Shown here piece by piece: positions 1-64,000 of a stretch of 64,000 nucleotides of DNA; position 1 is the first letter of the stretch, and every line of letters starts with the position of its first letter. The notes under the pieces were generated by a model. That model searched no databases. It was not told the origin of the DNA and saw only the letters and a list, made by a program, of their open reading frames with translations. The position numbers were made by a program, and so were the translations under genes. The DNA is from Shimia sp. CNT1-13L.2 (GTDB lineage: Bacteria > Pseudomonadota > Alphaproteobacteria > Rhodobacterales > Rhodobacteraceae): positions 62,001 to 126,000 of the forward strand of contig NZ_JANDJO010000004.1 in the NCBI RefSeq assembly GCF_024331145.1, given 5' to 3'.

Positions 1-1
1 G

Positions 2-1570
2 CTCGCCCTCCTCGCAGGCTCGGTTGGTGGCGTTCTGATTGGCGCCATTCCCGGTGTCGGCCCTGCCGTGGCCATCGCCATCCTGCTGCCCGCGACCTTC
101 TCGATGGACCCAATTGTCGGGCTCACCGTTCTCTTGGGTATCTACGGCTCGTCCATGTACGGCGGCGCGATTCCGGCGATCCTGATCAACACGCCCGGCA
201 CTGCCGTGAACGCGCTCACCACCTATGACGGCTATCCGATGACCGCGCGGGGCGAAGCGCGGCGCGCGCTGTCGCTGGCCTATTCGGCCTCGTTCTTCGG
301 CGGCATCTTCTCGGTGGTCTGCCTCATCCTTTTTGCCCCGATCCTGGCCAAGATCGCCCCAATGTTCGGCAGTCGCGAAATCTTTCTCGCAGCCCTCCTC
401 GGCATCATTCTGGTGATCGTGGCGCACCGTGGTCAGGCCCTGATCGCCGCCGCGCTGGCCTGTTTCGGCGTCTTCCTCAACACCGTCGGCCTCGAGCCGG
501 TGAAATACTCCAAACGTTTCACCTTTGATCAGTCTTTCCTGTCTTCGGGCGTGAACCTGATCGTTGTGGTTCTGGGTCTCTTTGCCCTCTCGCAGGCCTT
601 CTACCTGTTGCAGGGCGATGACGAGAAAGTCCGCATGACCAAGCTGCGCGGCGGCATGTTCCAGGGCCTGCGCGAACTGGCGCGGCACCCGCGCGTGGCC
701 GGTGTCTCGGGCACCTTTGGCGTGGTGATGGGCATGATCCCCGGCGTCGGCGAATTCACCGCCCAGTTCCTGAGCTACACCTACGCGCAGAAATCTTCGA
801 AACGTCCGCAGGACTTTGGCCACGGGTCCTCCGAAGGCCTGATCGCGGCCGAAACCGCCAACAACGCCGTGCCGGCCGCCGCCATGGTGCCCCTGCTGGC
901 GCTTGGCATTCCGGGCGAGGCCCTGACGGCGATGATGCTCTCGGTGTTTTACGTGCATAACGTGGTGCCCGGCCCGCAGCTGTTCCAGAACCAGATGGAC
1001 TTCGTGGTTGCCCTCTACCTCGCCCTGCTGGCGCTGAACGTGCTGGTGCTGGTGTTCCTGCTGTTTGCCACAAACCACCTGATCAAGGTGGTGAAGATTC
1101 CCAACCGGTTCCTCGGCGTCTGTATCCTCGTACTGAGTTTCGTCGGCGTCTACAGCCTGCGCAACTCGGTCACCGACTGCCTGATCGCGGCCTGTTTCGG
1201 CATCTTCGGTTTCGTTCTCAAACGCCTGTCCCTTCCGGCTGTTCCGATCATCCTCGGCATGGTTCTGGGCGGCATCATGGAGGTCAAGCTGCGTGCCGGC
1301 ATGGCACGGGTAAAAACCCCCTTCGACTTCATTGACCGCCCGATCGCAATGATCCTCTTCCTGATGATCCTGGGCGTCCTGTTCATCCATTTCCGCCGAG
1401 TCTGGCTGGATCGCAAAGCAATCAAGGAGGCCAAATGGTCGACCAAACACGCATCGACGAACTTCGGCATGCACCTGTTCCGCCGCAAAAGCTATTTGTT
1501 GAGGGAACGTGGACGGAAGGTTCGGGAGAAACACTTGAAGTACAATCCCCGATCGACGGACAAACGCTAA
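2..1570 (+). CDS. tctA: TctA-family tripartite tricarboxylate transporter large permease (5'-truncated by window edge)
   Basis: Integral membrane permease of a tripartite tricarboxylate-type carrier, which works with a periplasmic TctC receptor and a small TctB subunit to import carboxylates. The reading frame is open to the window edge and begins inside the glycine-rich TctA signature (GAIPGVGPAVAIAILLPATF); a GTG at 68 is only an internal codon, so roughly the first 20-30 residues, plus tctB and tctC, should lie to the left. About ten hydrophobic helices follow. The frame runs 136 nt into the next gene, which adds an Arg/Lys-rich tail of about 45 residues after the last helix that is unusual for TctA. 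It is the first visible member of the operon that continues through the aldehyde dehydrogenase. Substrate cannot be read from sequence; the operon suggests an amino- or hydroxy-carboxylate. Confidence 0.9.
   Translation, partial: LALLAGSVGGVLIGAIPGVGPAVAIAILLPATFSMDPIVGLTVLLGIYGSSMYGGAIPAILINTPGTAVNALTTYDGYPMTARGEARRALSLAYSASFFGGIFSVVCLILFAPILAKIAPMFGSREIFLAALLGIILVIVAHRGQALIAAALACFGVFLNTVGLEPVKYSKRFTFDQSFLSSGVNLIVVVLGLFALSQAFYLLQGDDEKVRMTKLRGGMFQGLRELARHPRVAGVSGTFGVVMGMIPGVGEFTAQFLSYTYAQKSSKRPQDFGHGSSEGLIAAETANNAVPAAAMVPLLALGIPGEALTAMMLSVFYVHNVVPGPQLFQNQMDFVVALYLALLALNVLVLVFLLFATNHLIKVVKIPNRFLGVCILVLSFVGVYSLRNSVTDCLIAACFGIFGFVLKRLSLPAVPIILGMVLGGIMEVKLRAGMARVKTPFDFIDRPIAMILFLMILGVLFIHFRRVWLDRKAIKEAKWSTKHASTNFGMHLFRRKSYLLRERGRKVREKHLKYNPRSTDKR
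1424..1437 (+). promoter_or_regulatory. Strong Shine-Dalgarno and ATG fixing the aldehyde dehydrogenase start
   Basis: AAGGAGG at 1424-1430 lies four bases before ATG 1435. It sits inside the end of the tctA frame and shows that the aldehyde dehydrogenase really starts within tctA, not after its stop. Confidence 0.8.
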
Positions 1571-2919
1571 CCACACTGGTCCGCGCCTCTGCCGACGATG
1601 TGAACACCGCGGTGGCCTCGGCCCGCGCCGCCTTTGAAGATGGCCGCTGGAGCCGCATGGCACCGGCAGGCCGCAAGAAGGTGCTGATGCGGCTGGCCGA
1701 GCTGATCGAACAGAACGCCGTGGAACTGGCGGTTCTGGGCGTGCGCGACAACGGCACCGAGTTCAACATGGCCCTCAAGGCCGAGCCGGGCTCGGCTGCG
1801 GGCACCTTCCGCTACTACGCCGAGGCGCTCGACAAGGTGTATGGCGAAGTTGCCCCAACCGATCCGTCGGTTCTGGGTCTTGTCCACAAGGAACCCGTGG
1901 GCGTAGTTGGGGCCATCGTGCCGTGGAACTTCCCGCTGATGATCGGCGCATGGAAGCTCGCTCCGGCGCTGGCGATGGGCAACTCCGTTGTGCTGAAACC
2001 GGCGGAAACTGCGTCTCTATCCCTGCTGAAACTGGCCGAACTGGCCTCGGAAGCGGGCCTGCCTGACGGTGTCCTGAACGTGGTCACCGGCCAGGGGGCC
2101 GTGGCGGGCGAGGCGCTCGCGCTGTCGATGGATGTCGATGTGTTGGTCTTTACCGGCTCTGGCGGCGTCGGCCGTCGCCTGCTGGAGTACTCTGCTCGCT
2201 CAAACTTGAAGCGCTGTTACTTGGAGCTTGGCGGAAAATCCCCGAATATCGTCTTTGCCGATGCGCCCGATCTCGAAGAGGCTGCCAAGGTGTCCGCCAT
2301 GGGCATCTTCCGGAACTCGGGTCAGGTGTGCGTGGCAGGGTCTCGACTTTTGGTCCAAGAGTCCATCCATGACGAGTTTGTCGAGACCCTTTCCCGCCAC
2401 GCGGCGGCGCTCAGGGTTGGCAACCCGCTTGATCTCGACACCCACGTGGGTGCGGTCAACTCTCTCACACAGCTTGAAGGCAACCTTGGCTTCATCGACA
2501 GCGCCCATGCCGATGGCAACACCATCGCGCTTGGCGGCAATCGCATCCTGCAAGAGACCGGCGGCTTTTATATGGAGCCGACCATCGTGACCGGCGTGAA
2601 ACCCACCGACCGCGTCGCCCAGCAAGAGGTCTTTGGTCCGGTTCTGGGTGTTCTGCCCTTCAAGACCGAGGAAGAGGCCATCGCCATTGCCAACAGCACC
2701 GATTATGGCCTTGCCGCCGGTGTCTGGACCTCCGACCTTGGCCGTGCCCACCGCATGATCCGCGGCGTACGTTCGGGGGTGATCCACGTGAACACCTATG
2801 GCGGCGCCGACAACACCGTGCCGCTGGGGGGGCACAAGCAATCGGGCAATGGCCACGACAAATCCCTGCATGCGCTCGACAAATACGTCGACCTGAAAAC
2901 CGCTTGGATCAAGCTATGA
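1435..2919 (+). CDS. NAD(P)-dependent aldehyde dehydrogenase, PuuC-like
   Basis: Cytosolic ALDH-superfamily enzyme of 494 residues (normal length) oxidising an aldehyde to a carboxylate. The general base lies in LELGGKSPN (Glu264) and the catalytic cysteine in GQVCVAGSR (Cys299); the PWNFP cofactor-site motif is present. The C-terminal segment GHDKSLHALDKYVDLKTAW resembles the gamma-glutamyl-aminobutyraldehyde dehydrogenase (PuuC) group, which handles amino-aldehydes. It overlaps tctA by 136 nt and its stop overlaps the next start (ATGA). The inferred role is to oxidise the aldehyde released by the downstream phospho-lyase, for instance 2-aminoadipate semialdehyde or acetaldehyde. The family call is firm, the substrate is inference. 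Confidence 0.93.
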   Translation: MVDQTRIDELRHAPVPPQKLFVEGTWTEGSGETLEVQSPIDGQTLTTLVRASADDVNTAVASARAAFEDGRWSRMAPAGRKKVLMRLAELIEQNAVELAVLGVRDNGTEFNMALKAEPGSAAGTFRYYAEALDKVYGEVAPTDPSVLGLVHKEPVGVVGAIVPWNFPLMIGAWKLAPALAMGNSVVLKPAETASLSLLKLAELASEAGLPDGVLNVVTGQGAVAGEALALSMDVDVLVFTGSGGVGRRLLEYSARSNLKRCYLELGGKSPNIVFADAPDLEEAAKVSAMGIFRNSGQVCVAGSRLLVQESIHDEFVETLSRHAAALRVGNPLDLDTHVGAVNSLTQLEGNLGFIDSAHADGNTIALGGNRILQETGGFYMEPTIVTGVKPTDRVAQQEVFGPVLGVLPFKTEEEAIAIANSTDYGLAAGVWTSDLGRAHRMIRGVRSGVIHVNTYGGADNTVPLGGHKQSGNGHDKSLHALDKYVDLKTAWIKL

Positions 2920-4211
2920 ATGTCGCTGCAAAAAACCTGATCGACCGGCGCGCAAAGCTGCTCGGCCCCAATGTCAGCACCTTTTACGAAGAGCCCGTGC
3001 ATATCGTGCGCGGCCAAGGGGTCTGGGTCTGGGATGCCGACGGCAACAAGTTCCTCGACTGTTACAACAACGTGCCCCACGTCGGACATTGCCACCCCAA
3101 GGTGGTCGAAGCGATCTGCCAACAGGCAGGCACGCTGAACACCCACACGCGCTATCTGCACGAGGGCATTCTGGACTATGTCGAGGCGCTCACCGACACC
3201 TTTGCCGATCCGCTGAACACCGCGATCATGACCTGCACGGGCTCCGAGGCCAACGACATCGCCCTGCGCATGGCGCGCGGCATCACCGGCAATACCGGCG
3301 TGATTGCCACGGACCACACCTACCACGGCAACACCATGGCGGTGTCGCAACTGTCCTGCACCAATCCGCCCCCGGATCGCTGGGACAACGTGGCCTTTGT
3401 GCCCGCACCCGACAGCTATCGCCCCCTGGGTGGTGAGCCCGGCATGGCCCATGCCCAGGCCTTTGCGGCAGAGGTCGAAAAGGCCATCGCCGATCTCAAG
3501 GCCCGTGGCCATGGTCTCGCGGCGATGATCATCTGCCCCTATTTCGCCAACGAAGGCTTTCCCACCCTCGAAAAGGGCTGGCTGCAACCCGCCATTGACG
3601 CGGTGCGCAAGGCTGGCGGCATCGTCATCGCCGACGAGGTCCAGCCCGGGTTTGGCCGTTTGGGCACCGATTTCTGGGGCCACCAGAAGGCGGGCTTCCT
3701 GCCCGACGTGGTGACCATGGGCAAACCGATGGCCAACGGCCACCCGGTTGGCGGCGTCGTGACCAGCATGGAGATCATGTCGGCCTTCCGAAAGAACTTC
3801 CGCTATTTCAACACCTTCGGCGGCAACCCCGTCTCGGCGGCGGCGGCCCATGCCACCCTCAGGGTGGTGCAGGAAGAGGGGCTGATGGAAAACGCCCGCA
3901 CGGTGGGGGACTATGCCCGCGACGGGCTGCGCAGGCTTGCCGAAACCCACGCCTGCATTGGCGACGTGCGCGGCTCGGGCCTGTTCTTCGGGGCCGAGAT
4001 GGTGCTTGATCGCGAAACCCGCGCTCCGGCCACGGCCTTTACCAAGAAGATCGCCAATGCCATGCGCCAAAAGGGCGTTTTGCTGAACTTCCTTGGCATC
4101 CACTACAACGCGCTCAAGATCCGCCCACCGTTGCCATTCACGAAAGAACAGGCCGACATCCTGCTGGAACGGCTGGACGAAGCCCTGCACGAAACGCCGC
4201 TGGAACCATGA
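2916..4211 (+). CDS. PLP enzyme of the class-III aminotransferase fold, AGXT2L/phospho-lyase type
   Basis: A 431-residue fold-type I PLP enzyme. The Schiff-base lysine is Lys270 in VTMGKPMANGHP; IADEVQPGFGRLG carries the PLP-binding Asp. Motifs recalled from the ethanolamine-phosphate and 5-phosphohydroxylysine phospho-lyases are all present: NVPHVGHCHP near the N-terminus, LNTHTRYLH, DHTYHGNT, YFNTFGGNPVS, GDVRGSGLFFG and LKIRPPLPFT. This favours elimination of phosphate and ammonia from an O-phospho-amino-alcohol over ordinary transamination. The kinase encoded immediately downstream strengthens the reading. Start: ATG 2916, overlapping the previous stop as ATGA; a TTG 12 nt upstream is in frame but has no ribosome site. 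It could still be an omega-aminotransferase. Confidence 0.85.
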   Translation: MNVAAKNLIDRRAKLLGPNVSTFYEEPVHIVRGQGVWVWDADGNKFLDCYNNVPHVGHCHPKVVEAICQQAGTLNTHTRYLHEGILDYVEALTDTFADPLNTAIMTCTGSEANDIALRMARGITGNTGVIATDHTYHGNTMAVSQLSCTNPPPDRWDNVAFVPAPDSYRPLGGEPGMAHAQAFAAEVEKAIADLKARGHGLAAMIICPYFANEGFPTLEKGWLQPAIDAVRKAGGIVIADEVQPGFGRLGTDFWGHQKAGFLPDVVTMGKPMANGHPVGGVVTSMEIMSAFRKNFRYFNTFGGNPVSAAAAHATLRVVQEEGLMENARTVGDYARDGLRRLAETHACIGDVRGSGLFFGAEMVLDRETRAPATAFTKKIANAMRQKGVLLNFLGIHYNALKIRPPLPFTKEQADILLERLDEALHETPLEP

Positions 4212-5140
4212 GCGACACGATCCTCAATGAGGCGCTGCGACAATGGGGGGTGTCCGGCAACCCTCACCTCGTGGCGCAACGGGAAAATCACGTCTATGCG
4301 GTGCAAAAGGACGGGACGAAATATGCCTTGCGCCTGCATCGCCCCGGCTATCGCACCCAGGCGGAACTGCGCTCGGAACTCGACTGGATGCAGCATCTCG
4401 TGGGGGCGGGCCTGACCGTTCCGACGCCGGTGCCGTCACAGCAGGGCGTCCTTCTGGCCACGATCAACGGCCAGAACGTCAGCGTGCTGACATGGCTGTC
4501 CGGCACCCCGATCGGCGAGGGCACCGAGATCACACAAGGCACCCCCACCGAAGTTGCGGGGCGGGTTGGCCGTGAAATGGCCCGCCTGCACACCGTAACG
4601 GATGCATGGGAGACACCAGCGGGGTTTTCGCGCCCGCGCTGGACGGCCCCCGAGATCCTTGGCGAGACCCCGTTGTGGGGCCGCTTCTGGGAACATCCGC
4701 ATCTTTCGCAGGACGACACCGCCCTGTTGCAGGCGGTGCGTCTCAAGGCCGCCGAAGACTGCGCAGCGATGGATCAGGATATCGGCCTGATCCACGCCGA
4801 CCTGCTCACGGAAAACCTGCTGGTCGAGGGTGACCGGATCGGCATCCTCGACTTTGACGATTGCGCCATCGGCTATCGCGCCTTCGAACTCGCAACCTTC
4901 CTGTTGCGCTATCTCGAACGCCCCGATTTTGGCGAGATCCGCGCCGCGCTGGTGCAGGGCTATGCCGCCCGCCGCCCGATCCCGTCCGAAGAACTGGATC
5001 TGGCGTTGCTGCTGCGCGCACTCACCTATGTTGGCTGGATCATTCCACGCCTCGACGAACCCGGCGGATACATCCGCTCGACCCGCATGATTGCCCGGGC
5101 CACGCGCCTGGCCCAAGATTACCTGGAAGGGAGACCATGA
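4208..5140 (+). CDS. APH-fold small-molecule kinase (hydroxylysine/amino-alcohol kinase candidate)
   Basis: A 310-residue aminoglycoside-phosphotransferase-fold kinase. The catalytic loop LIHADLLTENLL has His196, Asp198 and Asn203, followed by the metal-binding ILDFDD about 15 residues later; the N-terminal lobe has YALRLHRPG with the probable ATP-contacting lysine region. APH-fold enzymes paired with AGXT2L-type lyases phosphorylate hydroxylysine or ethanolamine-like amines in known cases. Overlaps both neighbours (ATGA at each end), so it is translated with the lyase in a fixed ratio. An antibiotic-resistance role is unlikely given the catabolic neighbours. Substrate is inferred. Confidence 0.85.
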   Translation: MSDTILNEALRQWGVSGNPHLVAQRENHVYAVQKDGTKYALRLHRPGYRTQAELRSELDWMQHLVGAGLTVPTPVPSQQGVLLATINGQNVSVLTWLSGTPIGEGTEITQGTPTEVAGRVGREMARLHTVTDAWETPAGFSRPRWTAPEILGETPLWGRFWEHPHLSQDDTALLQAVRLKAAEDCAAMDQDIGLIHADLLTENLLVEGDRIGILDFDDCAIGYRAFELATFLLRYLERPDFGEIRAALVQGYAARRPIPSEELDLALLLRALTYVGWIIPRLDEPGGYIRSTRMIARATRLAQDYLEGRP

Positions 5141-6375
5141 TGAGCCAGGACAAAACCATCCTTGTGGTTGGCACCTACGACACCAAGGACGACGAGTTGA
5201 ATTACATGTGCGAGTGCATCCGCGGACAGGGCGGCAACGTCCTGTCGATGGACATCAGCGTGCTGGGTGACCCGTCCGAGCCAACCGATTATTCCAAGCA
5301 CGATGTTGCCGAAGAAGGCGGGTCTTCGATTCAGGCAGCCATCGACAGCGGCGACGAAAACACTGCCATGCAGATCATGGCGCGTGGCGGGGCCACCCTT
5401 GCCCTGCGCCTTTATCGCGAAGGCAAGGTGCATGGCGTTGTCGTGCTTGGCGGCACGATGGGCACCGATGTTGCGCTCGACATCTGTCAGGCGCTGCCGC
5501 TGGGGGTGCCGAAATACGTGGTCTCTACCGTGTCCTTTTCGCATCTCCTGCCACCCGAACGCCTTGCCGCCGACATCCAGATGATCCTCTGGGCCGGCGG
5601 GCTTTATGGTCTGAACTCGGTCTGCAAATCCTCCCTGTCGCAAGCCGCCGGCGCCGTCCTTGGTGCCGCCCGCGCGGTCGAAGCCCCCTCGCGCGACAAG
5701 CCGCTGATCGGCATGACATCCTTTGGCAAGACCATCCTGCATTACATGGTCACCCTGAAACCGGCATTGGAAGCACGCGGCTTCGAGGTCGCCGTGTTCC
5801 ACGCCACCGGCATGGGCGGGCGGGCCTTTGAATCGCTGGCTTCGGAAGGCGCCTTTGCCTGCGTCATGGATTTCGCCACGCAGGAAGTGGGCAACCACCT
5901 GATGGGCGGTTTGTCGGCCGGGGCGGATCGCCTGACCAACGCGGGGGCCTCGGCGACGCCGCAGATCGTGGCCCCGGCCTGTTACGACCTTGTCGACATG
6001 GTGGGCTGGAAACCCCTGCCCGACCGCATGAGCCACAAACCCGCGCATGACCACAACCGCCTGCTGAAATCGGTGGTTCTGGATGCAGAGGAACGCCGCG
6101 AAGTGGCCCGCACCCATGCCGAGAAACTGGCCACGGCCAAGGGCAAATCGGTCTTCATCATGCCCAAGGGCGGTTGCAACGAATGGGATCGCCCCGGCGC
6201 CGACCTGCATGATGCCGAGGGCCTTGCCGCCTTTGTCGACGAGATCGAGGCCACCCTGCCCGAAACCGTGACCTACATCCCGCTGGAGGCGCATATCAAC
6301 GATGCCGTTTTCTGCGACACGGTGCTCGAGGTGTTTGACGGCTGGGTCGCTGACGGCACCATCAAGACTGCGTAA
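5137..6375 (+). CDS. Tm-1-like ATP-binding domain protein (UPF0261)
   Basis: A 412-residue protein matching the UPF0261/Tm-1-like family: N-terminal ILVVGTYDTKDDE, central GGTMGTDVALD, GMTSFGKT, FHATGMGGRAFE and C-terminal FIMPKGGCNEWDRPGADLHD. The family is related to the ATP-binding part of the tomato Tm-1 virus-resistance protein; bacterial members have no settled reaction that I know of and often neighbour a PEP-mutase-like TIM-barrel protein, which is absent here. Two ATGs (5137, 5140) are possible; the first overlaps the kinase stop. Being last in a coupled operon ending in a terminator, it probably serves the same pathway, but how is unknown. Confidence 0.85.
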   Translation: MMSQDKTILVVGTYDTKDDELNYMCECIRGQGGNVLSMDISVLGDPSEPTDYSKHDVAEEGGSSIQAAIDSGDENTAMQIMARGGATLALRLYREGKVHGVVVLGGTMGTDVALDICQALPLGVPKYVVSTVSFSHLLPPERLAADIQMILWAGGLYGLNSVCKSSLSQAAGAVLGAARAVEAPSRDKPLIGMTSFGKTILHYMVTLKPALEARGFEVAVFHATGMGGRAFESLASEGAFACVMDFATQEVGNHLMGGLSAGADRLTNAGASATPQIVAPACYDLVDMVGWKPLPDRMSHKPAHDHNRLLKSVVLDAEERREVARTHAEKLATAKGKSVFIMPKGGCNEWDRPGADLHDAEGLAAFVDEIEATLPETVTYIPLEAHINDAVFCDTVLEVFDGWVADGTIKTA

Positions 6376-6383
6376 ATGCAAAA

Positions 6384-6414
6384 GGGCGGCCGCTTGGCCG
6401 CCCTCACTTTTTTT
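6384..6414 (+). terminator. Rho-independent terminator of the kinase-lyase operon
   Basis: An 8-bp perfect GC stem (GGGCGGCC/GGCCGCCC) with a GCTT loop is followed after four bases by seven T. It lies just after the UPF0261 stop and between convergent genes. Confidence 0.85.
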
Positions 6415-6426
6415 GGGGAATTGGGC

Positions 6427-7446
6427 TTATTTAGGGTCTGATTTTCCGTCGTACCGCGCCTGCCATTCCTTGAGGATACGGGCGCGGTTGTTGGCGGCGA
6501 ATTCGAAATCATTGTCGATCATGCCTGCCTGCAACCCTTCGGGGAAATGCTCGACCGGCTTGGCGATTCCGGGAATGGCCAGCACGGCATAGCCCTTGTT
6601 GTACATCCGGTTTGCCTCTTCGGTGACCGCGAAGTCCACCAGCTTCTGCGCCGCTTCAAGGTTCATGGTGCCGGCCACGATGGCCGTGGCCTCCATGTCC
6701 CAGCCCACACCCTCGCTTGGCACGATAATCTCGAGCGGAGCACCGGCGGCCTTGGATTTGGCACCACGGAAGGCAAAGCTGATCCCGATCGGAATTTCGC
6801 CCGCCGCCGCCAGCTTGCAGGGCTTGGAGCCCGAGTGGGTATAGCGCGCGATATTCTCGTGCAGACCGTCCATATAGGCCCAGCCGCCCTCTTCTCCGAA
6901 CATCTGCAACCAGCTTGACACGTCAAGGAACCCGGTGCCCGACGAGTTCGGGTTGGGCATGATCAGATGCCCCTTGTACTGCGGATCAAGCAGGTCTTTC
7001 CACGACGTAGGAACCGCCAGACCAAGCTTTTCGGCCTCGACTGTGTTGTAGCAAACCGAGGCCACCCAGGCGTCCATACCGGTCCAGTAGGGTGGATTGT
7101 CCGCGTCGACAAACTTGGAATCCAGCTTTTCGACACCCGCCGGTGCATAGGGTTCCAGCATCCCTTCGGATTTCAGCAACAGAAGCGAAGTCGCCGCCAG
7201 CCCCCACACCACATCGGCCTGTGGATTGTTCTTTTCCGCCAACAGCTTGGCCGTCACGATCCCGGTCGAATCCCGCACCCAGTTGATGGTGATATCCGGA
7301 TGCTGCTCGTTGAATTTCGCGGCATAGCGGGCGAGATCCTCGGCCTCGATCGCCGAATAGACGGTCAGTTCGGTTTCCGCCACCGAGGCCGTCGCGATCC
7401 CCAACCCCGCCAGAGCCGCGAGAAGAAATTTCGATTTGCGCATCAT
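6427..7446 (-). CDS. ABC transporter substrate-binding protein, 2-aminoethylphosphonate/iron (PhnS-like) type
   Basis: A 339-residue periplasmic binding protein with a Sec signal peptide (about residues 1-23, ending ASVA-E). The start of the mature protein, ELTVYSAIEAEDLARYAAKF, and the segments DVVWGLAATSLL, PNPNSSGTGFLDVSSW and EANRMYNKGYAVLAIPGI are typical of the family annotated as putative 2-aminoethylphosphonate or Fe3+ binding proteins. No permease or ATPase gene is adjacent, so it is either an orphan receptor or has been separated from its transporter. It converges on the kinase/phospho-lyase operon, a suggestive pairing if the ligand is a phosphorylated or phosphonate amine. Start: tandem ATGs after AGGGGGAC. 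Confidence 0.82.
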   Translation of the reverse strand: MMRKSKFLLAALAGLGIATASVAETELTVYSAIEAEDLARYAAKFNEQHPDITINWVRDSTGIVTAKLLAEKNNPQADVVWGLAATSLLLLKSEGMLEPYAPAGVEKLDSKFVDADNPPYWTGMDAWVASVCYNTVEAEKLGLAVPTSWKDLLDPQYKGHLIMPNPNSSGTGFLDVSSWLQMFGEEGGWAYMDGLHENIARYTHSGSKPCKLAAAGEIPIGISFAFRGAKSKAAGAPLEIIVPSEGVGWDMEATAIVAGTMNLEAAQKLVDFAVTEEANRMYNKGYAVLAIPGIAKPVEHFPEGLQAGMIDNDFEFAANNRARILKEWQARYDGKSDPK

Positions 7447-7649
7447 GTCCCCCTAATGAACTTTCGCATTTGTATAATTTGTCGATCTTGAACTCTTTGA
7501 TTTCAGTGAAAATAACGGTATTTGTATATTTCTCAACAGAAACTGTGACGCAGGTGCCTGCGTGTTTCAAACCGCCATGGCCCCGCCCCCCGGGCCTGCG
7601 CGCCTGTTGCGGGTTTTCCAAAACCGAAAAACTTCCTACATATCCTGTC
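7447..7649. promoter_or_regulatory. Divergent intergenic region
   Basis: About 200 bases between divergent starts. The part nearest the binding-protein gene is AT-rich, with a TATAAT-like stretch near 7472; no clear operator was recognised. Confidence 0.35.
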
Positions 7650-8150
7650 ATGAAAATCGCCTACACCATGACTCGCGGCAGGGGCGAGCTTGACCGCCTG
7701 CTTGCCGATTTCGCCGAAACGCTGGGCGCGCGCGGCGTGCGCACCTGCGGTATCGTCCAGATCAACACCGATTGCGGCTCGGGCCATCGCTGCGACATGG
7801 ACGTGCAGGTTCTACCCGACGGGCCACGCATCCGGATTTCCCAGTATCTCGGCAAGGAGTCGAAAGGCTGCCGCCTTGATCCGGCCTCGCTCGAAACCTC
7901 GGTCGCGGAAGTGGGCCGCCGAATGGAAGAGGATTTCGACATCTTCATCCTCAACAAGTTCGGCAAGCAGGAATCCGAGGGCCGGGGCTTTCGTCACCTG
8001 ATCGGCGATGCTTTGGCGCGCGGGGCTTCGGTTCTGGTTGGCACCAATCCGTTGAATGCGGAAAAGTTCGAAGACTTCACCGACGGCGCCGCCACCAGCA
8101 TCGCCCCTGATCTCGACGCCCTGTTGCGCTGGTACGAAAGCCCTAAATAA
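7650..8150 (+). CDS. DUF2478 family protein
   Basis: A 166-residue cytosolic protein with N-terminal MKIAYTMTRGRGELDRLLADF and a cysteine-containing stretch (CGIVQINTDCGSGHRCDMDVQ), then FDIFILNKFGKQESEGRGF and GASVLVGTNPLN. This is the pattern of DUF2478, an NTPase-like family often encoded with molybdate transport or nitrogen-fixation genes; none are adjacent here. The start was chosen at ATG 7650 because upstream codons in the frame run through the AT-rich promoter region and do not look like protein. It overlaps the convergent TauE gene by 8 nt. Molecular function is unknown. Confidence 0.75.
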   Translation: MKIAYTMTRGRGELDRLLADFAETLGARGVRTCGIVQINTDCGSGHRCDMDVQVLPDGPRIRISQYLGKESKGCRLDPASLETSVAEVGRRMEEDFDIFILNKFGKQESEGRGFRHLIGDALARGASVLVGTNPLNAEKFEDFTDGAATSIAPDLDALLRWYESPK

Positions 8151-8916
8151 ACACCGCCCGCCGGATCAGGTTCAGGGCGGCAATGGTCAGAACAATCAGC
8201 GTCGCCTTGCGAAAGGTCTCCTGATCGATCTGGTCGTGAATGCGGGTTCCGATCCACATGCCGAACATCGCCGGTGGCAAAAGCCCGATCGACAGCGGCA
8301 GGGTCTCCCAGCGCAAGACACCCGATGTCAGGTGCGCGGCCAACAGGGCCACCGCCCCCAGCCCGTAGATCACCCCCTGCACGCGAATCTGTTCGGTCTT
8401 TTCGGTGTTCAGTGCGGTCAGGTACAGAACGGTCGGCGGCCCCCAGACACCCGACAGCCCGCCAACGATCCCGGCAAACCCGCCCACGGCCATCTCGGCG
8501 CGCGCATTGGCAACGGTCAGGCGAATCTGGACACCCAAAAGCTGAAGCCCGGCAAAGATCGCAACCGGCACGCCGATCACCAGCAACAGGATATTTTGCG
8601 GAAGAACCGGCACGAACTGGGCCGAGATCAGGAGAAAGACAAGCCCCGTCCAGAGGAACACCCGGAACTTCTTGACCGAGGCAATCGCCGCGCCCACGCC
8701 CTGGCGAAGCGCCTGCACACCGTTCGACACAAGGGTCGGCAGGATCAACCCCGCCAGTGCCAGTTCAGGTGCCATGAGCGAGCTTAGGCCGGAGATCAGC
8801 ACCATCGGCATACCGAATCCCACCATGCCCTTGATCAGCCCCGCCAGCAGGGCCACCAGCACAGCCAGAAGGAAAACCACAGGGTCGAGGGAAGATAACA
8901 GCAGGTCCATGCCCAA
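8143..8916 (-). CDS. Sulfite exporter TauE/SafE family membrane protein
   Basis: A 257-residue protein with about eight hydrophobic helices. It shows the repeated TauE/SafE motif twice: LAGLIKGMVGFGMPMVL near residue 25 and AVGGFAGIVGGLSGVWGPPTVLYL near residue 150. Family members move sulfite, sulfoacetate or other organosulfur anions across the inner membrane; the substrate here is not evident. It is monocistronic and divergent from mcd. Confidence 0.88.
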   Translation of the reverse strand: MGMDLLLSSLDPVVFLLAVLVALLAGLIKGMVGFGMPMVLISGLSSLMAPELALAGLILPTLVSNGVQALRQGVGAAIASVKKFRVFLWTGLVFLLISAQFVPVLPQNILLLVIGVPVAIFAGLQLLGVQIRLTVANARAEMAVGGFAGIVGGLSGVWGPPTVLYLTALNTEKTEQIRVQGVIYGLGAVALLAAHLTSGVLRWETLPLSIGLLPPAMFGMWIGTRIHDQIDQETFRKATLIVLTIAALNLIRRAVFI

Positions 8917-8950
8917 GGTATAAGCGGCCTAGCGCTGCACCGCAAAAAAT

Positions 8951-9020
8951 CAACGCGCAACAAACGAACAATTTCCAATAAACAAAAGTATTATTGTTGC
9001 GCTGCATGTGCAAACAGATT
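8951..9020. promoter_or_regulatory. TTGC/GCAA-rich operator candidate upstream of mcd
   Basis: The mcd-TauE intergenic region holds an 8-bp inverted repeat CGCAACAA (8956-8963) / TTGTTGCG (8994-9001), a TATTAT element at 8989-8994, and a further GTTGCGCTGCATGTGCAAAC arrangement (8996-9015). TTGC/GCAA half-sites resemble those bound by short-chain acyl-CoA-responsive regulators of the ethylmalonyl-CoA/propionyl-CoA genes (PccR/RamB-like). This assignment is inference. Confidence 0.35.
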
Positions 9021-9054
9021 ATGTCACAGTGCAGCAATGTGAAGGACATGAATC

Positions 9055-10743
9055 ATGGCCCATGACGGACAGGACCTGACGATGACAAACTCTGTAATTC
9101 TTCCCGATCTCCTTGCCCTGACCGGCGCGGCTGTTGCCCCGGTCAAGGCACTGCTTGAGACCGCAACCGCAACCCTGCGTGAAACCGTATCTGCCGATGG
9201 CCGCGTTTCCGGCAGCCTTCTGGAACAGAACCAGGCAGCCGCGCATGGTCTGTCGTGGCTGGCAACCTACGAACAATCCCTGACCCAGATGCAAGCCTGG
9301 GCCGAACGTCTTCAGGGCGAGGGCAAGTTCGGTGAGATGGAACAGCTGATTCACCAGATCGCCTTTGGTGAGTACCTGAACCAGATCAAGGGCGGCATCC
9401 CGATGAGCCAGGGCGAGATTGTCCGCCTTGGCGATCTTGGCCTTGGCGTTGACGCGCTGTCGGGTCTCAACACCGCCGAGATCGATGCGCTTTGCACCTC
9501 GGGCAACACCCAGAACGCCCGTATGCGCCTTGTCGAACTGATGCAGGACAACGCGGGCCACGCCACCTTTGGCGCCTCGGGCCTCGATGAAGAACTCGAG
9601 ATGATCCGCGAACAGTTCCGTCGTTACGCCGACGAACGCGTGGTGCCCCATGCCCACGAATGGCACCTCAAGGATGATTACATCCCGATGGAAATCCTCG
9701 AAGAGCTGGCCGAAATGGGCGTCTTCGGCCTGACCATCCCCGAGGAATACGGCGGTCTTGGCCTGTCCAAGGCCTCGATGGTCGTGGTGTCGGAAGAACT
9801 GTCGCGCGGCTATATCGGTGTTGGCTCGCTCGGCACCCGCTCGGAAATCGCGGCCGAACTGGTCGAGGCCGGCGGCACCGAGGAACAGAAACAACACTGG
9901 CTGCCGAAATTGGCCAGCGCCGAAATCCTGCCGACCGCCGTGTTCACTGAACCGAATACCGGTTCCGATCTCGGCAGCCTGCGCACCCGCGCCGTGAAAA
10001 ACGCCGATGGCGACTACGAGATCACCGGCAACAAGACCTGGATCACCCACGCGGCCCGCACCCACGTAATGACCCTGCTGGCGCGCACCGATCCGAACTC
10101 GACCGACCACCGCGGCCTGTCTATGTTCCTTGCCGAGAAAACCCCGGGCGACGACGAGAACCCCTTCCCGACCGAAGGCATGACCGGCGGCGAGATCGAG
10201 GTGCTTGGCTATCGCGGCATGAAGGAATTCGAACTGGGCTTTGACAGCTTCAAGGTCAAGAAAGAGAACCTGCTTGGCGGCGAAGAAGGCCAGGGCTTCA
10301 AACAGCTGATGAAAACCTTTGAAGCGGCCCGCATCCAGACCGCCGCCCGCGCCATCGGCGTGGCCCAGAACGCGCTTGAGGTCGGCATGCAATACGCCGA
10401 AGACCGCAAGCAGTTTGGCAAGTCGCTGATCAACTTCCCCCGCGTCGCCGGCAAGCTGGCGATGATGGCGGTCGAGATCATGGTCGCGCGTCAGCTGACC
10501 TATTTCTCGGCCTGGGAAAAAGACCACGACCAACGCTGCGACCTCGAGGCCGGCATGGCCAAGCTGCTGGGTGCCCGCGTGGCATGGGCCGCCGCCGACA
10601 ACGCGCTGCAAATCCACGGCGGCAACGGCTTTGCGCTGGAATACCAGATCAGCCGCATCCTCTGCGACGCGCGCATCCTGAACATCTTCGAAGGCGCCGC
10701 TGAAATCCAGGCCCAGGTCATCGCCCGCCGCCTGCTGGGCTAG
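9055..10743 (+). CDS. mcd: (2S)-Methylsuccinyl-CoA dehydrogenase
   Basis: Flavoprotein of the acyl-CoA dehydrogenase fold, proposed to oxidise (2S)-methylsuccinyl-CoA to mesaconyl-CoA in the ethylmalonyl-CoA pathway of acetyl-CoA assimilation. At 562 residues it is about 170 longer than ordinary acyl-CoA dehydrogenases. The extra N-terminal helical domain (LLEQNQAAAHGLSWLATYEQ, IHQIAFGEYLNQIKGG) is a hallmark of Mcd. The catalytic core has FTEPNTGSDL, the substrate/FAD region HGGNGFALEYQISR and the active-site Glu about position 546 in NIFEGAAEIQ. Start ATG 9055 follows GAAGGA; ATG 9082 after AGGAC is an alternative. Other pathway genes (ccr, ecm) are not in the window. Confidence 0.9.
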   Translation: MAHDGQDLTMTNSVILPDLLALTGAAVAPVKALLETATATLRETVSADGRVSGSLLEQNQAAAHGLSWLATYEQSLTQMQAWAERLQGEGKFGEMEQLIHQIAFGEYLNQIKGGIPMSQGEIVRLGDLGLGVDALSGLNTAEIDALCTSGNTQNARMRLVELMQDNAGHATFGASGLDEELEMIREQFRRYADERVVPHAHEWHLKDDYIPMEILEELAEMGVFGLTIPEEYGGLGLSKASMVVVSEELSRGYIGVGSLGTRSEIAAELVEAGGTEEQKQHWLPKLASAEILPTAVFTEPNTGSDLGSLRTRAVKNADGDYEITGNKTWITHAARTHVMTLLARTDPNSTDHRGLSMFLAEKTPGDDENPFPTEGMTGGEIEVLGYRGMKEFELGFDSFKVKKENLLGGEEGQGFKQLMKTFEAARIQTAARAIGVAQNALEVGMQYAEDRKQFGKSLINFPRVAGKLAMMAVEIMVARQLTYFSAWEKDHDQRCDLEAGMAKLLGARVAWAAADNALQIHGGNGFALEYQISRILCDARILNIFEGAAEIQAQVIARRLLG

Positions 10744-10787
10744 AGTTCAGGCCTCACGATATCCAGGCTATGCCGCCCACCACTTCC

Positions 10788-10822
10788 AAAAGCCCCGGAG
10801 CGTTTTCGCTGCGGGGCTTTTT
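10788..10822. terminator. Bidirectional Rho-independent terminator between mcd and the RTX gene
   Basis: The long stem AGCCCCG.AGCG/CGCT.CGGGGCT around a TTTT loop (one internal mismatch) is flanked by A on the left and five T on the right, so it can stop both convergent transcripts. Confidence 0.8.
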
Positions 10823-10835
10823 CGTCAGAAACACC

Positions 10836-12521
10836 TCAGAAGATGAAATCCGCTGCGCCCAGATCGCCAAGGTTCACGTTCAAGAGGGTGATCGTGTTGC
10901 CGGCCCCGGCGTCGATCACCACGTCTGCGCCGACCTGGCTCATGTGACCACCTGAAATGTCGGCAAAGCTGATGATGGAAGAGACCGCCACGAGGTTGAT
11001 CTTCTCGTTGTTGTTGGTCGCCTCAAAGCCCTGGATCACATCGACACCGAAGCCATCGGCAAAGACAAACTCATCGGACCCGGTGCCACCGATCAACCGG
11101 TCGTTGCCCGTGTCGCCACTCAGGACATCAGCCCCCTTGCCCCCATTCAGCGTATCGTTGCCCACTCCGCCATTCAGAGTGTCCTTGCCATCCTCGCCCA
11201 GTTGCAGATCGTTGTCACCGCCACCTGCCAACAGGTCATTGCCCACGCCACCGCGCAGCGTGTCATCGCCCTGCTGCCCGCGCAGCGTGTCATTGCCATC
11301 CGCCCCCTTGAGCAGGTCGAGGCCCTCTTCCCCCAACAGGGAATCCGCGCCCGCACCGCCTTCCAGCGTGTCATCGTCAAGACCGCCGCTCAGGGTATCA
11401 TTGCCGTTCTCACCCTGAAGCAGGTCGTTGTCCTCCCCGCCAATCAGCGAGTCGGCCCCAAATCCCCCTTTGAGGCTATCGTCGCCCTGATCACCCTGAA
11501 GCGTATCATTACCACGTTGCCCCCTCAGAAGGTCAGCGCCAATGCCCCCGCTCAGGTCGTCGTCACCCTTGCGCCCTGCCAGCGTATTGCTGCCTTCGTT
11601 ACCGACCATCACATTGGCCAGCGCATTGCCCCGGCCATCAAGGTCCACTGTCCCCAACAAGGTCAGGTTTTCCAAGTTCTGCGCCAGCGTGTAGGTGACG
11701 AGGCTCTGAACCTCGTCGGTTCCCGCGTCCAGGTCTTCGACAAGAAGCATGGCTGCATCGTCGATGATATAGGTATCGTCACCATCGCCGCCCCGCACCG
11801 AGCCGGTCACGGTACCGCCGCGCCCGTCGAACAGGTCTGCGCCGCCCAAAAGATCGACATTCCCGGTGATCTTCCCGGAGTTTACGACGGTCTCGTTGCC
11901 ATGATCCCCTCTCAAGGCCAGGCTTGTCGGGTCCCCGCCCGAGATCGTGCCCGAGTTGATCAGCGCGTTTTCGGCGTTTGTAAGCGTGTTGAAATCGACC
12001 CCGTGGAAAAGACCCGCAAGAACACCCGTATTGATCACCTTGTTACCGGTGCCCTGGACCTCGACACCTAACTGGTCCCCGTTGATCACGCCGGAATTGG
12101 ACAGAAAGCTATTGTCGCCGTCCAGCAGCACCCCGTCAGTTGCCCCGAAAATCGTGCCGGAATTGGTCACACTCGCCGCGTCCCCGATCATCTGGACCCC
12201 GCGGTCCGCCAATCCTGTGACAGTGCCCCGGACGATCACCTCGTGATTGTTCCCCGCCATCTCGATGCCGTCGCTGGCACCGAACACCGAACCGGTTTCC
12301 AGCACTTCCACCGAGTTGCTGGCCGAGTTCGTGTCTGAATCGATGCCGTCCAGTTCACTGTAAATCGACCCCGAGACCGCAAGCTGGTTGCCGGTGAACG
12401 TCAGGAAATCGAACCCGTCGGATGTGTTCGTAATGTAGCGACCATTCAGCAGCACCCACAGGTCACCATTCGCATCCGCATCAACGCCCGTCGTCGTATT
12501 GAAAATCATTCGAACAGCCAT
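10836..12521 (-). CDS. Secreted beta-helix/RTX calcium-binding protein
   Basis: A 561-residue extracellular protein with no Sec signal. The N-terminal half contains repeated NSG-I-G turns (VTNSGTIFG, LSNSGVINGD, VINTGVLAG, LINSGTISG, VVNSGKITG) typical of right-handed beta-helix adhesins. The C-terminal half (about residues 320-500) has many GG-G-D-L-x RTX nonapeptides (GGIGADLL, GNDTL, GADSL) that bind calcium. The C-terminus, from DEFVFADGFGVDVIQGF to a final DFIF, is of the serralysin-type C-terminal kind and probably the type I secretion signal. No catalytic domain and no adjacent type I exporter were seen. Start chosen at ATG 12521 after GGGAGG; an upstream in-frame ATG has no ribosome site. 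Likely an adhesin or surface protein. Confidence 0.85.
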   Translation of the reverse strand: MAVRMIFNTTTGVDADANGDLWVLLNGRYITNTSDGFDFLTFTGNQLAVSGSIYSELDGIDSDTNSASNSVEVLETGSVFGASDGIEMAGNNHEVIVRGTVTGLADRGVQMIGDAASVTNSGTIFGATDGVLLDGDNSFLSNSGVINGDQLGVEVQGTGNKVINTGVLAGLFHGVDFNTLTNAENALINSGTISGGDPTSLALRGDHGNETVVNSGKITGNVDLLGGADLFDGRGGTVTGSVRGGDGDDTYIIDDAAMLLVEDLDAGTDEVQSLVTYTLAQNLENLTLLGTVDLDGRGNALANVMVGNEGSNTLAGRKGDDDLSGGIGADLLRGQRGNDTLQGDQGDDSLKGGFGADSLIGGEDNDLLQGENGNDTLSGGLDDDTLEGGAGADSLLGEEGLDLLKGADGNDTLRGQQGDDTLRGGVGNDLLAGGGDNDLQLGEDGKDTLNGGVGNDTLNGGKGADVLSGDTGNDRLIGGTGSDEFVFADGFGVDVIQGFEATNNNEKINLVAVSSIISFADISGGHMSQVGADVVIDAGAGNTITLLNVNLGDLGAADFIF

Positions 12522-12828
12522 AACCGACCCTCCCAAATCCAATTCTGATCCCGCCAGTCTACCAGATTCGGGCCCCACCCTATGAAACTGGGGGTCCTAC
12601 GGTCCAAACTCGCCGACTGTTCGAATGTCGTGAAACATCCGATCTTTACAGTATCCCTGCGATTTCAGAGCTTTGGAGTGTTGGTGTCGTTGCACTGCCT
12701 AATTTGGGATCATAGACCCTATCAGAGAGGGCAGAGTATCTGGCGCAACCTGCAACAGATTGTCGCCGCAATGCAGCATTTTCAATGCCGCGCTTGCAAA
12801 ACATCCAACACCCCCGTACCCATTTCCC
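12522..12828. other. Intergenic region upstream of divergent RTX and TetR genes
   Basis: About 300 bases with lower GC than the flanking genes. Both divergent promoters must lie here. I see no convincing ORF, palindrome array or RNA gene. Confidence 0.4.
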
Positions 12829-13380
12829 ATGTCTTCGACTCGCCTCTCCCCCGACAGCTGGATTCAAGCCGGCTTTGATGCGCTGATTGCGCAGGGGCCT
12901 GCTGCGCTCAAGGCAGAGGCGCTGGCCCGCGATCTCAAGACGACGAAGGGCTCGTTCTACTGGCATTTCAAGGATGTTCCGGCCTTCCACAACGCCATGC
13001 TTGAGCGGTGGGAAACCACCAGCCTTGCCCGTTTCGAAGACGCCGCCAACAGCGACGATCCCCCGGTGCAACGCCTGCGCCACCTTGCGCAGGTCGTCGA
13101 GAAGGAAGATGTCGCCGATACCCGCCGCGCGGTGGAACCGGCGATCCGGGCCTGGGCACATGGTAACGACAAGGTGGCCCAGTCGGTTGCCCGCGTTGAC
13201 GCCCGCCGCATGGAAGAGCTTGATCGCCTGCTGGCCGAAGTGGGCCTGTCCAATCCCGAACTCTCGCGCATCATCTATGCCGCCAACCTTGGCATGGCCG
13301 AACTCTCGGGCCGTGACGGGCAGGCCAATGATGATGCCCTGGGCACCTTGGTGGATCTGGTTCTCGCCCTATATGGGTAG
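12829..13380 (+). CDS. TetR/AcrR family transcriptional regulator
   Basis: A 183-residue regulator. The N-terminal helix-turn-helix reads ALIAQGPAALKAEALARDLKTTKGSFYWHFKDVPAFHNAML, a canonical TetR DNA-binding domain with the KGSFYWHF recognition helix. The C-terminal ligand domain is helical and divergent, so the effector is unknown. There is no good Shine-Dalgarno before ATG 12829; the start is chosen because homologues begin just before the first HTH helix. It nearly abuts the following META lipoprotein gene. Confidence 0.88.
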   Translation: MSSTRLSPDSWIQAGFDALIAQGPAALKAEALARDLKTTKGSFYWHFKDVPAFHNAMLERWETTSLARFEDAANSDDPPVQRLRHLAQVVEKEDVADTRRAVEPAIRAWAHGNDKVAQSVARVDARRMEELDRLLAEVGLSNPELSRIIYAANLGMAELSGRDGQANDDALGTLVDLVLALYG

Positions 13381-13381
13381 G

Positions 13382-13783
13382 ATGACACGTATCTTTCTCG
13401 GGCTTGTTCTCGCCCTCACCCTCTCGGCCTGCTTCAAGGATGAAACCCTGACCGGATATGGCGGTGATCGCCTCTGGCAGTTGGCCGAACTGGACGGCAC
13501 CCCCTTCACCGCCCGCGCCACGATCCGATTTGACAAGGACGGCAAGGTGTCCGGCCAGGCCGCCTGCAACCGCTTTTTCACCCAGCAATCCGCGCCCTAC
13601 CCCTGGGTCGAATTCGGCCCCATCGGCAGCACCAAGATGGCCTGTCCCGACCTTGAGGCCGAAAGCGCCTATCTTGGCGCATTGGCCGAGATGAGCCTTG
13701 TCGAGGTCAGCGGCGACGTGATGATCCTGAGCAACGATGAGGGGCGCAGAATGGTGTTCACGGCTGCGCCAGACGGCGGCTGA
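13382..13783 (+). CDS. META domain (HslJ-like) lipoprotein
   Basis: A 133-residue lipoprotein: hydrophobic leader with lipobox LSAC at about residue 18, then a META domain ([52 protein letters not shown]). The G-A-CNR-F core is diagnostic of META/HslJ proteins, envelope proteins whose molecular role is poorly defined. The start is two bases after the TetR stop, so the pair is probably co-transcribed. An alternative ATG lies 9 nt upstream. The 3' end overlaps convergent recO by 26 nt. Confidence 0.85.
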
Positions 13784-14489
13784 ACAGGTCCATCAACCGC
13801 CCCCGCGCTTCGGGCAGGGGCTTGTGGCCCAGCTCGGGCGCCAGCTTGTTCTCCATGAAGTATCCGGTTGTGCCAAGCGCCTGAAGGACCTCGTGATCCG
13901 GCGCATCGCCCTGCCCCAGCAACACCGGCGGCAGCGGCAACAGGCGATCCGCCCATTCCCCGGCCCCCTGCCGCGACACCGCCCGCCCGGAGCGCGGCGA
14001 GACATAGACCAGATCGTCGCGCCCGCCCGTCACGGCGCATTCCGAGAGATCAAGGCCAAAGCCCAGCTCTTCCAACAGCGCCACTTCCCAGCGCAGATAG
14101 GCCAGCGGCCAGATGTCGTTCTGCCCCAGAAGATCCAGAAGACGTTCGGTCTTGAGATAAAGATCACCGTGCGGTTCGCGTTCCGGCAGGCTGAAGCCCA
14201 ACAGCCCCGTCACCGCGTTCAACCCGGCGAGCGCCATACGGTCCGACAGGGCCGCCGCGCGGCTGCGCAGGGGTTCCACGGTGAAACTGCCGATATGTTC
14301 CTCAAGCCGTGCGCGCCATGACACGTCAACCTGTGCGCCCGGTTGCAGGATCGGGGTCATCTTGCGGCTGGTGCCCCCGCGCACCACGCCCGCATGGCGG
14401 CCCCGTTCAGGCGTGAAAACGTCAAGGATCACCGATGTCTCGCCGTGTTTCCGGCTGCTCAGAACGATTCCCTGGTCACGCCAATCCAT
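13758..14489 (-). CDS. recO: DNA repair protein RecO
   Basis: A 243-residue recombination mediator that loads RecA at SSB-coated gaps with RecR. The N-terminal OB fold reads [39 protein letters not shown]; a helical C-terminal domain follows ([40 protein letters not shown]). It is last of the long minus-strand block. Start at ATG 14489, ten bases after the DUF1491 stop region; longer readings extend into DUF1491 in the wrong frame. Confidence 0.93.
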
Positions 14490-14499
14490 ATCCGTTGCC

Positions 14500-14832
14500 C
14501 TAGTCCGCCAGCCCCGGCTCATCCAGCAGATGCCGCCCCTGACGGTCTTCCACCTCGACCACCCAAAGATCGGGATCAAACTCGCGCTGTCGGCGCAGGG
14601 CCGCATCCACCGATGGTTCGTCGCCTTCCGCCAGAACCACCCACTTGCGGTCTCCGGTCATCAGGTCAAACGACCGCTGAAAGGCCTGTGCCTGCCCGTC
14701 CAGCGTGGCCAGCTTGACAAGAACCGCCCCCGCCGTGTCATCGCCGTGGGCCATCACATAGGCCGGAATGCCCGTCAGTTCGAGCCGCGCCATATAGGCC
14801 TGCACCCAGAATTTCGCGGTCAACCTCGCCAT
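14500..14832 (-). CDS. DUF1491 family protein
   Basis: A 110-residue cytosolic protein beginning [21 protein letters not shown], with [23 protein letters not shown] and [22 protein letters not shown]. This is the DUF1491 pattern, common in alphaproteobacteria and usually next to era/recO as here. No biochemical function is known to me. Upstream of ATG 14832 an AAGGA precedes by about 11 bases; it is tightly packed between era and recO. Confidence 0.85.
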
Positions 14833-14854
14833 CAGCGGTTGGTCCTTCCCGCCA

Positions 14855-15763
14855 TCACTTGTTGCCGTCGCGGAAATCCAGCCCCATCTCGGAATAGCGC
14901 TCTTTTTCCTCAAGCCAGTTCGGGCGCACCTTCACCTGCACAAACAGGTGGACGCGGCGGCCGAGAAACTCCTCAAGCTCTTCCCGTGCGGCCTTTGACA
15001 CGGCCTTGATGGTCTCGCCCTTGTTGCCAAGAACGATGCCCTTGTGCCCGTCACGCGCGACATAGACCAGCTGGTCGATGCGGGCCGAACCATCCTTGCG
15101 CTCTTCCCAGTTCTCGGTCTCGACCGTCAACTGGTAGGGTAATTCCTGATGCAGACGCAGGGTCAGCTTTTCGCGCGTCATCTCGGCGGCGATCATGCGC
15201 ATGGGCAGATCGGCGATCTGATCCTCGGGGTAAAGCCACGGCCCTTCCGGCAACTCTTCGGCCAGCCACTGTTTCAAATGGTCGGCACCATGCCCCTTTT
15301 CGGCCGAGATCATGAAGGTTTCGACAAAGGGGAAACGCTCGTTCAGGTCCTTGGACAGGCCCAGCAGAACCTCGGACTTCACCTTGTCGATCTTGTTGAT
15401 CGCCAGCGCGATCTTGCGCCCTTTCGGCAGTTCCTTGAGACCCTCGAGGATGGTCTCAACGCCTTCGGTGATGCCGCGATGCGCCTCGATCAACAGAACG
15501 ATGATATCGGCATCCGCCGCCCCGCCCCAGGCCGCCGCCACCATGGCGCGGTCCAGTCGGCGACGCGGCCGGAACAGGCCCGGCGTATCGACAAACACCA
15601 GCTGGCTGTCACCTTCCAGCGCGACGCCGCGAATGCGGGCGCGGGTGGTCTGAACCTTGTGCGTCACGATCGACACTTTCGCCCCCACCATGCGGTTGGT
15701 GAGCGTGGATTTGCCCGCGTTGGGCTCTCCGATAAGGGCGACGAATCCGGCGCGGCTGGTCAT
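14855..15763 (-). CDS. era: GTPase Era
   Basis: A 302-residue essential GTPase assisting 16S rRNA maturation and 30S assembly. Motifs: G1 GEPNAGKST (about residue 10), G2 TTRARIRG, G3 DTPG, G4 NKID, and a C-terminal KH RNA-binding domain with VLGNKGETIKAVSKAAREEL. Two ATGs compete: the one at 15763 lies six bases after AAGGA, while 15769 abuts it, so 15763 is preferred. It sits downstream of rnc with an EamA transporter gene inserted between. Confidence 0.96.
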   Translation of the reverse strand: MTSRAGFVALIGEPNAGKSTLTNRMVGAKVSIVTHKVQTTRARIRGVALEGDSQLVFVDTPGLFRPRRRLDRAMVAAAWGGAADADIIVLLIEAHRGITEGVETILEGLKELPKGRKIALAINKIDKVKSEVLLGLSKDLNERFPFVETFMISAEKGHGADHLKQWLAEELPEGPWLYPEDQIADLPMRMIAAEMTREKLTLRLHQELPYQLTVETENWEERKDGSARIDQLVYVARDGHKGIVLGNKGETIKAVSKAAREELEEFLGRRVHLFVQVKVRPNWLEEKERYSEMGLDFRDGNK

Positions 15764-15803
15764 GGGCATTCCTTGATGTTGCAAGCCTTGGGTGTACAGG
15801 AGA

Positions 15804-16685
15804 TCAGGGCTTAGAACCAGACGGGATTTTGCCACCCGACCGCATCAGCGTATAGAGCCCGCTGCCCACGATCAGAACCGCCCCCGCCAGCGTCATCAGG
15901 TCGGGACGTTCGCCAAACCACAAGACAGCAAAGCCCAGCGCAAACAGCAGGCGGGAATAGCGGAACGGCGTGACCACGGCGATGTCGCCGGTGCGCATCG
16001 CCACCGTCAGCGCGTTATAGGCCACCACCCCGACCACCGCCGCAATAGCCACCGCCCCCAGCGAGGGCAGAGCGGGCATCTCGGTGGGCATGCCGTAAAA
16101 CGGCACCAGCACCAGCCCGGCAACGACCAGCACCATGAACCCCAATGTGCCCAGCTGCCGGCCCGACATCGTCTTGGGGCTGACGCTGGTGGCAAGGTCA
16201 CGGCCCGCGAACCCAAGGGTCGCCAGCAGGGCAAAGATCGAGGTGGCCTCAAAGCTTTCCGGTGTCGGGCGCAGGATCAGTAGCACGCCGACAAATCCCA
16301 CCAGCATGGCAATCCATCGCCGCGGCCCCACCTTCGCGCCAAGGAACAAAACCGCCCCCAGCGTCACCACAAGAGGTGCCGATTGCAGGATGGCCGAGGT
16401 GCTCGACAGGGGCGTAAAGGCCAGAGCCAGGGCAAAGAACAGCCGCCCGCCCAGCTCAAAGACCGAACGCAGGATCATCGCCTTCGACAGAACCGCCGGA
16501 TGGAACACCGCCTCGCCCGCCCGCAGGGACAAGCCGACAAAGATCACCAGACCGATCAAGCCAAACAGCGCAAGCGCAACACCCACGGGCATCTCGGCGG
16601 TGGCAAATTTGAAAAATGCGTCTTCGACCGCAAAGGCCGCCATCGCCAGAACCATCGCAAGGCTGCCGCGCAGGTTCTCGGACAT
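15804..16685 (-). CDS. DMT-superfamily EamA transporter
   Basis: A 293-residue membrane protein with about ten helices arranged as two EamA repeats: first AMAAFAVEDAFFKFATAEMPVGVALALFGL, second DIAVVTPFRYSRLLFALGFAVLWFGERPD. Members export or import small metabolites; the substrate is not predictable. It is inserted between rnc and era, genes that are adjacent in many alphaproteobacteria. Confidence 0.85.
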   Translation of the reverse strand: MSENLRGSLAMVLAMAAFAVEDAFFKFATAEMPVGVALALFGLIGLVIFVGLSLRAGEAVFHPAVLSKAMILRSVFELGGRLFFALALAFTPLSSTSAILQSAPLVVTLGAVLFLGAKVGPRRWIAMLVGFVGVLLILRPTPESFEATSIFALLATLGFAGRDLATSVSPKTMSGRQLGTLGFMVLVVAGLVLVPFYGMPTEMPALPSLGAVAIAAVVGVVAYNALTVAMRTGDIAVVTPFRYSRLLFALGFAVLWFGERPDLMTLAGAVLIVGSGLYTLMRSGGKIPSGSKP

Positions 16686-16690
16686 GAGGC

Positions 16691-17371
16691 TTAGCTTTCC
16701 AGACGCGACAGCAACGCCTTGGCCGCTGCCTGCTCGGCCTTGCGCTTGGAATTGTCGCTGGCCTCGGCGCTTTCGCCGTTCTCAAGCTTAGCCGCAATCT
16801 CGAAGATCGGCGCATGGTCCGGACCGGACCGCTTCAACAGCTCGTATGTCGGCGGCTTCAGCCCCCGTGCCTGCGCCCATTCCTGCAACGAGGTCTTGGG
16901 ATCGCGAGCATCAGCCTCGACCTTGCTCACGCGGTCACCCCAAAGGCGCACCACCATCTCCTTGGCGGTCTCGAATCCCGCATCAAGATAGACCGCCGCG
17001 ATCAGCGCCTCCATGGCATCCCCCAGCAGGGCCTGCTTGCGGCGTCCCCCCGACAGCATTTCCGAACGGCCCAGCTTGAGCCCCGCACCAAGATCAATCT
17101 CGCGCGCAACGTCGGCACAGGCTTCCTTGCGCACCAGCGCGTTGAACCGCGGGGCCAGCTGCCCCTCGGTCGCCTTGCGATCCTGCGCCAGCATCGCCTC
17201 GGCCATCACCAGCCCAAGCACACGGTCGCCCAGAAACTCGAGCCGCTGGTTGTCATCCCGCGTCGGCGACGACATCGACGAATGCGTCACCGCACGCACC
17301 AGCAACTCTGGCCGCTTGAACGAATAGCCGATCCGCCCCTCAAGTGCCTTCAGTTCTGCCGATAGCTTCAT
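16691..17371 (-). CDS. rnc: Ribonuclease III
   Basis: A 226-residue double-stranded-RNA endonuclease that processes rRNA and structured mRNAs. The signature [18 protein letters not shown] lies near residue 40, with a second acidic cluster at [19 protein letters not shown]; the C-terminal dsRNA-binding domain runs from [14 protein letters not shown] to [10 protein letters not shown]. The ATG overlaps the lepB stop (ATGA), giving translational coupling. Confidence 0.96.
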
Positions 17372-18204
17372 TCGACCGCCTTGAAGAAACGGTCCTTGCG
17401 CCATGTCCAGAAGAAGAACATGGAGCGGCCCGCCGAAGAGAACATGATGCGGTCTGCGCGGCCGATCAGGTTTTCATAAGGCACGAAGCCGACCCCACGC
17501 GCAGCACGCGGTACGCGGCTGTCGGTCGAGTTGTCGCGGTTGTCACCCATGAAGAAATAATGCCCTGCCGGTACCGTGAAAACACCGGTGTTGTCGGCGC
17601 CACCCGGACCGATGTTCAGGATCGCGTGGCTGGTGCCGCCGGGCAGGGTTTCGATCTGGCGCGACTTCTCGCAGATGCCGCCATCCCCCACCGGTCCGTT
17701 TTCACAGCGCGGGCGCAGACGCTGCGGACCTTGCGGGCCGGCCACTTCCTTGAAGATACCATCATCCTCGAGCTTTACCGGATTGCCATTGATGTGCAGC
17801 ACACCCTGTTTCATCTGCACCGTCTCGCCCGGCAGGCCGACAAGGCGTTTGACATAGTCATAGCCGGTCAGCGGGTGGCGGAAGACCACCACGTCGCCGC
17901 GCTTGGGCTCACCACCGAACAGGCGCTTGTTGTCACCGTCGACAAAGCCGCAGATGTCCTTGGCGTCGATATTGATCCCGAAACGCGCAATGCGGATCGA
18001 CGGGCACGAGGCATAGGAATAGCCATAGGCCATCTTGTTGACGAACAGGAAATCCCCGATCAACAGCGTGTCTTTCATCGACCCCGACGGAATCCAGAAC
18101 GGCTGGAAGATCAGAGAACGGAACACGCCCGCGATCAGAAGGGCATAAACGATCGTCTTGACGGTTTCGATGAAACCGTTCTGCTTCTTGGCTTCGGTTG
18201 CCAT
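17368..18204 (-). CDS. lepB: Signal peptidase I
   Basis: A 278-residue inner-membrane protease that removes Sec and Tat signal peptides. One N-terminal anchor ([17 protein letters not shown]) is followed by the nucleophile Ser in PSGSMKDTL and the general-base Lys in [12 protein letters not shown], then box [12 protein letters not shown]. Cysteine pairs in the periplasmic domain ([28 protein letters not shown]) suggest disulfides. Start at ATG 18204 after GAGAGG; a longer reading overlaps acpS. Coupled to rnc. Confidence 0.95.
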
Positions 18205-18274
18205 GTGCGCGCCTCTCAGGGGTTTTCTGATGGTTTTCTGCTTGCGGGTTACATGCGGTGCGCGGGCTTTTGAG

Positions 18275-18706
18275 TCAACCCGAACGCCCCGTTTGCGGCG
18301 CCTCATCGCGCAGCGGCCGTGCCTCGATCACCACAAAGGCCTGCGCCCAGGGGTGATCGTCGGTCAGGGTCACGTGAATAAAGGCCTCGTGACCCGCTGG
18401 CGTCATGCTGTCCAGCCGCTCCTTGGCCCAACCGGTCACCTGCATCGTCGGTTGCCCCGTGCGCAGGTTCGACACGGCCATGTCTTTCCAGCTGATGCCC
18501 ATCGCAAGCCCGGTGCCCAGCGCCTTGGAACAGGCTTCCTTGGCGGCCCAGCGTTTCGCCAGCGTGCCCGCCTCGTCGCGTCGCCGCGCCGCCTTGGCAA
18601 GTTCCGTCTCGGTGAACACCCGGTTGCGAAACCGGTCTCCGAAACGCTCAAGCGTTCCGGCAACGCGGTCGATGTTGGCAAGGTCGGTTCCGATACCAAG
18701 GATCAT
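18275..18706 (-). CDS. acpS: Holo-[acyl-carrier-protein] synthase
   Basis: A 143-residue 4'-phosphopantetheinyl transferase converting apo-ACP to holo-ACP for fatty-acid synthesis. Mg-binding residues are in [11 protein letters not shown] (Asp8) and [11 protein letters not shown] (Glu). The start overlaps the LysE gene stop (ATGA). It is about 20 residues longer at the C-terminus than typical. Confidence 0.94.
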
Positions 18707-19329
18707 TGCAAACGCGCCGTCAGGATTTTGAAACTGGCAAAGCCGAAGAAGCCAGCAAAGGCGAGGTCGAACCAGCGTTGCGCCTTGCCATAGCCGCGCA
18801 CGATCCGTTCAGACGAAAACAGCACCGCATAGCCAAGAAAGATCATCGCCGATCCGGCATAGAGCAGCCCGAAATAGCCAAACAGCGTGGCGGGCGTGGC
18901 GTCTGCAGGGGCTACAATCGCATAGATCGCGCCCCAGCTCAGGATCGCCTTGGGGTTGGTCAGGTGGATGGCCGTGCCCTTGGTGAACAGGGTGACGAAC
19001 CCGCCGCTGAACCCGCTGCCCAGCTTGGCCCCCTCGCCGCTATGGGCGGCGCGTTTCAGCGCCTTCAGAGCAAGCCAGCCAAGATAGGTCGCCCCGGCAT
19101 AGCGCAGGACTTCGAACACCCAGGCATTGGCCAGCATCACGGCCGACAGCCCAAGGGCCGCGGCAATGCCCCAACTGGCCGAGCCGGCAAGAATACCCAG
19201 CGCAAAGGCCAGCGCCGGACGCCGCCCCGCGCTCATCGCCGTGCCTGCAATGCCCATGGTGGCCGGCCCCGGAGAGCCCCCTGCCATCAACCAGGCCACC
19301 CAGATCGCCATGAATTCGGGCGTGATCAT
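18703..19329 (-). CDS. LysE/RhtB family exporter
   Basis: A 208-residue membrane protein with about six helices. It starts with the RhtB-type segment [37 protein letters not shown], with the conserved PGP turn, and contains [22 protein letters not shown]. Members export amino acids and related compounds. ATGA overlaps on both sides place it in the pdxJ-acpS-lepB transcript. It is not a usual member of that conserved block. Confidence 0.85.
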
Positions 19330-19775
19330 TTCGATTGCCTCTGTTTTTCAAACGCCTTGATCCCGGCCCGCACGCCGAGGCCAAGGAAAAAGCGGTTGGT
19401 AAGGTAAAGCAGGCCCACGGTGATCAGAAGGATCACGAACAGCGCCGGACCACCCACAAACAGAAGGAAGTTCCAGACATCGAACCCCCTGACGGCGTAG
19501 ATCGTCGTCAAAACCACAAGATAGGCCGCCTGCACCGCCAGCGCACAGCCGGTCAGTGGCCAGGCCAGTTTCCACGCCACGCCTTTTTCCAGCGGGGTGC
19601 CGGTGGTCTGGCCATGCTTCATCGCAATGTTCTGCGCCGCCACCATGGCCGGAAGCCAGATGGTGATGCCCGGCGGCAGCTGGAAATCGAACCGCTCAGC
19701 GACAAACCCCAACCCGACAAGGGCAAGCATCGTCAGGGCATATTGGATCGTATAGCTGCGCAGGTTCAGACTCAT
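19326..19775 (-). CDS. ABZJ_00895 family membrane protein
   Basis: A 149-residue protein with four hydrophobic helices; the LPPGITIWLPAMVAAQNIAMKHG segment and C-terminal YLTNRFFLGLGVRAGIKAF match the ABZJ_00895 family, which has no known function. Its stop overlaps the LysE start; it begins 11 bases after the pdxJ stop. It is likely co-transcribed with both. Confidence 0.75.
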   Translation of the reverse strand: MSLNLRSYTIQYALTMLALVGLGFVAERFDFQLPPGITIWLPAMVAAQNIAMKHGQTTGTPLEKGVAWKLAWPLTGCALAVQAAYLVVLTTIYAVRGFDVWNFLLFVGGPALFVILLITVGLLYLTNRFFLGLGVRAGIKAFEKQRQSK

Positions 19776-19786
19776 CTCAGGCTCTC

Positions 19787-20527
19787 TCAGGACGCGGCCC
19801 GCGCCTCGTCCATCAGGCGGCGCATTTCCTTGATCGCGGGATCAAGCCCCACAAAGATCGACTCGCCAATCAGGAAGTGCCCGATATTAAGCTCCATCAC
19901 CTCGGGGAAGGCGGCAACCGGCTGAACCGTTTCATAGGTCAGGCCGTGACCGGCATGCACTTCGAGACCAAGCGAATGGGCAAAGGCCGACATCTCGCGC
20001 AGGCGCTCCAGCTCGGCATCGCGTTCCTCGAAACGGCCCTCGGCGTGGAAATCGCAATAGGCCCCGGTGTGCAGCTCGACAACCTGCGCGCCGATACGGG
20101 CCGAGGCCTCGACCTGCGCCTTGTCTGCGGCGATGAAGATCGACACCCGGCACCCGGCCTCGCGCAACGGCGCGATGTAATGGGCAAGGCGGTTTTCCTC
20201 ACGCGCCACTTCCAGCCCGCCCTCGGTGGTCTTTTCCTCGCGCTTTTCCGGCACGATGCACACCGCGTGGGGTTTGTGGCGCAGGGCGATCTCCTGCATC
20301 TCTGCCGTTGCCGCCATCTCAAAGTTGAGCGGCACGGTCAGATGCTCCATCAGCGCGTCAATGTCGGCATCCAGAATGTGACGACGATCTTCACGCAGGT
20401 GCGCGGTGATCCCGTCCGCACCCGCCGCTTCGGCCAGACGGGCCGCGCGCACCGGATCGGGATAGGCCCCGCCGCGGGCATTCCGCACCGTGGCCACATG
20501 GTCGATATTCACTCCAAGACGCAGCAT
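19787..20527 (-). CDS. pdxJ: Pyridoxine 5'-phosphate synthase
   Basis: A 246-residue TIM-barrel enzyme condensing 1-deoxyxylulose 5-phosphate with 3-amino-1-hydroxyacetone 1-phosphate in the DXP-dependent vitamin B6 pathway. Motifs: LRLGVNIDHVATVRNARGG at the N-terminus, ADGITAHLREDRRH, CIVPEKREEKTTEGG, VELHTGAY, VHAGHGLTYETV and ELNIGHFLIGE. The length is normal. The window also holds several PLP enzymes that need the product. Confidence 0.96.
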   Translation of the reverse strand: MLRLGVNIDHVATVRNARGGAYPDPVRAARLAEAAGADGITAHLREDRRHILDADIDALMEHLTVPLNFEMAATAEMQEIALRHKPHAVCIVPEKREEKTTEGGLEVAREENRLAHYIAPLREAGCRVSIFIAADKAQVEASARIGAQVVELHTGAYCDFHAEGRFEERDAELERLREMSAFAHSLGLEVHAGHGLTYETVQPVAAFPEVMELNIGHFLIGESIFVGLDPAIKEMRRLMDEARAAS

Positions 20528-20597
20528 CTCGGTCGCTCCTTGTATCCTCTTCGAATCCGGACCCTAGTAGCGCTTTGGCGCAGGGGAAACCGGATTC

Positions 20598-21260
20598 TTA
20601 GGTTTGTTGATCTTCCTTGTGCGCCGCAGCCTGCTCGCGCGCCTTGGCCCGCAGCGCCTCGACCCGTTTCTTGAACTTGGCAGCGCGGCGCTTCTGATAG
20701 GCCCGAATCACCGGAACGCTCAGATAGTAGCTGATCGTGGCTGCCACGATGCCCGGCGCGATCCCACCCACAAGGTAAGGCAGGAACACCTCGTCATAGA
20801 AAATCCTCAGACCATCCCAATCCGCCTGGTGATCAAAGAACATCGACAGGAAATTGTGCCACAGGTCCGCACCTGCATCGGCAAACTTGCGCACCAGCGA
20901 CCGGTGCTCGCCTTCGTGGAACTCGGTCCCAAGGATGAAATGCCCGGTCTTGAGCGAGATGATCCCGATCGGCAGATAGGTCAGCGGGTTGCCAAAGAAG
21001 GTGCTCAGAAGTGCCGCCAGAAGGTTGCCATTGAAAACCCGGGCAATCAGCGCGGCAACCACGAAGTGCAACCCATAGAAGGGTGTGAAGGTGGTGAACA
21101 CACCGGCCCAGACACCACGCGCGATAAACTCGGGCGATCCCGGCAGGCGATGCAGCCGGTGCCGCACGTAGTGAAACGCACGGGTCCAGCCACCCTTGGG
21201 CCAGAGGAAATCGAGCACGATCTTGTGAATCGGCCTTTTGTCCCGGCGCTTGAACACCAC
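20598..21260 (-). CDS. DUF2062 domain membrane protein
   Basis: A protein of about 220 residues beginning FKRRDKRPIHKIVLDFLWPKGGWTRAFHYVRHRL, followed by hydrophobic segments GVWAGVFTTFTPFYGLHFVVAALIARVFNGN and FFGNPLTYLPIGIISLKTG. This is the DUF2062 pattern (small inner-membrane proteins of unknown role). No ATG suits; GTG 21260 (or 21257) follows GAGGAC by eight bases and overlaps the rsh stop. Downstream of rsh, upstream of pdxJ. Confidence 0.8.
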   Translation of the reverse strand: MVFKRRDKRPIHKIVLDFLWPKGGWTRAFHYVRHRLHRLPGSPEFIARGVWAGVFTTFTPFYGLHFVVAALIARVFNGNLLAALLSTFFGNPLTYLPIGIISLKTGHFILGTEFHEGEHRSLVRKFADAGADLWHNFLSMFFDHQADWDGLRIFYDEVFLPYLVGGIAPGIVAATISYYLSVPVIRAYQKRRAAKFKKRVEALRAKAREQAAAHKEDQQT

Positions 21261-21273
21261 GATGGTGCGTCCT

Positions 21274-23433
21274 CTACTCCTTTGGACCCGCAGGCACCCT
21301 TGCCCGGCTGGGATCCCGGTGTCTTTCGATCTCGGCCACGTCGCTTTCGGCGCCAAGCGCCATCAACAGCGAGTGCAAATGCTCTGCATCCCGCAGGTCG
21401 ACATGTACGAGCAAGCGATAGAAATCCGGCTTCCTGTCCACGAATTCAAGGTCCGAGATATTGGCCTTGTGTTCGCCAATCAATGTGCAAATTCGCCCCA
21501 GCACCCCGGCGTCATTACCGATGGTGATATTGAGCGGCACGGTATAGATCGCCTTGTGCTTTCCGCCATGCCAATGCAGGTCGACCCAGCGCTCCGGCTG
21601 GTCCTCGTAATTGCCAAGCGAGTCGCAGTCGATGGCATGCACAACCACCCCCTGACCGCGGTAGGTGATGCCCACGATCCGCTCGCCCGGAAGCGGCGAA
21701 CAACAGGGCGCTCGCTGAAAACTCTGGTCGGGGCTGAGGCCGATCACGGCGCGATCAGTTGTGATTTCCTCGCTCTCGTCAGGCACAAGATCGGGATAGA
21801 CCGCCTGCACGACCTCATGGGCTGTCAGCTCGGCACTGCCCAGCCGCGCCAGCACCTCGTCCATCTCCTTGAGCCGCAGGTTCTTCGCCGCCATGTCGAG
21901 AACCTTGTCGGTGGCCTTCTTGCCCAGATGTTCGAATGCTGCCCGCGCCAGTTCGCGACCCAGCTTGATAAACCGCTCGCGGTCCATCTCGCGCAGGGCA
22001 CGACGAATCGCGGTGCGCGCCTTGCCGGTGGTGGCAATATCAAGCCAGGTGGCCTGCGGCGCCTGCCCTTCGGCGGTGATGATCTCGACCGACTGGCCGT
22101 TCTTGATCCGGGTCCACAGCGGCACCCGCATGTGATCGATCTTGGCCCCGACGCAGGCGTGGCCGATCCGGGTGTGGATCGCATAGGCAAAATCAAGCGG
22201 CGTCGCCCCGCGGGGCAGCTTCACCACCTCGCCCTTCGGTGTAAAGCAGAACACCTGGTCCGAATACATCTCGAGCTTGACCGCCTCGAGAAACTCGTCG
22301 TGGTCTTCCTCGGCATCGAACTGTTCGGTCAGAGAGCTGATCCATTTCACCGGGTCAACCGCAAAGGGGTTCTCGCCGCGCACACCGTCCTTGTAAGACC
22401 AATGCGCCGCCACGCCGGTTTCGGCCACGTCGTGCATCTGCTGGGTGCGGATCTGCACCTCGACCCGCCGCCCGTCACGCCCCGACACCGTGGTGTGGAT
22501 CGAACGATAGCCGTTCGATTTCGGCTGGCTGATATAATCCTTGAACCGGCCCGGAACCGCCCGCCAGCGCTGGTGGATCGCCCCCAGCACCCGATAGCAA
22601 TCATTCTCGTCACGGGTGATGATGCGGAAACCATAGATGTCGGACAGGCGCGAAAAGCCCTGGTCCTTGGCCTGCATCTTGCGCCAGATCGAATAGGGCT
22701 TCTTTGCCCGGCCAAAGACCTGCGCATCAATATCGGCCTTCTCCAGCTCAAGCCGCATGTCACCGGTGATCCGTTCGATCACGTCACCGGTTTCCTTTTG
22801 CAGCGTGATGAAGCGGCGCATGATCGACGCCCGCCCCTCAGGGTTCAGCACCTTGAAAGCGAGGTCTTCAAGCTCGTCGCGCATCCACTGCATACCCATG
22901 CGGCCCGCCAGCGGTGCATAGATGTCCATGGTTTCGCGCGCCTTGACGACCTGCTTTTCCGGGCGCATCGCCTTGATGGTGCGCATGTTGTGCAGGCGGT
23001 CCGCCAGCTTGACGAGGATCACCCGCAGGTCCTTGGACATTGCCATGAACAGCTTGCGGAAGTTCTCGGCCTGCTTTGTCTCGGTCGAGGACAGTTGCAG
23101 GTTGGTCAGCTTGGTCACCCCGTCCACCAGCATCGCCACCTCGTTGCCGAACCGGTCAGCAACCTCGCCATACGAGGCCTTGGTGTCTTCGATGGTGTCG
23201 TGCAGAAGCGCCGTGATGATGGTGGCATCATCAAGGTGCTGTTCCGTCAGGATGCGGGCAACATCGATGGGGTGGGAAAAATAGGGTTCGCCGGAATGGC
23301 GAAACTGTCCCTCGTGCATTTCACGCCCGAATTCATAGGCGTCAGCAATCAGCTTTTCATTGCACTTGGGGTTATAAGTGAGAACGAGCTCTACGAGCTC
23401 ATCCGCAGGAAACAGCTCGTAAGCGTCGCTCAT
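21274..23433 (-). CDS. rsh: Bifunctional (p)ppGpp synthetase/hydrolase (Rsh)
   Basis: A 719-residue stringent-response enzyme. The N-terminal HD hydrolase domain is intact (FSHPIDVARIL, ALLHDTIEDT). It is followed by the synthetase domain (YGFRIITRDENDCYRVLG, YISQPKSNGYRSIHTTV), a TGS domain (FCFTPKGEVVKLPRGATPLDFAYAIHTRIG) and a C-terminal ACT domain (TIGNDAGVLGRICTLIGEHKANI). Length and order fit the single Rel/Spo homologue of alphaproteobacteria. It lies 27 bases downstream of rpoZ, probably on the same transcript. Confidence 0.96.
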   Translation of the reverse strand: MSDAYELFPADELVELVLTYNPKCNEKLIADAYEFGREMHEGQFRHSGEPYFSHPIDVARILTEQHLDDATIITALLHDTIEDTKASYGEVADRFGNEVAMLVDGVTKLTNLQLSSTETKQAENFRKLFMAMSKDLRVILVKLADRLHNMRTIKAMRPEKQVVKARETMDIYAPLAGRMGMQWMRDELEDLAFKVLNPEGRASIMRRFITLQKETGDVIERITGDMRLELEKADIDAQVFGRAKKPYSIWRKMQAKDQGFSRLSDIYGFRIITRDENDCYRVLGAIHQRWRAVPGRFKDYISQPKSNGYRSIHTTVSGRDGRRVEVQIRTQQMHDVAETGVAAHWSYKDGVRGENPFAVDPVKWISSLTEQFDAEEDHDEFLEAVKLEMYSDQVFCFTPKGEVVKLPRGATPLDFAYAIHTRIGHACVGAKIDHMRVPLWTRIKNGQSVEIITAEGQAPQATWLDIATTGKARTAIRRALREMDRERFIKLGRELARAAFEHLGKKATDKVLDMAAKNLRLKEMDEVLARLGSAELTAHEVVQAVYPDLVPDESEEITTDRAVIGLSPDQSFQRAPCCSPLPGERIVGITYRGQGVVVHAIDCDSLGNYEDQPERWVDLHWHGGKHKAIYTVPLNITIGNDAGVLGRICTLIGEHKANISDLEFVDRKPDFYRLLVHVDLRDAEHLHSLLMALGAESDVAEIERHRDPSRARVPAGPKE

Positions 23434-23460
23434 TCTCGCCTTACCAATTCGTCCTGGCTA

Positions 23461-23814
23461 TTAGCCCTGGCCCTGCGCTTCCATCAGCGCGCGCAGCAGC
23501 TTTTCTTCCGACATGTCGTCTTCTGCCGGGGCGTCCGATTCGGCGCCCATCAGAAGCGCCATACGGTCTTCTTCCGGCTCATCGACTTCGATCTGGGTCT
23601 GGTTCGCCTCAATCAGACGCTCACGCAGTTCGTCGGCGGTCTGGGTTTCCTCGGCGATCTCGCGCAGGCTGACAACGGGGTTCTTGTCGTTGTCACGGTC
23701 TACGGTGATCGGCGCACCGGCCGAGACTTCACGCGCACGATGGGCAGCCAGCATTACCAGCTCAAAGCGGTTCGGAACCTTGTCGACGCAATCTTCTACG
23801 GTCACGCGGGCCAT
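23461..23814 (-). CDS. rpoZ: RNA polymerase omega subunit
   Basis: A 117-residue subunit: [35 protein letters not shown] is the canonical omega core that clamps the beta-prime C-terminus and contributes to ppGpp binding. The acidic tail of about 60 residues ([24 protein letters not shown]) is typical of alphaproteobacteria. Start at ATG 23814; an upstream in-frame ATG is four residues earlier. Adjacency to rsh is conserved. Confidence 0.96.
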
Positions 23815-23853
23815 AGGGCACTCCATTCTCTCAGGATCGGATCAGAAAACACG

Positions 23854-23882
23854 TATCTAAAAGGGATCGCCCCCCTTGACAA
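23854..23882 (-). promoter_or_regulatory. Sigma-70-type promoter for rpoZ-rsh
   Basis: Read on the minus strand, TTGTCA is followed by exactly 17 bases and TAGATA, about 40 bases upstream of the rpoZ start. Both boxes match consensus at most positions. Confidence 0.65.
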
Positions 23883-23890
23883 CCCTCGTT

Positions 23891-24451
23891 TCACAAAGGA
23901 ACGACCGCTTTTCGATCACTTTCCGGCAGGTTGTTCAGCATTTCGGCCACGCTTTGCCCGCTAACCGGGTGAATCCAGTCCGGCGCAACGTCGTTCAGGG
24001 GCACCAGAACAAAGGCTCGGTCCTGCAAACGCGGGTGCGGCAGAATCAGTTGCGAAGGGGCTGCCTTCATCTGTTCTTCCAGTGGCAGGTCCCGCCAATG
24101 CGCATAGGTCGCGGCGTCCGGCAGTACCACGTCACCGCCCCCGATCAGGTCAATATCCAACGTACGCCCGGCCCAACGGGTTTCGCGGGTGCGCCCGAAC
24201 TCGGCCTCGATCTCGTGCAACCGTGCCAGCATCTCCTCTGCATCCAGCGCGCTTTCCACAACCAGTGCCGCATTCACGAAATCGGGGCCTGCCCCCGCAG
24301 GAAAACAGGGTGTTTTAAAAAAACGACTCACCTGCAAAACTCGAGATTTGACGTCATTCAGCATCAAAACGGCGCGTTTTAGCGTCACAATAGGATCACC
24401 GATTTCCGACGGCAGATTCCCACCGATCGCTAACATCCAGATATTGTTCAC
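23891..24451 (-). CDS. folK: 2-Amino-4-hydroxy-6-hydroxymethyldihydropteridine pyrophosphokinase
   Basis: A 186-residue folate-pathway enzyme transferring pyrophosphate from ATP to 6-hydroxymethyl-dihydropterin. Diagnostic segments: AIGGNLPSEIGDPIVTLKRAV, FKTPCFPAGAGPDFVNAALVVES, FGRTRETRWAGRTLDIDLI with the Mg-binding aspartates, and LILPHPRLQDRAFVLVPLNDVAPDWIHP. The first usable start is GTG 24451; ATG 24436 is an in-frame alternative. It heads the minus-strand block but has its own promoter space relative to rpoZ. Confidence 0.93.
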   Translation of the reverse strand: MNNIWMLAIGGNLPSEIGDPIVTLKRAVLMLNDVKSRVLQVSRFFKTPCFPAGAGPDFVNAALVVESALDAEEMLARLHEIEAEFGRTRETRWAGRTLDIDLIGGGDVVLPDAATYAHWRDLPLEEQMKAAPSQLILPHPRLQDRAFVLVPLNDVAPDWIHPVSGQSVAEMLNNLPESDRKAVVPL

Positions 24452-24602
24452 CTTTTCACACCTCTCAACAAAATGAGCGACAAAACAGCGCTGATTTACT
24501 TGCAGGCTGGGAGAATTGCATTACCCTATTAGGACCGTTTCGCCCAATATTTTTAAACTCACGGGACATTTCAGGGCGGCGCGGCACTAGGAAGGACATT
24601 AG

Positions 24603-25175
24603 ATGTTTTACAAAGACGAACGGCTCGCGCTGTTCATCGATGGATCGAATCTGTATGCGGCCGCCAAGTCGCTCGGCTTCGACATCGACTACAAACTCTT
24701 AAGACAAGAGTTCATGCGGCGCGGCAAACTATTGAGAGCTTTCTACTACACGGCGCTGCTTGAGAATGACGAATATTCTCCGATTCGCCCTCTGGTAGAC
24801 TGGCTGCACTACAACGGCTTCACCATGGTGACCAAGCCAGCCAAGGAGTACACGGACTCCCAGGGCCGCCGCAAGGTCAAGGGAAACATGGATATCGAGC
24901 TGGCAGTGAACGCCATGGAACTCGCACCACACGTAGACCATATCGTGCTGTTTTCGGGAGATGGGGACTTCCGGCCGCTCGTAGAGAGTCTGCAACGTCA
25001 GGGTGTACGCGTTTCGGTGGTCTCCACCATCCGCAGCCAGCCGCCGATGATCTCGGACGAGCTCCGCCGCCAGGCAGATAACTTCATCGAACTCGATGGT
25101 CTGCGCGAAGTGATCGGACGTCCGCCCCGGGAAGGCGCGATGGGCGAACGCGAAGCGGAATACTCCGACAGATAA
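24603..25175 (+). CDS. NYN domain (LabA/DUF88) protein
   Basis: A 190-residue PIN-like nuclease-fold protein. Acidic residues characteristic of NYN are in LALFIDGSNLYAAAKSLG (first Asp), KGNMDIELAVNAMEL (second) and IVLFSGDGDFRPLVESLQRQGVRVSVVST (third). Such proteins are presumed to act on RNA; LabA members affect circadian output in cyanobacteria. The ATG follows AAGGAC; the gene is divergent from folK and ends at a strong terminator. Confidence 0.88.
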   Translation: MFYKDERLALFIDGSNLYAAAKSLGFDIDYKLLRQEFMRRGKLLRAFYYTALLENDEYSPIRPLVDWLHYNGFTMVTKPAKEYTDSQGRRKVKGNMDIELAVNAMELAPHVDHIVLFSGDGDFRPLVESLQRQGVRVSVVSTIRSQPPMISDELRRQADNFIELDGLREVIGRPPREGAMGEREAEYSDR

Positions 25176-25180
25176 TCAGG

Positions 25181-25210
25181 AAAACCGGGGCCAGGCGCCC
25201 CGGTTTTTTT
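25181..25210. terminator. Bidirectional terminator between the NYN and cytochrome c genes
   Basis: AAAACCGGGGC-loop-GCCCCGGTTTTTTT: a perfect stem flanked by A and T runs, placed directly between convergent stops. Confidence 0.85.
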
Positions 25211-25657
25211 CTACCCGTTGCGCTCGTTGTGCATTTTGACCACGCGCTTGGGCCAGGTGCTCTTGATATAGGCCAGCACCTCGACGATATCCGCATCGCT
25301 CAGAACGTCTTCAAAGCCCGGCATCCGGCTTTCATAGCCGTTCCCGACGATCTTTGCCGTGCCGTATTTGGTGATCATGAACAGCTGCATATCCGGATGG
25401 TGCCAGGTATGGCCGCTCGCATCATGTGGCGGGGCTTTCATCAGCCCGTCTTCGTCCGGTATCCGCCAATCCGGCTCGCCTTCAAGATTCGCCCCGTGGC
25501 ACGAGGCACAGTTCTCGGCATAGATCACCTCACCCCGTTGGATCGCGCCGCGATCCTCGTAGGGCAGGAACCCCTTACCCTGTTGCGCCCCTAGGCTGAC
25601 GCCAAGACCGGCCATCGCCATCGCGGCCACGCTGGCCAGGGTCCATTTCATCGACAT
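25211..25657 (-). CDS. Periplasmic monohaem cytochrome c
   Basis: A 148-residue precursor with a Sec signal (about 22 residues to LGVSLGAQ). One haem-attachment motif CASCH lies in GEVIYAENCASCHGANLEGEPDW, and SRMPGFEDVLSDADIVEVLAYIKSTWP carries the distal Met ligand. A class I cytochrome, probably an electron carrier to or from a periplasmic dehydrogenase. Start ATG 25657 follows GGAGGG; ATG 25651 is an alternative. No partner dehydrogenase is adjacent. Confidence 0.87.
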   Translation of the reverse strand: MSMKWTLASVAAMAMAGLGVSLGAQQGKGFLPYEDRGAIQRGEVIYAENCASCHGANLEGEPDWRIPDEDGLMKAPPHDASGHTWHHPDMQLFMITKYGTAKIVGNGYESRMPGFEDVLSDADIVEVLAYIKSTWPKRVVKMHNERNG

Positions 25658-25796
25658 TTCTGTCCCTCCGCTTGCAATCACCCTTTGCTAACTGGCTTCC
25701 CACACGGGAAGGAAAGTCACATTTTCGCGCGTTCGGCGGGCTGGACGTACCGCCCCCAAAGCCTTACCTGTTGGCCAAGCCACGAAAGGAACCCGC

Positions 25797-26750
25797 ATGT
25801 CCAACCCGCCTCTGACCATCCATCTGGCCGCGCCGCGCGGGTTCTGCGCCGGGGTCGACCGCGCCATCAAGATCGTGGAAATGGCGCTCGAGAAATGGGG
25901 CGCGCCGGTCTATGTGCGCCACGAGATCGTTCATAACAAGTTTGTCGTCGACGGGCTGCGTGCCAAGGGCGCCGTCTTTGTCGAGGAACTCACCGACTGC
26001 CCGGATGACCGCCCGGTAATCTTTTCGGCGCACGGTGTCGCAAAATCCGTCCCGGCCGAGGCCCAGCGCCGCGAAATGGTCTATGTCGATGCCACCTGCC
26101 CGCTGGTCTCCAAGGTTCATATCGAGGCCGAACGGCACTCGGACAATGGTCTCCAGATCATCATGATCGGCCACGCGGGCCATCCGGAAACCATTGGCAC
26201 CATGGGCCAACTGCCCGAGGGCGAAGTGCTTCTGGTCGAAACCGAAGAAGATGTCGCCACGATCGAGGTGCGCGACCCCGCAAAGCTGGCCTTCGTGACC
26301 CAGACCACCCTCTCGGTGGATGACACCATCGGCATCGTTGCCGCGCTGAACGCCCGCTTCCCCAAGATCGTCGGCCCGCATAAGGAAGACATCTGTTATG
26401 CCACCACCAACCGGCAGGAAGCGGTCAAGGCGATTGCCCCCAAGGTCGACGCTATCCTCGTTGTCGGCGCCCCGAACTCCTCGAACTCCCGCCGCCTCGT
26501 CGAAGTGGGTGCCAAGAACGGCTGCGACTACTCGCAACTCGTGCAACGCGCCGAAGACATCGACTGGCGCGCGCTGGAGGGCATCCGCCACCTTGGGATA
26601 ACCGCTGGCGCCTCGGCCCCCGAAGTTCTGGTGAACGAGGTGATCGACGCCTTCCGCAGCCGCTATGACGTGACCGTCGACATCGTCGAAACCGCCGTCG
26701 AGCGGGTGAACTTCAAGGTCCCGCGCGTCCTTCGGGACATGCAGGCATGA
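25797..26750 (+). CDS. ispH: 4-Hydroxy-3-methylbut-2-enyl diphosphate reductase
   Basis: A 317-residue 4Fe-4S enzyme performing the last step of the MEP isoprenoid pathway. The three cluster cysteines are in [23 protein letters not shown] and [10 protein letters not shown]; the active-site Glu region [10 protein letters not shown] and [10 protein letters not shown] are present. First gene of a five-gene overlapping operon ending in rnhA; its stop overlaps the DUF3429 start. Confidence 0.96.
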
Positions 26751-27205
26751 TGCTTGGTATTCCCCGCACTGCACTGCTTCTTGGGCTGACTGGTCTCCTG
26801 CCCTTTCTCGCCGGCGCGTTGACAGTGGCAACCGGCTTCGAGGTCACCACAGGCGGCGGCACCAACACATCCCCCTTCGACGTGCTTGCCAGTGGCCGCG
26901 CCCTTCTACTGCACTACGGCATTATCATTCTGGCCTTCATGTCCGGCGCGCTTTGGGGGTTCGCGGCGCGGTCCGACCAACACCTTCCCTATGTCCTCTC
27001 CGTCCTTCCGGCACTCTGGGCGCTGTTCGCCACCACCGGCCCCGAGACCGGCGCCCTTCTCAACCTCGCGCTTGGCTTTACTGCTCTTCTTGGCCTTGAT
27101 GGATGGTTCATGATGCGCACCCTCGCACCACCATGGTGGCTGCGTCTGCGCCTGCTGTTGACGGCGGTGGTGGTGCCATGTTTGCTGGTCGGTGCCTTCG
27201 TCTGA
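26747..27205 (+). CDS. DUF3429 family membrane protein
   Basis: A 152-residue protein with about five hydrophobic segments, including [20 protein letters not shown] and the C-terminal [23 protein letters not shown]. The [12 protein letters not shown] motif is characteristic of DUF3429, of unknown function. Tandem ATGs overlap the ispH stop (ATGA). Confidence 0.82.
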
Positions 27206-27218
27206 TACAGGAACCAAC

Positions 27219-27833
27219 ATGCTGTCTGCCCAATTCCTTCTGACCGCGCTTGTGGTGGTCATCGCGCCCGGCACTGGGGTCATTTACACGCTGGCGATGG
27301 GTCTGGGCCAGGGTCGACAGGCCGCCCTCTGGGCCGCGCTTGGCTGCACTGTTGGGATCGTGCCCAGCCTTGCCGCCGCCACCCTCGGGCTTGCCGCCGT
27401 CCTGCACACCTCGGCGCTTCTTTTCAACATCGTGAAGTTCGCGGGCGTCGCTTACCTGCTCTACCTCGCGTGGCAGGCCCTGCGGGCGGGCGGCGCACTC
27501 TCGATCAGCGCCGAACGCGGCGGGGAACGCGGTCTTGTCATCGCCCGCCGCGCCGCGCTCATCAATATCCTGAACCCCAAGCTCTCGGTGTTTTTTCTCG
27601 CACTCCTGCCGCCCTTCCTGTCGGGCAACGCGGCAACCGCGACGATGGAAATGGCCCTGCTCGGCGGGGTCTTCATGGCGATGACCTTCGCGGTCTTCGT
27701 TCTCTATGGCCTGTTCGCCGCCAAGGCCCGTGACCTCATTCTCTCAAGCGCCCGCGTCATGGCCTGGCTGAACCGTGGCTTTGCCGCCATCTTCGTCGCC
27801 CTCGCAGGGCGCCTTGCACTGGAACGCGCATGA
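27219..27833 (+). CDS. LysE/RhtB family exporter
   Basis: A 204-residue, roughly six-helix exporter: LTALVVVIAPGTGVIYTLAMGLGQGRQAALWAALGCTVGIVP at the N-terminus and RRAALINILNPKLSVFFLALLPPF in the middle, typical of the homoserine/threonine exporter branch. ATG 27219 follows AGGA; the stop overlaps the next start (ATGA). It is the second LysE-type gene in the window and is not closely similar to the first. Confidence 0.87.
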   Translation: MLSAQFLLTALVVVIAPGTGVIYTLAMGLGQGRQAALWAALGCTVGIVPSLAAATLGLAAVLHTSALLFNIVKFAGVAYLLYLAWQALRAGGALSISAERGGERGLVIARRAALINILNPKLSVFFLALLPPFLSGNAATATMEMALLGGVFMAMTFAVFVLYGLFAAKARDLILSSARVMAWLNRGFAAIFVALAGRLALERA

Positions 27834-28417
27834 AGGATCGTGAAACCGTCGACGTCTATTCCCGCAAGGCCGAAGTCTATGCCGACCTGCCGATGACGCA
27901 GGAACAGACCGACGCGCTCGACATGTTCACCGCCGGCCTTGCCCCCGGCGCGCATATTCTCGACCTAGGTTGCGGCCCCGGCATTCACACCCTCGAACTG
28001 ATGCAACGCGGCTTTAGTGCCTGCGCTATCGACGCCACTCCCGCCTTTGTCGACGCCGCCCGCGCCCGCGGCGTGGATGCCCACTTCGGCACATTTGACG
28101 ACCTGACCGAAGAAGATGCCTATGACGGCATCTGGGCCAGCTTCTCTCTGTTGCACGCCCCCAAGGCCGATTTCCCCCGCCACATCGCCGCCTGCAAACG
28201 CGCCTTGCGCGACGGCGGCTGCCTGTTCCTTGGCCTGAAACTCGGCGAAGGCGAACACCGCGACGATCTCGGGCGCTTCTATGCCTTTTATACCCAAGAC
28301 GAACTGCGCGGGATCCTGACCGATGCGGGGTTTGACCGCTTGCAGAGCCGGACAGGAAAGGGCAAAGGGCTGGCCGGAACCATTGACCCTTTCATTCTGC
28401 TGACCGCCCATGCCTGA
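27830..28417 (+). CDS. Class I SAM-dependent methyltransferase
   Basis: A 195-residue methyltransferase with motif [20 protein letters not shown], the acidic end of strand 2 [15 protein letters not shown], and motif [16 protein letters not shown]. The substrate is unknown. Overlaps the LysE gene by 4 nt and rnhA by 8 nt, so it belongs to the ispH operon. Confidence 0.87.
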
Positions 28418-28862
28418 TCTTTTTGCCTATACCGACGGAGCCTGCTCTGGAAACCCCGGCCCCGGGGGATGGGGTGTCCTGATGCGCGCGATGGATGGCG
28501 ACACCGTCGTCAAGGAACGCGAGCTTTCGGGGGGCGACGCCGCCACCACCAACAACCAGATGGAGCTCATGGCCGCCATCATGGCGCTCGAGACGCTGTC
28601 GAAACCGTCGAAAATCACCGTCGTCACCGACAGCGCCTACGTCAAGAACGGCGTCACCGGCTGGATTTTCGGCTGGAAACGGAACGGCTGGAAGACCTCG
28701 TCGAAGAAGCCGGTCAAGAACGTCGAACTCTGGCAGCGCCTTGACGCCGCCCAGGCCCGTCATGACGTGACATGGGAATGGGTCAAGGGCCACGCCGGCC
28801 ACCCCGAGAACGAGAAAGCCGACGAACTCGCCCGCGCGGGCATGGCGCCCTTCAAACGCTGA
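28410..28862 (+). CDS. rnhA: Ribonuclease HI
   Basis: A 150-residue enzyme that degrades RNA in RNA-DNA hybrids. The DEDD catalytic residues are in [44 protein letters not shown] and KADELARAG; the basic handle [17 protein letters not shown] is present. Last gene of the operon, convergent with the methyltransferase that follows immediately. Confidence 0.96.
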
Positions 28863-29606
28863 TCACTCGGCCGCCTGCCAGCGCTGTTCATAATCCGTCT
28901 GGTAGACCCGCACCTCGCCATCCGCCTCTTCTGCGGGCTTGCGCACTGCATAGTCGAGGATCGTGCTGGTATTGGGCAGGTTGCCCACGATACGCGGCCG
29001 CACACCGGTCTGGTTCGGGTTCGACGGCCGGATCGAGCGATGCGCATACATCGGCAACAGCGGCTGCAAACGGCACTCCAGAACCTCGTAACCAAGCGTC
29101 TTTTCCCAGAAGCCGAACACCATTTCCGGGCAGATCTGGTAGAAGCCGTGGTTGATCCAGTTGTTGCAGGGCGAATGCCCGATCAAAACCCCGCCGGGCT
29201 TGAGCATCTTGTGGATGTTGCGATAGGCCGTCGGCAGATCGAAGATGTGTTCGCAGGTACCTCCGTCATAGACCACATCGAACCGCCCATGCAGCTCTTC
29301 CGGCAACTCGCCGCCAAGATCCTGAACGATGCTCGCGTTTTCGAAATGCGAGATGTCCATTGAATCCACCTGGTCGAAACCGATCTTGCGAAAAAAGGTC
29401 TCGGAATAGGCGTCGTCGCTATTGCGCAGATCATCTTCGCTGACGCCCGGCAGGTACTGCGCCAGCGCCTTGTCGAACATATCCGCCGACCGCTTGCGCC
29501 GCCGACCGACCCAGCGTTGCCGCCCAAGCATCACCACGTTGCCCGAAAGCTCGTGTTCCTTCACGTATTCGAGAATACGCACTGCAAGAATATCAGAAAT
29601 TGCCAT
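28863..29606 (-). CDS. SAM-dependent methyltransferase-like protein, surface-glycan associated
   Basis: A 247-residue protein with a degenerate methyltransferase fold: VDSMDISHFENASIVQDLG, FDVVYDGGTCEHIFDLPTAYRNIHKMLKPGGVLIGHSPCNNW and HGFYQICPEMVFGFWEKTLGYEVLECRL. The glycine-rich motif I is not obvious. It lies 27 bases downstream of the glycosyltransferase gene, suggesting joint action on a surface polysaccharide. ATG 29606 with GGAGGG five bases upstream is preferred over GTG 29612. Confidence 0.75.
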   Translation of the reverse strand: MAISDILAVRILEYVKEHELSGNVVMLGRQRWVGRRRKRSADMFDKALAQYLPGVSEDDLRNSDDAYSETFFRKIGFDQVDSMDISHFENASIVQDLGGELPEELHGRFDVVYDGGTCEHIFDLPTAYRNIHKMLKPGGVLIGHSPCNNWINHGFYQICPEMVFGFWEKTLGYEVLECRLQPLLPMYAHRSIRPSNPNQTGVRPRIVGNLPNTSTILDYAVRKPAEEADGEVRVYQTDYEQRWQAAE

Positions 29607-29633
29607 TGCCACCCTCCGGCCTGGACGTTCCCG

Positions 29634-30662
29634 TTACGCGGCCTTGGTGGCCGTGTCGCTTTCCGGTGCCGACTGCGCATCAAGTGCCTTGAGGAACTCT
29701 TTGCAGCGGTCATCGCGCCGCGCCTTGCGCGCCATGCGGCGGGCCCAGTCAAAGGCCCCCTCGTGGTGCTTGCGCAGCGCCTCGTCCTGCGCCAGCAGAC
29801 GGTTGCGGTACAGTTCCGCAGCAAAGAAATTCTCGGCCAGCGCGGTATCTTCCTCATCGTTGCGATCGAACTTTTTCCAGTAGGACATTTCGATCGTGCC
29901 GTGCTGGTGGTTGGCACGGCCCCGGCGTTGCTTGTTCAGGAAGGCATCCAGCGACCGCAGCGCATAGTGGTTCAGCTGCGCCACCTCGTAACCATAGGTG
30001 TCGCGCACGAACAGCGCCCCGGAAAGTTCGTCCTCGGGCAGCGGCGTGCCGTCCGGCAGCACCCAGTTGATCGGCGCGTGCTGCTGGGTCAGGAACGGAC
30101 GGTGTACGCCCATCCGGTCAAACCGCGTCTTGTCGTTCCTGAACAGGGTTTTGAAAAAGCGGTGTTCGCCCGGCTTGCCCTCAAGGGGCTGGGCACGGGT
30201 AAAGCAAAGCGGCACCGGATCGTCCGAAATCTCTGTCACGTCCGCGTTTCCGAAAATCCGCCAGGGAAAGGAAATCGCATCCGCCTCGGGGTTGGCTTCC
30301 AGCAGGGCCTGGAACGTCCCGTCGCCAACCTTGATCTGGAGGTATTCATCCACATCCACGACCAGGATCCAGTCGGCCTCGCGCACCGAAGGCTCATGCT
30401 CGGCCCACATCAGTGCGCTTTTGTGCGGCCCACGGCGCATCACGCGGTTGAAACGATGGTGTACCTCGCCCATGGCATTCAACCGACGCAGGATATGGTC
30501 AGTTGGATCAGAGACGTCGTTGGTAAAGACCACGATGTCGGTTGCACCAAGAGATTTATAGTGGGCCACCCAGTCGAGGATATAGGCACCCTCGTCCTTC
30601 ATGGTGGTGACCACGGTTACTTTGGGCGCGGTTGCACCGCCCCGGAATCCGAAGAAAGCCAC
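29634..30662 (-). CDS. Glycosyltransferase family 2 (GT2/GT92-like) protein
   Basis: A 342-residue glycosyltransferase of the Glyco_tranf_2_4 type: KVTVVTTMKDEGAYILDWVAHYKSLGATDIVVFTND at the N-terminus, the metal-binding ADWILVVDVDEYLQI near residue 110, and SFPWRIFGNADVTE. The C-terminal part is helical and basic. The start codon is GTG with AGAGG eight bases upstream. A perfect CtrA-type site lies about 100 bases upstream, so this gene and the following methyltransferase gene may be cell-cycle or motility controlled. Confidence 0.82.
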   Translation of the reverse strand: MAFFGFRGGATAPKVTVVTTMKDEGAYILDWVAHYKSLGATDIVVFTNDVSDPTDHILRRLNAMGEVHHRFNRVMRRGPHKSALMWAEHEPSVREADWILVVDVDEYLQIKVGDGTFQALLEANPEADAISFPWRIFGNADVTEISDDPVPLCFTRAQPLEGKPGEHRFFKTLFRNDKTRFDRMGVHRPFLTQQHAPINWVLPDGTPLPEDELSGALFVRDTYGYEVAQLNHYALRSLDAFLNKQRRGRANHQHGTIEMSYWKKFDRNDEEDTALAENFFAAELYRNRLLAQDEALRKHHEGAFDWARRMARKARRDDRCKEFLKALDAQSAPESDTATKAA

Positions 30663-30757
30663 TGCTTCTGCCTCTTTCTGCTCTGCGACCGTTTTTGTTT
30701 TTTGATGGTCGCTTGATCGCCCAAAGGTAGCGCGTCGACAGCTTTTCGTAAACCTTG

Positions 30758-30774
30758 TTAATAGAAATTTAACC
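30758..30774. promoter_or_regulatory. CtrA-type binding site TTAA-N7-TTAACC
   Basis: Perfect match to the full CtrA site (TTAA, seven bases, TTAA, with flanking CC), about 100 bases upstream of the GTG of the glycosyltransferase gene in an AT-rich intergenic region. Confidence 0.6.
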
Positions 30775-30801
30775 TATGCGTGATCGCGCAATAGGTCAGC
30801 G

Positions 30802-31038
30802 TTACTTGCGAAAATGCGTTGGCACGATCACCAGCGCCCCGATGGACGCGATGATGGCATTCAGCCCCGGACTGCCAAATCCGATATGAAACATCCGCGT
30901 GACCATAAAGAACAGAAACGCACCGCCGACGCAGATGATGATCGAGGGAATATAGCCGTTCTTGGTGAACCCCGATCGTTCCGACGCATAGCCGATGATA
31001 CCCGCGATGATCACGGTCCCGAAAAACGTAAAGAACAT
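30802..31038 (-). CDS. Small three-helix membrane protein (GlsB/YeaQ-like)
   Basis: A 78-residue hydrophobic protein: FFGTVIIAGIIGYASERSG, a GYIPSIIICVGGAFLFFMVTRM helix and GLNAIIASIGALVIVPTHFRK. Size and glycine placement resemble the GlsB/YeaQ/YmgE stress-response membrane family, but the resemblance is loose. Downstream of fmt on the same strand, 29 bases after its stop. Confidence 0.55.
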   Translation of the reverse strand: MFFTFFGTVIIAGIIGYASERSGFTKNGYIPSIIICVGGAFLFFMVTRMFHIGFGSPGLNAIIASIGALVIVPTHFRK

Positions 31039-31067
31039 CCGCCGGTCCTCCCCCGCCTGATCACACC

Positions 31068-31973
31068 CTAAAGCTGCGCGCCCTTGGCCACAGGGAACCC
31101 GCGCAGGAACACATCTGCATCCTGCGCGCCTTTGCCCGCCCGTTGCAAGCGCAACAGCTGCACCGCGCCCTCGCCACAGGCCACGGTCAGGGCATCATCC
31201 AGCACCGCACCCGCAGCGCCGCCGCCCTCAACCAGCCGCGACGCCAGCAGCTTTACGCGCTGGCCCTCAATCTCGCACCAAGCGCCCGGAAAGGGAGAAA
31301 GCCCCCGGATCTTGCGATCAACCTCAACCGCCGGCGCGGCCCAATCCACCTTGGCCTCGGACTTGTCGATCTTGTGGGCATAGGTCACGCCCGCTTCCGG
31401 CTGCACCTCTGGCTGCAGGTCATCCAACTGCGCCAGCGCATCGACAATCGCCGCCGCCCCGATGTCGGACAAACGGTCATGCAGGCTGGCCGTGGTCTCT
31501 TCGGCCCCGATCGCTGTCTCACGCCGCAGCAGAACCGGCCCCGTGTCCAGCCCCGCTTCCATCTGCATGATGCAGACGCCGGTTTCCGCGTCGCCCGCCA
31601 TGATCGCGCGATGGATCGGCGCGGCCCCGCGCCAGCGCGGCAACAGGCTCGCGTGGATATTCAGACAACCGCGCTCCGGCGCATCCAGAACCGCCTGCGG
31701 CAGCAACAGGCCATAGGCCACGACGACCGCCACATCCGCCTGCAACGCCGCCAGCGCCGCCTGTTCGTCTGCCCCCTTGAGAGACACCGGATGGCGCACT
31801 TCGAACCCCAGCTCCAGCGCGCGGGCATGGACCGGCGTCGGGCGCTCTTTCTTGCCCCGCCCCGCCGGACGCGGCGGCTGGCAGTAGACGGCGGCAATCT
31901 CGTGACCGGCCGCGACCAGCGCATCCAGAACCGGAACCGAAAACTCCGGGGTTCCCATAAAGATAACGCGCAT
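31068..31973 (-). CDS. fmt: Methionyl-tRNA formyltransferase
   Basis: A 301-residue enzyme that formylates initiator Met-tRNA using 10-formyl-THF. Diagnostic residues: [44 protein letters not shown] (catalytic Asn and His), [19 protein letters not shown], and a C-terminal OB-like domain starting [23 protein letters not shown]. Third gene of def, def-like, fmt, a conserved arrangement. Confidence 0.96.
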
Positions 31974-32008
31974 CCGCCGCTCCCTAACTGTTGGTCAGAC
32001 CTGCCGCC

Positions 32009-32503
32009 TCAGCGCAGCTTCCTGGCTTTCTTGATCAGCATGTCCCGCTTCACCTTGCTCAGGTGATCGAAATACATCTTGCCGTTCACATGGTCGATCT
32101 GGTGCTGCACGCTGGTCGCCCACAGCCCCACGAAATCCTTGCGCGTGATGATCCCGTTCTCGTCCATATAGCGCACCGTCACGGCACGCGGACGCTTGAT
32201 CACCGCCGACACGCCAGGCAGGTTCGGGCTGGCCTCGTCATGATCGCGAAACTCGATCGAACTGTGCAGGATTTCGGGATTCGCCATGCGCACGGCCTTG
32301 CCGCGTTCCTCGCTGGCATCCACCACGATCAGACGCCGCAGCACCCCGATCTGGTTGGCCCCCATACCGACGCCCGGCATCGCTTCCATCGTGTCGATCA
32401 GATCATCCCAGACCTGGCGGTCTTCGTCGGTCAGCTCGTCCACGTCTTCCGCCGCCGTGCGCAACCGCTTGTCCGGCCAGGGAATACACTTGCGAACCGT
32501 CAT
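32009..32503 (-). CDS. Degenerate peptide deformylase paralogue, catalytic ligands missing
   Basis: A 164-residue protein aligning throughout with the neighbouring deformylase: PGVGMGANQIGVLRRLIVVDA corresponds to motif I, and KDFVGLWATSVQHQIDHVNGKMYFDHL to motif III. Two essential features are lost. Where active enzymes have EGCLSIP this protein reads SPNLPGV, so the metal-binding cysteine is Asn, and HEIDH has become HQIDH, replacing the catalytic Glu by Gln at about residue 135. It is therefore unlikely to be a working metallo-deformylase. The frame is intact and coupled to def by ATGA, arguing for a retained non-catalytic role, perhaps ribosome or partner binding. Confidence 0.85.
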   Translation of the reverse strand: MTVRKCIPWPDKRLRTAAEDVDELTDEDRQVWDDLIDTMEAMPGVGMGANQIGVLRRLIVVDASEERGKAVRMANPEILHSSIEFRDHDEASPNLPGVSAVIKRPRAVTVRYMDENGIITRKDFVGLWATSVQHQIDHVNGKMYFDHLSKVKRDMLIKKARKLR

Positions 32504-33012
32504 ACCCGTGCCCGCTCACGCTTGAGCTTCTGCGACTTGCGGGTCATCATCTGCCGCTTCATCGGGCCAAGATAATCAATGAACAGCTTGCCGTTTAGGT
32601 GATCGATCTCGTGCTGCACGCAGGTCGCCCAAAGCCCGTCGAAATCCTTTTCCTGCGGATTGCCCTTCTCGTCGATCCAGCCCACGCGCACTTCTTTCGG
32701 GCGGGTGACCTCGGCAAACTGCTCAGGTATCGACAGACAGCCTTCCTCGTAGACATTGGTCTCATCCGAAGAGGCAAGGATTTCCGGGTTGAACATGACC
32801 AGCGGCTCGGGATCACCATCCTTGACGCAATCCAGCACGATCAGCCGCTCAAGCACACCCACCTGCGGCGCGGCAAGGCCGACGCCCGGCGCATCATACA
32901 TGGTGGCCAGCATATCCTTGGCCAGCGCAAGACGGTCGTCCGACAGATCGGCAACAGCATCACAGGTCTTTTTCAGACGCGGATCGGGGTGGATCAGAAT
33001 GGGCAGTATCAT
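32500..33012 (-). CDS. def: Peptide deformylase
   Basis: A 170-residue metalloenzyme removing the N-formyl group from nascent proteins. All motifs are intact: PGVGLAAPQVG, EEGCLSIP (metal Cys) and VQHEIDHLNGKLF (two metal His and catalytic Glu). ATG 33012 (MILPILIHPDPRL) is preferred; ATG 33021 would add three residues. First in def, def-like, fmt; divergent from the C-S lyase gene. Confidence 0.95.
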   Translation of the reverse strand: MILPILIHPDPRLKKTCDAVADLSDDRLALAKDMLATMYDAPGVGLAAPQVGVLERLIVLDCVKDGDPEPLVMFNPEILASSDETNVYEEGCLSIPEQFAEVTRPKEVRVGWIDEKGNPQEKDFDGLWATCVQHEIDHLNGKLFIDYLGPMKRQMMTRKSQKLKRERARV

Positions 33013-33113
33013 GGCCCCCATCTAGGCCAAGCGGGCCTGTCATGCAACGCCCCCTTGCACCTGCCGCGCAATCCGCTAGCGTCAGCCTGTCAAACAGCAG
33101 GGGAAACGTGAGC

Positions 33114-34286
33114 ATGAGTTTCGACGAGGTCATCAACCGGTTCGGCACCCACTCGGTCAAGTGGGACATGATGGAGAAAATCTACGGCGTGCCTGCCGAC
33201 GACGGCATCGCCATGTGGGTCGCCGATATGGACTTCCGTCCGCCACAGTGCATCTCGGACGCCATCGGCAAGATGCACGACCACGGCGTCTATGGCTACT
33301 ACGGGGATGAAACACCCTACAAGGACGCGATCTGCTGGTGGATGGAAAACCGCCACGGATGGAAAGTCGACCCCGGCGCGATCTTCACCACCCATGGCCT
33401 CGTCAACGGCACCGGCATGTGTGTCGACGCCTATACCCAACCCGGCGACGGTGTCGTTCTGTTCACCCCGGTCTACCACGCCTTTGCCCGCGTGATCTCG
33501 GCCGCGGGCCGTCAGGTGGTGGAATGCCAGCTGGTCAACAACGACGGCCGCTACGAAATGGACTTCGACGCCTACGACGCGCAGATGCAGGGCCACGAGA
33601 AAATGGTCATCCTCTGCTCGCCGCACAATCCCGGCGGCCGCGTCTGGAGCCGTGAAGAGCTCCAGGGCGTTGCAGATTTCGCCAAGCGCCACGACCTCAT
33701 TCTGGTGTCTGACGAAATCCACCACGATCTGGTCTACCCCGGCCACACCCACATCCCCATGACCAACGTCGACGGCTCGATCCTCGACCGGCTGGTGATG
33801 ATGACCGCCACCACCAAGACCTTCAACATCGCCGGCTCGCATTCCGGCAACGTGATCATCCCCGACGAAGCCCTGCGCGCCCGTTTCGCCGCACGCATGG
33901 CCGCGCTTGGCCTGTCGCCCAACTCTTTCGGCCTGTTCATGGCCGAAGCCGCCTATAGCCCCGAAGGCGCGGCCTGGGTCGATGATCTGGTCCAGTACCT
34001 CGACGGCAACCGCAAGCTGCTCGATGACGCCATCGCCAAGATCCCGGGGCTCAGCTCCATGCCGCTCGAGGCCACCTACCTCAGCTGGGTGGACTTCTCC
34101 GGCACCGGCATGATCCGCGAGGAATTCACCCGCCGCGTGGAACAGGGCGCGCGCATCGCCGTCAACCACGGGCCCACCTTCGGCACCGGCGGCGAGAGCT
34201 TCCTGCGGTTCAACATCGCCACCCCGCGTAGCCTTGTCCAACAGGCCTGTGAACGCCTCGCCGACGCCTTCTCGGACCTGCAATAA
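33114..34286 (+). CDS. patB: MalY/PatB-family PLP C-S lyase
   Basis: A 390-residue fold-type I PLP enzyme, probably a cystathionine beta-lyase/cysteine-S-conjugate lyase. The N-terminal WDMMEKIYGVPADDGIAMWVADMDFRPPQCI is typical of PatB; CSPHNPGGRVW and ILVSDEIHHDLVYPGH bind PLP, and the Schiff-base Lys lies in TATTKTFNIAGSHSGN. The C-terminal half has FLRFNIATPRSLV. ATG 33114 is chosen, though a GTG six bases earlier is better spaced from AGGGGA. One base separates its stop from the phosphorylase start. Confidence 0.88.
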   Translation: MSFDEVINRFGTHSVKWDMMEKIYGVPADDGIAMWVADMDFRPPQCISDAIGKMHDHGVYGYYGDETPYKDAICWWMENRHGWKVDPGAIFTTHGLVNGTGMCVDAYTQPGDGVVLFTPVYHAFARVISAAGRQVVECQLVNNDGRYEMDFDAYDAQMQGHEKMVILCSPHNPGGRVWSREELQGVADFAKRHDLILVSDEIHHDLVYPGHTHIPMTNVDGSILDRLVMMTATTKTFNIAGSHSGNVIIPDEALRARFAARMAALGLSPNSFGLFMAEAAYSPEGAAWVDDLVQYLDGNRKLLDDAIAKIPGLSSMPLEATYLSWVDFSGTGMIREEFTRRVEQGARIAVNHGPTFGTGGESFLRFNIATPRSLVQQACERLADAFSDLQ

Positions 34287-34287
34287 C

Positions 34288-35091
34288 ATGAGCACCGCCG
34301 AGGCCCTCGCCGCCATTCGCAACCGTATGGACACCCCAACCGCCAAGGTCGGGTTCATCCTTGGCTCGGGCCTCGGGCACCTGGCCGATCTGGTTGCGGG
34401 CACCGCCATCGACTATTCCGACCTGCCCGGCTTTCCCCACGCGGGCGTGTCCGGCCACAACCCCAAGCTGGTGATCGGCAAGCTCGAAGGTGTCGATGTC
34501 GCGATCCTTGGCGGGCGCGAACACTACTATGAAAACGGCCGCGCCGATGCCATGCGCGTGCCGCTTGAAGTGCTGGCCGAGCTTGGCGTCGACACGCTGT
34601 TTGCCACCAACGCCTGCGGCTCGTTCCTGCCGGAAATTCCGCCCGGCAACCTGATGCTGCTGAACGACCACATCAACTATTCCGGCCGCAGCCCCCTGAT
34701 CGGCGAACCCACCGACCGCCGCTTCGTCAACCTCACCAACGCCTATGACCCGGACCTGCGCGCCCGGCTTCAGGCCGCGGCAGAGGCCGAAGGCATTCCG
34801 CTCAAGGAAGGCGTCTACGCCTGGTACTCAGGCCCGAATTTCGAAACCCCGGCCGAAATCCGGATGCTGAAACTGCTTGGCGCGGATGCGGTGGGCATGT
34901 CCACCGTGCCCGAGGTGATCTTGGGCCGCTTCCTCGACATGAAATGCTGCGCGATCTCGGTCGTGACCAATATGGCCGCCGGTCTTGGCAACGAACACAT
35001 CAGCCACGAGCACACCAAGGCCAGCGCCCCCATCGGCGCAGCCAAGCTGGAACGGATCATCAAACGCGTCCTGCCCACGCTGGCCCAATGA
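34288..35091 (+). CDS. Purine-nucleoside phosphorylase (trimeric type)
   Basis: A 267-residue enzyme that splits purine nucleosides with phosphate for salvage. Motifs: GFILGSGLGHLAD (phosphate loop), ILGGREHYYENG, FATNACGSFLP, GVYAWYSGPNFETPAEIRMLKLLGADAVGMSTVPEV (base- and ribose-binding Glu and Met) and SVVTNMAAGL (catalytic Asn). This is the low-molecular-mass trimeric class rather than hexameric DeoD. Likely co-transcribed with the C-S lyase gene; its stop lies inside a palindrome. Confidence 0.92.
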   Translation: MSTAEALAAIRNRMDTPTAKVGFILGSGLGHLADLVAGTAIDYSDLPGFPHAGVSGHNPKLVIGKLEGVDVAILGGREHYYENGRADAMRVPLEVLAELGVDTLFATNACGSFLPEIPPGNLMLLNDHINYSGRSPLIGEPTDRRFVNLTNAYDPDLRARLQAAAEAEGIPLKEGVYAWYSGPNFETPAEIRMLKLLGADAVGMSTVPEVILGRFLDMKCCAISVVTNMAAGLGNEHISHEHTKASAPIGAAKLERIIKRVLPTLAQ

Positions 35092-35107
35092 TTTTCTAGA
35101 AAATCAT
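35088..35107. repeat. 20-bp perfect palindrome at the phosphorylase stop codon
   Basis: ATGATTTTCT/AGAAAATCAT with no spacer, overlapping the stop codon. It is followed seven bases later by a second perfect hairpin. Confidence 0.7.
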
Positions 35108-35114
35108 GCCCACC

Positions 35115-35138
35115 GGAAAGTCTTGCCAAAGACTTTCC
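35115..35138. repeat. Perfect 10-bp hairpin after the phosphorylase gene
   Basis: GGAAAGTCTT, loop GCCA, AAGACTTTCC. No T run follows, so it is not a classical terminator; it may stabilise the mRNA 3' end or be one copy of a dispersed intergenic repeat. Confidence 0.65.
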
Positions 35139-35248
35139 CCCTCACCCTCACGCGCGATTTGCCGCCGAAATCCGGCGTCACGCCAAAAGCACCTTCCCCT
35201 CGCATCCCCCCCAAGGCTAATTCTCGGTCAGTCCATGACGAGTGCCCG

Positions 35249-35773
35249 ATGTCCCGCCTTCTCCGTTTTCTCTGCCTGTTCGCGATCCTCGCCGGGGCGT
35301 GGCTGTTGCTGCAACGTCCGGCCACGCCGCCGCCCCCCCTCGCGCCCCTGACCGAACAGATCGATCGTATCCTGGTCGAGAAAGCCGCTCGCCGCCTCAC
35401 CGTCTATCGCGGACAAGAGGCGATCCGCAGCTATGACATCGCGCTTGGCTTTACCCCCGAAGGCGACAAGCAGGTCGAAGGTGATGGCAAGACGCCCGAA
35501 GGCCATTTCACCATCAACCGCCGCAACCCGCAAAGCAGCTATCACCTCTCGCTCGGCATCAATTACCCGCAGCCCGAAGACATCGCCTTTGCCCGCACAC
35601 TGAACCAATCCGCCGGCGGTGACATCTTCATTCACGGCCAGCCCAACAGCCTGCCCAAGGCCATCACCCTTCCGGGCGACTGGACGGCAGGCTGTATCGC
35701 CGTGTCGAATGCGGAAATAGAAGAGCTGTGGCGGATCACGCCCAACGGAACACCCGTCGAGATCCGCCCCTAG
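35249..35773 (+). CDS. L,D-transpeptidase (YkuD) family protein
   Basis: A 174-residue envelope enzyme: N-terminal signal anchor LLRFLCLFAILAGAWLLLQ with a Pro-rich linker, then the YkuD domain (IDRILVEKAARRLTVYRGQEAIRSYDIALG, GDGKTPEGHFTINRRNP, IFIHGQPN). The active site is His in IFIHG and Cys in WTAGCIAVSN. Such proteins form 3-3 peptidoglycan cross-links or attach proteins to the wall. ATG 35249 is the only start giving a signal sequence in this frame. Confidence 0.9.
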   Translation: MSRLLRFLCLFAILAGAWLLLQRPATPPPPLAPLTEQIDRILVEKAARRLTVYRGQEAIRSYDIALGFTPEGDKQVEGDGKTPEGHFTINRRNPQSSYHLSLGINYPQPEDIAFARTLNQSAGGDIFIHGQPNSLPKAITLPGDWTAGCIAVSNAEIEELWRITPNGTPVEIRP

Positions 35774-36120
35774 GACTTCGCGATCAACGCTACGGGCGCG
35801 TTCTCGCCCTTGAAGTAATCAGCCGGAGGGCGATCCTCGGCGGCGGTCGAGCGCTTGAACTCATAGTGCATCACGTCACCGTCCTCTTCCGAGGCCACGA
35901 TCAGGCACTGGTAGACATGTCGTCCGCCATCATACAGATCGACAAATCCGCGCAGGTGCGGAGCATCCACGATATCCAGCGTGAAACCGCTTTCGCGAAA
36001 CTTCAGCACGCGGAAAGACTGGCCATCGGCCTCGACCCGCATCTTGCTGCTTTTCTTCATGCTTTTCTTGCGGGCCGCATCCAGACCCGCCTGTACTTCT
36101 TTGGGGACCCAAGTCGACAT
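35770..36120 (-). CDS. Conserved hypothetical protein
   Basis: A 116-residue soluble protein, not recognised. The N-terminus is lysine-rich (STWVPKEVQAGLDAARKKSMKKSSKMRVE); the rest looks beta-rich (FRVLKFRESGFTLDIVDAPHLRGFVDLYDGGRHVYQCLIVA) and is vaguely PilZ-like in pattern, without the PilZ RxxxR motif. ATG 36120 is preferred over a start 11 residues upstream. It converges on the transpeptidase gene with a 4-nt overlap and is divergent from the GST gene. Confidence 0.7.
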   Translation of the reverse strand: MSTWVPKEVQAGLDAARKKSMKKSSKMRVEADGQSFRVLKFRESGFTLDIVDAPHLRGFVDLYDGGRHVYQCLIVASEEDGDVMHYEFKRSTAAEDRPPADYFKGENAPVALIAKS

Positions 36121-36302
36121 TGTGCAATTCTCCATCCTTGCCCGTAGGGTCACCCATCCTATTGAACTGCGTCAAGAAAACTTTCCATGACATGACGGCA
36201 ACTGTGCATATGCGCGCAACTCCTTTGCGCCCTGTTGCGTTTTCACATCACCGAAGCCGCGCTACCTCTGGGAGAAAGCAACATGCGTGAATGGAGATTC
36301 TC

Positions 36303-37277
36303 ATGGGCCTTCTGGTTGACGGCAAGTGGCACGACACATGGTACGACACGAAGTCTTCGGGCGGAAAATTCATCCGCTCCGAAGCGCAGTTTCGCAACTG
36401 GATCACTACCGACGGCAGCGCCGGCCCGTCGGGTGAAGGCGGGTTTGCCGCCGAATCCGGGCGCTACCATCTCTATGTGTCCTACGCCTGCCCCTGGGCG
36501 CACCGCACCCTGATCTTCCGCCAACTCAAGGGCCTGACCGATCACATCTCTGTTTCGGTGGTGCATCCCGACATGCTGACCGAAGGCTGGACCTTCGAGA
36601 CCGATGACCACGGTGCCACGGGCGATACGCTGTTCGGCAGCGACCACGCCCACCAGATCTATACCCGTGCCGACGCCACCTATTCGGGCCGCGTCACCGT
36701 GCCGATCCTCTGGGACAAACAGCGCAACACCATCGTCTCCAACGAAAGCTCCGAGATCATCCGCATGCTGAACTCGGCCTTCGACCACATCACCGGCAAC
36801 ACCCATGACTACTGGCCGGAAGACATGCGCGAACCCATCGAGTGCATCAACGAACGCATCTACGACACCTTCAACAACGGCGTCTACAAATGCGGTTTCG
36901 CCACCTCGCAAGAGGCCTATGACGCGGCCATCACCCCGCTGTTTGACACGCTCGACTGGCTCGAAGACATCCTGTCCGAACATCGCTACCTGCTGGGCGA
37001 TGTCCTGACCGAAGCCGACTGGCGCCTGTTCACCACGCTGATCCGTTTCGATCCGGTCTATCACCTGCATTTCAAATGCAACCGCAAGCGGCTGATCGAT
37101 TATCCCAACCTCTGGGCCTATACCCGCGAACTCTACCAGATGCCGGGCATTGCCGAGACAGTGAACATGCAGCACATCGTGCGCCATTATCACTACAGCC
37201 ACGACACCATCAATCCGCACCGCATTATCCCGATCAACCCCGACCTGGACTATACGGAGCCGCATGGTCGCGGCTAA
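36303..37277 (+). CDS. Xi-class glutathione transferase / glutathionyl-hydroquinone reductase
   Basis: A 324-residue enzyme of the GS-hydroquinone reductase family, which reduces glutathionyl-hydroquinones using GSH. The catalytic cysteine lies in YVSYACPWAHRTLIFRQLKG (CPWA motif), followed by VPILWDKQRNTIVSNESSEIIRML and the C-terminal helical domain ILSEHRYLLGDVLTEADWRLFTTLIRFDPVYHLHFKCN. ATG 36303 after GGAG is chosen over an ATG four codons upstream. The real length matches the family. Confidence 0.93.
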   Translation: MGLLVDGKWHDTWYDTKSSGGKFIRSEAQFRNWITTDGSAGPSGEGGFAAESGRYHLYVSYACPWAHRTLIFRQLKGLTDHISVSVVHPDMLTEGWTFETDDHGATGDTLFGSDHAHQIYTRADATYSGRVTVPILWDKQRNTIVSNESSEIIRMLNSAFDHITGNTHDYWPEDMREPIECINERIYDTFNNGVYKCGFATSQEAYDAAITPLFDTLDWLEDILSEHRYLLGDVLTEADWRLFTTLIRFDPVYHLHFKCNRKRLIDYPNLWAYTRELYQMPGIAETVNMQHIVRHYHYSHDTINPHRIIPINPDLDYTEPHGRG

Positions 37278-37295
37278 GCTTGGCTGATGCACGGT

Positions 37296-37664
37296 TCAGA
37301 CCCGAGCTGCCTCGCCATAGTGGGCAACCATTGCGGCAAGATCCTCCGGCGGCGTGCCGGACTGAACGAAAGCACAGGCATTGGCGCTGTGGTTGAAGAT
37401 CGACCCGTCCGAGAAGAACGAGGTGTTGGTCACAAAGATGACCCGCGCCTCGGGCCGCCGATAGCTTGCGAAATCCGCAATCGCCAGCGCCGCGCCTTCA
37501 GCCAGAACGAGATCAAGAACGATAATGTCGAACCCCAGCATACGCAGGGCGTGGATGGCGTCGGCCTGATCGCAGGCCAGCACCACCTCGGCCCCCGTTC
37601 GCTGCAGATGACGCATCCAGATACGCCCCAGGTTCGGGTCACTCTCGACAATCAATACCCGCAT
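37296..37664 (-). CDS. Stand-alone receiver-domain protein with altered phosphorylation pocket
   Basis: A 122-residue single receiver (REC) domain without an output domain. The phospho-acceptor Asp is present in IIVLDLVLAEG (about residue 51) and the switch Thr in VIFVTNTS. The acidic pair at the end of strand 1 reads ESD, where active receivers usually have two adjacent acidic residues, and the conserved Lys-Pro near the C-terminus is replaced (AFVQSGTPPEDL). Phosphorylation may therefore be weak or absent. ATG 37664 lies six bases after AGGGGG. A perfect CtrA-type site lies about 90 bases upstream. Confidence 0.8.
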   Translation of the reverse strand: MRVLIVESDPNLGRIWMRHLQRTGAEVVLACDQADAIHALRMLGFDIIVLDLVLAEGAALAIADFASYRRPEARVIFVTNTSFFSDGSIFNHSANACAFVQSGTPPEDLAAMVAHYGEAARV

Positions 37665-37752
37665 CGACATCCCCCTCAGACACTTTCTGCGGCTTCAGAA
37701 ACTGGTTAACTCACTAACCACTCTGATCTGTCCCGAATTTACTAACAATTCG

Positions 37753-37769
37753 TTAACGCCGCCTTAACC
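37753..37769. promoter_or_regulatory. CtrA-type binding site TTAA-N7-TTAACC
   Basis: A perfect TTAA, seven bases, TTAACC match between the divergent receiver and cobC genes, about 90 bases from each start. A second element GGTTA-N6-TAACC lies at 37704-37719, nearer the receiver gene. Confidence 0.6.
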
Positions 37770-37856
37770 AAGCCGCTTCGGCCACAGCACCACGCGCAAT
37801 GCTTGCCAAATCGGCGCTTTTCCGTTTGAAGGCGCTAAGGCGACAGGGAGGTCACC

Positions 37857-38807
37857 ATGCCGGATTCGCACCAGACAACGCCCCGCGATCACGGGGGCGG
37901 CCTTGATGCCGCGATGGCCCGCTTTGGCGGCACCCGCGCGGATTGGCTGGATCTGTCCACCGGCATCAACCCGGTGCCCTATCCGGTCGGTGCTGTCTCT
38001 GACACCGCCTGGAACGCCCTGCCGGACCGCGACGCACAAAATGGCCTTCTCGATGCTGCCCGCCAGTTCTGGAATGTCCCCGATGGGGCCGGCATCATCG
38101 CCGCCCACGGTGCCTCGGCGCTGATTGCCCGCATGCCCGCGCTGGCCGCACCGGGCATCGTCGACATTCCGACACCAACCTACAACGAACACGCCGCCGC
38201 CTTCACCGCGCAGGGCTGGCAGCTAGGCGAAACCGCGCCCTCTGCCCGCGTGCTGGTGCATCCCAACAACCCCACCGGCCACCTCTGGTCCCAATCCGAT
38301 CTCACTGCGCCGCTGACCATCGTCGACGAGAGTTTCTGCGACGTGACACCGGACCACAGCCTGATCCATCACGCCGACCAAACGGGCCGCGTGGTGCTCA
38401 AGAGCTTTGGCAAGTTCTGGGGCCTTGCCGGACTGCGCCTTGGCTTTGCTATTGCACGCCCCGACACCATCCAGCGCCTGACCGACCTGACCGGCCCCTG
38501 GGCCGTGTCCGGACCCGCGCTGGAAATCGGCACCCGCGCCCTGACCGATCACGACTGGGCCAATGCCACCCGCAACCGCCTTGCCGATGACACCCGTCGC
38601 CTTGACGCCTTGATGGCCGGCAAAGGGGCCGCGCTGGTGGGCGGCACCACCCTGTTCCGCCTTTACGAGGTGGAAGATGCTCAGGCCTGGCAGGACAAGC
38701 TGGCCCGCGCCCATGTCTGGAGCCGCATCTTCCCCTATTCGAAAACCTTCCTGCGCCTCGGCCTGCCCGCGCCTGACCGCTGGGACCAACTCGAAGCCGC
38801 CCTATGA
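37857..38807 (+). CDS. cobC: Threonine-phosphate decarboxylase (cobalamin biosynthesis)
   Basis: A 316-residue PLP enzyme making (R)-1-amino-2-propanol O-2-phosphate for the nucleotide loop of vitamin B12. DHGGGLDAAMARFGG and WLDLSTGINPVPYP at the N-terminus and the Schiff-base Lys in VVLKSFGKFWGLAGLRLGFAIA are diagnostic; VHPNNPTGHLW and IVDESFCDV bind PLP. The stop overlaps the cobD start (ATGA). A good GGGAGG precedes the ATG. Confidence 0.92.
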   Translation: MPDSHQTTPRDHGGGLDAAMARFGGTRADWLDLSTGINPVPYPVGAVSDTAWNALPDRDAQNGLLDAARQFWNVPDGAGIIAAHGASALIARMPALAAPGIVDIPTPTYNEHAAAFTAQGWQLGETAPSARVLVHPNNPTGHLWSQSDLTAPLTIVDESFCDVTPDHSLIHHADQTGRVVLKSFGKFWGLAGLRLGFAIARPDTIQRLTDLTGPWAVSGPALEIGTRALTDHDWANATRNRLADDTRRLDALMAGKGAALVGGTTLFRLYEVEDAQAWQDKLARAHVWSRIFPYSKTFLRLGLPAPDRWDQLEAAL

Positions 38808-39712
38808 ACACTGCCGAAATCCTCCTTCTCGCGCTGCTTCTGGATGCACTCCTTGGCGAACCCCGCTGGCTCTGGGATCGCTTTCCGCATCCGGCGGTCC
38901 TGATGGGCCGCGTGATCGGTGCCGCGGACAAACGGTTCAACACGGGCAGCGCCCGCATCCTCAAAGGGGGGGTGCTGATCGCTGCACTGGTGCTTGCCAT
39001 GCTGCTGCTTGGCAAATTCATCGCGCTGTTCGGCTGGTTGCCACAACTCTTGCTGGCAGCCATTCTTCTCGCCCAACGCTCGCTGGTCGATCACGTCCGC
39101 GCCGTGGGCAAGGCCCTGCGCCTGTCGCTGGGCGATGGCCGTCGCGCGGTCGCCATGATCGTCAGCCGCGATACGGCGCAGATGGATCAAAGCGCGGTCA
39201 CCCGTTCCGCCATCGAATCCGCGGCCGAGAACCTCTCGGACGGGATCGTTGCTCCTGCCTTCTGGTTCCTGATCGGCGGCCTTCCCGGCTTGCTGATCTA
39301 CAAGATCGTCAACACCGCCGACAGCATGATCGGCTACCGGACCGCGCGCCACGAGGAATTCGGCAAGGCATCAGCCCGCCTTGACGATGTGCTGAACTGG
39401 ATTCCCGCACGCCTCACCGGTGTCCTGATCGCCGCAACCCACCATGGCCTCGGACAGTGGCAAGACATCCGCAGCGACGCCGCCAAACACCGCTCGCCCA
39501 ACGCCGGCTGGCCGGAATCGGCCATGGCCCGCGCCCTGAACGCCGCCATCGCAGGGCCCCGCGCCTATGACGGTGAAATGCGCGACTTTCCCTTCGTGAA
39601 CCCCGATGGCCGCCGCACCCTCGGACCCGCCGACATCGACGCCACCTGCACCGCGCTGTGGAAGACATGGGGCGCGATGACCGCCATCATCTTGTTGATC
39701 GCGCTGTTCTGA
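38804..39712 (+). CDS. cobD: Adenosylcobinamide-phosphate synthase
   Basis: A 302-residue membrane enzyme (CbiB in Salmonella naming) that joins aminopropanol or its phosphate to adenosylcobyric acid. The N-terminal LLLDALLGEPRWLWDRFPHPAVLMGRVIG and central VSRDTAQMDQSAVTRSAIESAAENLSDGIVAPAFWFLIGGLPGLLIYKIVNTADSMIGYR are characteristic. It is coupled to cobC, the enzyme that supplies its substrate. No other cobalamin genes are in the window. Confidence 0.95.
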   Translation: MNTAEILLLALLLDALLGEPRWLWDRFPHPAVLMGRVIGAADKRFNTGSARILKGGVLIAALVLAMLLLGKFIALFGWLPQLLLAAILLAQRSLVDHVRAVGKALRLSLGDGRRAVAMIVSRDTAQMDQSAVTRSAIESAAENLSDGIVAPAFWFLIGGLPGLLIYKIVNTADSMIGYRTARHEEFGKASARLDDVLNWIPARLTGVLIAATHHGLGQWQDIRSDAAKHRSPNAGWPESAMARALNAAIAGPRAYDGEMRDFPFVNPDGRRTLGPADIDATCTALWKTWGAMTAIILLIALF

Positions 39713-39805
39713 TCGGCATCACGGACGCGCCCGACATCAAACTTTTGATTCAAGTTTTTCGCGAAACGTTTTAGGGTCGCGGCACATTCGTTAACGAGGA
39801 TCCCG

Positions 39806-40972
39806 ATGCGTATTGCCCTGACCCTTGCCGCCCTTGCCCTTTCGACCCAGACCGCCCTCGCCGCCCAATGCGGCGGCAGCTTTTCCGGCTTCGTTCAAGA
39901 CATGAAATCCGAAGCCGTCGCCAAGGGCTACAAGCAGGGCCTTGTGAACAAGTTCTTTGCCAACGTGAAACAGGATCCGCGCACCCTCAAGGCGGACCGC
40001 GCACAGGGTGTGTTCCAGAAACCCTTTGTTGATTTCTCGCGCCGCCTGATCAGCCAGAACCGCATCGACGTGGGCCGCTCCAAAGCTCGCACCTATGCCA
40101 ACACCTTCGACCGCATCGAACAGAAATACGGCGTCTCGCGCGGCGTTCTTCTGGCCTTCTGGGCGTTCGAGACCGACTACGGATCGTTCCAGGGGGATTT
40201 CAACACCCTGAACTCGCTGGTCACGCTGGCCCACGACTGCCGCCGCCCCGAACTGTTCCGCCCACAGGTCTTTGCCGCGCTCGAGCTCTACAAACGCGGT
40301 GCCTTCAGCCCGACCAAGACCACCGGCGCATGGGCTGGCGAGATCGGAATGGTCCAGATGCTGCCCGCCGACATCATCGAAAACGGTGTTGACGGTGACG
40401 GCGATGGCAAGGTCAGCCTCAAGACCTCGCCACAGGATGCCCTGATGTCGGGCGGCAAGATGCTGTCCCACCTCGGGTGGCGCAAGGGCGAACCCTGGCT
40501 TCAGGAAGTCACCGTTCCCGCCAAGATGGACTGGTCGCAATCCGGCCTCGACACCACCAAGCAAGCCTCGGAATGGGCGCGCCTTGGGGTGAAACCGCGC
40601 GAAGGCAAACTGGCCAACCTGCCCGCCTCGCTTCTGCTGCCGCAGGGCCGCAAGGGGCCGGCCTTCCTCGCCTATCCCAACTTCCGCGTCTATTTCGAGT
40701 GGAACCAGAGCTTTGTCTACGTGGCCACCGCCGCCTATTTCGGCACCCGTCTGGAAGGTGCGAAACCCTATAACGCAGGCAACCCCGAACCGGGCCTTGC
40801 CGGAGCGCAGATGAAACAGCTGCAGAAGAAACTCAAGGCGCGCGGCCACGACGTCGGCAAGGTTGACGGCATCCTTGGCGCCAAGACCCGCGCCGCCGTG
40901 CAAAAGGAACAAAAGCGCCTTGGCCTGCCCGCCGACGCATGGCCCACCCCGGCCTTGCTGAACAAGCTGTGA
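39806..40972 (+). CDS. Lytic murein transglycosylase (MltB type) with peptidoglycan-binding domain
   Basis: A 388-residue periplasmic enzyme cleaving glycan strands. Signal peptide of about 20 residues (ALSTQTALAAQ). The catalytic Glu is in GVLLAFWAFETDYGSFQGDF; NTLNSLVTLAHDCRRPELF and TTGAWAGEIGMVQMLPADIIENGVDGDGDGKV follow. The C-terminal PG_binding_1 domain reads MKQLQKKLKARGHDVGKVDGILGAKTRAAVQKEQKRLGLP. Ends before a strong terminator. Confidence 0.93.
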   Translation: MRIALTLAALALSTQTALAAQCGGSFSGFVQDMKSEAVAKGYKQGLVNKFFANVKQDPRTLKADRAQGVFQKPFVDFSRRLISQNRIDVGRSKARTYANTFDRIEQKYGVSRGVLLAFWAFETDYGSFQGDFNTLNSLVTLAHDCRRPELFRPQVFAALELYKRGAFSPTKTTGAWAGEIGMVQMLPADIIENGVDGDGDGKVSLKTSPQDALMSGGKMLSHLGWRKGEPWLQEVTVPAKMDWSQSGLDTTKQASEWARLGVKPREGKLANLPASLLLPQGRKGPAFLAYPNFRVYFEWNQSFVYVATAAYFGTRLEGAKPYNAGNPEPGLAGAQMKQLQKKLKARGHDVGKVDGILGAKTRAAVQKEQKRLGLPADAWPTPALLNKL

Positions 40973-41054
40973 CGCCCACATTCTTTACGAAACCTTGAGG
41001 ATTATGGTATCCTCTGGGGATCGAAAGTTCCTTCAGTTTCATGACCGAAGAAAC

Positions 41055-41093
41055 GACCCGGCAGAGCTGCTACTCTGCCGGGTCACTCTTTTT
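41055..41093. terminator. Strong hairpin terminator after the transglycosylase gene
   Basis: A 12-bp perfect stem GACCCGGCAGAG/CTCTGCCGGGTC with a six-base loop, then ACTCTTTTT. Confidence 0.85.
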
Positions 41094-41100
41094 CAGCCCC

Positions 41101-41196
41101 TTAAAGGCCTAGAAAGAGGCGGATGAGTGCGATCAGCAGCGAAAGTGCTGCGAGAATCACCATCCATCTTCGAAAGTTCCGATCACTCAGTTTCAT
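41101..41196 (-). CDS. Possible 31-residue membrane micropeptide
   Basis: A short frame: MKLSDRNFRRWMVILAAL, then SLLIALIRLFLGL, i.e. a basic N-terminus followed by one hydrophobic helix. AGGAGGTG immediately precedes the ATG, an almost full anti-SD match though only two bases from it. A related piece of sequence (ATGAAACTG then GAACTTTCGA) recurs at 41019-41042 beyond the terminator. Translation is unproven. Confidence 0.35.
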   Translation of the reverse strand: MKLSDRNFRRWMVILAALSLLIALIRLFLGL

Positions 41197-41268
41197 CACC
41201 TCCTCACGCCGCGCGGGGTGCGCGACATTCAGAAATTACGTATCAAAGTGTTGGAAAATCGTTAGCAC

Positions 41269-41619
41269 CTATGGCCGGACCGGGAACCGCTGACCATCCT
41301 CCGTCAGCACCACCAGACGCCCTGCGTTTTCAACGATCATGTCGCAGCGCGTGACCTCGGTGACATAGTCCACACAGACCACGCTGCCCTCGCGCACCCG
41401 CCACTTTCCATGCCACGTGCCACCACCGCCATAGGTGTAGGTATAGAACCCGTCCGCGAGATACACCGACTGCCCGCCGTCATAAAAGACCAGTTCCTCA
41501 CCCGACAGCCGCGCTTGCAAGTCCGCCTGCGCAAACAGGATATCCCCGTCGCGTGTCTTCCACTCCTGCGCCTGCGCGGCTCCGGCGACCAGTATCGCGG
41601 CCAGTATCCATTTCCACAT
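41269..41619 (-). CDS. Secreted conserved hypothetical protein
   Basis: A 116-residue precursor with a clear Sec signal (MWKWILAAILVAGAAQAQ, cleavage near residue 18). The mature part is beta-rich with SGEELVFYDGGQSVYLADGFYTYTYGGGGTWHGKWRV and two Cys (VVCVDYVTEVTRCD) that could form a disulfide. I do not recognise the family. Downstream of smc on the same strand, 75 bases after its stop. Confidence 0.75.
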   Translation of the reverse strand: MWKWILAAILVAGAAQAQEWKTRDGDILFAQADLQARLSGEELVFYDGGQSVYLADGFYTYTYGGGGTWHGKWRVREGSVVCVDYVTEVTRCDMIVENAGRLVVLTEDGQRFPVRP

Positions 41620-41694
41620 GATCGCCTCCCCTTCCACGACAGCTTGCCACGGAAACGGCCCAAGGCCCTGTCACGTTCGGGTGATCGGAATGGA

Positions 41695-44600
41695 TCAGGC
41701 GACCAGCGTTTCCGCCGCTTTCAGGTCAACCGAGACAAGCTGGGAAACCCCCTGCTCGGCCATGGTCACGCCAAACAGGCGATCCATGCGGGCCATCGTC
41801 ACCGCGTGGTGGGTGATGATCAGGAACCGCGTATTGGTGCGGCGGCACATCTCGTCCAAAAGGTCACAGAACCGCGTCACGTTGGCATCGTCCAGCGGCG
41901 CGTCGACCTCGTCCAGCACACAGATCGGTGCCGGATTGGCTAGGAACACCGCGAAGATCAGAGCCATCGCCGTCAGCGTCTGCTCGCCCCCCGACAACAG
42001 CGAAAGCGTCGACAACTTCTTGCCCGGCGGCTGGCACATGATCTCAAGCCCCGCCTCAAGCGGATCATCGCTTTCGACCAGAACAAGGTTCGCCTCGCCG
42101 CCACCAAACAGGTGTTTGAACAACATCGAGAAGTTCGAATTCACCTGTTCAAACGCCGTCAACAGGCGTTCCCGCCCCTCGCGGTTCAGGCTCGCGATCC
42201 CGCTGCGAAGCGCCTTGATCGCCTCTTCCAGATCCGACTTCTCGTTGGTCAGCGTGTCGAACTCTTCCTGAACTTCCTTGGCGTCTTCCTCGGCCCGCAG
42301 GTTCACGGCCCCAAGCGAATCCCGCTGCCGTTTCAACCGGTTCACATCCGCCTCGATGGCATGGGAATCGGGCATCGAATCCGGCGTCACATCAAGGCTC
42401 TCCAGCAAGGCAGCCGGAGACACCTGCTGCTCTTCGTAGATACGTTCGGCGGCATAGGACACCGTCTCGCGCGCGGCATCCGCCCGCGCTTCCGAACGCG
42501 CCCGCGCCTCGCGCGCCTCGCTCGCGGCGCGCTCTGCATCGCGCTCGGCATGTTCCGCCTCGCGCAGGGCGCTTTCGGCCTCGGCCAGCACATCGGCCGC
42601 CGCGCGGCGGCGCTCCTCTGCCTCGTCAATGGCATCGCTCAGCTCTTCGCGCTTGGCCGCGATTTCCTCGGGCGCGCTCTTGGCATCGATCAGCTCGTCT
42701 TCCGACCCGGCCTTGCGCTCAGCCAACTCGCCAATCCGCTTCTCGGCGGTCTCGAGACGGTGACGCCAGCCACTGATTTCCTTGGTGATCTGCTGGCTAC
42801 GGCGCAACCGGTTTTCGCCTTCCCGGCGCAACTCGTCCTGCCCCGACCGACGCGACATCATGGTGATCCGCGCCGCTTCCACCGTCATCTTGACGTCTTC
42901 CACCTCGGCGCGCGCCGCATCCAGATCACCAAGATCGGCAAGCGCGCCTTCGGCCTCGGCCAGCTGCGCCCGCGCCGCCATCGCCTCTTCCTCGTGACGC
43001 GCCACGGCAAGCCCAAGGCTCTCCAGCTTGCCCTCGGCAAGGTTGCGGTCCGCCTCGGCACGGCTCAGCGCCCGGTTGGCATCGGCCACGGCCCGATCCG
43101 CATCCCGGCGGGCGATCCGCGCCGCCTTGTCCATTTCGGTCAACTCGCGCAGACGGGTCTGCAACATTTCATGCGCCTGCACCGCACCGTCGGTGCGCGC
43201 AGTGGCTTGCGCCATCTGCTGCTTCAACTCTTCCAGCCGGTTCAACTGCTGCAGCCGCAGCGCCGCCGCGCTTGGCGCGTCTTCGGCCCAGGCCCGGTAC
43301 CCGTCCCAGCGCCACAGGTCGCCCTCAAGCGACACCAGCCGCTGGCCGGGTTTCAACAGGGCCTGCAACCGCACCGCATCCTCGGTGGTGGCAAGGCCGA
43401 TCTGACTCATCCGGCGCTCAAGCACCTCCGGCACCGACACATGCGAAGACAGCGCGGTCACCCCATCGGGCAGTGCCTGATCCGCGTCGTAAGGCGGCAA
43501 CACATGCCAGCCCGACGGCCCATCCTCATCCACTTCCGGCGCGCGCAGATCATCGGCCAGCGCCGCACCCAGCGCCTTTTCAAACCCCTGCTGCACCTGA
43601 AGACGATCAAGGATCTGGCCACCTTCCGCCGTGTCGCGTTCCACCAGCTTGGCCAGCGCCGTCACCTCGGCCCGCAGCGCATTCAACTCGCCCTCGGCTT
43701 CCGAACGTTCGGCCCGTGCATCCGCCTCGCGCGATTGCGTCTCGGCACGGTCTTCCTCAGCCTGCGCCAACGCCTCTTCCGCCGCCTGCGCCGCGTCAAC
43801 CGCCGCCTCTTCCGCCGCCTGCGCCAGTTCGTATTCCTCGCTCGCCCGCACCAGCGCCGCCTTGGACTGATCTACAGCCTCTCGCGCCTTCACGGCCTCG
43901 GCTTCGCTCTTGGCCTGCGTCTTGCGCGAGTCCTCGACAAGGCGATGCGCCGACTGGTGCCGCGCTGCAAGCCGCGCCACATCCTCGGTCAGCTGCGAAA
44001 GATCGCTCTCGCGCTCCTGAAGGATGCTCGCCGCCTCGCGCGCGGCTTCCTTGGCCGCGTCAAGCTTTTCCTCGTGGCCTTCCCCCGCCTTGGCAATCTC
44101 GCGGGCTTCCCACTCAAGCCGCTCAATGGTCTCGCCCGCATCGCGGTTCAGCCCCGACTCGCGCTCGATATCCTTGGCAAGCTGCTCGATCCGGTTCTGC
44201 AGGGTCTCGATGATCTGAAGCGCATGGGCCTCCTGATCGTTCAGCGTATCGCGCTGCACCTGAAGCCGTTGCAGAACCGCCGCAGCAATGGCCTCTTCCT
44301 CGCGCAACGGGGGCAGGGCATCGTCCCGCTCGACCCGCAGCTTGGCTGCCGCACGGGCCGCGCCCTCGGCCTGCGCCGCCGCGGTGGTGCGCTCGCGCAG
44401 CTCCTCGTCTGCTTTGGCCCGCGCCTCGTCGGCCTCGCGCCAGCGACGGTACAGCAACATGCCTTCCGACTGCCGCAACTCCTCGCCGATGGCCCGATAC
44501 CGCGCCGCCTGCCGGGCCTGCCGCGCCAATTGCGCCAACTGGCTGCCAAGCTGTTCGATCACATCATCGACGCGGGCAAGGTTGGTCTCGGCCCCCTTCA

Positions 44601-45150
44601 GCTTCAACTCGGCCTCGTGCCGCCGCTGGTAAAGGCCCGAAATCCCCGCCGCTTCCTCAAGGATACGCCGCCGCGCCTTGGGCTTGGCATTGATCAGCTC
44701 TGCAATCTGCCCCTGCCGCACAAGCGCTGGCGAATGCGCCCCGGTCGAGGCATCCGCAAACAGCATCTGCACATCCCGCGCCCGCACGTCCTTGGTGTTT
44801 ACCTTGTAGGCCGAACCCACATCCCGCGTGATCCGCCGCACGATCTCGAGTGCGTCATCATCGTTGAACCCCGCCGGCGCCAGACGCTCCGAGTTGTCGA
44901 GATGCAACGAAACTTCGGCAAAGTTGCGCGCCGGTCGCGTCGCCGCCCCGGCAAAGATCACATCCTCCATGCCGCCGCCCCGCATCGCCGTCGGACGGTT
45001 CTCGCCCATCACCCAGCGCAGCGCTTCCAGCAGGTTGGATTTACCGCAGCCATTCGGACCCACGACACCGGTCAGACCATCGGCAATGATCAGATCGGTA
45101 GGGTCAACGAAGCTTTTGAAGCCTGTCAGTCTCAGTTTCGAAAAGCGCAA
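41695..45150 (-). CDS. smc: Chromosome segregation ATPase SMC
   Basis: A 1151-residue condensin ATPase. Walker A is GVVGPNGCGKSNLLEALRWVMGE near residue 35; long coiled coils flank a hinge at roughly 510-670 (FEKALGAALADDLRAPEV to LVSLEGDLWRWDGYRAWAE); the signature LSLLSGGEQTLTAMALIFAVF and Walker B PICVLDEVDAPLDDANV are at the C-terminus. The canonical N-terminus MRFSKLRLTGFKSF requires a TTG start at 45150; no in-frame ATG exists nearby and the ribosome site is weak, suggesting limited translation. Two DnaA boxes lie upstream. Confidence 0.96.
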   Translation of the reverse strand: MRFSKLRLTGFKSFVDPTDLIIADGLTGVVGPNGCGKSNLLEALRWVMGENRPTAMRGGGMEDVIFAGAATRPARNFAEVSLHLDNSERLAPAGFNDDDALEIVRRITRDVGSAYKVNTKDVRARDVQMLFADASTGAHSPALVRQGQIAELINAKPKARRRILEEAAGISGLYQRRHEAELKLKGAETNLARVDDVIEQLGSQLAQLARQARQAARYRAIGEELRQSEGMLLYRRWREADEARAKADEELRERTTAAAQAEGAARAAAKLRVERDDALPPLREEEAIAAAVLQRLQVQRDTLNDQEAHALQIIETLQNRIEQLAKDIERESGLNRDAGETIERLEWEAREIAKAGEGHEEKLDAAKEAAREAASILQERESDLSQLTEDVARLAARHQSAHRLVEDSRKTQAKSEAEAVKAREAVDQSKAALVRASEEYELAQAAEEAAVDAAQAAEEALAQAEEDRAETQSREADARAERSEAEGELNALRAEVTALAKLVERDTAEGGQILDRLQVQQGFEKALGAALADDLRAPEVDEDGPSGWHVLPPYDADQALPDGVTALSSHVSVPEVLERRMSQIGLATTEDAVRLQALLKPGQRLVSLEGDLWRWDGYRAWAEDAPSAAALRLQQLNRLEELKQQMAQATARTDGAVQAHEMLQTRLRELTEMDKAARIARRDADRAVADANRALSRAEADRNLAEGKLESLGLAVARHEEEAMAARAQLAEAEGALADLGDLDAARAEVEDVKMTVEAARITMMSRRSGQDELRREGENRLRRSQQITKEISGWRHRLETAEKRIGELAERKAGSEDELIDAKSAPEEIAAKREELSDAIDEAEERRRAAADVLAEAESALREAEHAERDAERAASEAREARARSEARADAARETVSYAAERIYEEQQVSPAALLESLDVTPDSMPDSHAIEADVNRLKRQRDSLGAVNLRAEEDAKEVQEEFDTLTNEKSDLEEAIKALRSGIASLNREGRERLLTAFEQVNSNFSMLFKHLFGGGEANLVLVESDDPLEAGLEIMCQPPGKKLSTLSLLSGGEQTLTAMALIFAVFLANPAPICVLDEVDAPLDDANVTRFCDLLDEMCRRTNTRFLIITHHAVTMARMDRLFGVTMAEQGVSQLVSVDLKAAETLVA

Positions 45151-45221
45151 GGTAGGCTGCTATCCCTCATGATTCTTGTTATCTTCAAAGCCTGCCCAAG
45201 CGCAGCGGCCCGAGTCAACGG

Positions 45222-45230
45222 TTATCCACA
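45222..45230 (+). promoter_or_regulatory. DnaA box TTATCCACA (first of two)
   Basis: Perfect consensus high-affinity DnaA box, about 75 bases upstream of the smc start. Confidence 0.6.
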
Positions 45231-45252
45231 GCATGTGCCGCCAGACCCCAAG

Positions 45253-45261
45253 TTATCCACA
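45253..45261 (+). promoter_or_regulatory. DnaA box TTATCCACA (second of two)
   Basis: Second perfect box in the same orientation, 31 bases (about three helical turns) from the first, so two DnaA molecules could bind on the same DNA face. Confidence 0.6.
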
Positions 45262-45508
45262 AGATATTGATCCCGCCGGCCGCAAAACCCAAGAAACCAA
45301 GGGCCATCCCCCTTCAATGCACCCGAAATACTCCGGGGTGAATTGCGCCGAACACCGTTCGGGGCAAGAGGGGCAGCGCCCCTGCCCTGCCCAATCCGGC
45401 CTCAAACAGGGGCCGCATCCCGCCCATTCACGCCCGCCGCCCCCCCTGAGACTGGACGCAGAGGCCCTGCCCTGTCACACAGACACCCGACACCACAGGG
45501 AGGACACC

Positions 45509-45967
45509 ATGCCAGACATCAAGGTCGTTCCCGGCGATCCCCGCGATCCCCAGGCCACCGCACTCCTGCGCCAGAGCCACGCGCTCATGCAGCAACTGTT
45601 CGATCCCGAGGAAAACCACTTCCTCGACATTGACGAACTCTGCGTGCCCTCGATCCGTTTCTTCGTCGCCCGCGAAGGACAGACGGCCCTTGGCTGCGTC
45701 GCGCTTGCCAACAAGGGGGACTACGGCGAAATCAAATCCATGTTCGTCGATCCAAAGGCGCGGGGCAAAGGCATCGCTCATCACCTGATGCACCAAGTCG
45801 AGGCCGAGGCCCGCGCCCAGAACCTTGCCACCATCAAGCTGGAGACAGGCGACAAGCTGGTACAGGCCCACACCCTCTACCGCGCACATGGCTATGTGGA
45901 TTGCGGCCCCTTCGGGGACTACGAGGCCAACACGTCCTCGATCTTCATGACCAAGGAACTGGCGTGA
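45509..45967 (+). CDS. GNAT family N-acetyltransferase
   Basis: A 152-residue acetyltransferase. Motif A for acetyl-CoA binding is EIKSMFVDPKARGKGIAHHLMHQVEAEAR, followed by LETGDKLVQAHTLYRAHGYVDCGPFGDYEAN. The sequence resembles the YsnE/PhnO-like small-molecule branch. ATG 45509 follows AGGGAGGACACC. The stop overlaps the racemase GTG. Confidence 0.88.
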   Translation: MPDIKVVPGDPRDPQATALLRQSHALMQQLFDPEENHFLDIDELCVPSIRFFVAREGQTALGCVALANKGDYGEIKSMFVDPKARGKGIAHHLMHQVEAEARAQNLATIKLETGDKLVQAHTLYRAHGYVDCGPFGDYEANTSSIFMTKELA

Positions 45968-46653
45968 AGACCATCGGCATCCTCGGCGGCATGTCCGCGG
46001 CCTCGACACAGGGCTACTACCGTCGCCTCTGTGACCAGACCCGCGCGCGCCTCGGTGGGCTGCATTCTCCCGAGCTCCTGATCCGCTCGCTCGATTTTGC
46101 GCCTATCGCCGAGCTTCAGGCCAGGGGCGACTGGGACGCCGCAGGCGCCCTCCTGAACACTGAGGCCAAGGCGCTGGAACGCGGTGGCGCCGATCTCCTG
46201 ATCCTGGCAACCAACACCATGCACAAACTAGCCGACCAGATGATGCAGGGCGTCACTATTCCACTCCTTCACATCGCGGATGCCACAGCCTCGGCAATCC
46301 GCGCGGCGGGCTACTCCCGTCCCGGCCTGATGGCCACTGCCTTCACGATGGAACAGGCCTTCTATACCGGCCGCCTTGCCACCGCTGGCCTCACACCGGT
46401 GATCCCGGAAACCGAGGACCGCGCAGAGACCCATCGGATCATCTACGAAGAGCTCTGCAAGGACATCACCACACCGCAAAGCCGCGCAATCTATGTCGAG
46501 ATCGCAACCCGCCTGATGGATGCCGGCGCCGATTGTCTGATCCTTGGCTGCACCGAGGTCGGCATGCTCCTGTCCGACGACAACAGCCCCCTGCCCGTCT
46601 TTGACACCACGCTGATCCACTGCGACAGCGCACTGGACGCCGCATTGGCCTGA
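45964..46653 (+). CDS. Aspartate/glutamate racemase family protein
   Basis: A 229-residue PLP-independent amino-acid racemase-fold protein. KTIGILGGMSAASTQGYYRRLCDQT is the N-terminal signature. The two catalytic positions are Thr in LILATNTMHKLAD and Cys in CLILGCTEVGML; the Thr/Cys pair is that of the E. coli L-Asp/L-Glu-specific enzyme (YgeA) rather than the Cys/Cys pair of classic glutamate racemase. The start is GTG overlapping the acetyltransferase stop (GTGA), so the two are coupled. Confidence 0.88.
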   Translation: MKTIGILGGMSAASTQGYYRRLCDQTRARLGGLHSPELLIRSLDFAPIAELQARGDWDAAGALLNTEAKALERGGADLLILATNTMHKLADQMMQGVTIPLLHIADATASAIRAAGYSRPGLMATAFTMEQAFYTGRLATAGLTPVIPETEDRAETHRIIYEELCKDITTPQSRAIYVEIATRLMDAGADCLILGCTEVGMLLSDDNSPLPVFDTTLIHCDSALDAALA

Positions 46654-46656
46654 ACG

Positions 46657-46683
46657 AAAAAGGGGCCGCAAAACGGCCCCTTC
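46657..46683 (-). terminator. Terminator for the AGCS symporter transcript
   Basis: Stem AAGGGGCCG/CGGCCCCTT with a CAAAA loop. The A5 run on its left gives a T run only when read on the minus strand, so it mainly serves the symporter gene. Confidence 0.75.
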
Positions 46684-46708
46684 TCCCTAGCTCTCAAAAC
46701 CTGTGAAC

Positions 46709-48256
46709 TCAGGCTTTCACACGCTTGATCTCGCCGCTTTTCAGCTTGGCTGCATAGGCCGCCAGCTCCTTGCGGACCACCTTCATGAGGAAGTACAGCG
46801 CGAAGATGTTGACCACGGCCATGGCAAAGATCGCCGCGTCCGAGAAGTCGATGACAGGACCAAGGCTGGCCGCCGCACCGATCACCACGAAGACGCAGAA
46901 GATCAGCTTGAACACCAGTTCCGTGGTCTTGCCTTCGCCGAACAGATAGGTCCATGCCTTCAGGCCATAGTAGGACCAGGAGATCATGGTCGAGAAGGCA
47001 AACAGCACCACGGCAATCGCCAGCACATAGGGGAACCAGCTGATCGAGGCACCAAAGGCCGCCGAAGTCAGCGCCACGCCCGAGTTGCCATCAACAGTGG
47101 CAATCGCCGAACCGGCTTCGTTCAGGATATAGGTCCCTGCTTCTGCGTCCCAGATCAGCTGACCGGAAATGGTGATCACCAGCGCGGTCATGGTGCAGAT
47201 CACGACGGTATCGATCAGCGGCTCAAGCAGCGAAACGAAACCTTCGGTGATCGGCTCGTTGGTGCGCACCGCCGAGTGGGCAATCGCAGCCGAACCAACA
47301 CCGGCTTCGTTCGAGAATGCGGCGCGTTTGAAACCCTGGATCAGGGCACCAACGAAACCACCGGCAATCCCCAGACCGGTAAAGGCACCGGCAAAGATCT
47401 GGCCAAAGGCCCAACCGATCATGTCGTAGTTGATGATCAGGATGATCAGCGCCGCACCGACATAGAGGATACCCATGAACGGCACCACTTTCTCGGTCAC
47501 GCGGGCGATCGACTTGATGCCGCCAACGATCACGAGGAACACGATAGTCGCAAAGACCAGACCGGTAATCCAGCCCGGATAGTCGCCCACGATCCCGCTG
47601 ATCTGTGCGTGCGCCTGGTTGGCCTGGAACATGTTGCCACCGCCCAGCGCGCCAAGGATACAGAAGATCGAGAACAGCACCGCCAGCGCCTTGCCACCCG
47701 GCAGGCCAAGTTCCTTGAAGCCCTTGGAGATATAGTACATCGGGCCACCCGAAACCGAACCGTCCGCGTATTCGTTGCGGTACTTCACACCCAGCGTACA
47801 TTCGGTGAATTTCGACGCCATGCCCAGAAGACCGGCAAGGATCATCCAGAAGGTTGCGCCGGGGCCACCAATGCCCACGGCCACGGCCACGCCGGCAATG
47901 TTACCAAGACCAACGGTCCCCGACAACGCGGTTGCCAGCGCCTGGAAGTGGCTGACCTCGCCCGCGTCGTTCGGATCCGAGTAGTCGCCCTTCACAAGGC
48001 GGATCGCATGGCCGAAGAAACGGAACTGAACCAGACCGAAGTAGAGGGTGAAGACCGAGGCGGCGATCACCAGCCACATCACGATCCAGGGAAAGCTCGT
48101 CCCCGGAAACGGTGCAAAGATCAGGCCGACGAAGGGGCCGGTGACATCAGCAAAGACCTGGTTCACCTTATCGTCGATGCCCATGGCGTCCTGGGCAAGA
48201 GCCGGAGTCGCCATAAGGGTCGCTGCCGCAGCAGCAAGTGCGGATTTATTGAACAT
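46709..48256 (-). CDS. Alanine/glycine:cation symporter (AGCS family)
   Basis: A 515-residue sodium- or proton-coupled amino-acid importer with about 10-11 helices. Signatures: GTVGLGNIAGVAVAVGIGGPGATFWMILAGLLGMASKFTECTLGVKYR, VSGGPMYYISKGF and AFSNEAGVGSAAIAHSAVRT. The first 22 residues (ALAAAAATLMATPALAQ) look like a cleavable signal peptide, unusual for most AGCS members but seen in marine relatives. It lies 14 bases downstream of the stress protein gene and is divergent from an Lrp regulator that may control it. Confidence 0.93.
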   Translation of the reverse strand: MFNKSALAAAAATLMATPALAQDAMGIDDKVNQVFADVTGPFVGLIFAPFPGTSFPWIVMWLVIAASVFTLYFGLVQFRFFGHAIRLVKGDYSDPNDAGEVSHFQALATALSGTVGLGNIAGVAVAVGIGGPGATFWMILAGLLGMASKFTECTLGVKYRNEYADGSVSGGPMYYISKGFKELGLPGGKALAVLFSIFCILGALGGGNMFQANQAHAQISGIVGDYPGWITGLVFATIVFLVIVGGIKSIARVTEKVVPFMGILYVGAALIILIINYDMIGWAFGQIFAGAFTGLGIAGGFVGALIQGFKRAAFSNEAGVGSAAIAHSAVRTNEPITEGFVSLLEPLIDTVVICTMTALVITISGQLIWDAEAGTYILNEAGSAIATVDGNSGVALTSAAFGASISWFPYVLAIAVVLFAFSTMISWSYYGLKAWTYLFGEGKTTELVFKLIFCVFVVIGAAASLGPVIDFSDAAIFAMAVVNIFALYFLMKVVRKELAAYAAKLKSGEIKRVKA

Positions 48257-48270
48257 GATTTTCTCCGGAT

Positions 48271-48708
48271 TTAGCCGACGACGGTGACAGGCACGTCTGC
48301 GTGCATCACCAGGTTCTGGGTCGAGCTGCCAAACAGGCGTTTGGCGAAACCGCCGGCCGATGCGCGGCCCACGATGATCTGCACGGCACCGTTCTCCACG
48401 GTGATCGCATTCAGGGTTTCGGCCACGTCACCGTGCCGCACAACACCCTCTGCCTTGAACCCCGCGTCTTGCAGGCTCTTCACCGCCGGATCGACAACCC
48501 GCGAGGTTGCCGTCGCGATCTCTTCCTCGCGGCGCTTGTGGCGCTGCGCATTTTCTTCCGGAGTCTGGAAGGTATACGGCGACCATTCGATGACATAGGC
48601 AACGATCAGTTCGCAGCCCTCCATACGCGCCGCCATGTCCTTGGCAAATGCCAGGGCACGGTCTCCCGTGTCGGCCCCATCCAGGCCAACAACCAGCTTC
48701 ACTGTCAT
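48271..48708 (-). CDS. Universal stress protein (UspA family)
   Basis: A 145-residue Usp: MTVKLVVGLDGADTGDRALAFA at the N-terminus and the ATP-loop QIIVGRASAGGFAKRLFGSSTQNLVMHADVPVTVVG (G-x2-G-x9-G-S type). Probably ATP-binding. It forms an operon with the AGCS symporter gene. USP genes are often paired with transporters, and it may regulate the symporter. Confidence 0.92.
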   Translation of the reverse strand: MTVKLVVGLDGADTGDRALAFAKDMAARMEGCELIVAYVIEWSPYTFQTPEENAQRHKRREEEIATATSRVVDPAVKSLQDAGFKAEGVVRHGDVAETLNAITVENGAVQIIVGRASAGGFAKRLFGSSTQNLVMHADVPVTVVG

Positions 48709-48887
48709 GAGTTTTCCTCCATGGTTCTTATAGTACGGGAAGGATCCCGCCGAAGGCTTGGTTTTTTCGTTTTCCCCTACGCCTTCGCATGGTGTTATCA
48801 GTCATTTCCTCTAGGAATTGGTTGTTTTTTAGCAAGATTTACCCGCATAATTCTTAAAAAATAGACATTTCAAAGGGAAAATCACCA

Positions 48888-49352
48888 TTGGACAGGGATT
48901 TGGACAGAATAGATGAGAGGATTCTCACCGAGCTCGAAGCCAACGGCCGCCTCTCCATCGTCGAACTTGCGCAGCGGGTGCACCTGACAAACACCCCGTG
49001 TTCGGAGCGGGTCAAACGCCTTGAGAAGAGCGGTTACATCCGCAAGTACAAGGCCATCCTCGACAAGGAGAAGCTTGGCCTCGGGCATGTGACCGTGGTT
49101 CAGGTCTCTCTCGCGGCCACCGCCAACAGCTCTCTGACCGATTTCAACCGCGCCGTTGCCCGCATCCCAGAGGTGGAAACCTGCATGATGGTTGCCGGCT
49201 CATTCGACTACATGCTCACCGTACGCACCCGCGATATCGCGCATTTCCGCGATGTCCTTGGCGACACCATCAACAAACTGCCCGGCGTTCACCAGACCAA
49301 CTCGTTCGCAGTCATGGAAGTGGTCAAAGAAGAAAGCGCCTTCGTCCCCTGA
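48888..49352 (+). CDS. Lrp/AsnC family transcriptional regulator
   Basis: A 154-residue regulator: N-terminal winged helix LDRIDERILTELEANGRLSIVELAQRVHLTNTPCSERVKRLEKSGYIRKYKAIL and a C-terminal RAM domain (GHVTVVQVSL, VETCMMVAGSFDYMLTVRTRDI). Start is TTG 48888 after AAAGGGA; there is no nearby in-frame ATG. Divergent from the stress protein and symporter genes, so it likely senses an amino acid they handle. The 3' end overlaps the convergent lipoprotein gene by 64 nt. Confidence 0.92.
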   Translation: MDRDLDRIDERILTELEANGRLSIVELAQRVHLTNTPCSERVKRLEKSGYIRKYKAILDKEKLGLGHVTVVQVSLAATANSSLTDFNRAVARIPEVETCMMVAGSFDYMLTVRTRDIAHFRDVLGDTINKLPGVHQTNSFAVMEVVKEESAFVP

Positions 49353-49660
49353 CCGATCTTGGCAAGGTCATCCGGCTTACCGCATTTCAGGATCGCGATC
49401 ATCATTGCCTGATCGCCACGGATCTCGCGGACGGGACAGCCATAGGTCTCTTCCACGGCAATCTCGGCCCGCCGCCCCAGCTGCTGTGACAGACGCGGGG
49501 CCCATTCCGAATTCACCCGGATCACCTCGACCAGCTTCCCATTCCGTCTCATTTCGAAGGTGCTTGGCCCCACGCTCATACGTTCCGGGTCGATTCCGGC
49601 AAAATGAACCGAGGGCGCGTTGCAGGCCGCCAGCGCCATAAGGGCCATCCATTTCCACAT
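49289..49660 (-). CDS. Small lipoprotein, hypothetical
   Basis: A 123-residue protein with a very short leader MWKWMALMALAAC ending in a lipobox, then SVHFAGIDPERMSVGPSTFEMRRNGKLVEVIRVNSEWAPRL and Cys in EETYGCPVRE and ILKCGKPDD. Not recognised as a named family. The leader resembles that of the secreted protein at 41269-41619 (MWKWILAA). The 64-nt overlap with lrp raises doubt about the C-terminus but the frame is otherwise good. Confidence 0.65.
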   Translation of the reverse strand: MWKWMALMALAACNAPSVHFAGIDPERMSVGPSTFEMRRNGKLVEVIRVNSEWAPRLSQQLGRRAEIAVEETYGCPVREIRGDQAMMIAILKCGKPDDLAKIGQGTKALSSLTTSMTANELVW

Positions 49661-49685
49661 GGCCACCACGAAACCACGCAACTGG

Positions 49686-49700
49686 TTAACAGAGGCTTAC
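49686..49700. promoter_or_regulatory. Near-match CtrA-type site (TTAA-N7-TTAC)
   Basis: One mismatch from the full site, between the divergent lipoprotein and TsoY-like genes. Weaker than the two perfect copies elsewhere. Confidence 0.3.
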
Positions 49701-49722
49701 CCACCCTGTGCGCGTTTGTCGC

Positions 49723-49762
49723 ATATATATTCCAATATTGCTATGTGTTATATATATTCCAA
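49723..49762 (+). promoter_or_regulatory. 13-bp direct repeat in the TsoY-like promoter
   Basis: ATATATATTCCAA occurs at 49723-49735 and again at 49750-49762, 27 bases apart, directly upstream of the TsoY-like start. Probably a paired operator or activator site; no regulator is identified. Confidence 0.5.
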
Positions 49763-49787
49763 ACACAGCATATTTAGGAGAGTCGCA

Positions 49788-51002
49788 ATGACCACCCCCA
49801 CCAAACGTCCGGCGGACAGCTATTCGCCGCTCTACTTCCTCGCCTCGCTTGGCGCGGGTGGCCTGTCGGTCACCTTTTTCATGTACCTGATGTTCTGGGT
49901 GCCGCATCCCGGCAAACCGGTGCCAACCTTCGAAGACATCTCAGCCGCCTTTGCCACCGGCAACACCCCGATGCAGGTGGCCATCGTGGTGGCCGTGATC
50001 GGCATCGCCATCATGGCCTTCCTGAACCTGAAATACCTGTTCTGGAACATCTCGGCCTATCGCGCCTTCAAAACCACCGAAAGCTACAAGGCCCTGCGCG
50101 CCTCGAACGCGGAATCCACCATCATGGCCATGCCTCTTGCCCTCGCGATGAGCGTGAACGGCATGTTCATCGTCGGCCTCGTCTTCGTGCCCGGCCTCTG
50201 GTCGATCGTGGAATACCTCTTCCCAATGGCCCTCGTCGCCTTTGCCGCAATCGCCTATCTGGCCTTCCGCATCCTCGCTGACTTCCTTGGCCGCATCCTT
50301 TCGCAAGGCGGCATCTTCGACGTCACCGCCAACAATTCCTTTGCCCAGATGCTCCCCGCCTTCGCCCTGTCGATGATCGCCGTCGGTTTCTCGGCCCCCG
50401 CCGCGATGAGCACGAACACCACCACCGCCGGCATCGCCCTGATCCTGTCGACCTTTGTCGGAACCATGGCCGCCGTCTATGCGCTGGTTGCCATCTTCAC
50501 CGCCTTCAATTCGATGCTGCACCACGGCACCGCCCGCGAAGCAGGCCCGACCCTGATGGTGGTTGTCCCGATCATGACCGTTCTGGGCATCATGATGCTG
50601 CGCCAGAACCACGGCCTGCATGAACTGTTCGGCGCTCACGGCACCCCCGCCGACACCATGATGCTGCTGGCCCGTCTGCTCTCGGTTCAGGTGGTCTTCC
50701 TGCTGCTCGGCCTGCTGGTCATGCGCCGTCAGGGGTATTTCACCGATTTCGTCTTCGGCACGAAAACCTCGCCCGGCTCCTATGCGCTGGTCTGTCCCGG
50801 CGTGGCCCTGGCCGTGATGCTGCACTTCTTCGTCAACAAGGGCCTCGTTGGTGCCGGTGTCATCGACAAGTTCGGTACCGCCTACTGGGCAATCACCGCC
50901 ATCGCGCTGATCTCGCAGTTCGCCATGATCGCGTTGGTCGTCCGCCTGAACCGCCAGCACTTTGCCAAACCTTCGGCAGTCGCGGCTGTCCCGGCGGAAT
51001 GA
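49788..51002 (+). CDS. TsoY-like polytopic membrane protein
   Basis: A 404-residue inner-membrane protein with about ten helices. It begins SYSPLYFLASLGAGGLSVTFFMYLMFWVPHPGKPVPTFEDI, a pattern I associate with TsoY family (seleno)proteins; the spacing of helices is also reminiscent of TDT-family anion channels. It contains no in-frame TGA. HHGTAREAGPTLMVVVPIMTVLGIMMLRQNHGLHELF is a conserved-looking inner segment. Function is not known to me. ATG follows AGGAG; it ends at a terminator and appears monocistronic. Confidence 0.6.
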   Translation: MTTPTKRPADSYSPLYFLASLGAGGLSVTFFMYLMFWVPHPGKPVPTFEDISAAFATGNTPMQVAIVVAVIGIAIMAFLNLKYLFWNISAYRAFKTTESYKALRASNAESTIMAMPLALAMSVNGMFIVGLVFVPGLWSIVEYLFPMALVAFAAIAYLAFRILADFLGRILSQGGIFDVTANNSFAQMLPAFALSMIAVGFSAPAAMSTNTTTAGIALILSTFVGTMAAVYALVAIFTAFNSMLHHGTAREAGPTLMVVVPIMTVLGIMMLRQNHGLHELFGAHGTPADTMMLLARLLSVQVVFLLLGLLVMRRQGYFTDFVFGTKTSPGSYALVCPGVALAVMLHFFVNKGLVGAGVIDKFGTAYWAITAIALISQFAMIALVVRLNRQHFAKPSAVAAVPAE

Positions 51003-51020
51003 TCCCGACATCAAAACACG

Positions 51021-51053
51021 AAAAAGGGCGCCATTCGGCGCCCTTCCTTTTTC
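51021..51053. terminator. Bidirectional terminator after the TsoY-like gene
   Basis: AAAAAGGGCGCC, loop ATTC, GGCGCCCTTCCTTTTT: a 9-bp perfect stem with A and T runs on either side. Confidence 0.85.
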
Positions 51054-51160
51054 GACAAATGCCATCGCCAAACGGCAAAAAGCACCTTGCCAGAACCTTT
51101 CCCTATCGAACGCGGGTAACGGAACGCGCGATGGCTTAATCGTAGCCATTGCGGTCGCCC

Positions 51161-51204
51161 ACACCGACGCAATACCGACATAATACCGACGTTGCACCGA
51201 CAGC
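51161..51204. repeat. Four tandem 11-bp units with core ACCGAC
   Basis: ACCGAC begins at 51163, 51174, 51185 and 51196, an exact 11-base period, in the convergent intergenic region past the aminotransferase stop. The units are ACACCGACGCA, ATACCGACATA, ATACCGACGTT and GCACCGACAGC. One-turn phasing would place the cores on one DNA face. Confidence 0.7.
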
Positions 51205-51227
51205 CCGAATTGGTCAGGTCAGTTGCA

Positions 51228-52451
51228 TTAACCCGAATCGCCCATTGCCTCGCGCAGCACCATTCCAAGGCGCAACATACCCTCGTCGATGGTCGCTTCG
51301 TCCGCGCAGGAAAAGCTCAGGCGCAGTGTATTGCCGCCCGATCCATCCGCGAAAAACGCCCGCCCCGGCACAAAGGCCACCTTCTGGGTTTCCAGCGATC
51401 GGGCCAGCAATTCCGCGCCGTTCAACGCCTTGGGAAGGGTCAGCCAGACAAACATGCCGCCCTCGGGCCGCGTCCATTCCACGCCCTCCGGCATATGCCG
51501 CTCGAGCGCCTCGAGCATGGCATCCCGACGCGCCTTATAGGCCTCGCGCACCGTGGCTACATGGCTGTCGAAATGCGCCTTGGCAACCTCGTGAATGGCC
51601 ATCTGGTTGAGCGTCGCGGAATGCAGGTCTGCGGCCTGTTTCATCAACACCAGTTGCGAAATGACGGGCTTGGCCGCCACCACCCAACCGACGCGCAAAC
51701 CGGGCGAGAGGGTCTTGGAAAAACTGCCGCAATAGATCGTCCGGCAAGCCTCGATTGTGCCCTTGCGGGCAATCTCGAGCGCAAGGATCGGCGGCACCGC
51801 TTTGCCATCATAACGCAGGCTTTGATAGGCCGCGTCCTCGATCACGGCACAGTCCATGTCCTCGGCCTGATCCAGCATCCACTCGCGCCCTGCACGGTCT
51901 ACGGTCTCGCCGGTGGGGTTGGCGAAATCCACTGATAAATAAGCAAATTTCACCGATCCACCCGCCGCCTTGGCACGTTCGGAAAAATCCGCCGCGCCCT
52001 GATTTCCATTGATCGTCAACTGGTCATAGGTCGGCTCGTAAGGATTGAAGGCGCCCAGCGCCCCCATGTAGGTTGGCCAGCTCACAAGCGCGGTATCACC
52101 GGGGGACAGGAACAGCTTGCCCAGGTAGTCCAGCGCCTGCTGCGATCCGCTGGTGATCAGGATGTTGTCGGCATCACAGGGAATACCGATCCTGCCCATC
52201 TCTGAGGCCAGCCAGTCGCGCAACGGGCGATAACCTTCGCTGACTGAATATTGCAGGGCCATCGCCTGCTTGTCGGGCATCATGCAGGTCGACATGGCGT
52301 CACGGAACGCATCGCCCGGAAACAGGTCGGGATCGGGGATGCCCCCGGCAAAGGAAATGATGCCCGGTTGATCCAGAAGTTTCAGCAACTCACGGATCTC
52401 CGACGCCTTCATGCGCGCGGTGCGTGTCGCAAAGATTTGTTCAAGGCTCAT
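51228..52451 (-). CDS. PLP-dependent aminotransferase, LysN/2-aminoadipate-type class I fold
   Basis: A 407-residue aminotransferase. PGIISFAGGIPDPDLFPGDAF and ALQYSVSEGYRPLRDWLASEM are typical of the LysN/ARO8-like group; ILITSGSQQALDYLGKLFLSPGD, DFANPTGETVDRAGR and the Schiff-base Lys in CGSFSKTLSPGLRVGWVV follow, and the C-terminal Arg of LRLSFSCADE binds the substrate carboxylate. Substrates in this group include 2-aminoadipate, aromatic and branched amino acids. Divergent from a FadR-type regulator that may control it. Confidence 0.88.
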   Translation of the reverse strand: MSLEQIFATRTARMKASEIRELLKLLDQPGIISFAGGIPDPDLFPGDAFRDAMSTCMMPDKQAMALQYSVSEGYRPLRDWLASEMGRIGIPCDADNILITSGSQQALDYLGKLFLSPGDTALVSWPTYMGALGAFNPYEPTYDQLTINGNQGAADFSERAKAAGGSVKFAYLSVDFANPTGETVDRAGREWMLDQAEDMDCAVIEDAAYQSLRYDGKAVPPILALEIARKGTIEACRTIYCGSFSKTLSPGLRVGWVVAAKPVISQLVLMKQAADLHSATLNQMAIHEVAKAHFDSHVATVREAYKARRDAMLEALERHMPEGVEWTRPEGGMFVWLTLPKALNGAELLARSLETQKVAFVPGRAFFADGSGGNTLRLSFSCADEATIDEGMLRLGMVLREAMGDSG

Positions 52452-52578
52452 GGGGCAGTGTCCTCATCCGAAAATTTCAAACGACGCTACCCGAGACGCA
52501 ATATAAGTCAATATTGCTGACCCACTGTAACAATTTTTGTGAACACGCTCCCACCCCTTGCCCCCGCACCCCCAAATG

Positions 52579-52597
52579 TGGTCAAATCATCTGACCA
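52579..52597. promoter_or_regulatory. Inverted repeat TGGTCA-N7-TGACCA, FadR-family operator candidate
   Basis: A perfect 6-bp inverted repeat 17 bases before the regulator ATG. TGGTC/GACCA halves are typical of FCD-domain GntR regulators, although the spacer is longer than usual. The position predicts autorepression and possibly control of the divergent aminotransferase. Confidence 0.6.
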
Positions 52598-52614
52598 CCG
52601 CGCACAGGTCCCCC

Positions 52615-53382
52615 ATGCCCTTCCAAAAAGTCCAAACCGAAAAACTCTCCACCTCCGTCATCAAGCAGGTTGAGTTATTGATTTTGCGAGGAATTTTGCG
52701 GCCCGGTGAGCGCTTGCCATCGGAGCGGGAACTTTCTGAAAGGCTGGGCGTCTCGCGTCCTTCCCTGCGTGAGGCAATTGCCGAACTACAGGAACGCGGT
52801 CTGCTCGAAGCCAAGGCCGGGGCCGGGATATTTGTGGCGGATGTCCTTGGGAACGCTTTCTCAGACAGCCTGATCAAGCTCTTTGCGTCACATGACGAGG
52901 CGGTTTTCGATTACATCTCGTTCCGCCGCGACATGGAGGGGCTCGCTGCGGAAAGGGCGGCACTTTATGCCTCGGACACAGACCTGGCGGTTATCCAAGC
53001 CGTGTTCGACAAGATGGAAGCCGCCCACGCCAAGCGCAATCCTGCGGACGAAGCGCAACTTGATGCGGACTTTCACCTCGCTATCATCGAAGCAAGCCAC
53101 AATGTCATCATGCTGCATATGATGCGTTCGATGTATCAGCTGTTGCGCGAAGGTGTTTTCTACAATCGCTCAATCATGTTCAAACAGCGCACCACGCGCG
53201 GCGACCTTCTGGACCAGCACCGCGCCATTAACACGGCGCTTCAGTCCCGGGATGCGGAAGGCGCACGGACGGCGGTGATTGCGCACCTCGACTATGTTGA
53301 GAGATCGCTGTTCGACTACAAGAAGTCCGAACAGAACGAGGCAATCGCCAGACAGCGTTACGAGCACGAGCAACGCCGCTAG
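52615..53382 (+). CDS. FadR/GntR-family regulator with FCD domain
   Basis: A 255-residue regulator. Winged helix: VIKQVELLILRGILRPGERLPSERELSERLGVSRPSLREAIAELQERGLLEAKAGAGIFV. The FCD ligand domain has the metal-binding Asp/His pattern, with DADFHLAIIEASHN and LLDQHRAINTALQSRDAEGARTAVIAHLDYVE. The subgroup includes PdhR, LldR and GlcC, sensing carboxylates such as pyruvate, lactate or glycolate. ATG 52615 is chosen because the domain starts just after it. Confidence 0.92.
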   Translation: MPFQKVQTEKLSTSVIKQVELLILRGILRPGERLPSERELSERLGVSRPSLREAIAELQERGLLEAKAGAGIFVADVLGNAFSDSLIKLFASHDEAVFDYISFRRDMEGLAAERAALYASDTDLAVIQAVFDKMEAAHAKRNPADEAQLDADFHLAIIEASHNVIMLHMMRSMYQLLREGVFYNRSIMFKQRTTRGDLLDQHRAINTALQSRDAEGARTAVIAHLDYVERSLFDYKKSEQNEAIARQRYEHEQRR

Positions 53383-53402
53383 GACGTTGCTCTAAGACTT
53401 TG

Positions 53403-54383
53403 TTAAACTTTTAGGACGATCTTGCCGATATGACCGCTGGTTTCCATGCGGGCATGGGCCGCCGATGCCTCTTCCAAGGCGAATTCGCTGTCCATAACGG
53501 GGGCTACGCGCCCTGCATCCAGAAGCGGCCAGACCTTTTCCCGAAGGTCAGCGGCAATCTTGGCTTTGGCCAAATCGCTTTGCGGACGAAGGGTACTGCC
53601 CGTGACTGTAAGGCGGCGGGTCATGATCTGCGCAAAATTCAACTCAACTTTCGGGCCGGTCAGAAAGGCGATTTGAACCAGCCGACCGTCGTCTGACAGG
53701 GTTTTGACGTTGCGGGGGATATATGACCCGCCAACCATATCAAGGATCAGGTTCGCGCCACCTTCGGCCCGAAGGATTTCGACAAAATCCTCGTCGCGAT
53801 AGTTGATGGCCCGCTCTGCACCCAGCTTCAGACAGGCTTCGCACTTGTCGTCTGATCCGGCCGTCGCGAACACGCGGGCGCCGAAAATCTTGGCCAACTG
53901 AATGGCCGTTGTGCCAATGCCACTTGAGCCGCCATGCACCAGGAACCGCTCTCCGGCCTGAAGGCCGCCGCGCTGGAACACGTTGGACCAGACAGTAAAG
54001 AAGGTTTCCGGCAGACATGCTGCTTCGCGCAAGCCCATGCCCTCGGGAATGGGCAGGCAGTGCGCGGCCGGGGTCAGAACATACTCGGCATAGCCGCCGC
54101 CGGGCAGGAGAGCGCAGACCTTGTCGCCGACCTCCCACTCGCTCACGCCTTCGCCAATCGCCACGATCTCGCCAGAGGCTTCCAGACCCGGCAGATCACT
54201 TGCGGTCGGCGGCGGGGCATACATCCCCGCCCGTTGCAGGGCATCGGGTCGGTTGACGCCGGCATAGGCCACCTTGATCACGACCTCCCCGGCCCCGGGG
54301 GTCGGGACGGGTCTCTCGCAAAGTTGCAGGACCTCGGGGCCACCTGCCTCGGTAATCTCGATTGCGCGCATAGTCTGGCTCAT
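53403..54383 (-). CDS. Zn-independent NAD(P)H quinone oxidoreductase (QOR/PIG3 type)
   Basis: A 326-residue medium-chain dehydrogenase/reductase without the structural-zinc cysteines. Features: MRAIEITEAGGPEVLQLCERPVPTPGAGEVVIKVAYAGVNRPDALQRAGMY, the NADPH-binding GERFLVHGGSSGIGTTAIQLAKIFGARVFATAGSDDKCE and the C-terminal MRRLTVTGSTLRPQS-like segment of the PIG3/TED2 branch. Reduces quinones or alpha,beta-unsaturated ketones. ATG 54383 follows GAGGAGG. Confidence 0.93.
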   Translation of the reverse strand: MSQTMRAIEITEAGGPEVLQLCERPVPTPGAGEVVIKVAYAGVNRPDALQRAGMYAPPPTASDLPGLEASGEIVAIGEGVSEWEVGDKVCALLPGGGYAEYVLTPAAHCLPIPEGMGLREAACLPETFFTVWSNVFQRGGLQAGERFLVHGGSSGIGTTAIQLAKIFGARVFATAGSDDKCEACLKLGAERAINYRDEDFVEILRAEGGANLILDMVGGSYIPRNVKTLSDDGRLVQIAFLTGPKVELNFAQIMTRRLTVTGSTLRPQSDLAKAKIAADLREKVWPLLDAGRVAPVMDSEFALEEASAAHARMETSGHIGKIVLKV

Positions 54384-54500
54384 CTGCCCCTCCTCGAATG
54401 CCACATGGATTTGTCACGAGACATATCACCCGGCATCAGGCAGGCAAACGCCGAAAAGCGACGCGCTGCGCACGGGTCCGAACCAAGTTTTCGAAAGAGA

Positions 54501-55175
54501 TCAGCTTTTCCACTGGCCCGGCATATTCGTCCGGGCCGTTGGGGCCTTGATACGCCCGAGCAACCCCAGGGGTCCCTCTGCCAACTTACCAAGTGGGCTC
54601 TTGCGGAACTGGGCCTTGGCTTTTTCGAACTGCATCACGTTCTCGATCCGACGATCAAGAAATGCCCAGGTCGCCTCGTGCCCTTCGCTTTCGTCGCCCA
54701 ACCAATAGAGCACCGTCGAGCCATAGACCGCCGACAGGGTCATGCGCTTGGTGTACCAGTTCACATCATCCGAGGTATCACCAAGGGCGTTCCAGATGGC
54801 ATCGCACGTATACCAAATCAGCTGAGCGCCGGTAGCAGCATATTGCGGCAAGGAAAACAGTGTCGAACCGCGACGCACGGCTTCCTTGTCTTCGGCTGCT
54901 TCAAGGCGGAACCGTACCAAGGCCGCAACCTTTTCGCTGTAGCGCAGGGTGCCTAGGTCTTCCTCATGAAATCGTGCCAACATCTCGGCGTCGCCGCGCT
55001 TGTGGTAGGCAACAGCAAGGTCCACGGCTCCGCGTGGGCACAAGGCCCGCGCCAGCGCGGGATCTATATCGGTGTCAGCTATGGCCGCGTCGAAAGTCGC
55101 CTCGCTCCAGCCGTCGAATACCACGTGAAGCAGGGCTGCATCCAACAGGGCTTCTTTAGGATCTGTGGTAGTCAT
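54501..55175 (-). CDS. COQ9 family ubiquinone biosynthesis protein
   Basis: A 224-residue protein with TetR-like helical fold that binds lipid and assists COQ7 hydroxylation in ubiquinone synthesis. EALLDAALLHVVFDGWSEATFDAAIAD at the N-terminus and the C-terminal SDDVNWYTKRMTLSAVYGSTVLYWLGDESEGHEATWAFLDRRIENVMQFEKAKAQFRK are diagnostic. ATG 55175 follows AAGGAG. Divergent from rpsU, a neighbourhood common in this order. Confidence 0.92.
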   Translation of the reverse strand: MTTTDPKEALLDAALLHVVFDGWSEATFDAAIADTDIDPALARALCPRGAVDLAVAYHKRGDAEMLARFHEEDLGTLRYSEKVAALVRFRLEAAEDKEAVRRGSTLFSLPQYAATGAQLIWYTCDAIWNALGDTSDDVNWYTKRMTLSAVYGSTVLYWLGDESEGHEATWAFLDRRIENVMQFEKAKAQFRKSPLGKLAEGPLGLLGRIKAPTARTNMPGQWKS

Positions 55176-55286
55176 GGCATACTCCTTGGCGCTCGCGCGG
55201 ATACTAGACAAACTCAAGGGGCTTTGCTATAGGGCGGCTTCCTGCAATTCCTTGCAACACAAACTTAGAAAGGTGGTGAAAACCAC

Positions 55287-55493
55287 ATGCAGGTTAGCGT
55301 TCGCGACAATAACGTCGATCAGGCTCTCCGTGCCCTGAAGAAAAAGCTGCAGCGTGAAGGCGTCTTCCGCGAAATGAAGCTCAAGCAACATTTCGAAAAG
55401 CCGTCCGAGAAAAAAGCACGCGAGAAAGCTGAAGCGATTCGCCGTGCCCGTAAGCTGGCACGCAAAAAAGCACAGCGCGAAGGTCTTCTCTAA
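55287..55493 (+). CDS. rpsU: 30S ribosomal protein S21
   Basis: A 68-residue basic protein: [56 protein letters not shown] is canonical S21, which lies near the anti-Shine-Dalgarno region on the 30S platform. AAAGGTGGTG precedes the ATG by about eight bases. Monocistronic and followed by a hairpin. Confidence 0.97.
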
Positions 55494-55528
55494 GAACTTC
55501 TTCTCAGCTTTGACGCAAAAGTTAGACG

Positions 55529-55556
55529 ACCCCCGAGGCCCTGCTTCGGGGGTTTG
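55529..55556 (+). terminator. Hairpin terminator after rpsU
   Basis: ACCCCCGA/TCGGGGGT stem with short T run. The T tract is weak but the position after rpsU fits. Confidence 0.6.
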
Positions 55557-55664
55557 TCATTTCCAAGACACGAAAAGTTGTGTCGCGGCTTGCTTGATGT
55601 CCCCCCTAGTAAACTCGGGCGTATCCCCTAGATTGTGTTCAAACCAATAACAGGGCGTGCTCTT

Positions 55665-56546
55665 ATGACTGATACCTACACCCCCCCGAAAGTCTGGACT
55701 TGGGATTCCGAAAGCGGTGGCAAATTCGCCAGCATAAACCGCCCGATTGCAGGGCCGACACACGACAAGGAGCTTGAGGTCGGCAAGCACCCTCACCAGC
55801 TTTATTCGCTTGCCACACCGAATGGCGTGAAGGTCACCATCCTGTTCGAAGAACTGCTGGCCGCGGGACATGCGGATGCGGAATATGATGCCTGGCTCAT
55901 CAATATCGGCGAGGGCAACCAGTTTGGCAGCGGTTTCGTGGATGTGAACCCGAACTCGAAAATCCCTGCACTGATGGACCATTCGACCACGCCCCCGACC
56001 CGTGTGTTCGAATCCGGTGCGATCCTTCTCTACCTTGCCGAGAAATTCGGTGCCTTTATCCCGGAAGACCCTGCAAAGCGCACAGAGATGATGTCCTGGC
56101 TGTTCTGGCAGATGGGCAGCGCGCCTTACCTGGGTGGCGGGTTTGGTCACTTCTATGCCTATGCGCCAGAGAAGTGGCAGTATCCGATTGACCGGTTCGC
56201 AATGGAAACCAAACGTCAGCTGGATGTGCTTAACCGCCATCTGGCCGAGAACACCTATATGGCGGGTGACGAGTATTCGATTGCCGATATCGCGATCTGG
56301 TCATGGTACGGGGCGTTGGCACTGGGCCGCCTGTATGATGCGGCCGAGTTCCTGGACGTGGAGAGCTATGAACACGTCCAACGCTGGGCCAAGGCCATCA
56401 ACGAGCGCCCCGCCGTCAAACGCGGGGTTATGGTCAACCGCTCTTGGGGTGATCTCGACAAGCAGCTGCGGGAACGTCACGATGCCGAAGATTTCGAAAC
56501 CCGGACTCAGGACAAGCTGGAACCGGAAGACAGCGAAACCGCGTAA
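55665..56546 (+). CDS. yghU: YghU-type glutathione transferase (disulfide-bond oxidoreductase)
   Basis: A 293-residue nu-class GST. The long N-terminal extension (YTPPKVWTWDSESGGKFASINRPIAGPTHDKELEVGKHPHQLYSLATPNGVKVTILFEEL) is typical of YghU/YfcG-like enzymes with GSH-dependent disulfide reductase activity. NSKIPALMDH carries the cis-Pro and VFESGAILLYLAEKFG contacts GSH. The C-terminal domain has MSWLFWQMGSAPYLGGGFGHFYAYAPEKW. ATG 55665 gives the family start (MTDTYTPPKVW). Confidence 0.92.
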   Translation: MTDTYTPPKVWTWDSESGGKFASINRPIAGPTHDKELEVGKHPHQLYSLATPNGVKVTILFEELLAAGHADAEYDAWLINIGEGNQFGSGFVDVNPNSKIPALMDHSTTPPTRVFESGAILLYLAEKFGAFIPEDPAKRTEMMSWLFWQMGSAPYLGGGFGHFYAYAPEKWQYPIDRFAMETKRQLDVLNRHLAENTYMAGDEYSIADIAIWSWYGALALGRLYDAAEFLDVESYEHVQRWAKAINERPAVKRGVMVNRSWGDLDKQLRERHDAEDFETRTQDKLEPEDSETA

Positions 56547-56552
56547 CTGATG

Positions 56553-56584
56553 AAACGCCGCCTCCTTGGGGAGGCGGCGTTTTT
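56553..56584. terminator. Bidirectional terminator between the YghU and hydrolase genes
   Basis: AAACGCCGCCTCC, loop TTGG, GGAGGCGGCGTTTTT: a long perfect stem with A/T flanks between convergent stops. Confidence 0.9.
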
Positions 56585-57376
56585 CTATGCAGGTTGGCTC
56601 AGCAGACCAACCATTTCACTTTCTCTATCGGCGAGAGCATCAATCACGTCAAAGTGGTGACGGCCCTTCTCGATATGCAGGTCCGTGTGCCACGCCTCTG
56701 ACAGCCATTGCGCCTGTTCAATAAAGACAGGGCGTTCGTCCGCCCCGACCCAGACAATCACTTTCGCCCCAGAAACCGGTTTCCCGAAGATCGGGCTTTC
56801 GGCTTTGGCGGTCTTTTCATCCAGATCAAAATCGGCATTCATCGAGGTCGACATCAAGGGGCGCAGGTCGGAAAGGGGCGAAATTGGCAATACCGTTTGC
56901 AGGCGCGCGGCGATGTCTTCGGGAAGGACACCTTCGCAGGCCATGCGCGCCGCGAGGTGCCCGCCAGCCGAATGGCCCGCAAGGCAAATTGGCCCCGCGA
57001 TGCAATGTGCGGCATGCGTCGTCGCCTCAGCGATCTGACGGGTGATATCGGGGATGCCCACGGCAGGGCAGAGATCGTAGCTGGGCATGGCCACGGCCCA
57101 CCCCCTCGCTCGCATCCCTTCCGCCAAATGCGACCATGACGATTTGTCGAAGGCCCGCCAATATCCGCCGTGAACAAAGAGAAACAGTCCGCATGAATGG
57201 CCATCCGGGTGAAACAGATCGTACACTTGCCGATCACCGGCCCCGTATTTCACGTCTATTTCGGCATGTGCAACAGGTGCCTCTCTATAAGCCTGCGCAT
57301 CGGCGGACCAACGGGCGGGAAAGGCGTCGCTCCCCTCGATATAGGCAGCATTGGCATAGGCATCATCCAGTTGCAT
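56585..57376 (-). CDS. Alpha/beta hydrolase, kynurenine-formamidase-like
   Basis: A 263-residue serine hydrolase of the hormone-sensitive-lipase/KFA type: oxyanion motif FVHGGYWRAFDKSSWSHLAEGM, nucleophile elbow CLAGHSAGGHLAARMACEG, acid region VIVWVGADERPVFIEQ and catalytic His in KGRHHFDVIDAL. HGGYW matches bacterial arylformamidase-like esterases. The ATG at 57376 is preferred over one at 57391 since AGGT lies upstream. Divergent from the succinate-semialdehyde dehydrogenase gene; no kynurenine-pathway genes were seen, so the substrate is open. Confidence 0.85.
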   Translation of the reverse strand: MQLDDAYANAAYIEGSDAFPARWSADAQAYREAPVAHAEIDVKYGAGDRQVYDLFHPDGHSCGLFLFVHGGYWRAFDKSSWSHLAEGMRARGWAVAMPSYDLCPAVGIPDITRQIAEATTHAAHCIAGPICLAGHSAGGHLAARMACEGVLPEDIAARLQTVLPISPLSDLRPLMSTSMNADFDLDEKTAKAESPIFGKPVSGAKVIVWVGADERPVFIEQAQWLSEAWHTDLHIEKGRHHFDVIDALADRESEMVGLLSQPA

Positions 57377-57479
57377 CAATTTACCTAACATGTTAATTAT
57401 TATCTGGACTCACAAAGAGTGCTAGACAACAATATGATCAAATGTATTTGTTGCGCGAGAGGAATCCCGGGAGGCCACT

Positions 57480-58955
57480 ATGCTTGATACCGTTACCAAT
57501 ATGAAATCGCTTTTGAGCGACCCCACCCTTCTCGAAACCCGCGCCTATATCGGCGGTGCATGGGTCGACGGTGAAAACGGCACCTTTGCCGTGACCAACC
57601 CTGCACGCGGCGACGTGATTGCCGACGTTGCCGATCTGAGTCGTGCCCAGGTTGCCGGCGCCATTGCCCAGGCACAGGACGCCCAAAAGGAATGGGCGAA
57701 ATGGACCGGCAAGGAACGTGCCAATGTTATGCGCAAATGGTACGACCTGATGATCGAGAACCAGCAGGATCTTGGCATCATCCTGACCGCCGAGATGGGC
57801 AAGCCGCTGGCCGAAGCGGTTGGTGAAATCGGTTACGGCGCCTCGTTCATCGAGTTCTTCGGTGAAGAAGCCAAACGCATCTATGGTGAAACCATCCCCG
57901 GCCATCAGCGCGACAAACGTATCACCGTAATCAAACAGCCCATTGGCGTTGCCGCGTCGATCACGCCATGGAACTTTCCGAACGCGATGATCACCCGCAA
58001 AGCGGGCCCGGCGCTGGCTGCTGGCTGTGCCTTCGTCGCGCGCCCCGCCGCGGAAACACCGCTTTCGGCGATCGTTCTGGGCGTTCTGGCGGAACGCGCA
58101 GGCATCCCGGCTGGTGTCTTCAACGTGGTACCGTCGTCGCGTGCGAGCGACATTGGCAAAGAGTTCTGCGAGAACGATGCCGTGCGCAAACTGACCTTCA
58201 CCGGATCGACGGAAGTTGGCCGTATCCTGCTGCGCCAGGCGGCCGACAGCGTGATGAAGTGTTCGATGGAACTCGGCGGTAACGCTCCCTTCATCGTGTT
58301 TGACGATGCGGATCTCGATGCGGCAGTCGAAGGCGCAATCATGTGCAAGTTCCGCAACAACGGCCAAACCTGCGTCTGTGCGAACCGCATTTACGTACAG
58401 GCCGGCATCTACGATGCCTTTGCCGCAAAGCTGAAGGCCCGCGTAGAAGCCATGAAGGTCGGCGACGGCCTTGAAGATGGTACGATCTTCGGCCCCCTGA
58501 TCAGCCAGGACGCCGTTGAAAAGGTTCAGGAACATATCGCGGATGCAACCGCCAAGGGTGCGGAAGTGATCCTGGGCGGCAATCCGTCGGAACTGGGTGG
58601 CACCTTCTTCCAGCCGACAATCGTCACCGGAGCCACCACAGAGATGGCCTTTGCCACCGACGAGACTTTTGGCCCGCTTGCCCCACTCTTCAAGTTCGAA
58701 GACGAGGACGAGGTGATCGCGATGGCCAACGACACGATCTTTGGCCTTGCATCCTACTTCTACGCCAAGGACCTGAGCCGCGTTTACAAGGTGGCTGAAG
58801 CGCTGGAATACGGCATCGTTGGTGTGAACACGGGCATTATCTCGACCGAAGTTGCGCCTTTCGGTGGCGTCAAGCAATCGGGCCTTGGCCGAGAAGGCAG
58901 CCATCATGGCATCGAAGACTACCTTGAGATGAAATACATCTGCATGAGCGTCTAA
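57480..58955 (+). CDS. gabD: NAD(P)-dependent succinate-semialdehyde dehydrogenase
   Basis: A 491-residue ALDH. ITPWNFPNAMITRKAGPALAAGC, the general base in MELGGNAPFIVFDDADLD and the catalytic Cys in FRNNGQTCVCANRIYVQ are those of GabD; the adjacent second Cys (TCVC) is the redox-switch pair of the GabD family. The C-terminal GVNTGIISTEVAPFGGVKQSGLGREGSHHGIEDYLEMKYICM is characteristic. Converts succinate semialdehyde to succinate in 4-aminobutyrate breakdown; no gabT is adjacent. The ATG follows GGGAGG. Confidence 0.94.
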   Translation: MLDTVTNMKSLLSDPTLLETRAYIGGAWVDGENGTFAVTNPARGDVIADVADLSRAQVAGAIAQAQDAQKEWAKWTGKERANVMRKWYDLMIENQQDLGIILTAEMGKPLAEAVGEIGYGASFIEFFGEEAKRIYGETIPGHQRDKRITVIKQPIGVAASITPWNFPNAMITRKAGPALAAGCAFVARPAAETPLSAIVLGVLAERAGIPAGVFNVVPSSRASDIGKEFCENDAVRKLTFTGSTEVGRILLRQAADSVMKCSMELGGNAPFIVFDDADLDAAVEGAIMCKFRNNGQTCVCANRIYVQAGIYDAFAAKLKARVEAMKVGDGLEDGTIFGPLISQDAVEKVQEHIADATAKGAEVILGGNPSELGGTFFQPTIVTGATTEMAFATDETFGPLAPLFKFEDEDEVIAMANDTIFGLASYFYAKDLSRVYKVAEALEYGIVGVNTGIISTEVAPFGGVKQSGLGREGSHHGIEDYLEMKYICMSV

Positions 58956-58962
58956 CCAATCT

Positions 58963-58996
58963 GGCGCCGTCCGAAGACTGTTCGGGTGGCGCCCTT
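58963..58996 (+). terminator. Hairpin terminator after gabD
   Basis: GGCGCC.CCGAA/TTCGG.GGCGCC interrupted stem followed by CTTT; the T tract is short. Confidence 0.5.
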
Positions 58997-59466
58997 TAGG
59001 CTCTTGGGAAAAGCTTGACGCCTTCGTGCGACAAACGAACGACCATGTCTTCCACGTCGTCCTCGGTCTTCCCTGTCAAGTCGGCAAGCCAATTCAGTGC
59101 CTGCCTGATGTCGTCCGTCACAATCGTATGGTCTTCGGGTGACAGGCCCGAAAGCTCGGCGAAGATGTTTGCCATACGCAAGGCGGCCTGTCCGGCGATG
59201 CCTTTCACCAGATAGGCACAGGGAATGCGCATCAGCTTTGGATCAAGCGACGTTTTCTTCATCAAGTGGCGCCTGATGTCAGGAGCCTCGAGGCGGCCAA
59301 GATCGACAAACCGAAGATCAAGGAGCGTCGGCTGAGATAATACTTCGGCAATCTGCGGGTTCTCATTCGCCTTGAGCAGCAAAGAAAACAGCTCTCCCAA
59401 TGAAAAGGGTTCGAGCGCACAGACATAGTTGATGCCGAAATCCGGATAGAATTCATGGTGAACCAT
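58996..59466 (-). CDS. Hypothetical protein
   Basis: A 156-residue soluble, mainly helical protein, not recognised. Segments: MVHHEFYPDFGINYVCALEPFSLGELFSLLLKANENPQIAEVLSQPTLLDL, MKKTSLDPKLMRIPCAYLVKGIAGQAALRMANIFAEL and the acidic DLTGKTEDDVEDMVVRLS. The frame has good high-GC codon bias. ATG 59466 is preferred to one seven codons upstream. It lies downstream of hsp20 on the same strand, with 200 bases between. Confidence 0.7.
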   Translation of the reverse strand: MVHHEFYPDFGINYVCALEPFSLGELFSLLLKANENPQIAEVLSQPTLLDLRFVDLGRLEAPDIRRHLMKKTSLDPKLMRIPCAYLVKGIAGQAALRMANIFAELSGLSPEDHTIVTDDIRQALNWLADLTGKTEDDVEDMVVRLSHEGVKLFPRA

Positions 59467-59666
59467 AACGCACAGTTCCCGACACAAAGATGACTTTAGA
59501 ATATCGACAGTTTACCTCTGGCGCGGGTCGGCTGTCTACACCAAGACCAGAAATCGGACATGATGCACTCTCGCCAGAATTGTATTATTTTCCGTTTTCC
59601 GAATTGAAATGCCCCGGATGCGATTGCGCCCAGGGCATTGGTGAAAGCGGTTTGTACCGGACGGCC

Positions 59667-60134
59667 CTAGTTTACAGCCTTGGCTTCAACCACGTCTTTC
59701 TCGATCTGCTTGCCGCTGGAGATCGCGATACGACGCGGCTTGAGTGCTTCTGGAATTTCGCGTTCGAGATCAATGTGCAACATGCCGTCTTCGTGGCTTG
59801 CGCCGACAACCCGAACGTGATCGGCAAGGTGGAAGCGACGCTCGAAGGCGCGCGTGGCGATGCCACGGTGCAGATAGGTTGCCTCATTGGTGTCTTCGGC
59901 TTTGCGCGCGGTCACAACCAGCGCGTTTTCCTTGACTTCGATCCCCAGATCGTCCGCCGAGAAACCCGCGACGGCAATCGATATGCGATAGGCGTCATCG
60001 TCGGTTTTCTCGATGTTGTAGGGGGGATAGCTCGGCTGGGACACGTCGTTTGACAGAACGCGGTCCATCAGGTTTGCCAGTTGATCAAAGCCAACCGACG
60101 AACGGTAAAGGGGTGCAAAATCATAGCTACGCAT
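59667..60134 (-). CDS. Hsp20/IbpA-type small heat shock protein
   Basis: A 155-residue holdase chaperone. The N-terminal MRSYDFAPLYRSSVGFDQLANLMDRVL is typical of class A rhizobial/alphaproteobacterial sHsps; the alpha-crystallin domain spans YNIEKTDDDAYRISIAVAGFSADDLGIEVKENALVVTARK to HVRVVGASHEDGMLHIDLEREIPEALKPRRIAI. A C-terminal I-x-I/V-type tail is weak. ATG preceded by GGAGG. Confidence 0.94.
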   Translation of the reverse strand: MRSYDFAPLYRSSVGFDQLANLMDRVLSNDVSQPSYPPYNIEKTDDDAYRISIAVAGFSADDLGIEVKENALVVTARKAEDTNEATYLHRGIATRAFERRFHLADHVRVVGASHEDGMLHIDLEREIPEALKPRRIAISSGKQIEKDVVEAKAVN

Positions 60135-60225
60135 GGGAATCCTCCATCATGAGCGATACCAAAGTGGGTGCCTTCCCAAAGGGACAGGCGGGTTATGCGA
60201 GACCCGATCATCGGCGTCCCGTGGA

Positions 60226-60258
60226 ACCTAGGTGTGGATCGCTTTCGGGGTTTTCAAG
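60226..60258 (-). promoter_or_regulatory. Possible RpoH (heat-shock) promoter of the hsp20 gene
   Basis: CTTGAAAA (60258-60251 on the minus strand) matches the sigma-32 -35 box about 120 bases upstream of the start. The expected -10 region reads CCACACCTA, a weak match. Confidence 0.35.
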
Positions 60259-60275
60259 TGGAGAAGGCCATTCGC

Positions 60276-61103
60276 CTAATCGACCCGGATGAACTTGGCG
60301 CCAGAGGTCGATTTGCGGGTGCCGATCTTGATGCGTTTGGCGCCTGAATTCACCCGAACGGGCGCCGCATCGCCAGTGCGCATCCGGCGCTTCAGTTCCG
60401 CGACAACCGCGGGCAGTTCCATGCCAAAGGCGATCGTCTGGCCCTGGGCATCCTTATCCATCGCCGACACGAGCGACAGGATACGCACGCGATCGCCGTA
60501 TCGGGCAAAGACCGGTGCCCCCGATGAGCCGTAGGTGACATTGCAATCAAACGTCATGAGGCCACGGCCGCGGCTGAGAAGCCCGCAATCCCTTTGCCAG
60601 GACAGGTGTTCGCTGCGTCCTCTGCCGTAGCTCAGAACCGAAACCTTTTCGCCAGGACGCGGATCCGAGTAGATCGCAAACGGGTTGGCTTCGCTGGGTG
60701 AAATGGGCGAATCCAGCCGTAATAGAGCCACATCATGCAGCATCATGCTGCCGGAAATCTTTCCATCCCGACTTGGGACGTAACGGGCATTGGCGACCAC
60801 CTTGTTCACGCCTCGTGTCGCGAAAGATGCTCCTGAAACATACCCTGCATTGAAACGGATGCTACCCGCGTCAAGGAGTTTGCCGGTCTTGCGTTCGAAC
60901 ACGCAGTGCGCTGCCGTCAAAACCAGATCGGAGGCGATCAAGGCACCAGTACAGTAACCCTCTCCCCTCAGATCGACACGTCCCACAGCCTCCCAACCAA
61001 TCAACTCTCCCCGGCTCTTCAAGGCACGCAGGGTTTCCTCGGCGCTGGCCTGAGAGCCAAGGGCCATCGAAAACAGGCACAGAATTCGCAGGATGGTTTT
61101 CAT
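60276..61103 (-). CDS. Trypsin-like serine protease, secreted (tandem copy B)
   Basis: A 275-residue S1-fold protease with a Sec signal (cleavage near SQASA-EE). Triad: His in LVLTAAHCVFE, Asp in MMLHDVALLRLD, Ser in TYGSSGAPVF. The fold matches short extracellular V8/glutamyl-endopeptidase-like S1 proteins. The basic tail ends RIKIGTRKSTSGAKFIRVD. Its ATG overlaps the stop of the upstream paralogue, which shares the GW-AVGR, YCTGALIA-DLVLTAAHC and C-terminal SAKF pattern. Confidence 0.87.
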   Translation of the reverse strand: MKTILRILCLFSMALGSQASAEETLRALKSRGELIGWEAVGRVDLRGEGYCTGALIASDLVLTAAHCVFERKTGKLLDAGSIRFNAGYVSGASFATRGVNKVVANARYVPSRDGKISGSMMLHDVALLRLDSPISPSEANPFAIYSDPRPGEKVSVLSYGRGRSEHLSWQRDCGLLSRGRGLMTFDCNVTYGSSGAPVFARYGDRVRILSLVSAMDKDAQGQTIAFGMELPAVVAELKRRMRTGDAAPVRVNSGAKRIKIGTRKSTSGAKFIRVD

Positions 61104-61897
61104 GGTCGCACAAACTTTGCACTCAAAGTCGTGCGACCCTGACCAGATGTTGCACGCGACGAAACGAAGTGTCCGGAAGACATCTGCATCACCTCGAGCA
61201 AGAGCTGTAGCGGTTCGAGCAAAGGCATCCCAAGAGCCACGGGCTGTCCATTCAAATCCGCCTTGGCCGAGACAACGGAAACGATGCGCGGCTCACCGCC
61301 TTCAAAGGAAAAGATCGGGGCGCCGCTGCTGCCGAAATCGACGTTGCACGAGGTCACGACAAGACCTTTTTCATGACCGAGAAACTCACACCCTTCCTGG
61401 ATCGAGGGCACCTCGGCGCGGTCATGGGCATAGGAAACAACACCAACACGATCGCCACGACGCAAACCGACGGAGGTTTTGTAGGGCCTGATGGCCGTCG
61501 TGCGGATCGGATGGTAAAGCTGCAGGAGCGCCAGATCATCAGCGTCCGGCAACGCCCCATCCCGTTTCATTTCGAAATCGGGGTGGACCACGGCCTGTCG
61601 AATACTGCGATAGGCCTCGGCCCTGCCGTTGCGCCAACCGGCACGAAACTCGATCCGGGTGTGATCGATACGACGTTTGCTCGCCTTGTCGAACAGGCAA
61701 TGGGCGGCTGTCAAAACAAGGTCCGGCGCGATCAATGCGCCGGTACAGAACCCCTTGCCACCAATTTCCAGACGACCAACCGCCTGCCAGCCACGGATGT
61801 CATCCCCGGTTGTCATCTGGCGCAGCCCGCCTGAATCCGCGAGTGCGGTCTGGGCCAGCCCCATGAATGCAAACAGAAAAAGAAGATTTCGCAGCAT
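61100..61897 (-). CDS. Trypsin-like serine protease, secreted (tandem copy A)
   Basis: A 265-residue secreted S1-fold protease with a signal peptide (LLFLFAFMGLAQTALA). Triad: His in LVLTAAHCLFD, Asp in PDADDLALLQLYHP, Ser in DFGSSGAPIFSF. It resembles copy B along the whole length, implying tandem duplication, but the surface segments differ, so targets may differ. Start at ATG 61897, six bases after AAGGG; ATG 61903 abuts the ribosome site. Coupled to copy B by ATGA. Confidence 0.87.
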   Translation of the reverse strand: MLRNLLFLFAFMGLAQTALADSGGLRQMTTGDDIRGWQAVGRLEIGGKGFCTGALIAPDLVLTAAHCLFDKASKRRIDHTRIEFRAGWRNGRAEAYRSIRQAVVHPDFEMKRDGALPDADDLALLQLYHPIRTTAIRPYKTSVGLRRGDRVGVVSYAHDRAEVPSIQEGCEFLGHEKGLVVTSCNVDFGSSGAPIFSFEGGEPRIVSVVSAKADLNGQPVALGMPLLEPLQLLLEVMQMSSGHFVSSRATSGQGRTTLSAKFVRP

Positions 61898-61984
61898 GTT
61901 CATCCCTTGTGTCACCCTCTTCCTAACAAGGGGAGAGGGCAAAACTTGGGCAGGAACTGCGCAATCTGCGGGCGGTTTGGACTG

Positions 61985-63307
61985 TCAGCGCAGGATCGGG
62001 ATGTCCGGCGTGCGCTTGCCTTCCTCGGTCAAAGCGGGCGGTTGGGGACCACCCGTTGCCCAATCCAGAAGCTCGACCGTGTGCACGATCGGCACCTCGG
62101 TACCCGAACCAATCTGCATCATGCAGCCAATGTTGCCTGCTGCGATGATGTCGGGGTTTCGCGCCTCAAGGGTGCGCACTTTGCGTTCCTTGAGCTGGCC
62201 CGAAATCTCGGGCTGCATCAGGTTGTAGGTTCCCGCCGAGCCACAGCAAAGATGGCTGTCTGCGGGCTCGACAACCGTAAAGCCCGCGCGCTTCAACAAA
62301 TCCTTGGGATAGGTCTTGATCTGCTGGCCATGCTGCAAAGAACACGCCGCGTGATAGGCGACCACGGTGTCCTTTGCCTCACCTTCCGGCAGTTCAAGCT
62401 TCATCAAGAGTTCCGACACATCCATCGCCAATGCGCTCACCCGTATCGCATCCTCTGCCAGCGGATCGTTGCGGAACATGTGGCCATAGTCTTTGACCGT
62501 CGTGCCACAGCCCGACGTATTGATGACAATCGCATCTAGGCCTTCACCATCCATTTCAGAACACCACGCTTTGATATTCTTGGCGGCAGCCGTGTGACTT
62601 TCGCTTGTTTTGCCCATGTGATGGGTCAGCGCCCCACAGCACCCTGCCCCCTTGGCCACGACTATTTCGCATCCCAGCCGCCGCAACAGGCGTATTGTGG
62701 CATCATTGATATCGGTATTCAGCGCCTTTTGCGCACAGCCCGTCATCAGGGCGACACGCATTTTCCGGGCACCCGTGGCTGAAAAGCTTTGTGGATCGTC
62801 ATTTCGGCTCACCGGCGGAATGTGCTTGGGTGCCATGGCCAGCATCGCCTTGAGCCGTGCATCCGGCATCAGGAAAGCAAAGGGGCGGCCGATCTTTGCG
62901 CCCAGCAGCGCAAGGCGGAACCGTTTTGGGTAGGGCAGGATGCGGGCCAGAACCCAACGCAACGCGCGGTCCATGAATGGCCGTTTGTAGCGGTCTTCGA
63001 TGTATTCCCGCGCATGATCCACCAGGTGCATATAGTGCACGCCGGACGGACAGGTTGTCATGCAGGCAAGGCACGACAGGCAGCGATCGATGTGCTTAAC
63101 GGTTTTCGGATCGGGGTCACGCTCGTTTTCGAGCATATCCTTGATTTGGTAGATCCGTCCCCGCGGGCTGTCGAGTTCGTCTCCCAGCACTTGATAGGTC
63201 GGGCATGTGGCCGTGCAAAAACCGCAGTGCACGCAGGCACGCAGGATTTCGTTGGCGCGCTGCGTGCCGGGGTTCTTCAACTGGTTTTCGGTAAATGTCG
63301 TCTGCAT
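61985..63307 (-). CDS. glcF: Glycolate oxidase iron-sulfur subunit
   Basis: A 440-residue electron-transfer subunit of glycolate dehydrogenase GlcDEF, which oxidises glycolate to glyoxylate at the membrane. Two 4Fe-4S motifs: CVHCGFCTATCPTYQ and CLSCLACMTTCPSGVHYMHLVDHAREYIE. Two CCG domains follow (GAGCCGALTHHMGKT; ADSHLCCGSAGTYNLMQP). Its start is five bases downstream of the glcE stop. Glycolate from algal photorespiration is a common marine carbon source. Confidence 0.95.
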   Translation of the reverse strand: MQTTFTENQLKNPGTQRANEILRACVHCGFCTATCPTYQVLGDELDSPRGRIYQIKDMLENERDPDPKTVKHIDRCLSCLACMTTCPSGVHYMHLVDHAREYIEDRYKRPFMDRALRWVLARILPYPKRFRLALLGAKIGRPFAFLMPDARLKAMLAMAPKHIPPVSRNDDPQSFSATGARKMRVALMTGCAQKALNTDINDATIRLLRRLGCEIVVAKGAGCCGALTHHMGKTSESHTAAAKNIKAWCSEMDGEGLDAIVINTSGCGTTVKDYGHMFRNDPLAEDAIRVSALAMDVSELLMKLELPEGEAKDTVVAYHAACSLQHGQQIKTYPKDLLKRAGFTVVEPADSHLCCGSAGTYNLMQPEISGQLKERKVRTLEARNPDIIAAGNIGCMMQIGSGTEVPIVHTVELLDWATGGPQPPALTEEGKRTPDIPILR

Positions 63308-63311
63308 CGTA

Positions 63312-64000
63312 TTATCCCATCAGGCCCGGATTGAGGATGCCGCGCGGATCAAACTTGTCGCGGATGCCTTGGGAAAGCAAAGCAAGCGGCGCGGGCTCGG
63401 GGTGAAAGGCTGGTGGTTTCTGCTGGGATTGCCCCACAGAACGCACAAGAGTGGCGTGCCCACCAAGTGAAGCCACGACATCGCGAACCGGCAAGTCCGG
63501 ATCATCGGTTACAATCGAGATCAGACCGCCGCCCCAATCGAAGATCGTACGCGGGGTGCCTAGCGCCTGAATGACTTCTGGTGCATCGCTCGGCTTTACA
63601 GAGACCCGCCAGACGAAACCGTCTTGTCCGCTGAACGCATCCAGGTTCTTGAGCGCCTTCCAGAGCATCGCGCTTTGCTCGCCTTCCACCAACTGCCAGC
63701 CAACGCAGATCGAAGACTGAAGCTGTTGCACGCGATAGGAAACCGACTGGGCCAGGCCTTCAAGGCGTATCATCGCACGCCCGTCAGCCCCTATGCCTGC
63801 ACCGGTCAGATCAAAAGGCGAACCCAATGCCTTGGACAAGGCGGAAATGGCATTCCCCAGATCAAGCTCCGGCGCAACAAGGGTCGCTTCGGTCTCTGGA
63901 ATGGCCTGAACCTTCAGAGAAACTTCGGTCAGCACGCCCAGTGTTCCCCAGCTTCCCGCCATAAGCTTGACGAGATCATATCCGGTCACGTTTTTCATGA
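63312..64000 (-). CDS. glcE: Glycolate oxidase FAD-binding subunit, C-terminal part (cut by window edge)
   Basis: The C-terminal 228 or so residues of an FAD_binding_4 subunit. KNVTGYDLVKLMAGSWGTLGVLTEVSLKV is the conserved junction near the end of the FAD domain of GlcE, and RDKFDPRGILNPGLMG is the canonical C-terminus. The frame is open to the window edge, so the true start lies to the right, presumably after glcD. Immediately upstream of glcF. Confidence 0.93.
   Translation of the reverse strand, partial: MKNVTGYDLVKLMAGSWGTLGVLTEVSLKVQAIPETEATLVAPELDLGNAISALSKALGSPFDLTGAGIGADGRAMIRLEGLAQSVSYRVQQLQSSICVGWQLVEGEQSAMLWKALKNLDAFSGQDGFVWRVSVKPSDAPEVIQALGTPRTIFDWGGGLISIVTDDPDLPVRDVVASLGGHATLVRSVGQSQQKPPAFHPEPAPLALLSQGIRDKFDPRGILNPGLMG

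Follow-up and report, generated by a model that had tools for sequence, protein, structure and literature searches.

The window analysed here, a 64,000-nucleotide stretch of DNA from Shimia sp. CNT1-13L.2, opens within a series of overlapping genes on the forward strand. TctA, the large permease of a tripartite tricarboxylate transporter, is encoded at positions 1 to 1570, with its start upstream of the window (Pfam TctA, E = 1.4e-123), and its frame overlaps by 136 bases the start of an aldehyde dehydrogenase (ALDH) gene at 1435 to 2919. The 494-residue ALDH (Pfam Aldedh), a putative arylacetaldehyde dehydrogenase, has AGGAGG upstream of its ATG start and contains the motifs GQVC and ELGGK. 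An earlier note on this DNA had called it PuuC-like; PuuC is indeed the nearest NCBIfam model, but the score of 554 bits falls under the cut-off of 850. A class-III-fold PLP enzyme is encoded at 2916 to 4211 (ATG at 2916 was favoured over TTG at 2904); the lysine of MGKPMANGHP, DEVQ and GSEAND were all found, and the PLP lysine, K270, is invariant in 30 of 30 aligned sequences. An APH-fold small-molecule kinase (Pfam APH) follows at 4208 to 5140, with the motifs HADLLTEN (HxDxxxxN) and DFDD, and then a UPF0261/Tm-1-like protein at 5137 to 6375 (NCBIfam NF002676, 636 bits against a cut-off of 556), whose relatives in the PDB are 9mpy and Tm-1. The ALDH/PLP enzyme, PLP enzyme/kinase and kinase/UPF0261 joins are all 4-base overlaps (ATGA). 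The three overlapping genes reported in the earlier note are thus present, with their catalytic motifs intact.

The unit reaches past 1435 to 5140, to UPF0261 downstream and to TctCBA, an IclR regulator and AT3, a second class-III aminotransferase, upstream. On the contig (C11), TctB lies at 61410-61940, TctC, whose nearest structure is BugD (a weak match), ends at 61345, and AT3 occupies 58060-59415, all upstream of the window. AT3 and IclR were hence hidden from the earlier note. Downstream, phnS2 (6427-7446) adjoins the unit.

The best PDB matches of the PLP enzyme were the phospholyase 5g4i (8e-117) and human ETNPPL, 6tor (2e-106), with the next match at 2e-57. A fold search again placed 5g4i and 6tor best, with phospho-lyases at ranks 1 to 4. 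Trees were built with the class-III aminotransferases of the same genome and, separately, with DGD; in sequence comparison and tree, from which the phosphohydroxylysine lyase (PHYKPL) and the lyase of the RMM microcompartment were left out, the enzyme grouped with phospholyases and outside the omega-aminotransferases compared. It shares 44% identity with either of the two solved lyases and falls in a separate clade (94 UFBoot). The kinase matched 6ef6, an aminopropanol kinase by its structure title, best by sequence, profile and fold, at 30% identity, in a comparison that contained no hydroxylysine kinase (HYKK) sequence. Since the PLP enzyme is nearest to ethanolamine-phosphate phospholyases and the kinase to an aminopropanol kinase, these results support the kinase/phospho-lyase chemistry, followed by ALDH in one sequence of steps, that the earlier note had put forward. 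We propose from these similarities that the PLP enzyme may eliminate phosphate and ammonia from a phosphorylated amino-alcohol.

All seven close genomes (PLP enzyme at least 74% identical, Shimia itself included) show the gene order AT3-IclR|TctC-TctB-TctA-ALDH-PLP-APH-UPF0261, indicating that the arrangement is not due to chance and that the coupling to UPF0261 and a tripartite permease is real. In one of the seven (G033, locus L045), AT3 and UPF0261 are each broken across two reading frames. A PbfA-like phosphonate route, prompted by phnS2, was rejected, as the PLP enzyme scored 187 bits with the PbfA model against a cut-off of 525 and phnS2 adjoins the unit in only two of the seven. Among 80 named loci, the PLP and APH genes are adjacent and on the same strand in every case, accompanied by UPF0261 in 65 (at least 45% identity), ALDH in 59 (at least 55% identity), and AT3 and IclR in 60 each. 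AT3 is found in 18 of 19 chosen genomes with a window-type PLP enzyme; one genome, G003, has paralogue B only. The rhizobial versions carry an APC permease in place of the tripartite transporter. A palindrome, TTGACAG-N13-CTGTCAA, is a candidate operator of the unit, at which the divergent IclR regulator probably acts; it was not found in homoprotocatechuate (hpa) stretches that lack the unit (L137, L148, L151-L153).

Genes for hpa ring cleavage recur beside the unit. At least two hpa genes, each at 40% identity or more, lie within 10 kb in 29 of the 80 named loci, and 51 have fewer than two within their stretch; the linked share is 18/22 for loci with the APC permease and 6/37 for those with TctA. 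By eye, the linked loci fall into about six relative arrangements, and they carry two transporter types. HpaR, HpaE, HpaD, HpaH and HpaI among these neighbours score above NCBIfam cut-offs, and hpa names also appear in a deposited annotation. VOC-type HpaD is present in 40 of 44 genomes with the PLP enzyme (from 47 chosen out of the 80 named) and missing from four, and in 17 of the 44 PLP enzyme and HpaD lie within 25 kb of each other. In a set of 60 genomes, Shimia included, HpaD occurs in 6/7 with the unit versus 8/53 without (p = 3.7e-4); within the genus the co-occurrence is weak (5/6 versus 7/19, p = 0.07). All these linkage and co-occurrence counts are raw and ignore relatedness. No hpa cluster was found beside paralogue B or distant homologue loci (0/10) or, in a phylum sample, beside loci that lack AT3 (0/15), and the Ruegeria pomeroyi copy has no annotated hpa gene within 20 kb. 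R. pomeroyi SPOA0374 was considered as a gene of the unit, with tags guessed from position, and rejected; an excerpt of PMC9870897 gives it as a TRAP gene, which makes that source uninformative on the unit.

The Shimia genome itself encodes HpaE, both HpaD types, HpaF-like, HpaG-like, HpaH and HpaI proteins, on other contigs than the unit. Identities to the rhizobial proteins are 70% (HpaE), 62% (HpaH), 60% (HpaG-like), 79% (HpaD) and 55% (HpaI); HpaD_Fe scores above its model cut-off, and the rhizobial HpaG-like query scores under that of its own model. HpaB, the 4-hydroxyphenylacetate 3-monooxygenase, gave no match in this genome at E <= 1e-40. It is present in 15 of 47 unit genomes and in none of the seven close ones (Shimia included), so that in this case the ring of octopamine or tyramine would have to be hydroxylated by a different enzyme. 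AT3 cores also adjoin hpa genes with kinase and lyase absent from the stretch (L181, L182, L189, L190), which suggests that kinase and lyase form an added branch. VOC-type HpaD does not accompany the core everywhere, since one genome (G036) has AT3-ALDH-Tct-UPF0261 with neither a PLP match nor that dioxygenase. In the tree, paralogue B, which has no hpa genes beside it, joins the hpa-linked enzymes of rhizobia (UFBoot 78), suggesting that function may vary in this clade. The residues that distinguish hpa-linked enzymes from 5g4i and 6tor are no proof of an aryl pocket, being mostly common to paralogue B. The active-site loops of the predicted PLP-enzyme structure have low confidence, and we therefore make no claim about the pocket from this model.

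We propose, with a probability of roughly 0.6, that the locus serves the catabolism of 2-arylethylamines, with an added branch that deals with the beta-hydroxylated ones. AT3 would convert dopamine or tyramine to the arylacetaldehyde. In the added branch, the kinase, whose proposed target is the hydroxyl of a 1-amino-2-ol, would phosphorylate norepinephrine or octopamine (Ar-CHOH-CH2-NH2) at the benzylic hydroxyl, and the PLP enzyme, as a putative aryl amino-alcohol-phosphate phospho-lyase, would eliminate phosphate and release ammonia to give the same aldehyde. ALDH would oxidise the aldehyde from both branches to the arylacetate, and the hpa enzymes encoded elsewhere in the genome would cleave the ring. 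TctCBA is the presumed transporter of the amine. The earlier note is thus partly supported: its substrates, hydroxylysine, ethanolamine or aminopropanol, give way to a beta-hydroxylated aromatic amine feeding homoprotocatechuate cleavage, which the gene context suggests. Counting against an aromatic substrate are the 51 loci without two nearby hpa genes, the unlinked kinase-lyase pairs and the type of transporter, tripartite transporters being best known for carboxylates.

It is unlikely that the unit instead handles a small aliphatic amino-alcohol, with the hpa neighbours incidental. Kinase and lyase would then turn 1-amino-2-propanol, ethanolamine or 5-hydroxylysine into propionaldehyde, acetaldehyde or aminoadipate semialdehyde, and ALDH would form the acid. 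The nearest relatives of both enzymes, 6ef6 and the ethanolamine-phosphate lyases, fit such a route, as do the 51 unlinked loci; however, it is opposed by the repeated hpa linkage in varied arrangements, by HpaD in nearly all PLP genomes and by the distance and separate clade of the window lyase, and it leaves AT3 without a place. For hydroxylysine in particular, which we rejected, no aminoadipate gene was seen by eye among the neighbours. It is rather improbable that one regulon serves two jobs, with AT3, ALDH and hpa used for tyramine and dopamine, kinase and lyase for another amino-alcohol, and ALDH alone in common. AT3 cores without kinase and lyase, the nine of 58 full-length loci where both AT3 and ALDH are missing from the 10 kb around the PLP-APH pair, and the pairs of Zhengella (L126) and Gemmobacter (L114) that sit within a second IclR-Tct-UPF0261 cluster would agree with this division. 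Against it, the window kinase and lyase are coupled to ALDH through 4-base overlaps, AT3 accompanies the window-type enzyme almost throughout, and a beta-hydroxy analogue accounts for both through a single pathway. The carried compound might instead be a precursor that is carboxylated (such as a beta-hydroxytyrosine-like amino acid) or conjugated (such as an acyl amide of tyramine or octopamine), with UPF0261 in its processing; this would suit the tripartite transporter and the regular UPF0261 but is highly improbable, given the APC permease of rhizobial versions and the lack of any hydrolase or decarboxylase seen by eye as a fixed neighbour.

The proposed arylethylamine unit leads to a broader and tentative suggestion, that marine Rhodobacterales and rhizobia may possess a dedicated catecholamine catabolon. 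Kinase and phospho-lyase would strip the beta-hydroxyl and the amine from norepinephrine (and octopamine where HpaB is present), the omega-aminotransferase would form the same aldehyde from dopamine or tyramine, and a regular partner would be the UPF0261/Tm-1-like protein. If true, the proposed pathway provides genes for bacterial octopamine and norepinephrine breakdown, which we know solely as enzyme activities, and extends the kinase/phospho-lyase chemistry of small amino-alcohols to aromatic neurotransmitter-type amines. It would also predict which bacteria, root-associated or marine, are able to use such amines, and give the uncharacterised UPF0261/Tm-1-like family a testable metabolic context. 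For small amino-alcohols this chemistry is already known; its tie to neurotransmitter-like aromatic amines looks new, and none of the matches listed in a search of the open PMC literature (titles and abstract openings) linked kinase/lyase to octopamine, norepinephrine or hpa.

The combination of kinase, PLP enzyme and aldehyde dehydrogenase has a precedent in the RMM system for aminopropanol, which has been read as a kinase/lyase pathway and from whose locus 6ef6, sharing the kinase family, presumably comes. Excerpts of PMC4207490 describe RMM loci that encode a phosphotransferase, an aminotransferase, an aldehyde dehydrogenase and an amino acid permease, and in that paper a dehydrogenase/aminotransferase route is proposed. 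Unlike RMM loci, the window unit is linked to hpa, AT3, UPF0261 and IclR, its proposed substrate is aromatic, and no shell protein was found among nine neighbours (Pfam) or, by eye, in upstream ORFs. The ethanolamine-phosphate phospho-lyases (A1RDF1/5g4i and ETNPPL/6tor) are the closest solved relatives and share fold and PLP lysine, whereas the window enzyme stands apart in clade and would take a larger substrate. PRK06148 and PRK06149, fused kinase-aminotransferases, score best among the NCBIfam models on the PLP enzyme and also match the kinase, but here the two are separate genes and the score, 503 bits, falls under the cut-off of 1128. With the meta-cleavage pathway of 4-hydroxyphenylacetate and homoprotocatechuate the unit shares the hpa neighbours in relatives and the HpaE and HpaD of its own genome; to our knowledge the proposed amine-to-acid part does not belong to that pathway. 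Finally, octopamine dehydratase of Pseudomonas (EC 4.2.1.87), a single hydro-lyase that uses no ATP, converts octopamine to 4-hydroxyphenylacetaldehyde and ammonia. Likened by description, the window branch would achieve the same net change by an ATP-dependent route of two enzymes.

We confirmed that the aldehyde dehydrogenase (ALDH, window 1435-2919), class-III PLP enzyme (2916-4211) and APH-fold kinase (4208-5140) recognised in the earlier note are overlapping genes, with family assignments upheld by Pfam and NCBIfam. A UPF0261 gene (5137-6375) directly follows the kinase, and there is a four-base overlap at every junction from ALDH to UPF0261. The tripartite permease genes TctC, TctB and TctA precede ALDH, and the unit runs past the window edge. 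The window covers 62001-126000 of contig C11 in a genome of 4.1 Mb, and outside it lie two genes divergent from the permease genes: one for an IclR regulator (C11:59441-60283), the other for AT3 (C11:58060-59415), a further class-III aminotransferase that scores 738 bits against NCBIfam PRK07481 (cut-off 575). The TctA reading frame extends 136 bases into ALDH (window 1435-1570), and a similar tail was counted by eye in 22 of 30 TctA frames compared, perhaps in part due to the conserved start of ALDH in the other frame. Next to the unit stands a solitary gene for a 2-aminoethylphosphonate binding protein of phnS2 type (window 6427-7446; 505 bits, cut-off 393), which occupies that place in two of seven close genomes. 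Several Shimia genomes have, after the unit, DUF2478, a TauE-like exporter and a long acyl-CoA dehydrogenase (window 7653-10743).

The closest solved relatives of the PLP enzyme were the phospholyase 5g4i (8e-117) and human ETNPPL (6tor, 2e-106), each 44% identical to it, with dialkylglycine decarboxylase (2e-57) and the aminotransferases among the matches listed far behind. The same two structures took fold ranks 1-4 for the predicted model (mean pLDDT 84.8, low in the active-site loops). A FastTree phylogeny, whose support labels were possibly displaced by rerooting, separated the enzyme from AT3 and from the own-genome class-III aminotransferases included. The kinase matched 6ef6 best by phmmer, profile and fold (predicted model, pLDDT 95.0), a structure titled as a microcompartment-associated aminopropanol kinase. 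Since aminopropanol and octopamine both carry CHOH-CH2-NH2, this match fits a predicted kinase of 1-amino-2-ols. Taken together, these results support the kinase and phospho-lyase chemistry proposed earlier, and set the PLP enzyme apart from the aminotransferases compared. Database matches of ALDH and AT3 were broad and did not fix the substrate.

A bootstrapped phylogeny united the window and rhizobial types with a paralogue, B, in one clade (94) that stood apart from 5g4i, 6tor and fused or distant homologues. Paralogue B was placed near the rhizobial type (support 78), indicating that function may vary within the clade. The paralogue pair (own genome, C1:697059-698309) is 59-60% identical to the PLP enzyme and 38% to the kinase of the window; its neighbours look unrelated, and counterparts occur in many genomes of the genus.

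The coupling to a tripartite permease and a UPF0261 gene mentioned in the earlier note was borne out, as the order AT3-IclR|TctC-TctB-TctA-ALDH-PLP-APH-UPF0261 is kept in all seven close genomes (own, five of the same genus and one, G033, of another; PLP enzyme at least 74% identical). In G033 (locus L045), UPF0261 (6963-8197) and AT3 (15918-17233) each fall in two frames in an otherwise complete unit, reflecting either mutation and decay or sequencing error. A scan of a named genome collection confirmed 505 relatives, the best 80 of which were retained (58 loci at full length). PLP and APH were adjacent on the same strand in all 80, and at identity thresholds of our own choice the fetched stretches contained AT3 in 60 (at least 55%), ALDH in 59 (at least 55%), UPF0261 in 65 (at least 45%) and IclR in 60 (at least 30%). 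TctA (at least 35%) was present in 37, and an APC-family permease (at least 55%) took its place in 22. The rhizobial order also differs (ALDH< APC< IclR> UPF0261> HAD> AT3> PLP> APH>), and gene content thus outlasts both gene order and transporter type. UPF0261 is retained in several loci without ALDH or without AT3. Tripartite transporters are unusual for amines. A third transporter type, a four-gene ABC system, follows AT3-PLP-phosphotransferase on Gemmobacter fulvus plasmid p1, with an FAH-family gene further along.

A palindrome, TTGACAG-N13-CTGTCAA, lies ahead of IclR in the divergent promoter region (C11:60312-60338; 12312-12338 of fetched locus L009) and is a candidate IclR operator; its first half may also serve as a -35 box. 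Of the 80 named loci, 27 hold it, as do L040-L045, each time as a single copy on the divergent side and at most 90 bases from the IclR match. An APC permease rather than TctC lies beyond it in L111. The exact copy was missing from 12 of 38 TctA-bearing loci, a count with looser coverage than the 37 of 80.

The surroundings of the unit point to an aromatic substrate. Homoprotocatechuate ring-cleavage (hpa) genes lie all round the unit on Rhizobium leguminosarum pRLN1, where HpaR, HpaE, HpaD, HpaH and HpaI exceed the NCBIfam cut-offs and HpaB-like (758 vs 885 bits), HpaC-like and HpaG-like proteins fall under theirs. The same set (ALDH, APC permease, IclR, Tm-1-like, HAD, two aminotransferases, phosphotransferase) is annotated in a deposited Agrobacterium plasmid record, which continues with hpaR, isomerase, hpaE, hpaD, gabD, FAH, hpaH and hpaI. 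Of the 80 named loci, 29 (28 at other thresholds) have at least two hpa genes (at least 40% identity) within the 10 kb flanks fetched; these include 18 of the 22 loci with an APC permease and 6 of the 37 with TctA. L121, with HpaR and a LigB-type dioxygenase (54%), is borderline. The remaining 51 fell below two hpa genes nearby, some on contigs that end early. We distinguished about six arrangements by eye: hpa genes flank both sides (L112), are convergent (L158, L160), lie on the AT3 side (L077) or do so with a P450 set interposed (Shimia L149, L150), hpaBC lies in between (L128, L131), or hpaR-hpaE is downstream of UPF0261 (L070, L078, L080, L086, L089). The Ruegeria pomeroyi megaplasmid copy, with AT3, ALDH, PLP (79%), kinase and Tm-1-like genes, has no annotated hpa gene within 20 kb. 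Ten loci of paralogue B or distant homologues showed no hpa cluster, and a single HpaC-like match (32%, L055). Across the phylum, a PLP homologue was detected at 1e-110 in 36 of 398 genomes; among 20 loci fetched, AT3 accompanied PLP in five, three of which (one genus) adjoin hpa, and hpa lay beside none of the other 15.

VOC-type HpaD was present in 40 of 44 genomes examined (from 47 chosen across the 80 loci), on the PLP contig in 18 and within 25 kb of PLP in 17. In a set of 60 genomes including our own, HpaD occurred in 6/7 with the unit vs 8/53 without (p=3.7e-4), and within the genus alone in 5/6 vs 7/19 (p=0.07); these co-occurrence and linkage counts ignore relatedness among genomes.

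From the established chemistry of these families we infer a scheme with two branches. The lyase would convert R-CH(OPO3)-CH2-NH2 to R-CH2-CHO, and AT3 would form the identical aldehyde from R-CH2-CH2-NH2. If R were a hydroxylated phenyl, both branches would lead to 4-hydroxy- or 3,4-dihydroxyphenylacetate, with which the hpa pathway begins. The gene context suggests that the substrate is probably an aromatic beta-hydroxy amine, and probably not the hydroxylysine, ethanolamine or aminopropanol named in the earlier note. Our genome carries HpaE (70%), HpaG-like (60%), HpaH (62%), an iron-type HpaD (448 bits, cut-off 316) and an HpaF-like gene on contig C17, the last named by eye (its relative in L156 coincides with an annotated isomerase), and VOC-type HpaD (79%) and HpaI (55%) on C1. 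HpaB had no match at 1e-40 in our genome and was found in none of the seven close genomes; among 47 unit genomes it occurred in 15, eleven of them at 89% or more, all having loci of rhizobial type. This makes a catechol amine (norepinephrine, dopamine) the simpler interpretation here, barring some other hydroxylase in that role. A P450 with a ferredoxin adjoins HpaD/HpaI in our genome; two other Shimia carry this pair between the unit and hpa. Together with a glutamine-synthetase-like ligase, the P450 and the 2Fe-2S ferredoxin form a set (L137 15104-18899, own C1:499103-502898; L149 12735-16484; L150 1596-4606), to which L137 and L149 add a class-I glutamine amidotransferase; it is possibly a ring hydroxylase set that takes the place of HpaBC.

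AT3 orthologues were found in 14 of 385 genomes of the class (15 places), and 12 loci were fetched. Three (L177-L179) contained AT3, IclR, ALDH and Tct, with UPF0261 in two, and two from one genome (L181, L182) contained AT3, HAD and ALDH adjoining hpa, with UPF0261 also in L181; no kinase or lyase was seen within any of these five stretches. The remaining seven had little or none of the core. Where PLP-APH stands alone, the core sits elsewhere in the genome, and it adjoins hpa in L189 (AT3, IclR, TctCBA and UPF0261, with ALDH missing from the stretch) and in L190 (HpaB-like and ALDH present). Some cores thus lie beside hpa with neither kinase nor lyase within the stretch, so that AT3, ALDH and ring cleavage appear to form a separate pathway, which the kinase and lyase look to join at the aldehyde. 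The genome of L177 had no PLP match anywhere and no VOC-type HpaD, which counts against a strict tie between core and hpa. Some lyase-kinase pairs are unlinked; AT3 was present in 18 of 19 chosen window-type PLP genomes, and also in G003, where a whole-genome search found PLP as paralogue B only. Gemmobacter lutimaris (L114) and Zhengella mangrovi (L126) have an IclR-TctC-TctA-PLP-APH-UPF0261 cluster free of AT3 and ALDH; in each genome a separate AT3 core, which has a UPF0261 of its own, lies at another place.

The kinase-lyase idea is reported for animals (Veiga-da-Cunha 2012). The accessible part of a paper on the plant Tm-1 gene gives no function for bacterial UPF0261 (PMC5028733), and none of the papers listed by our searches of the open PMC literature ties these genes to aromatic amines. 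According to the available part of a review on 4-hydroxyphenylacetate hydroxylase, an engineered variant accepts octopamine (PMC10816480), and PbfA, as excerpted, illustrates that class-III enzymes can act as lyases (PMC8154272). A close likeness is to the RMM loci, which, in the sections consulted, group phosphotransferase, aminotransferase, aldehyde dehydrogenase and permease as our unit does, and for which amino-alcohol degradation via aminoacetone has been proposed (PMC4207490).
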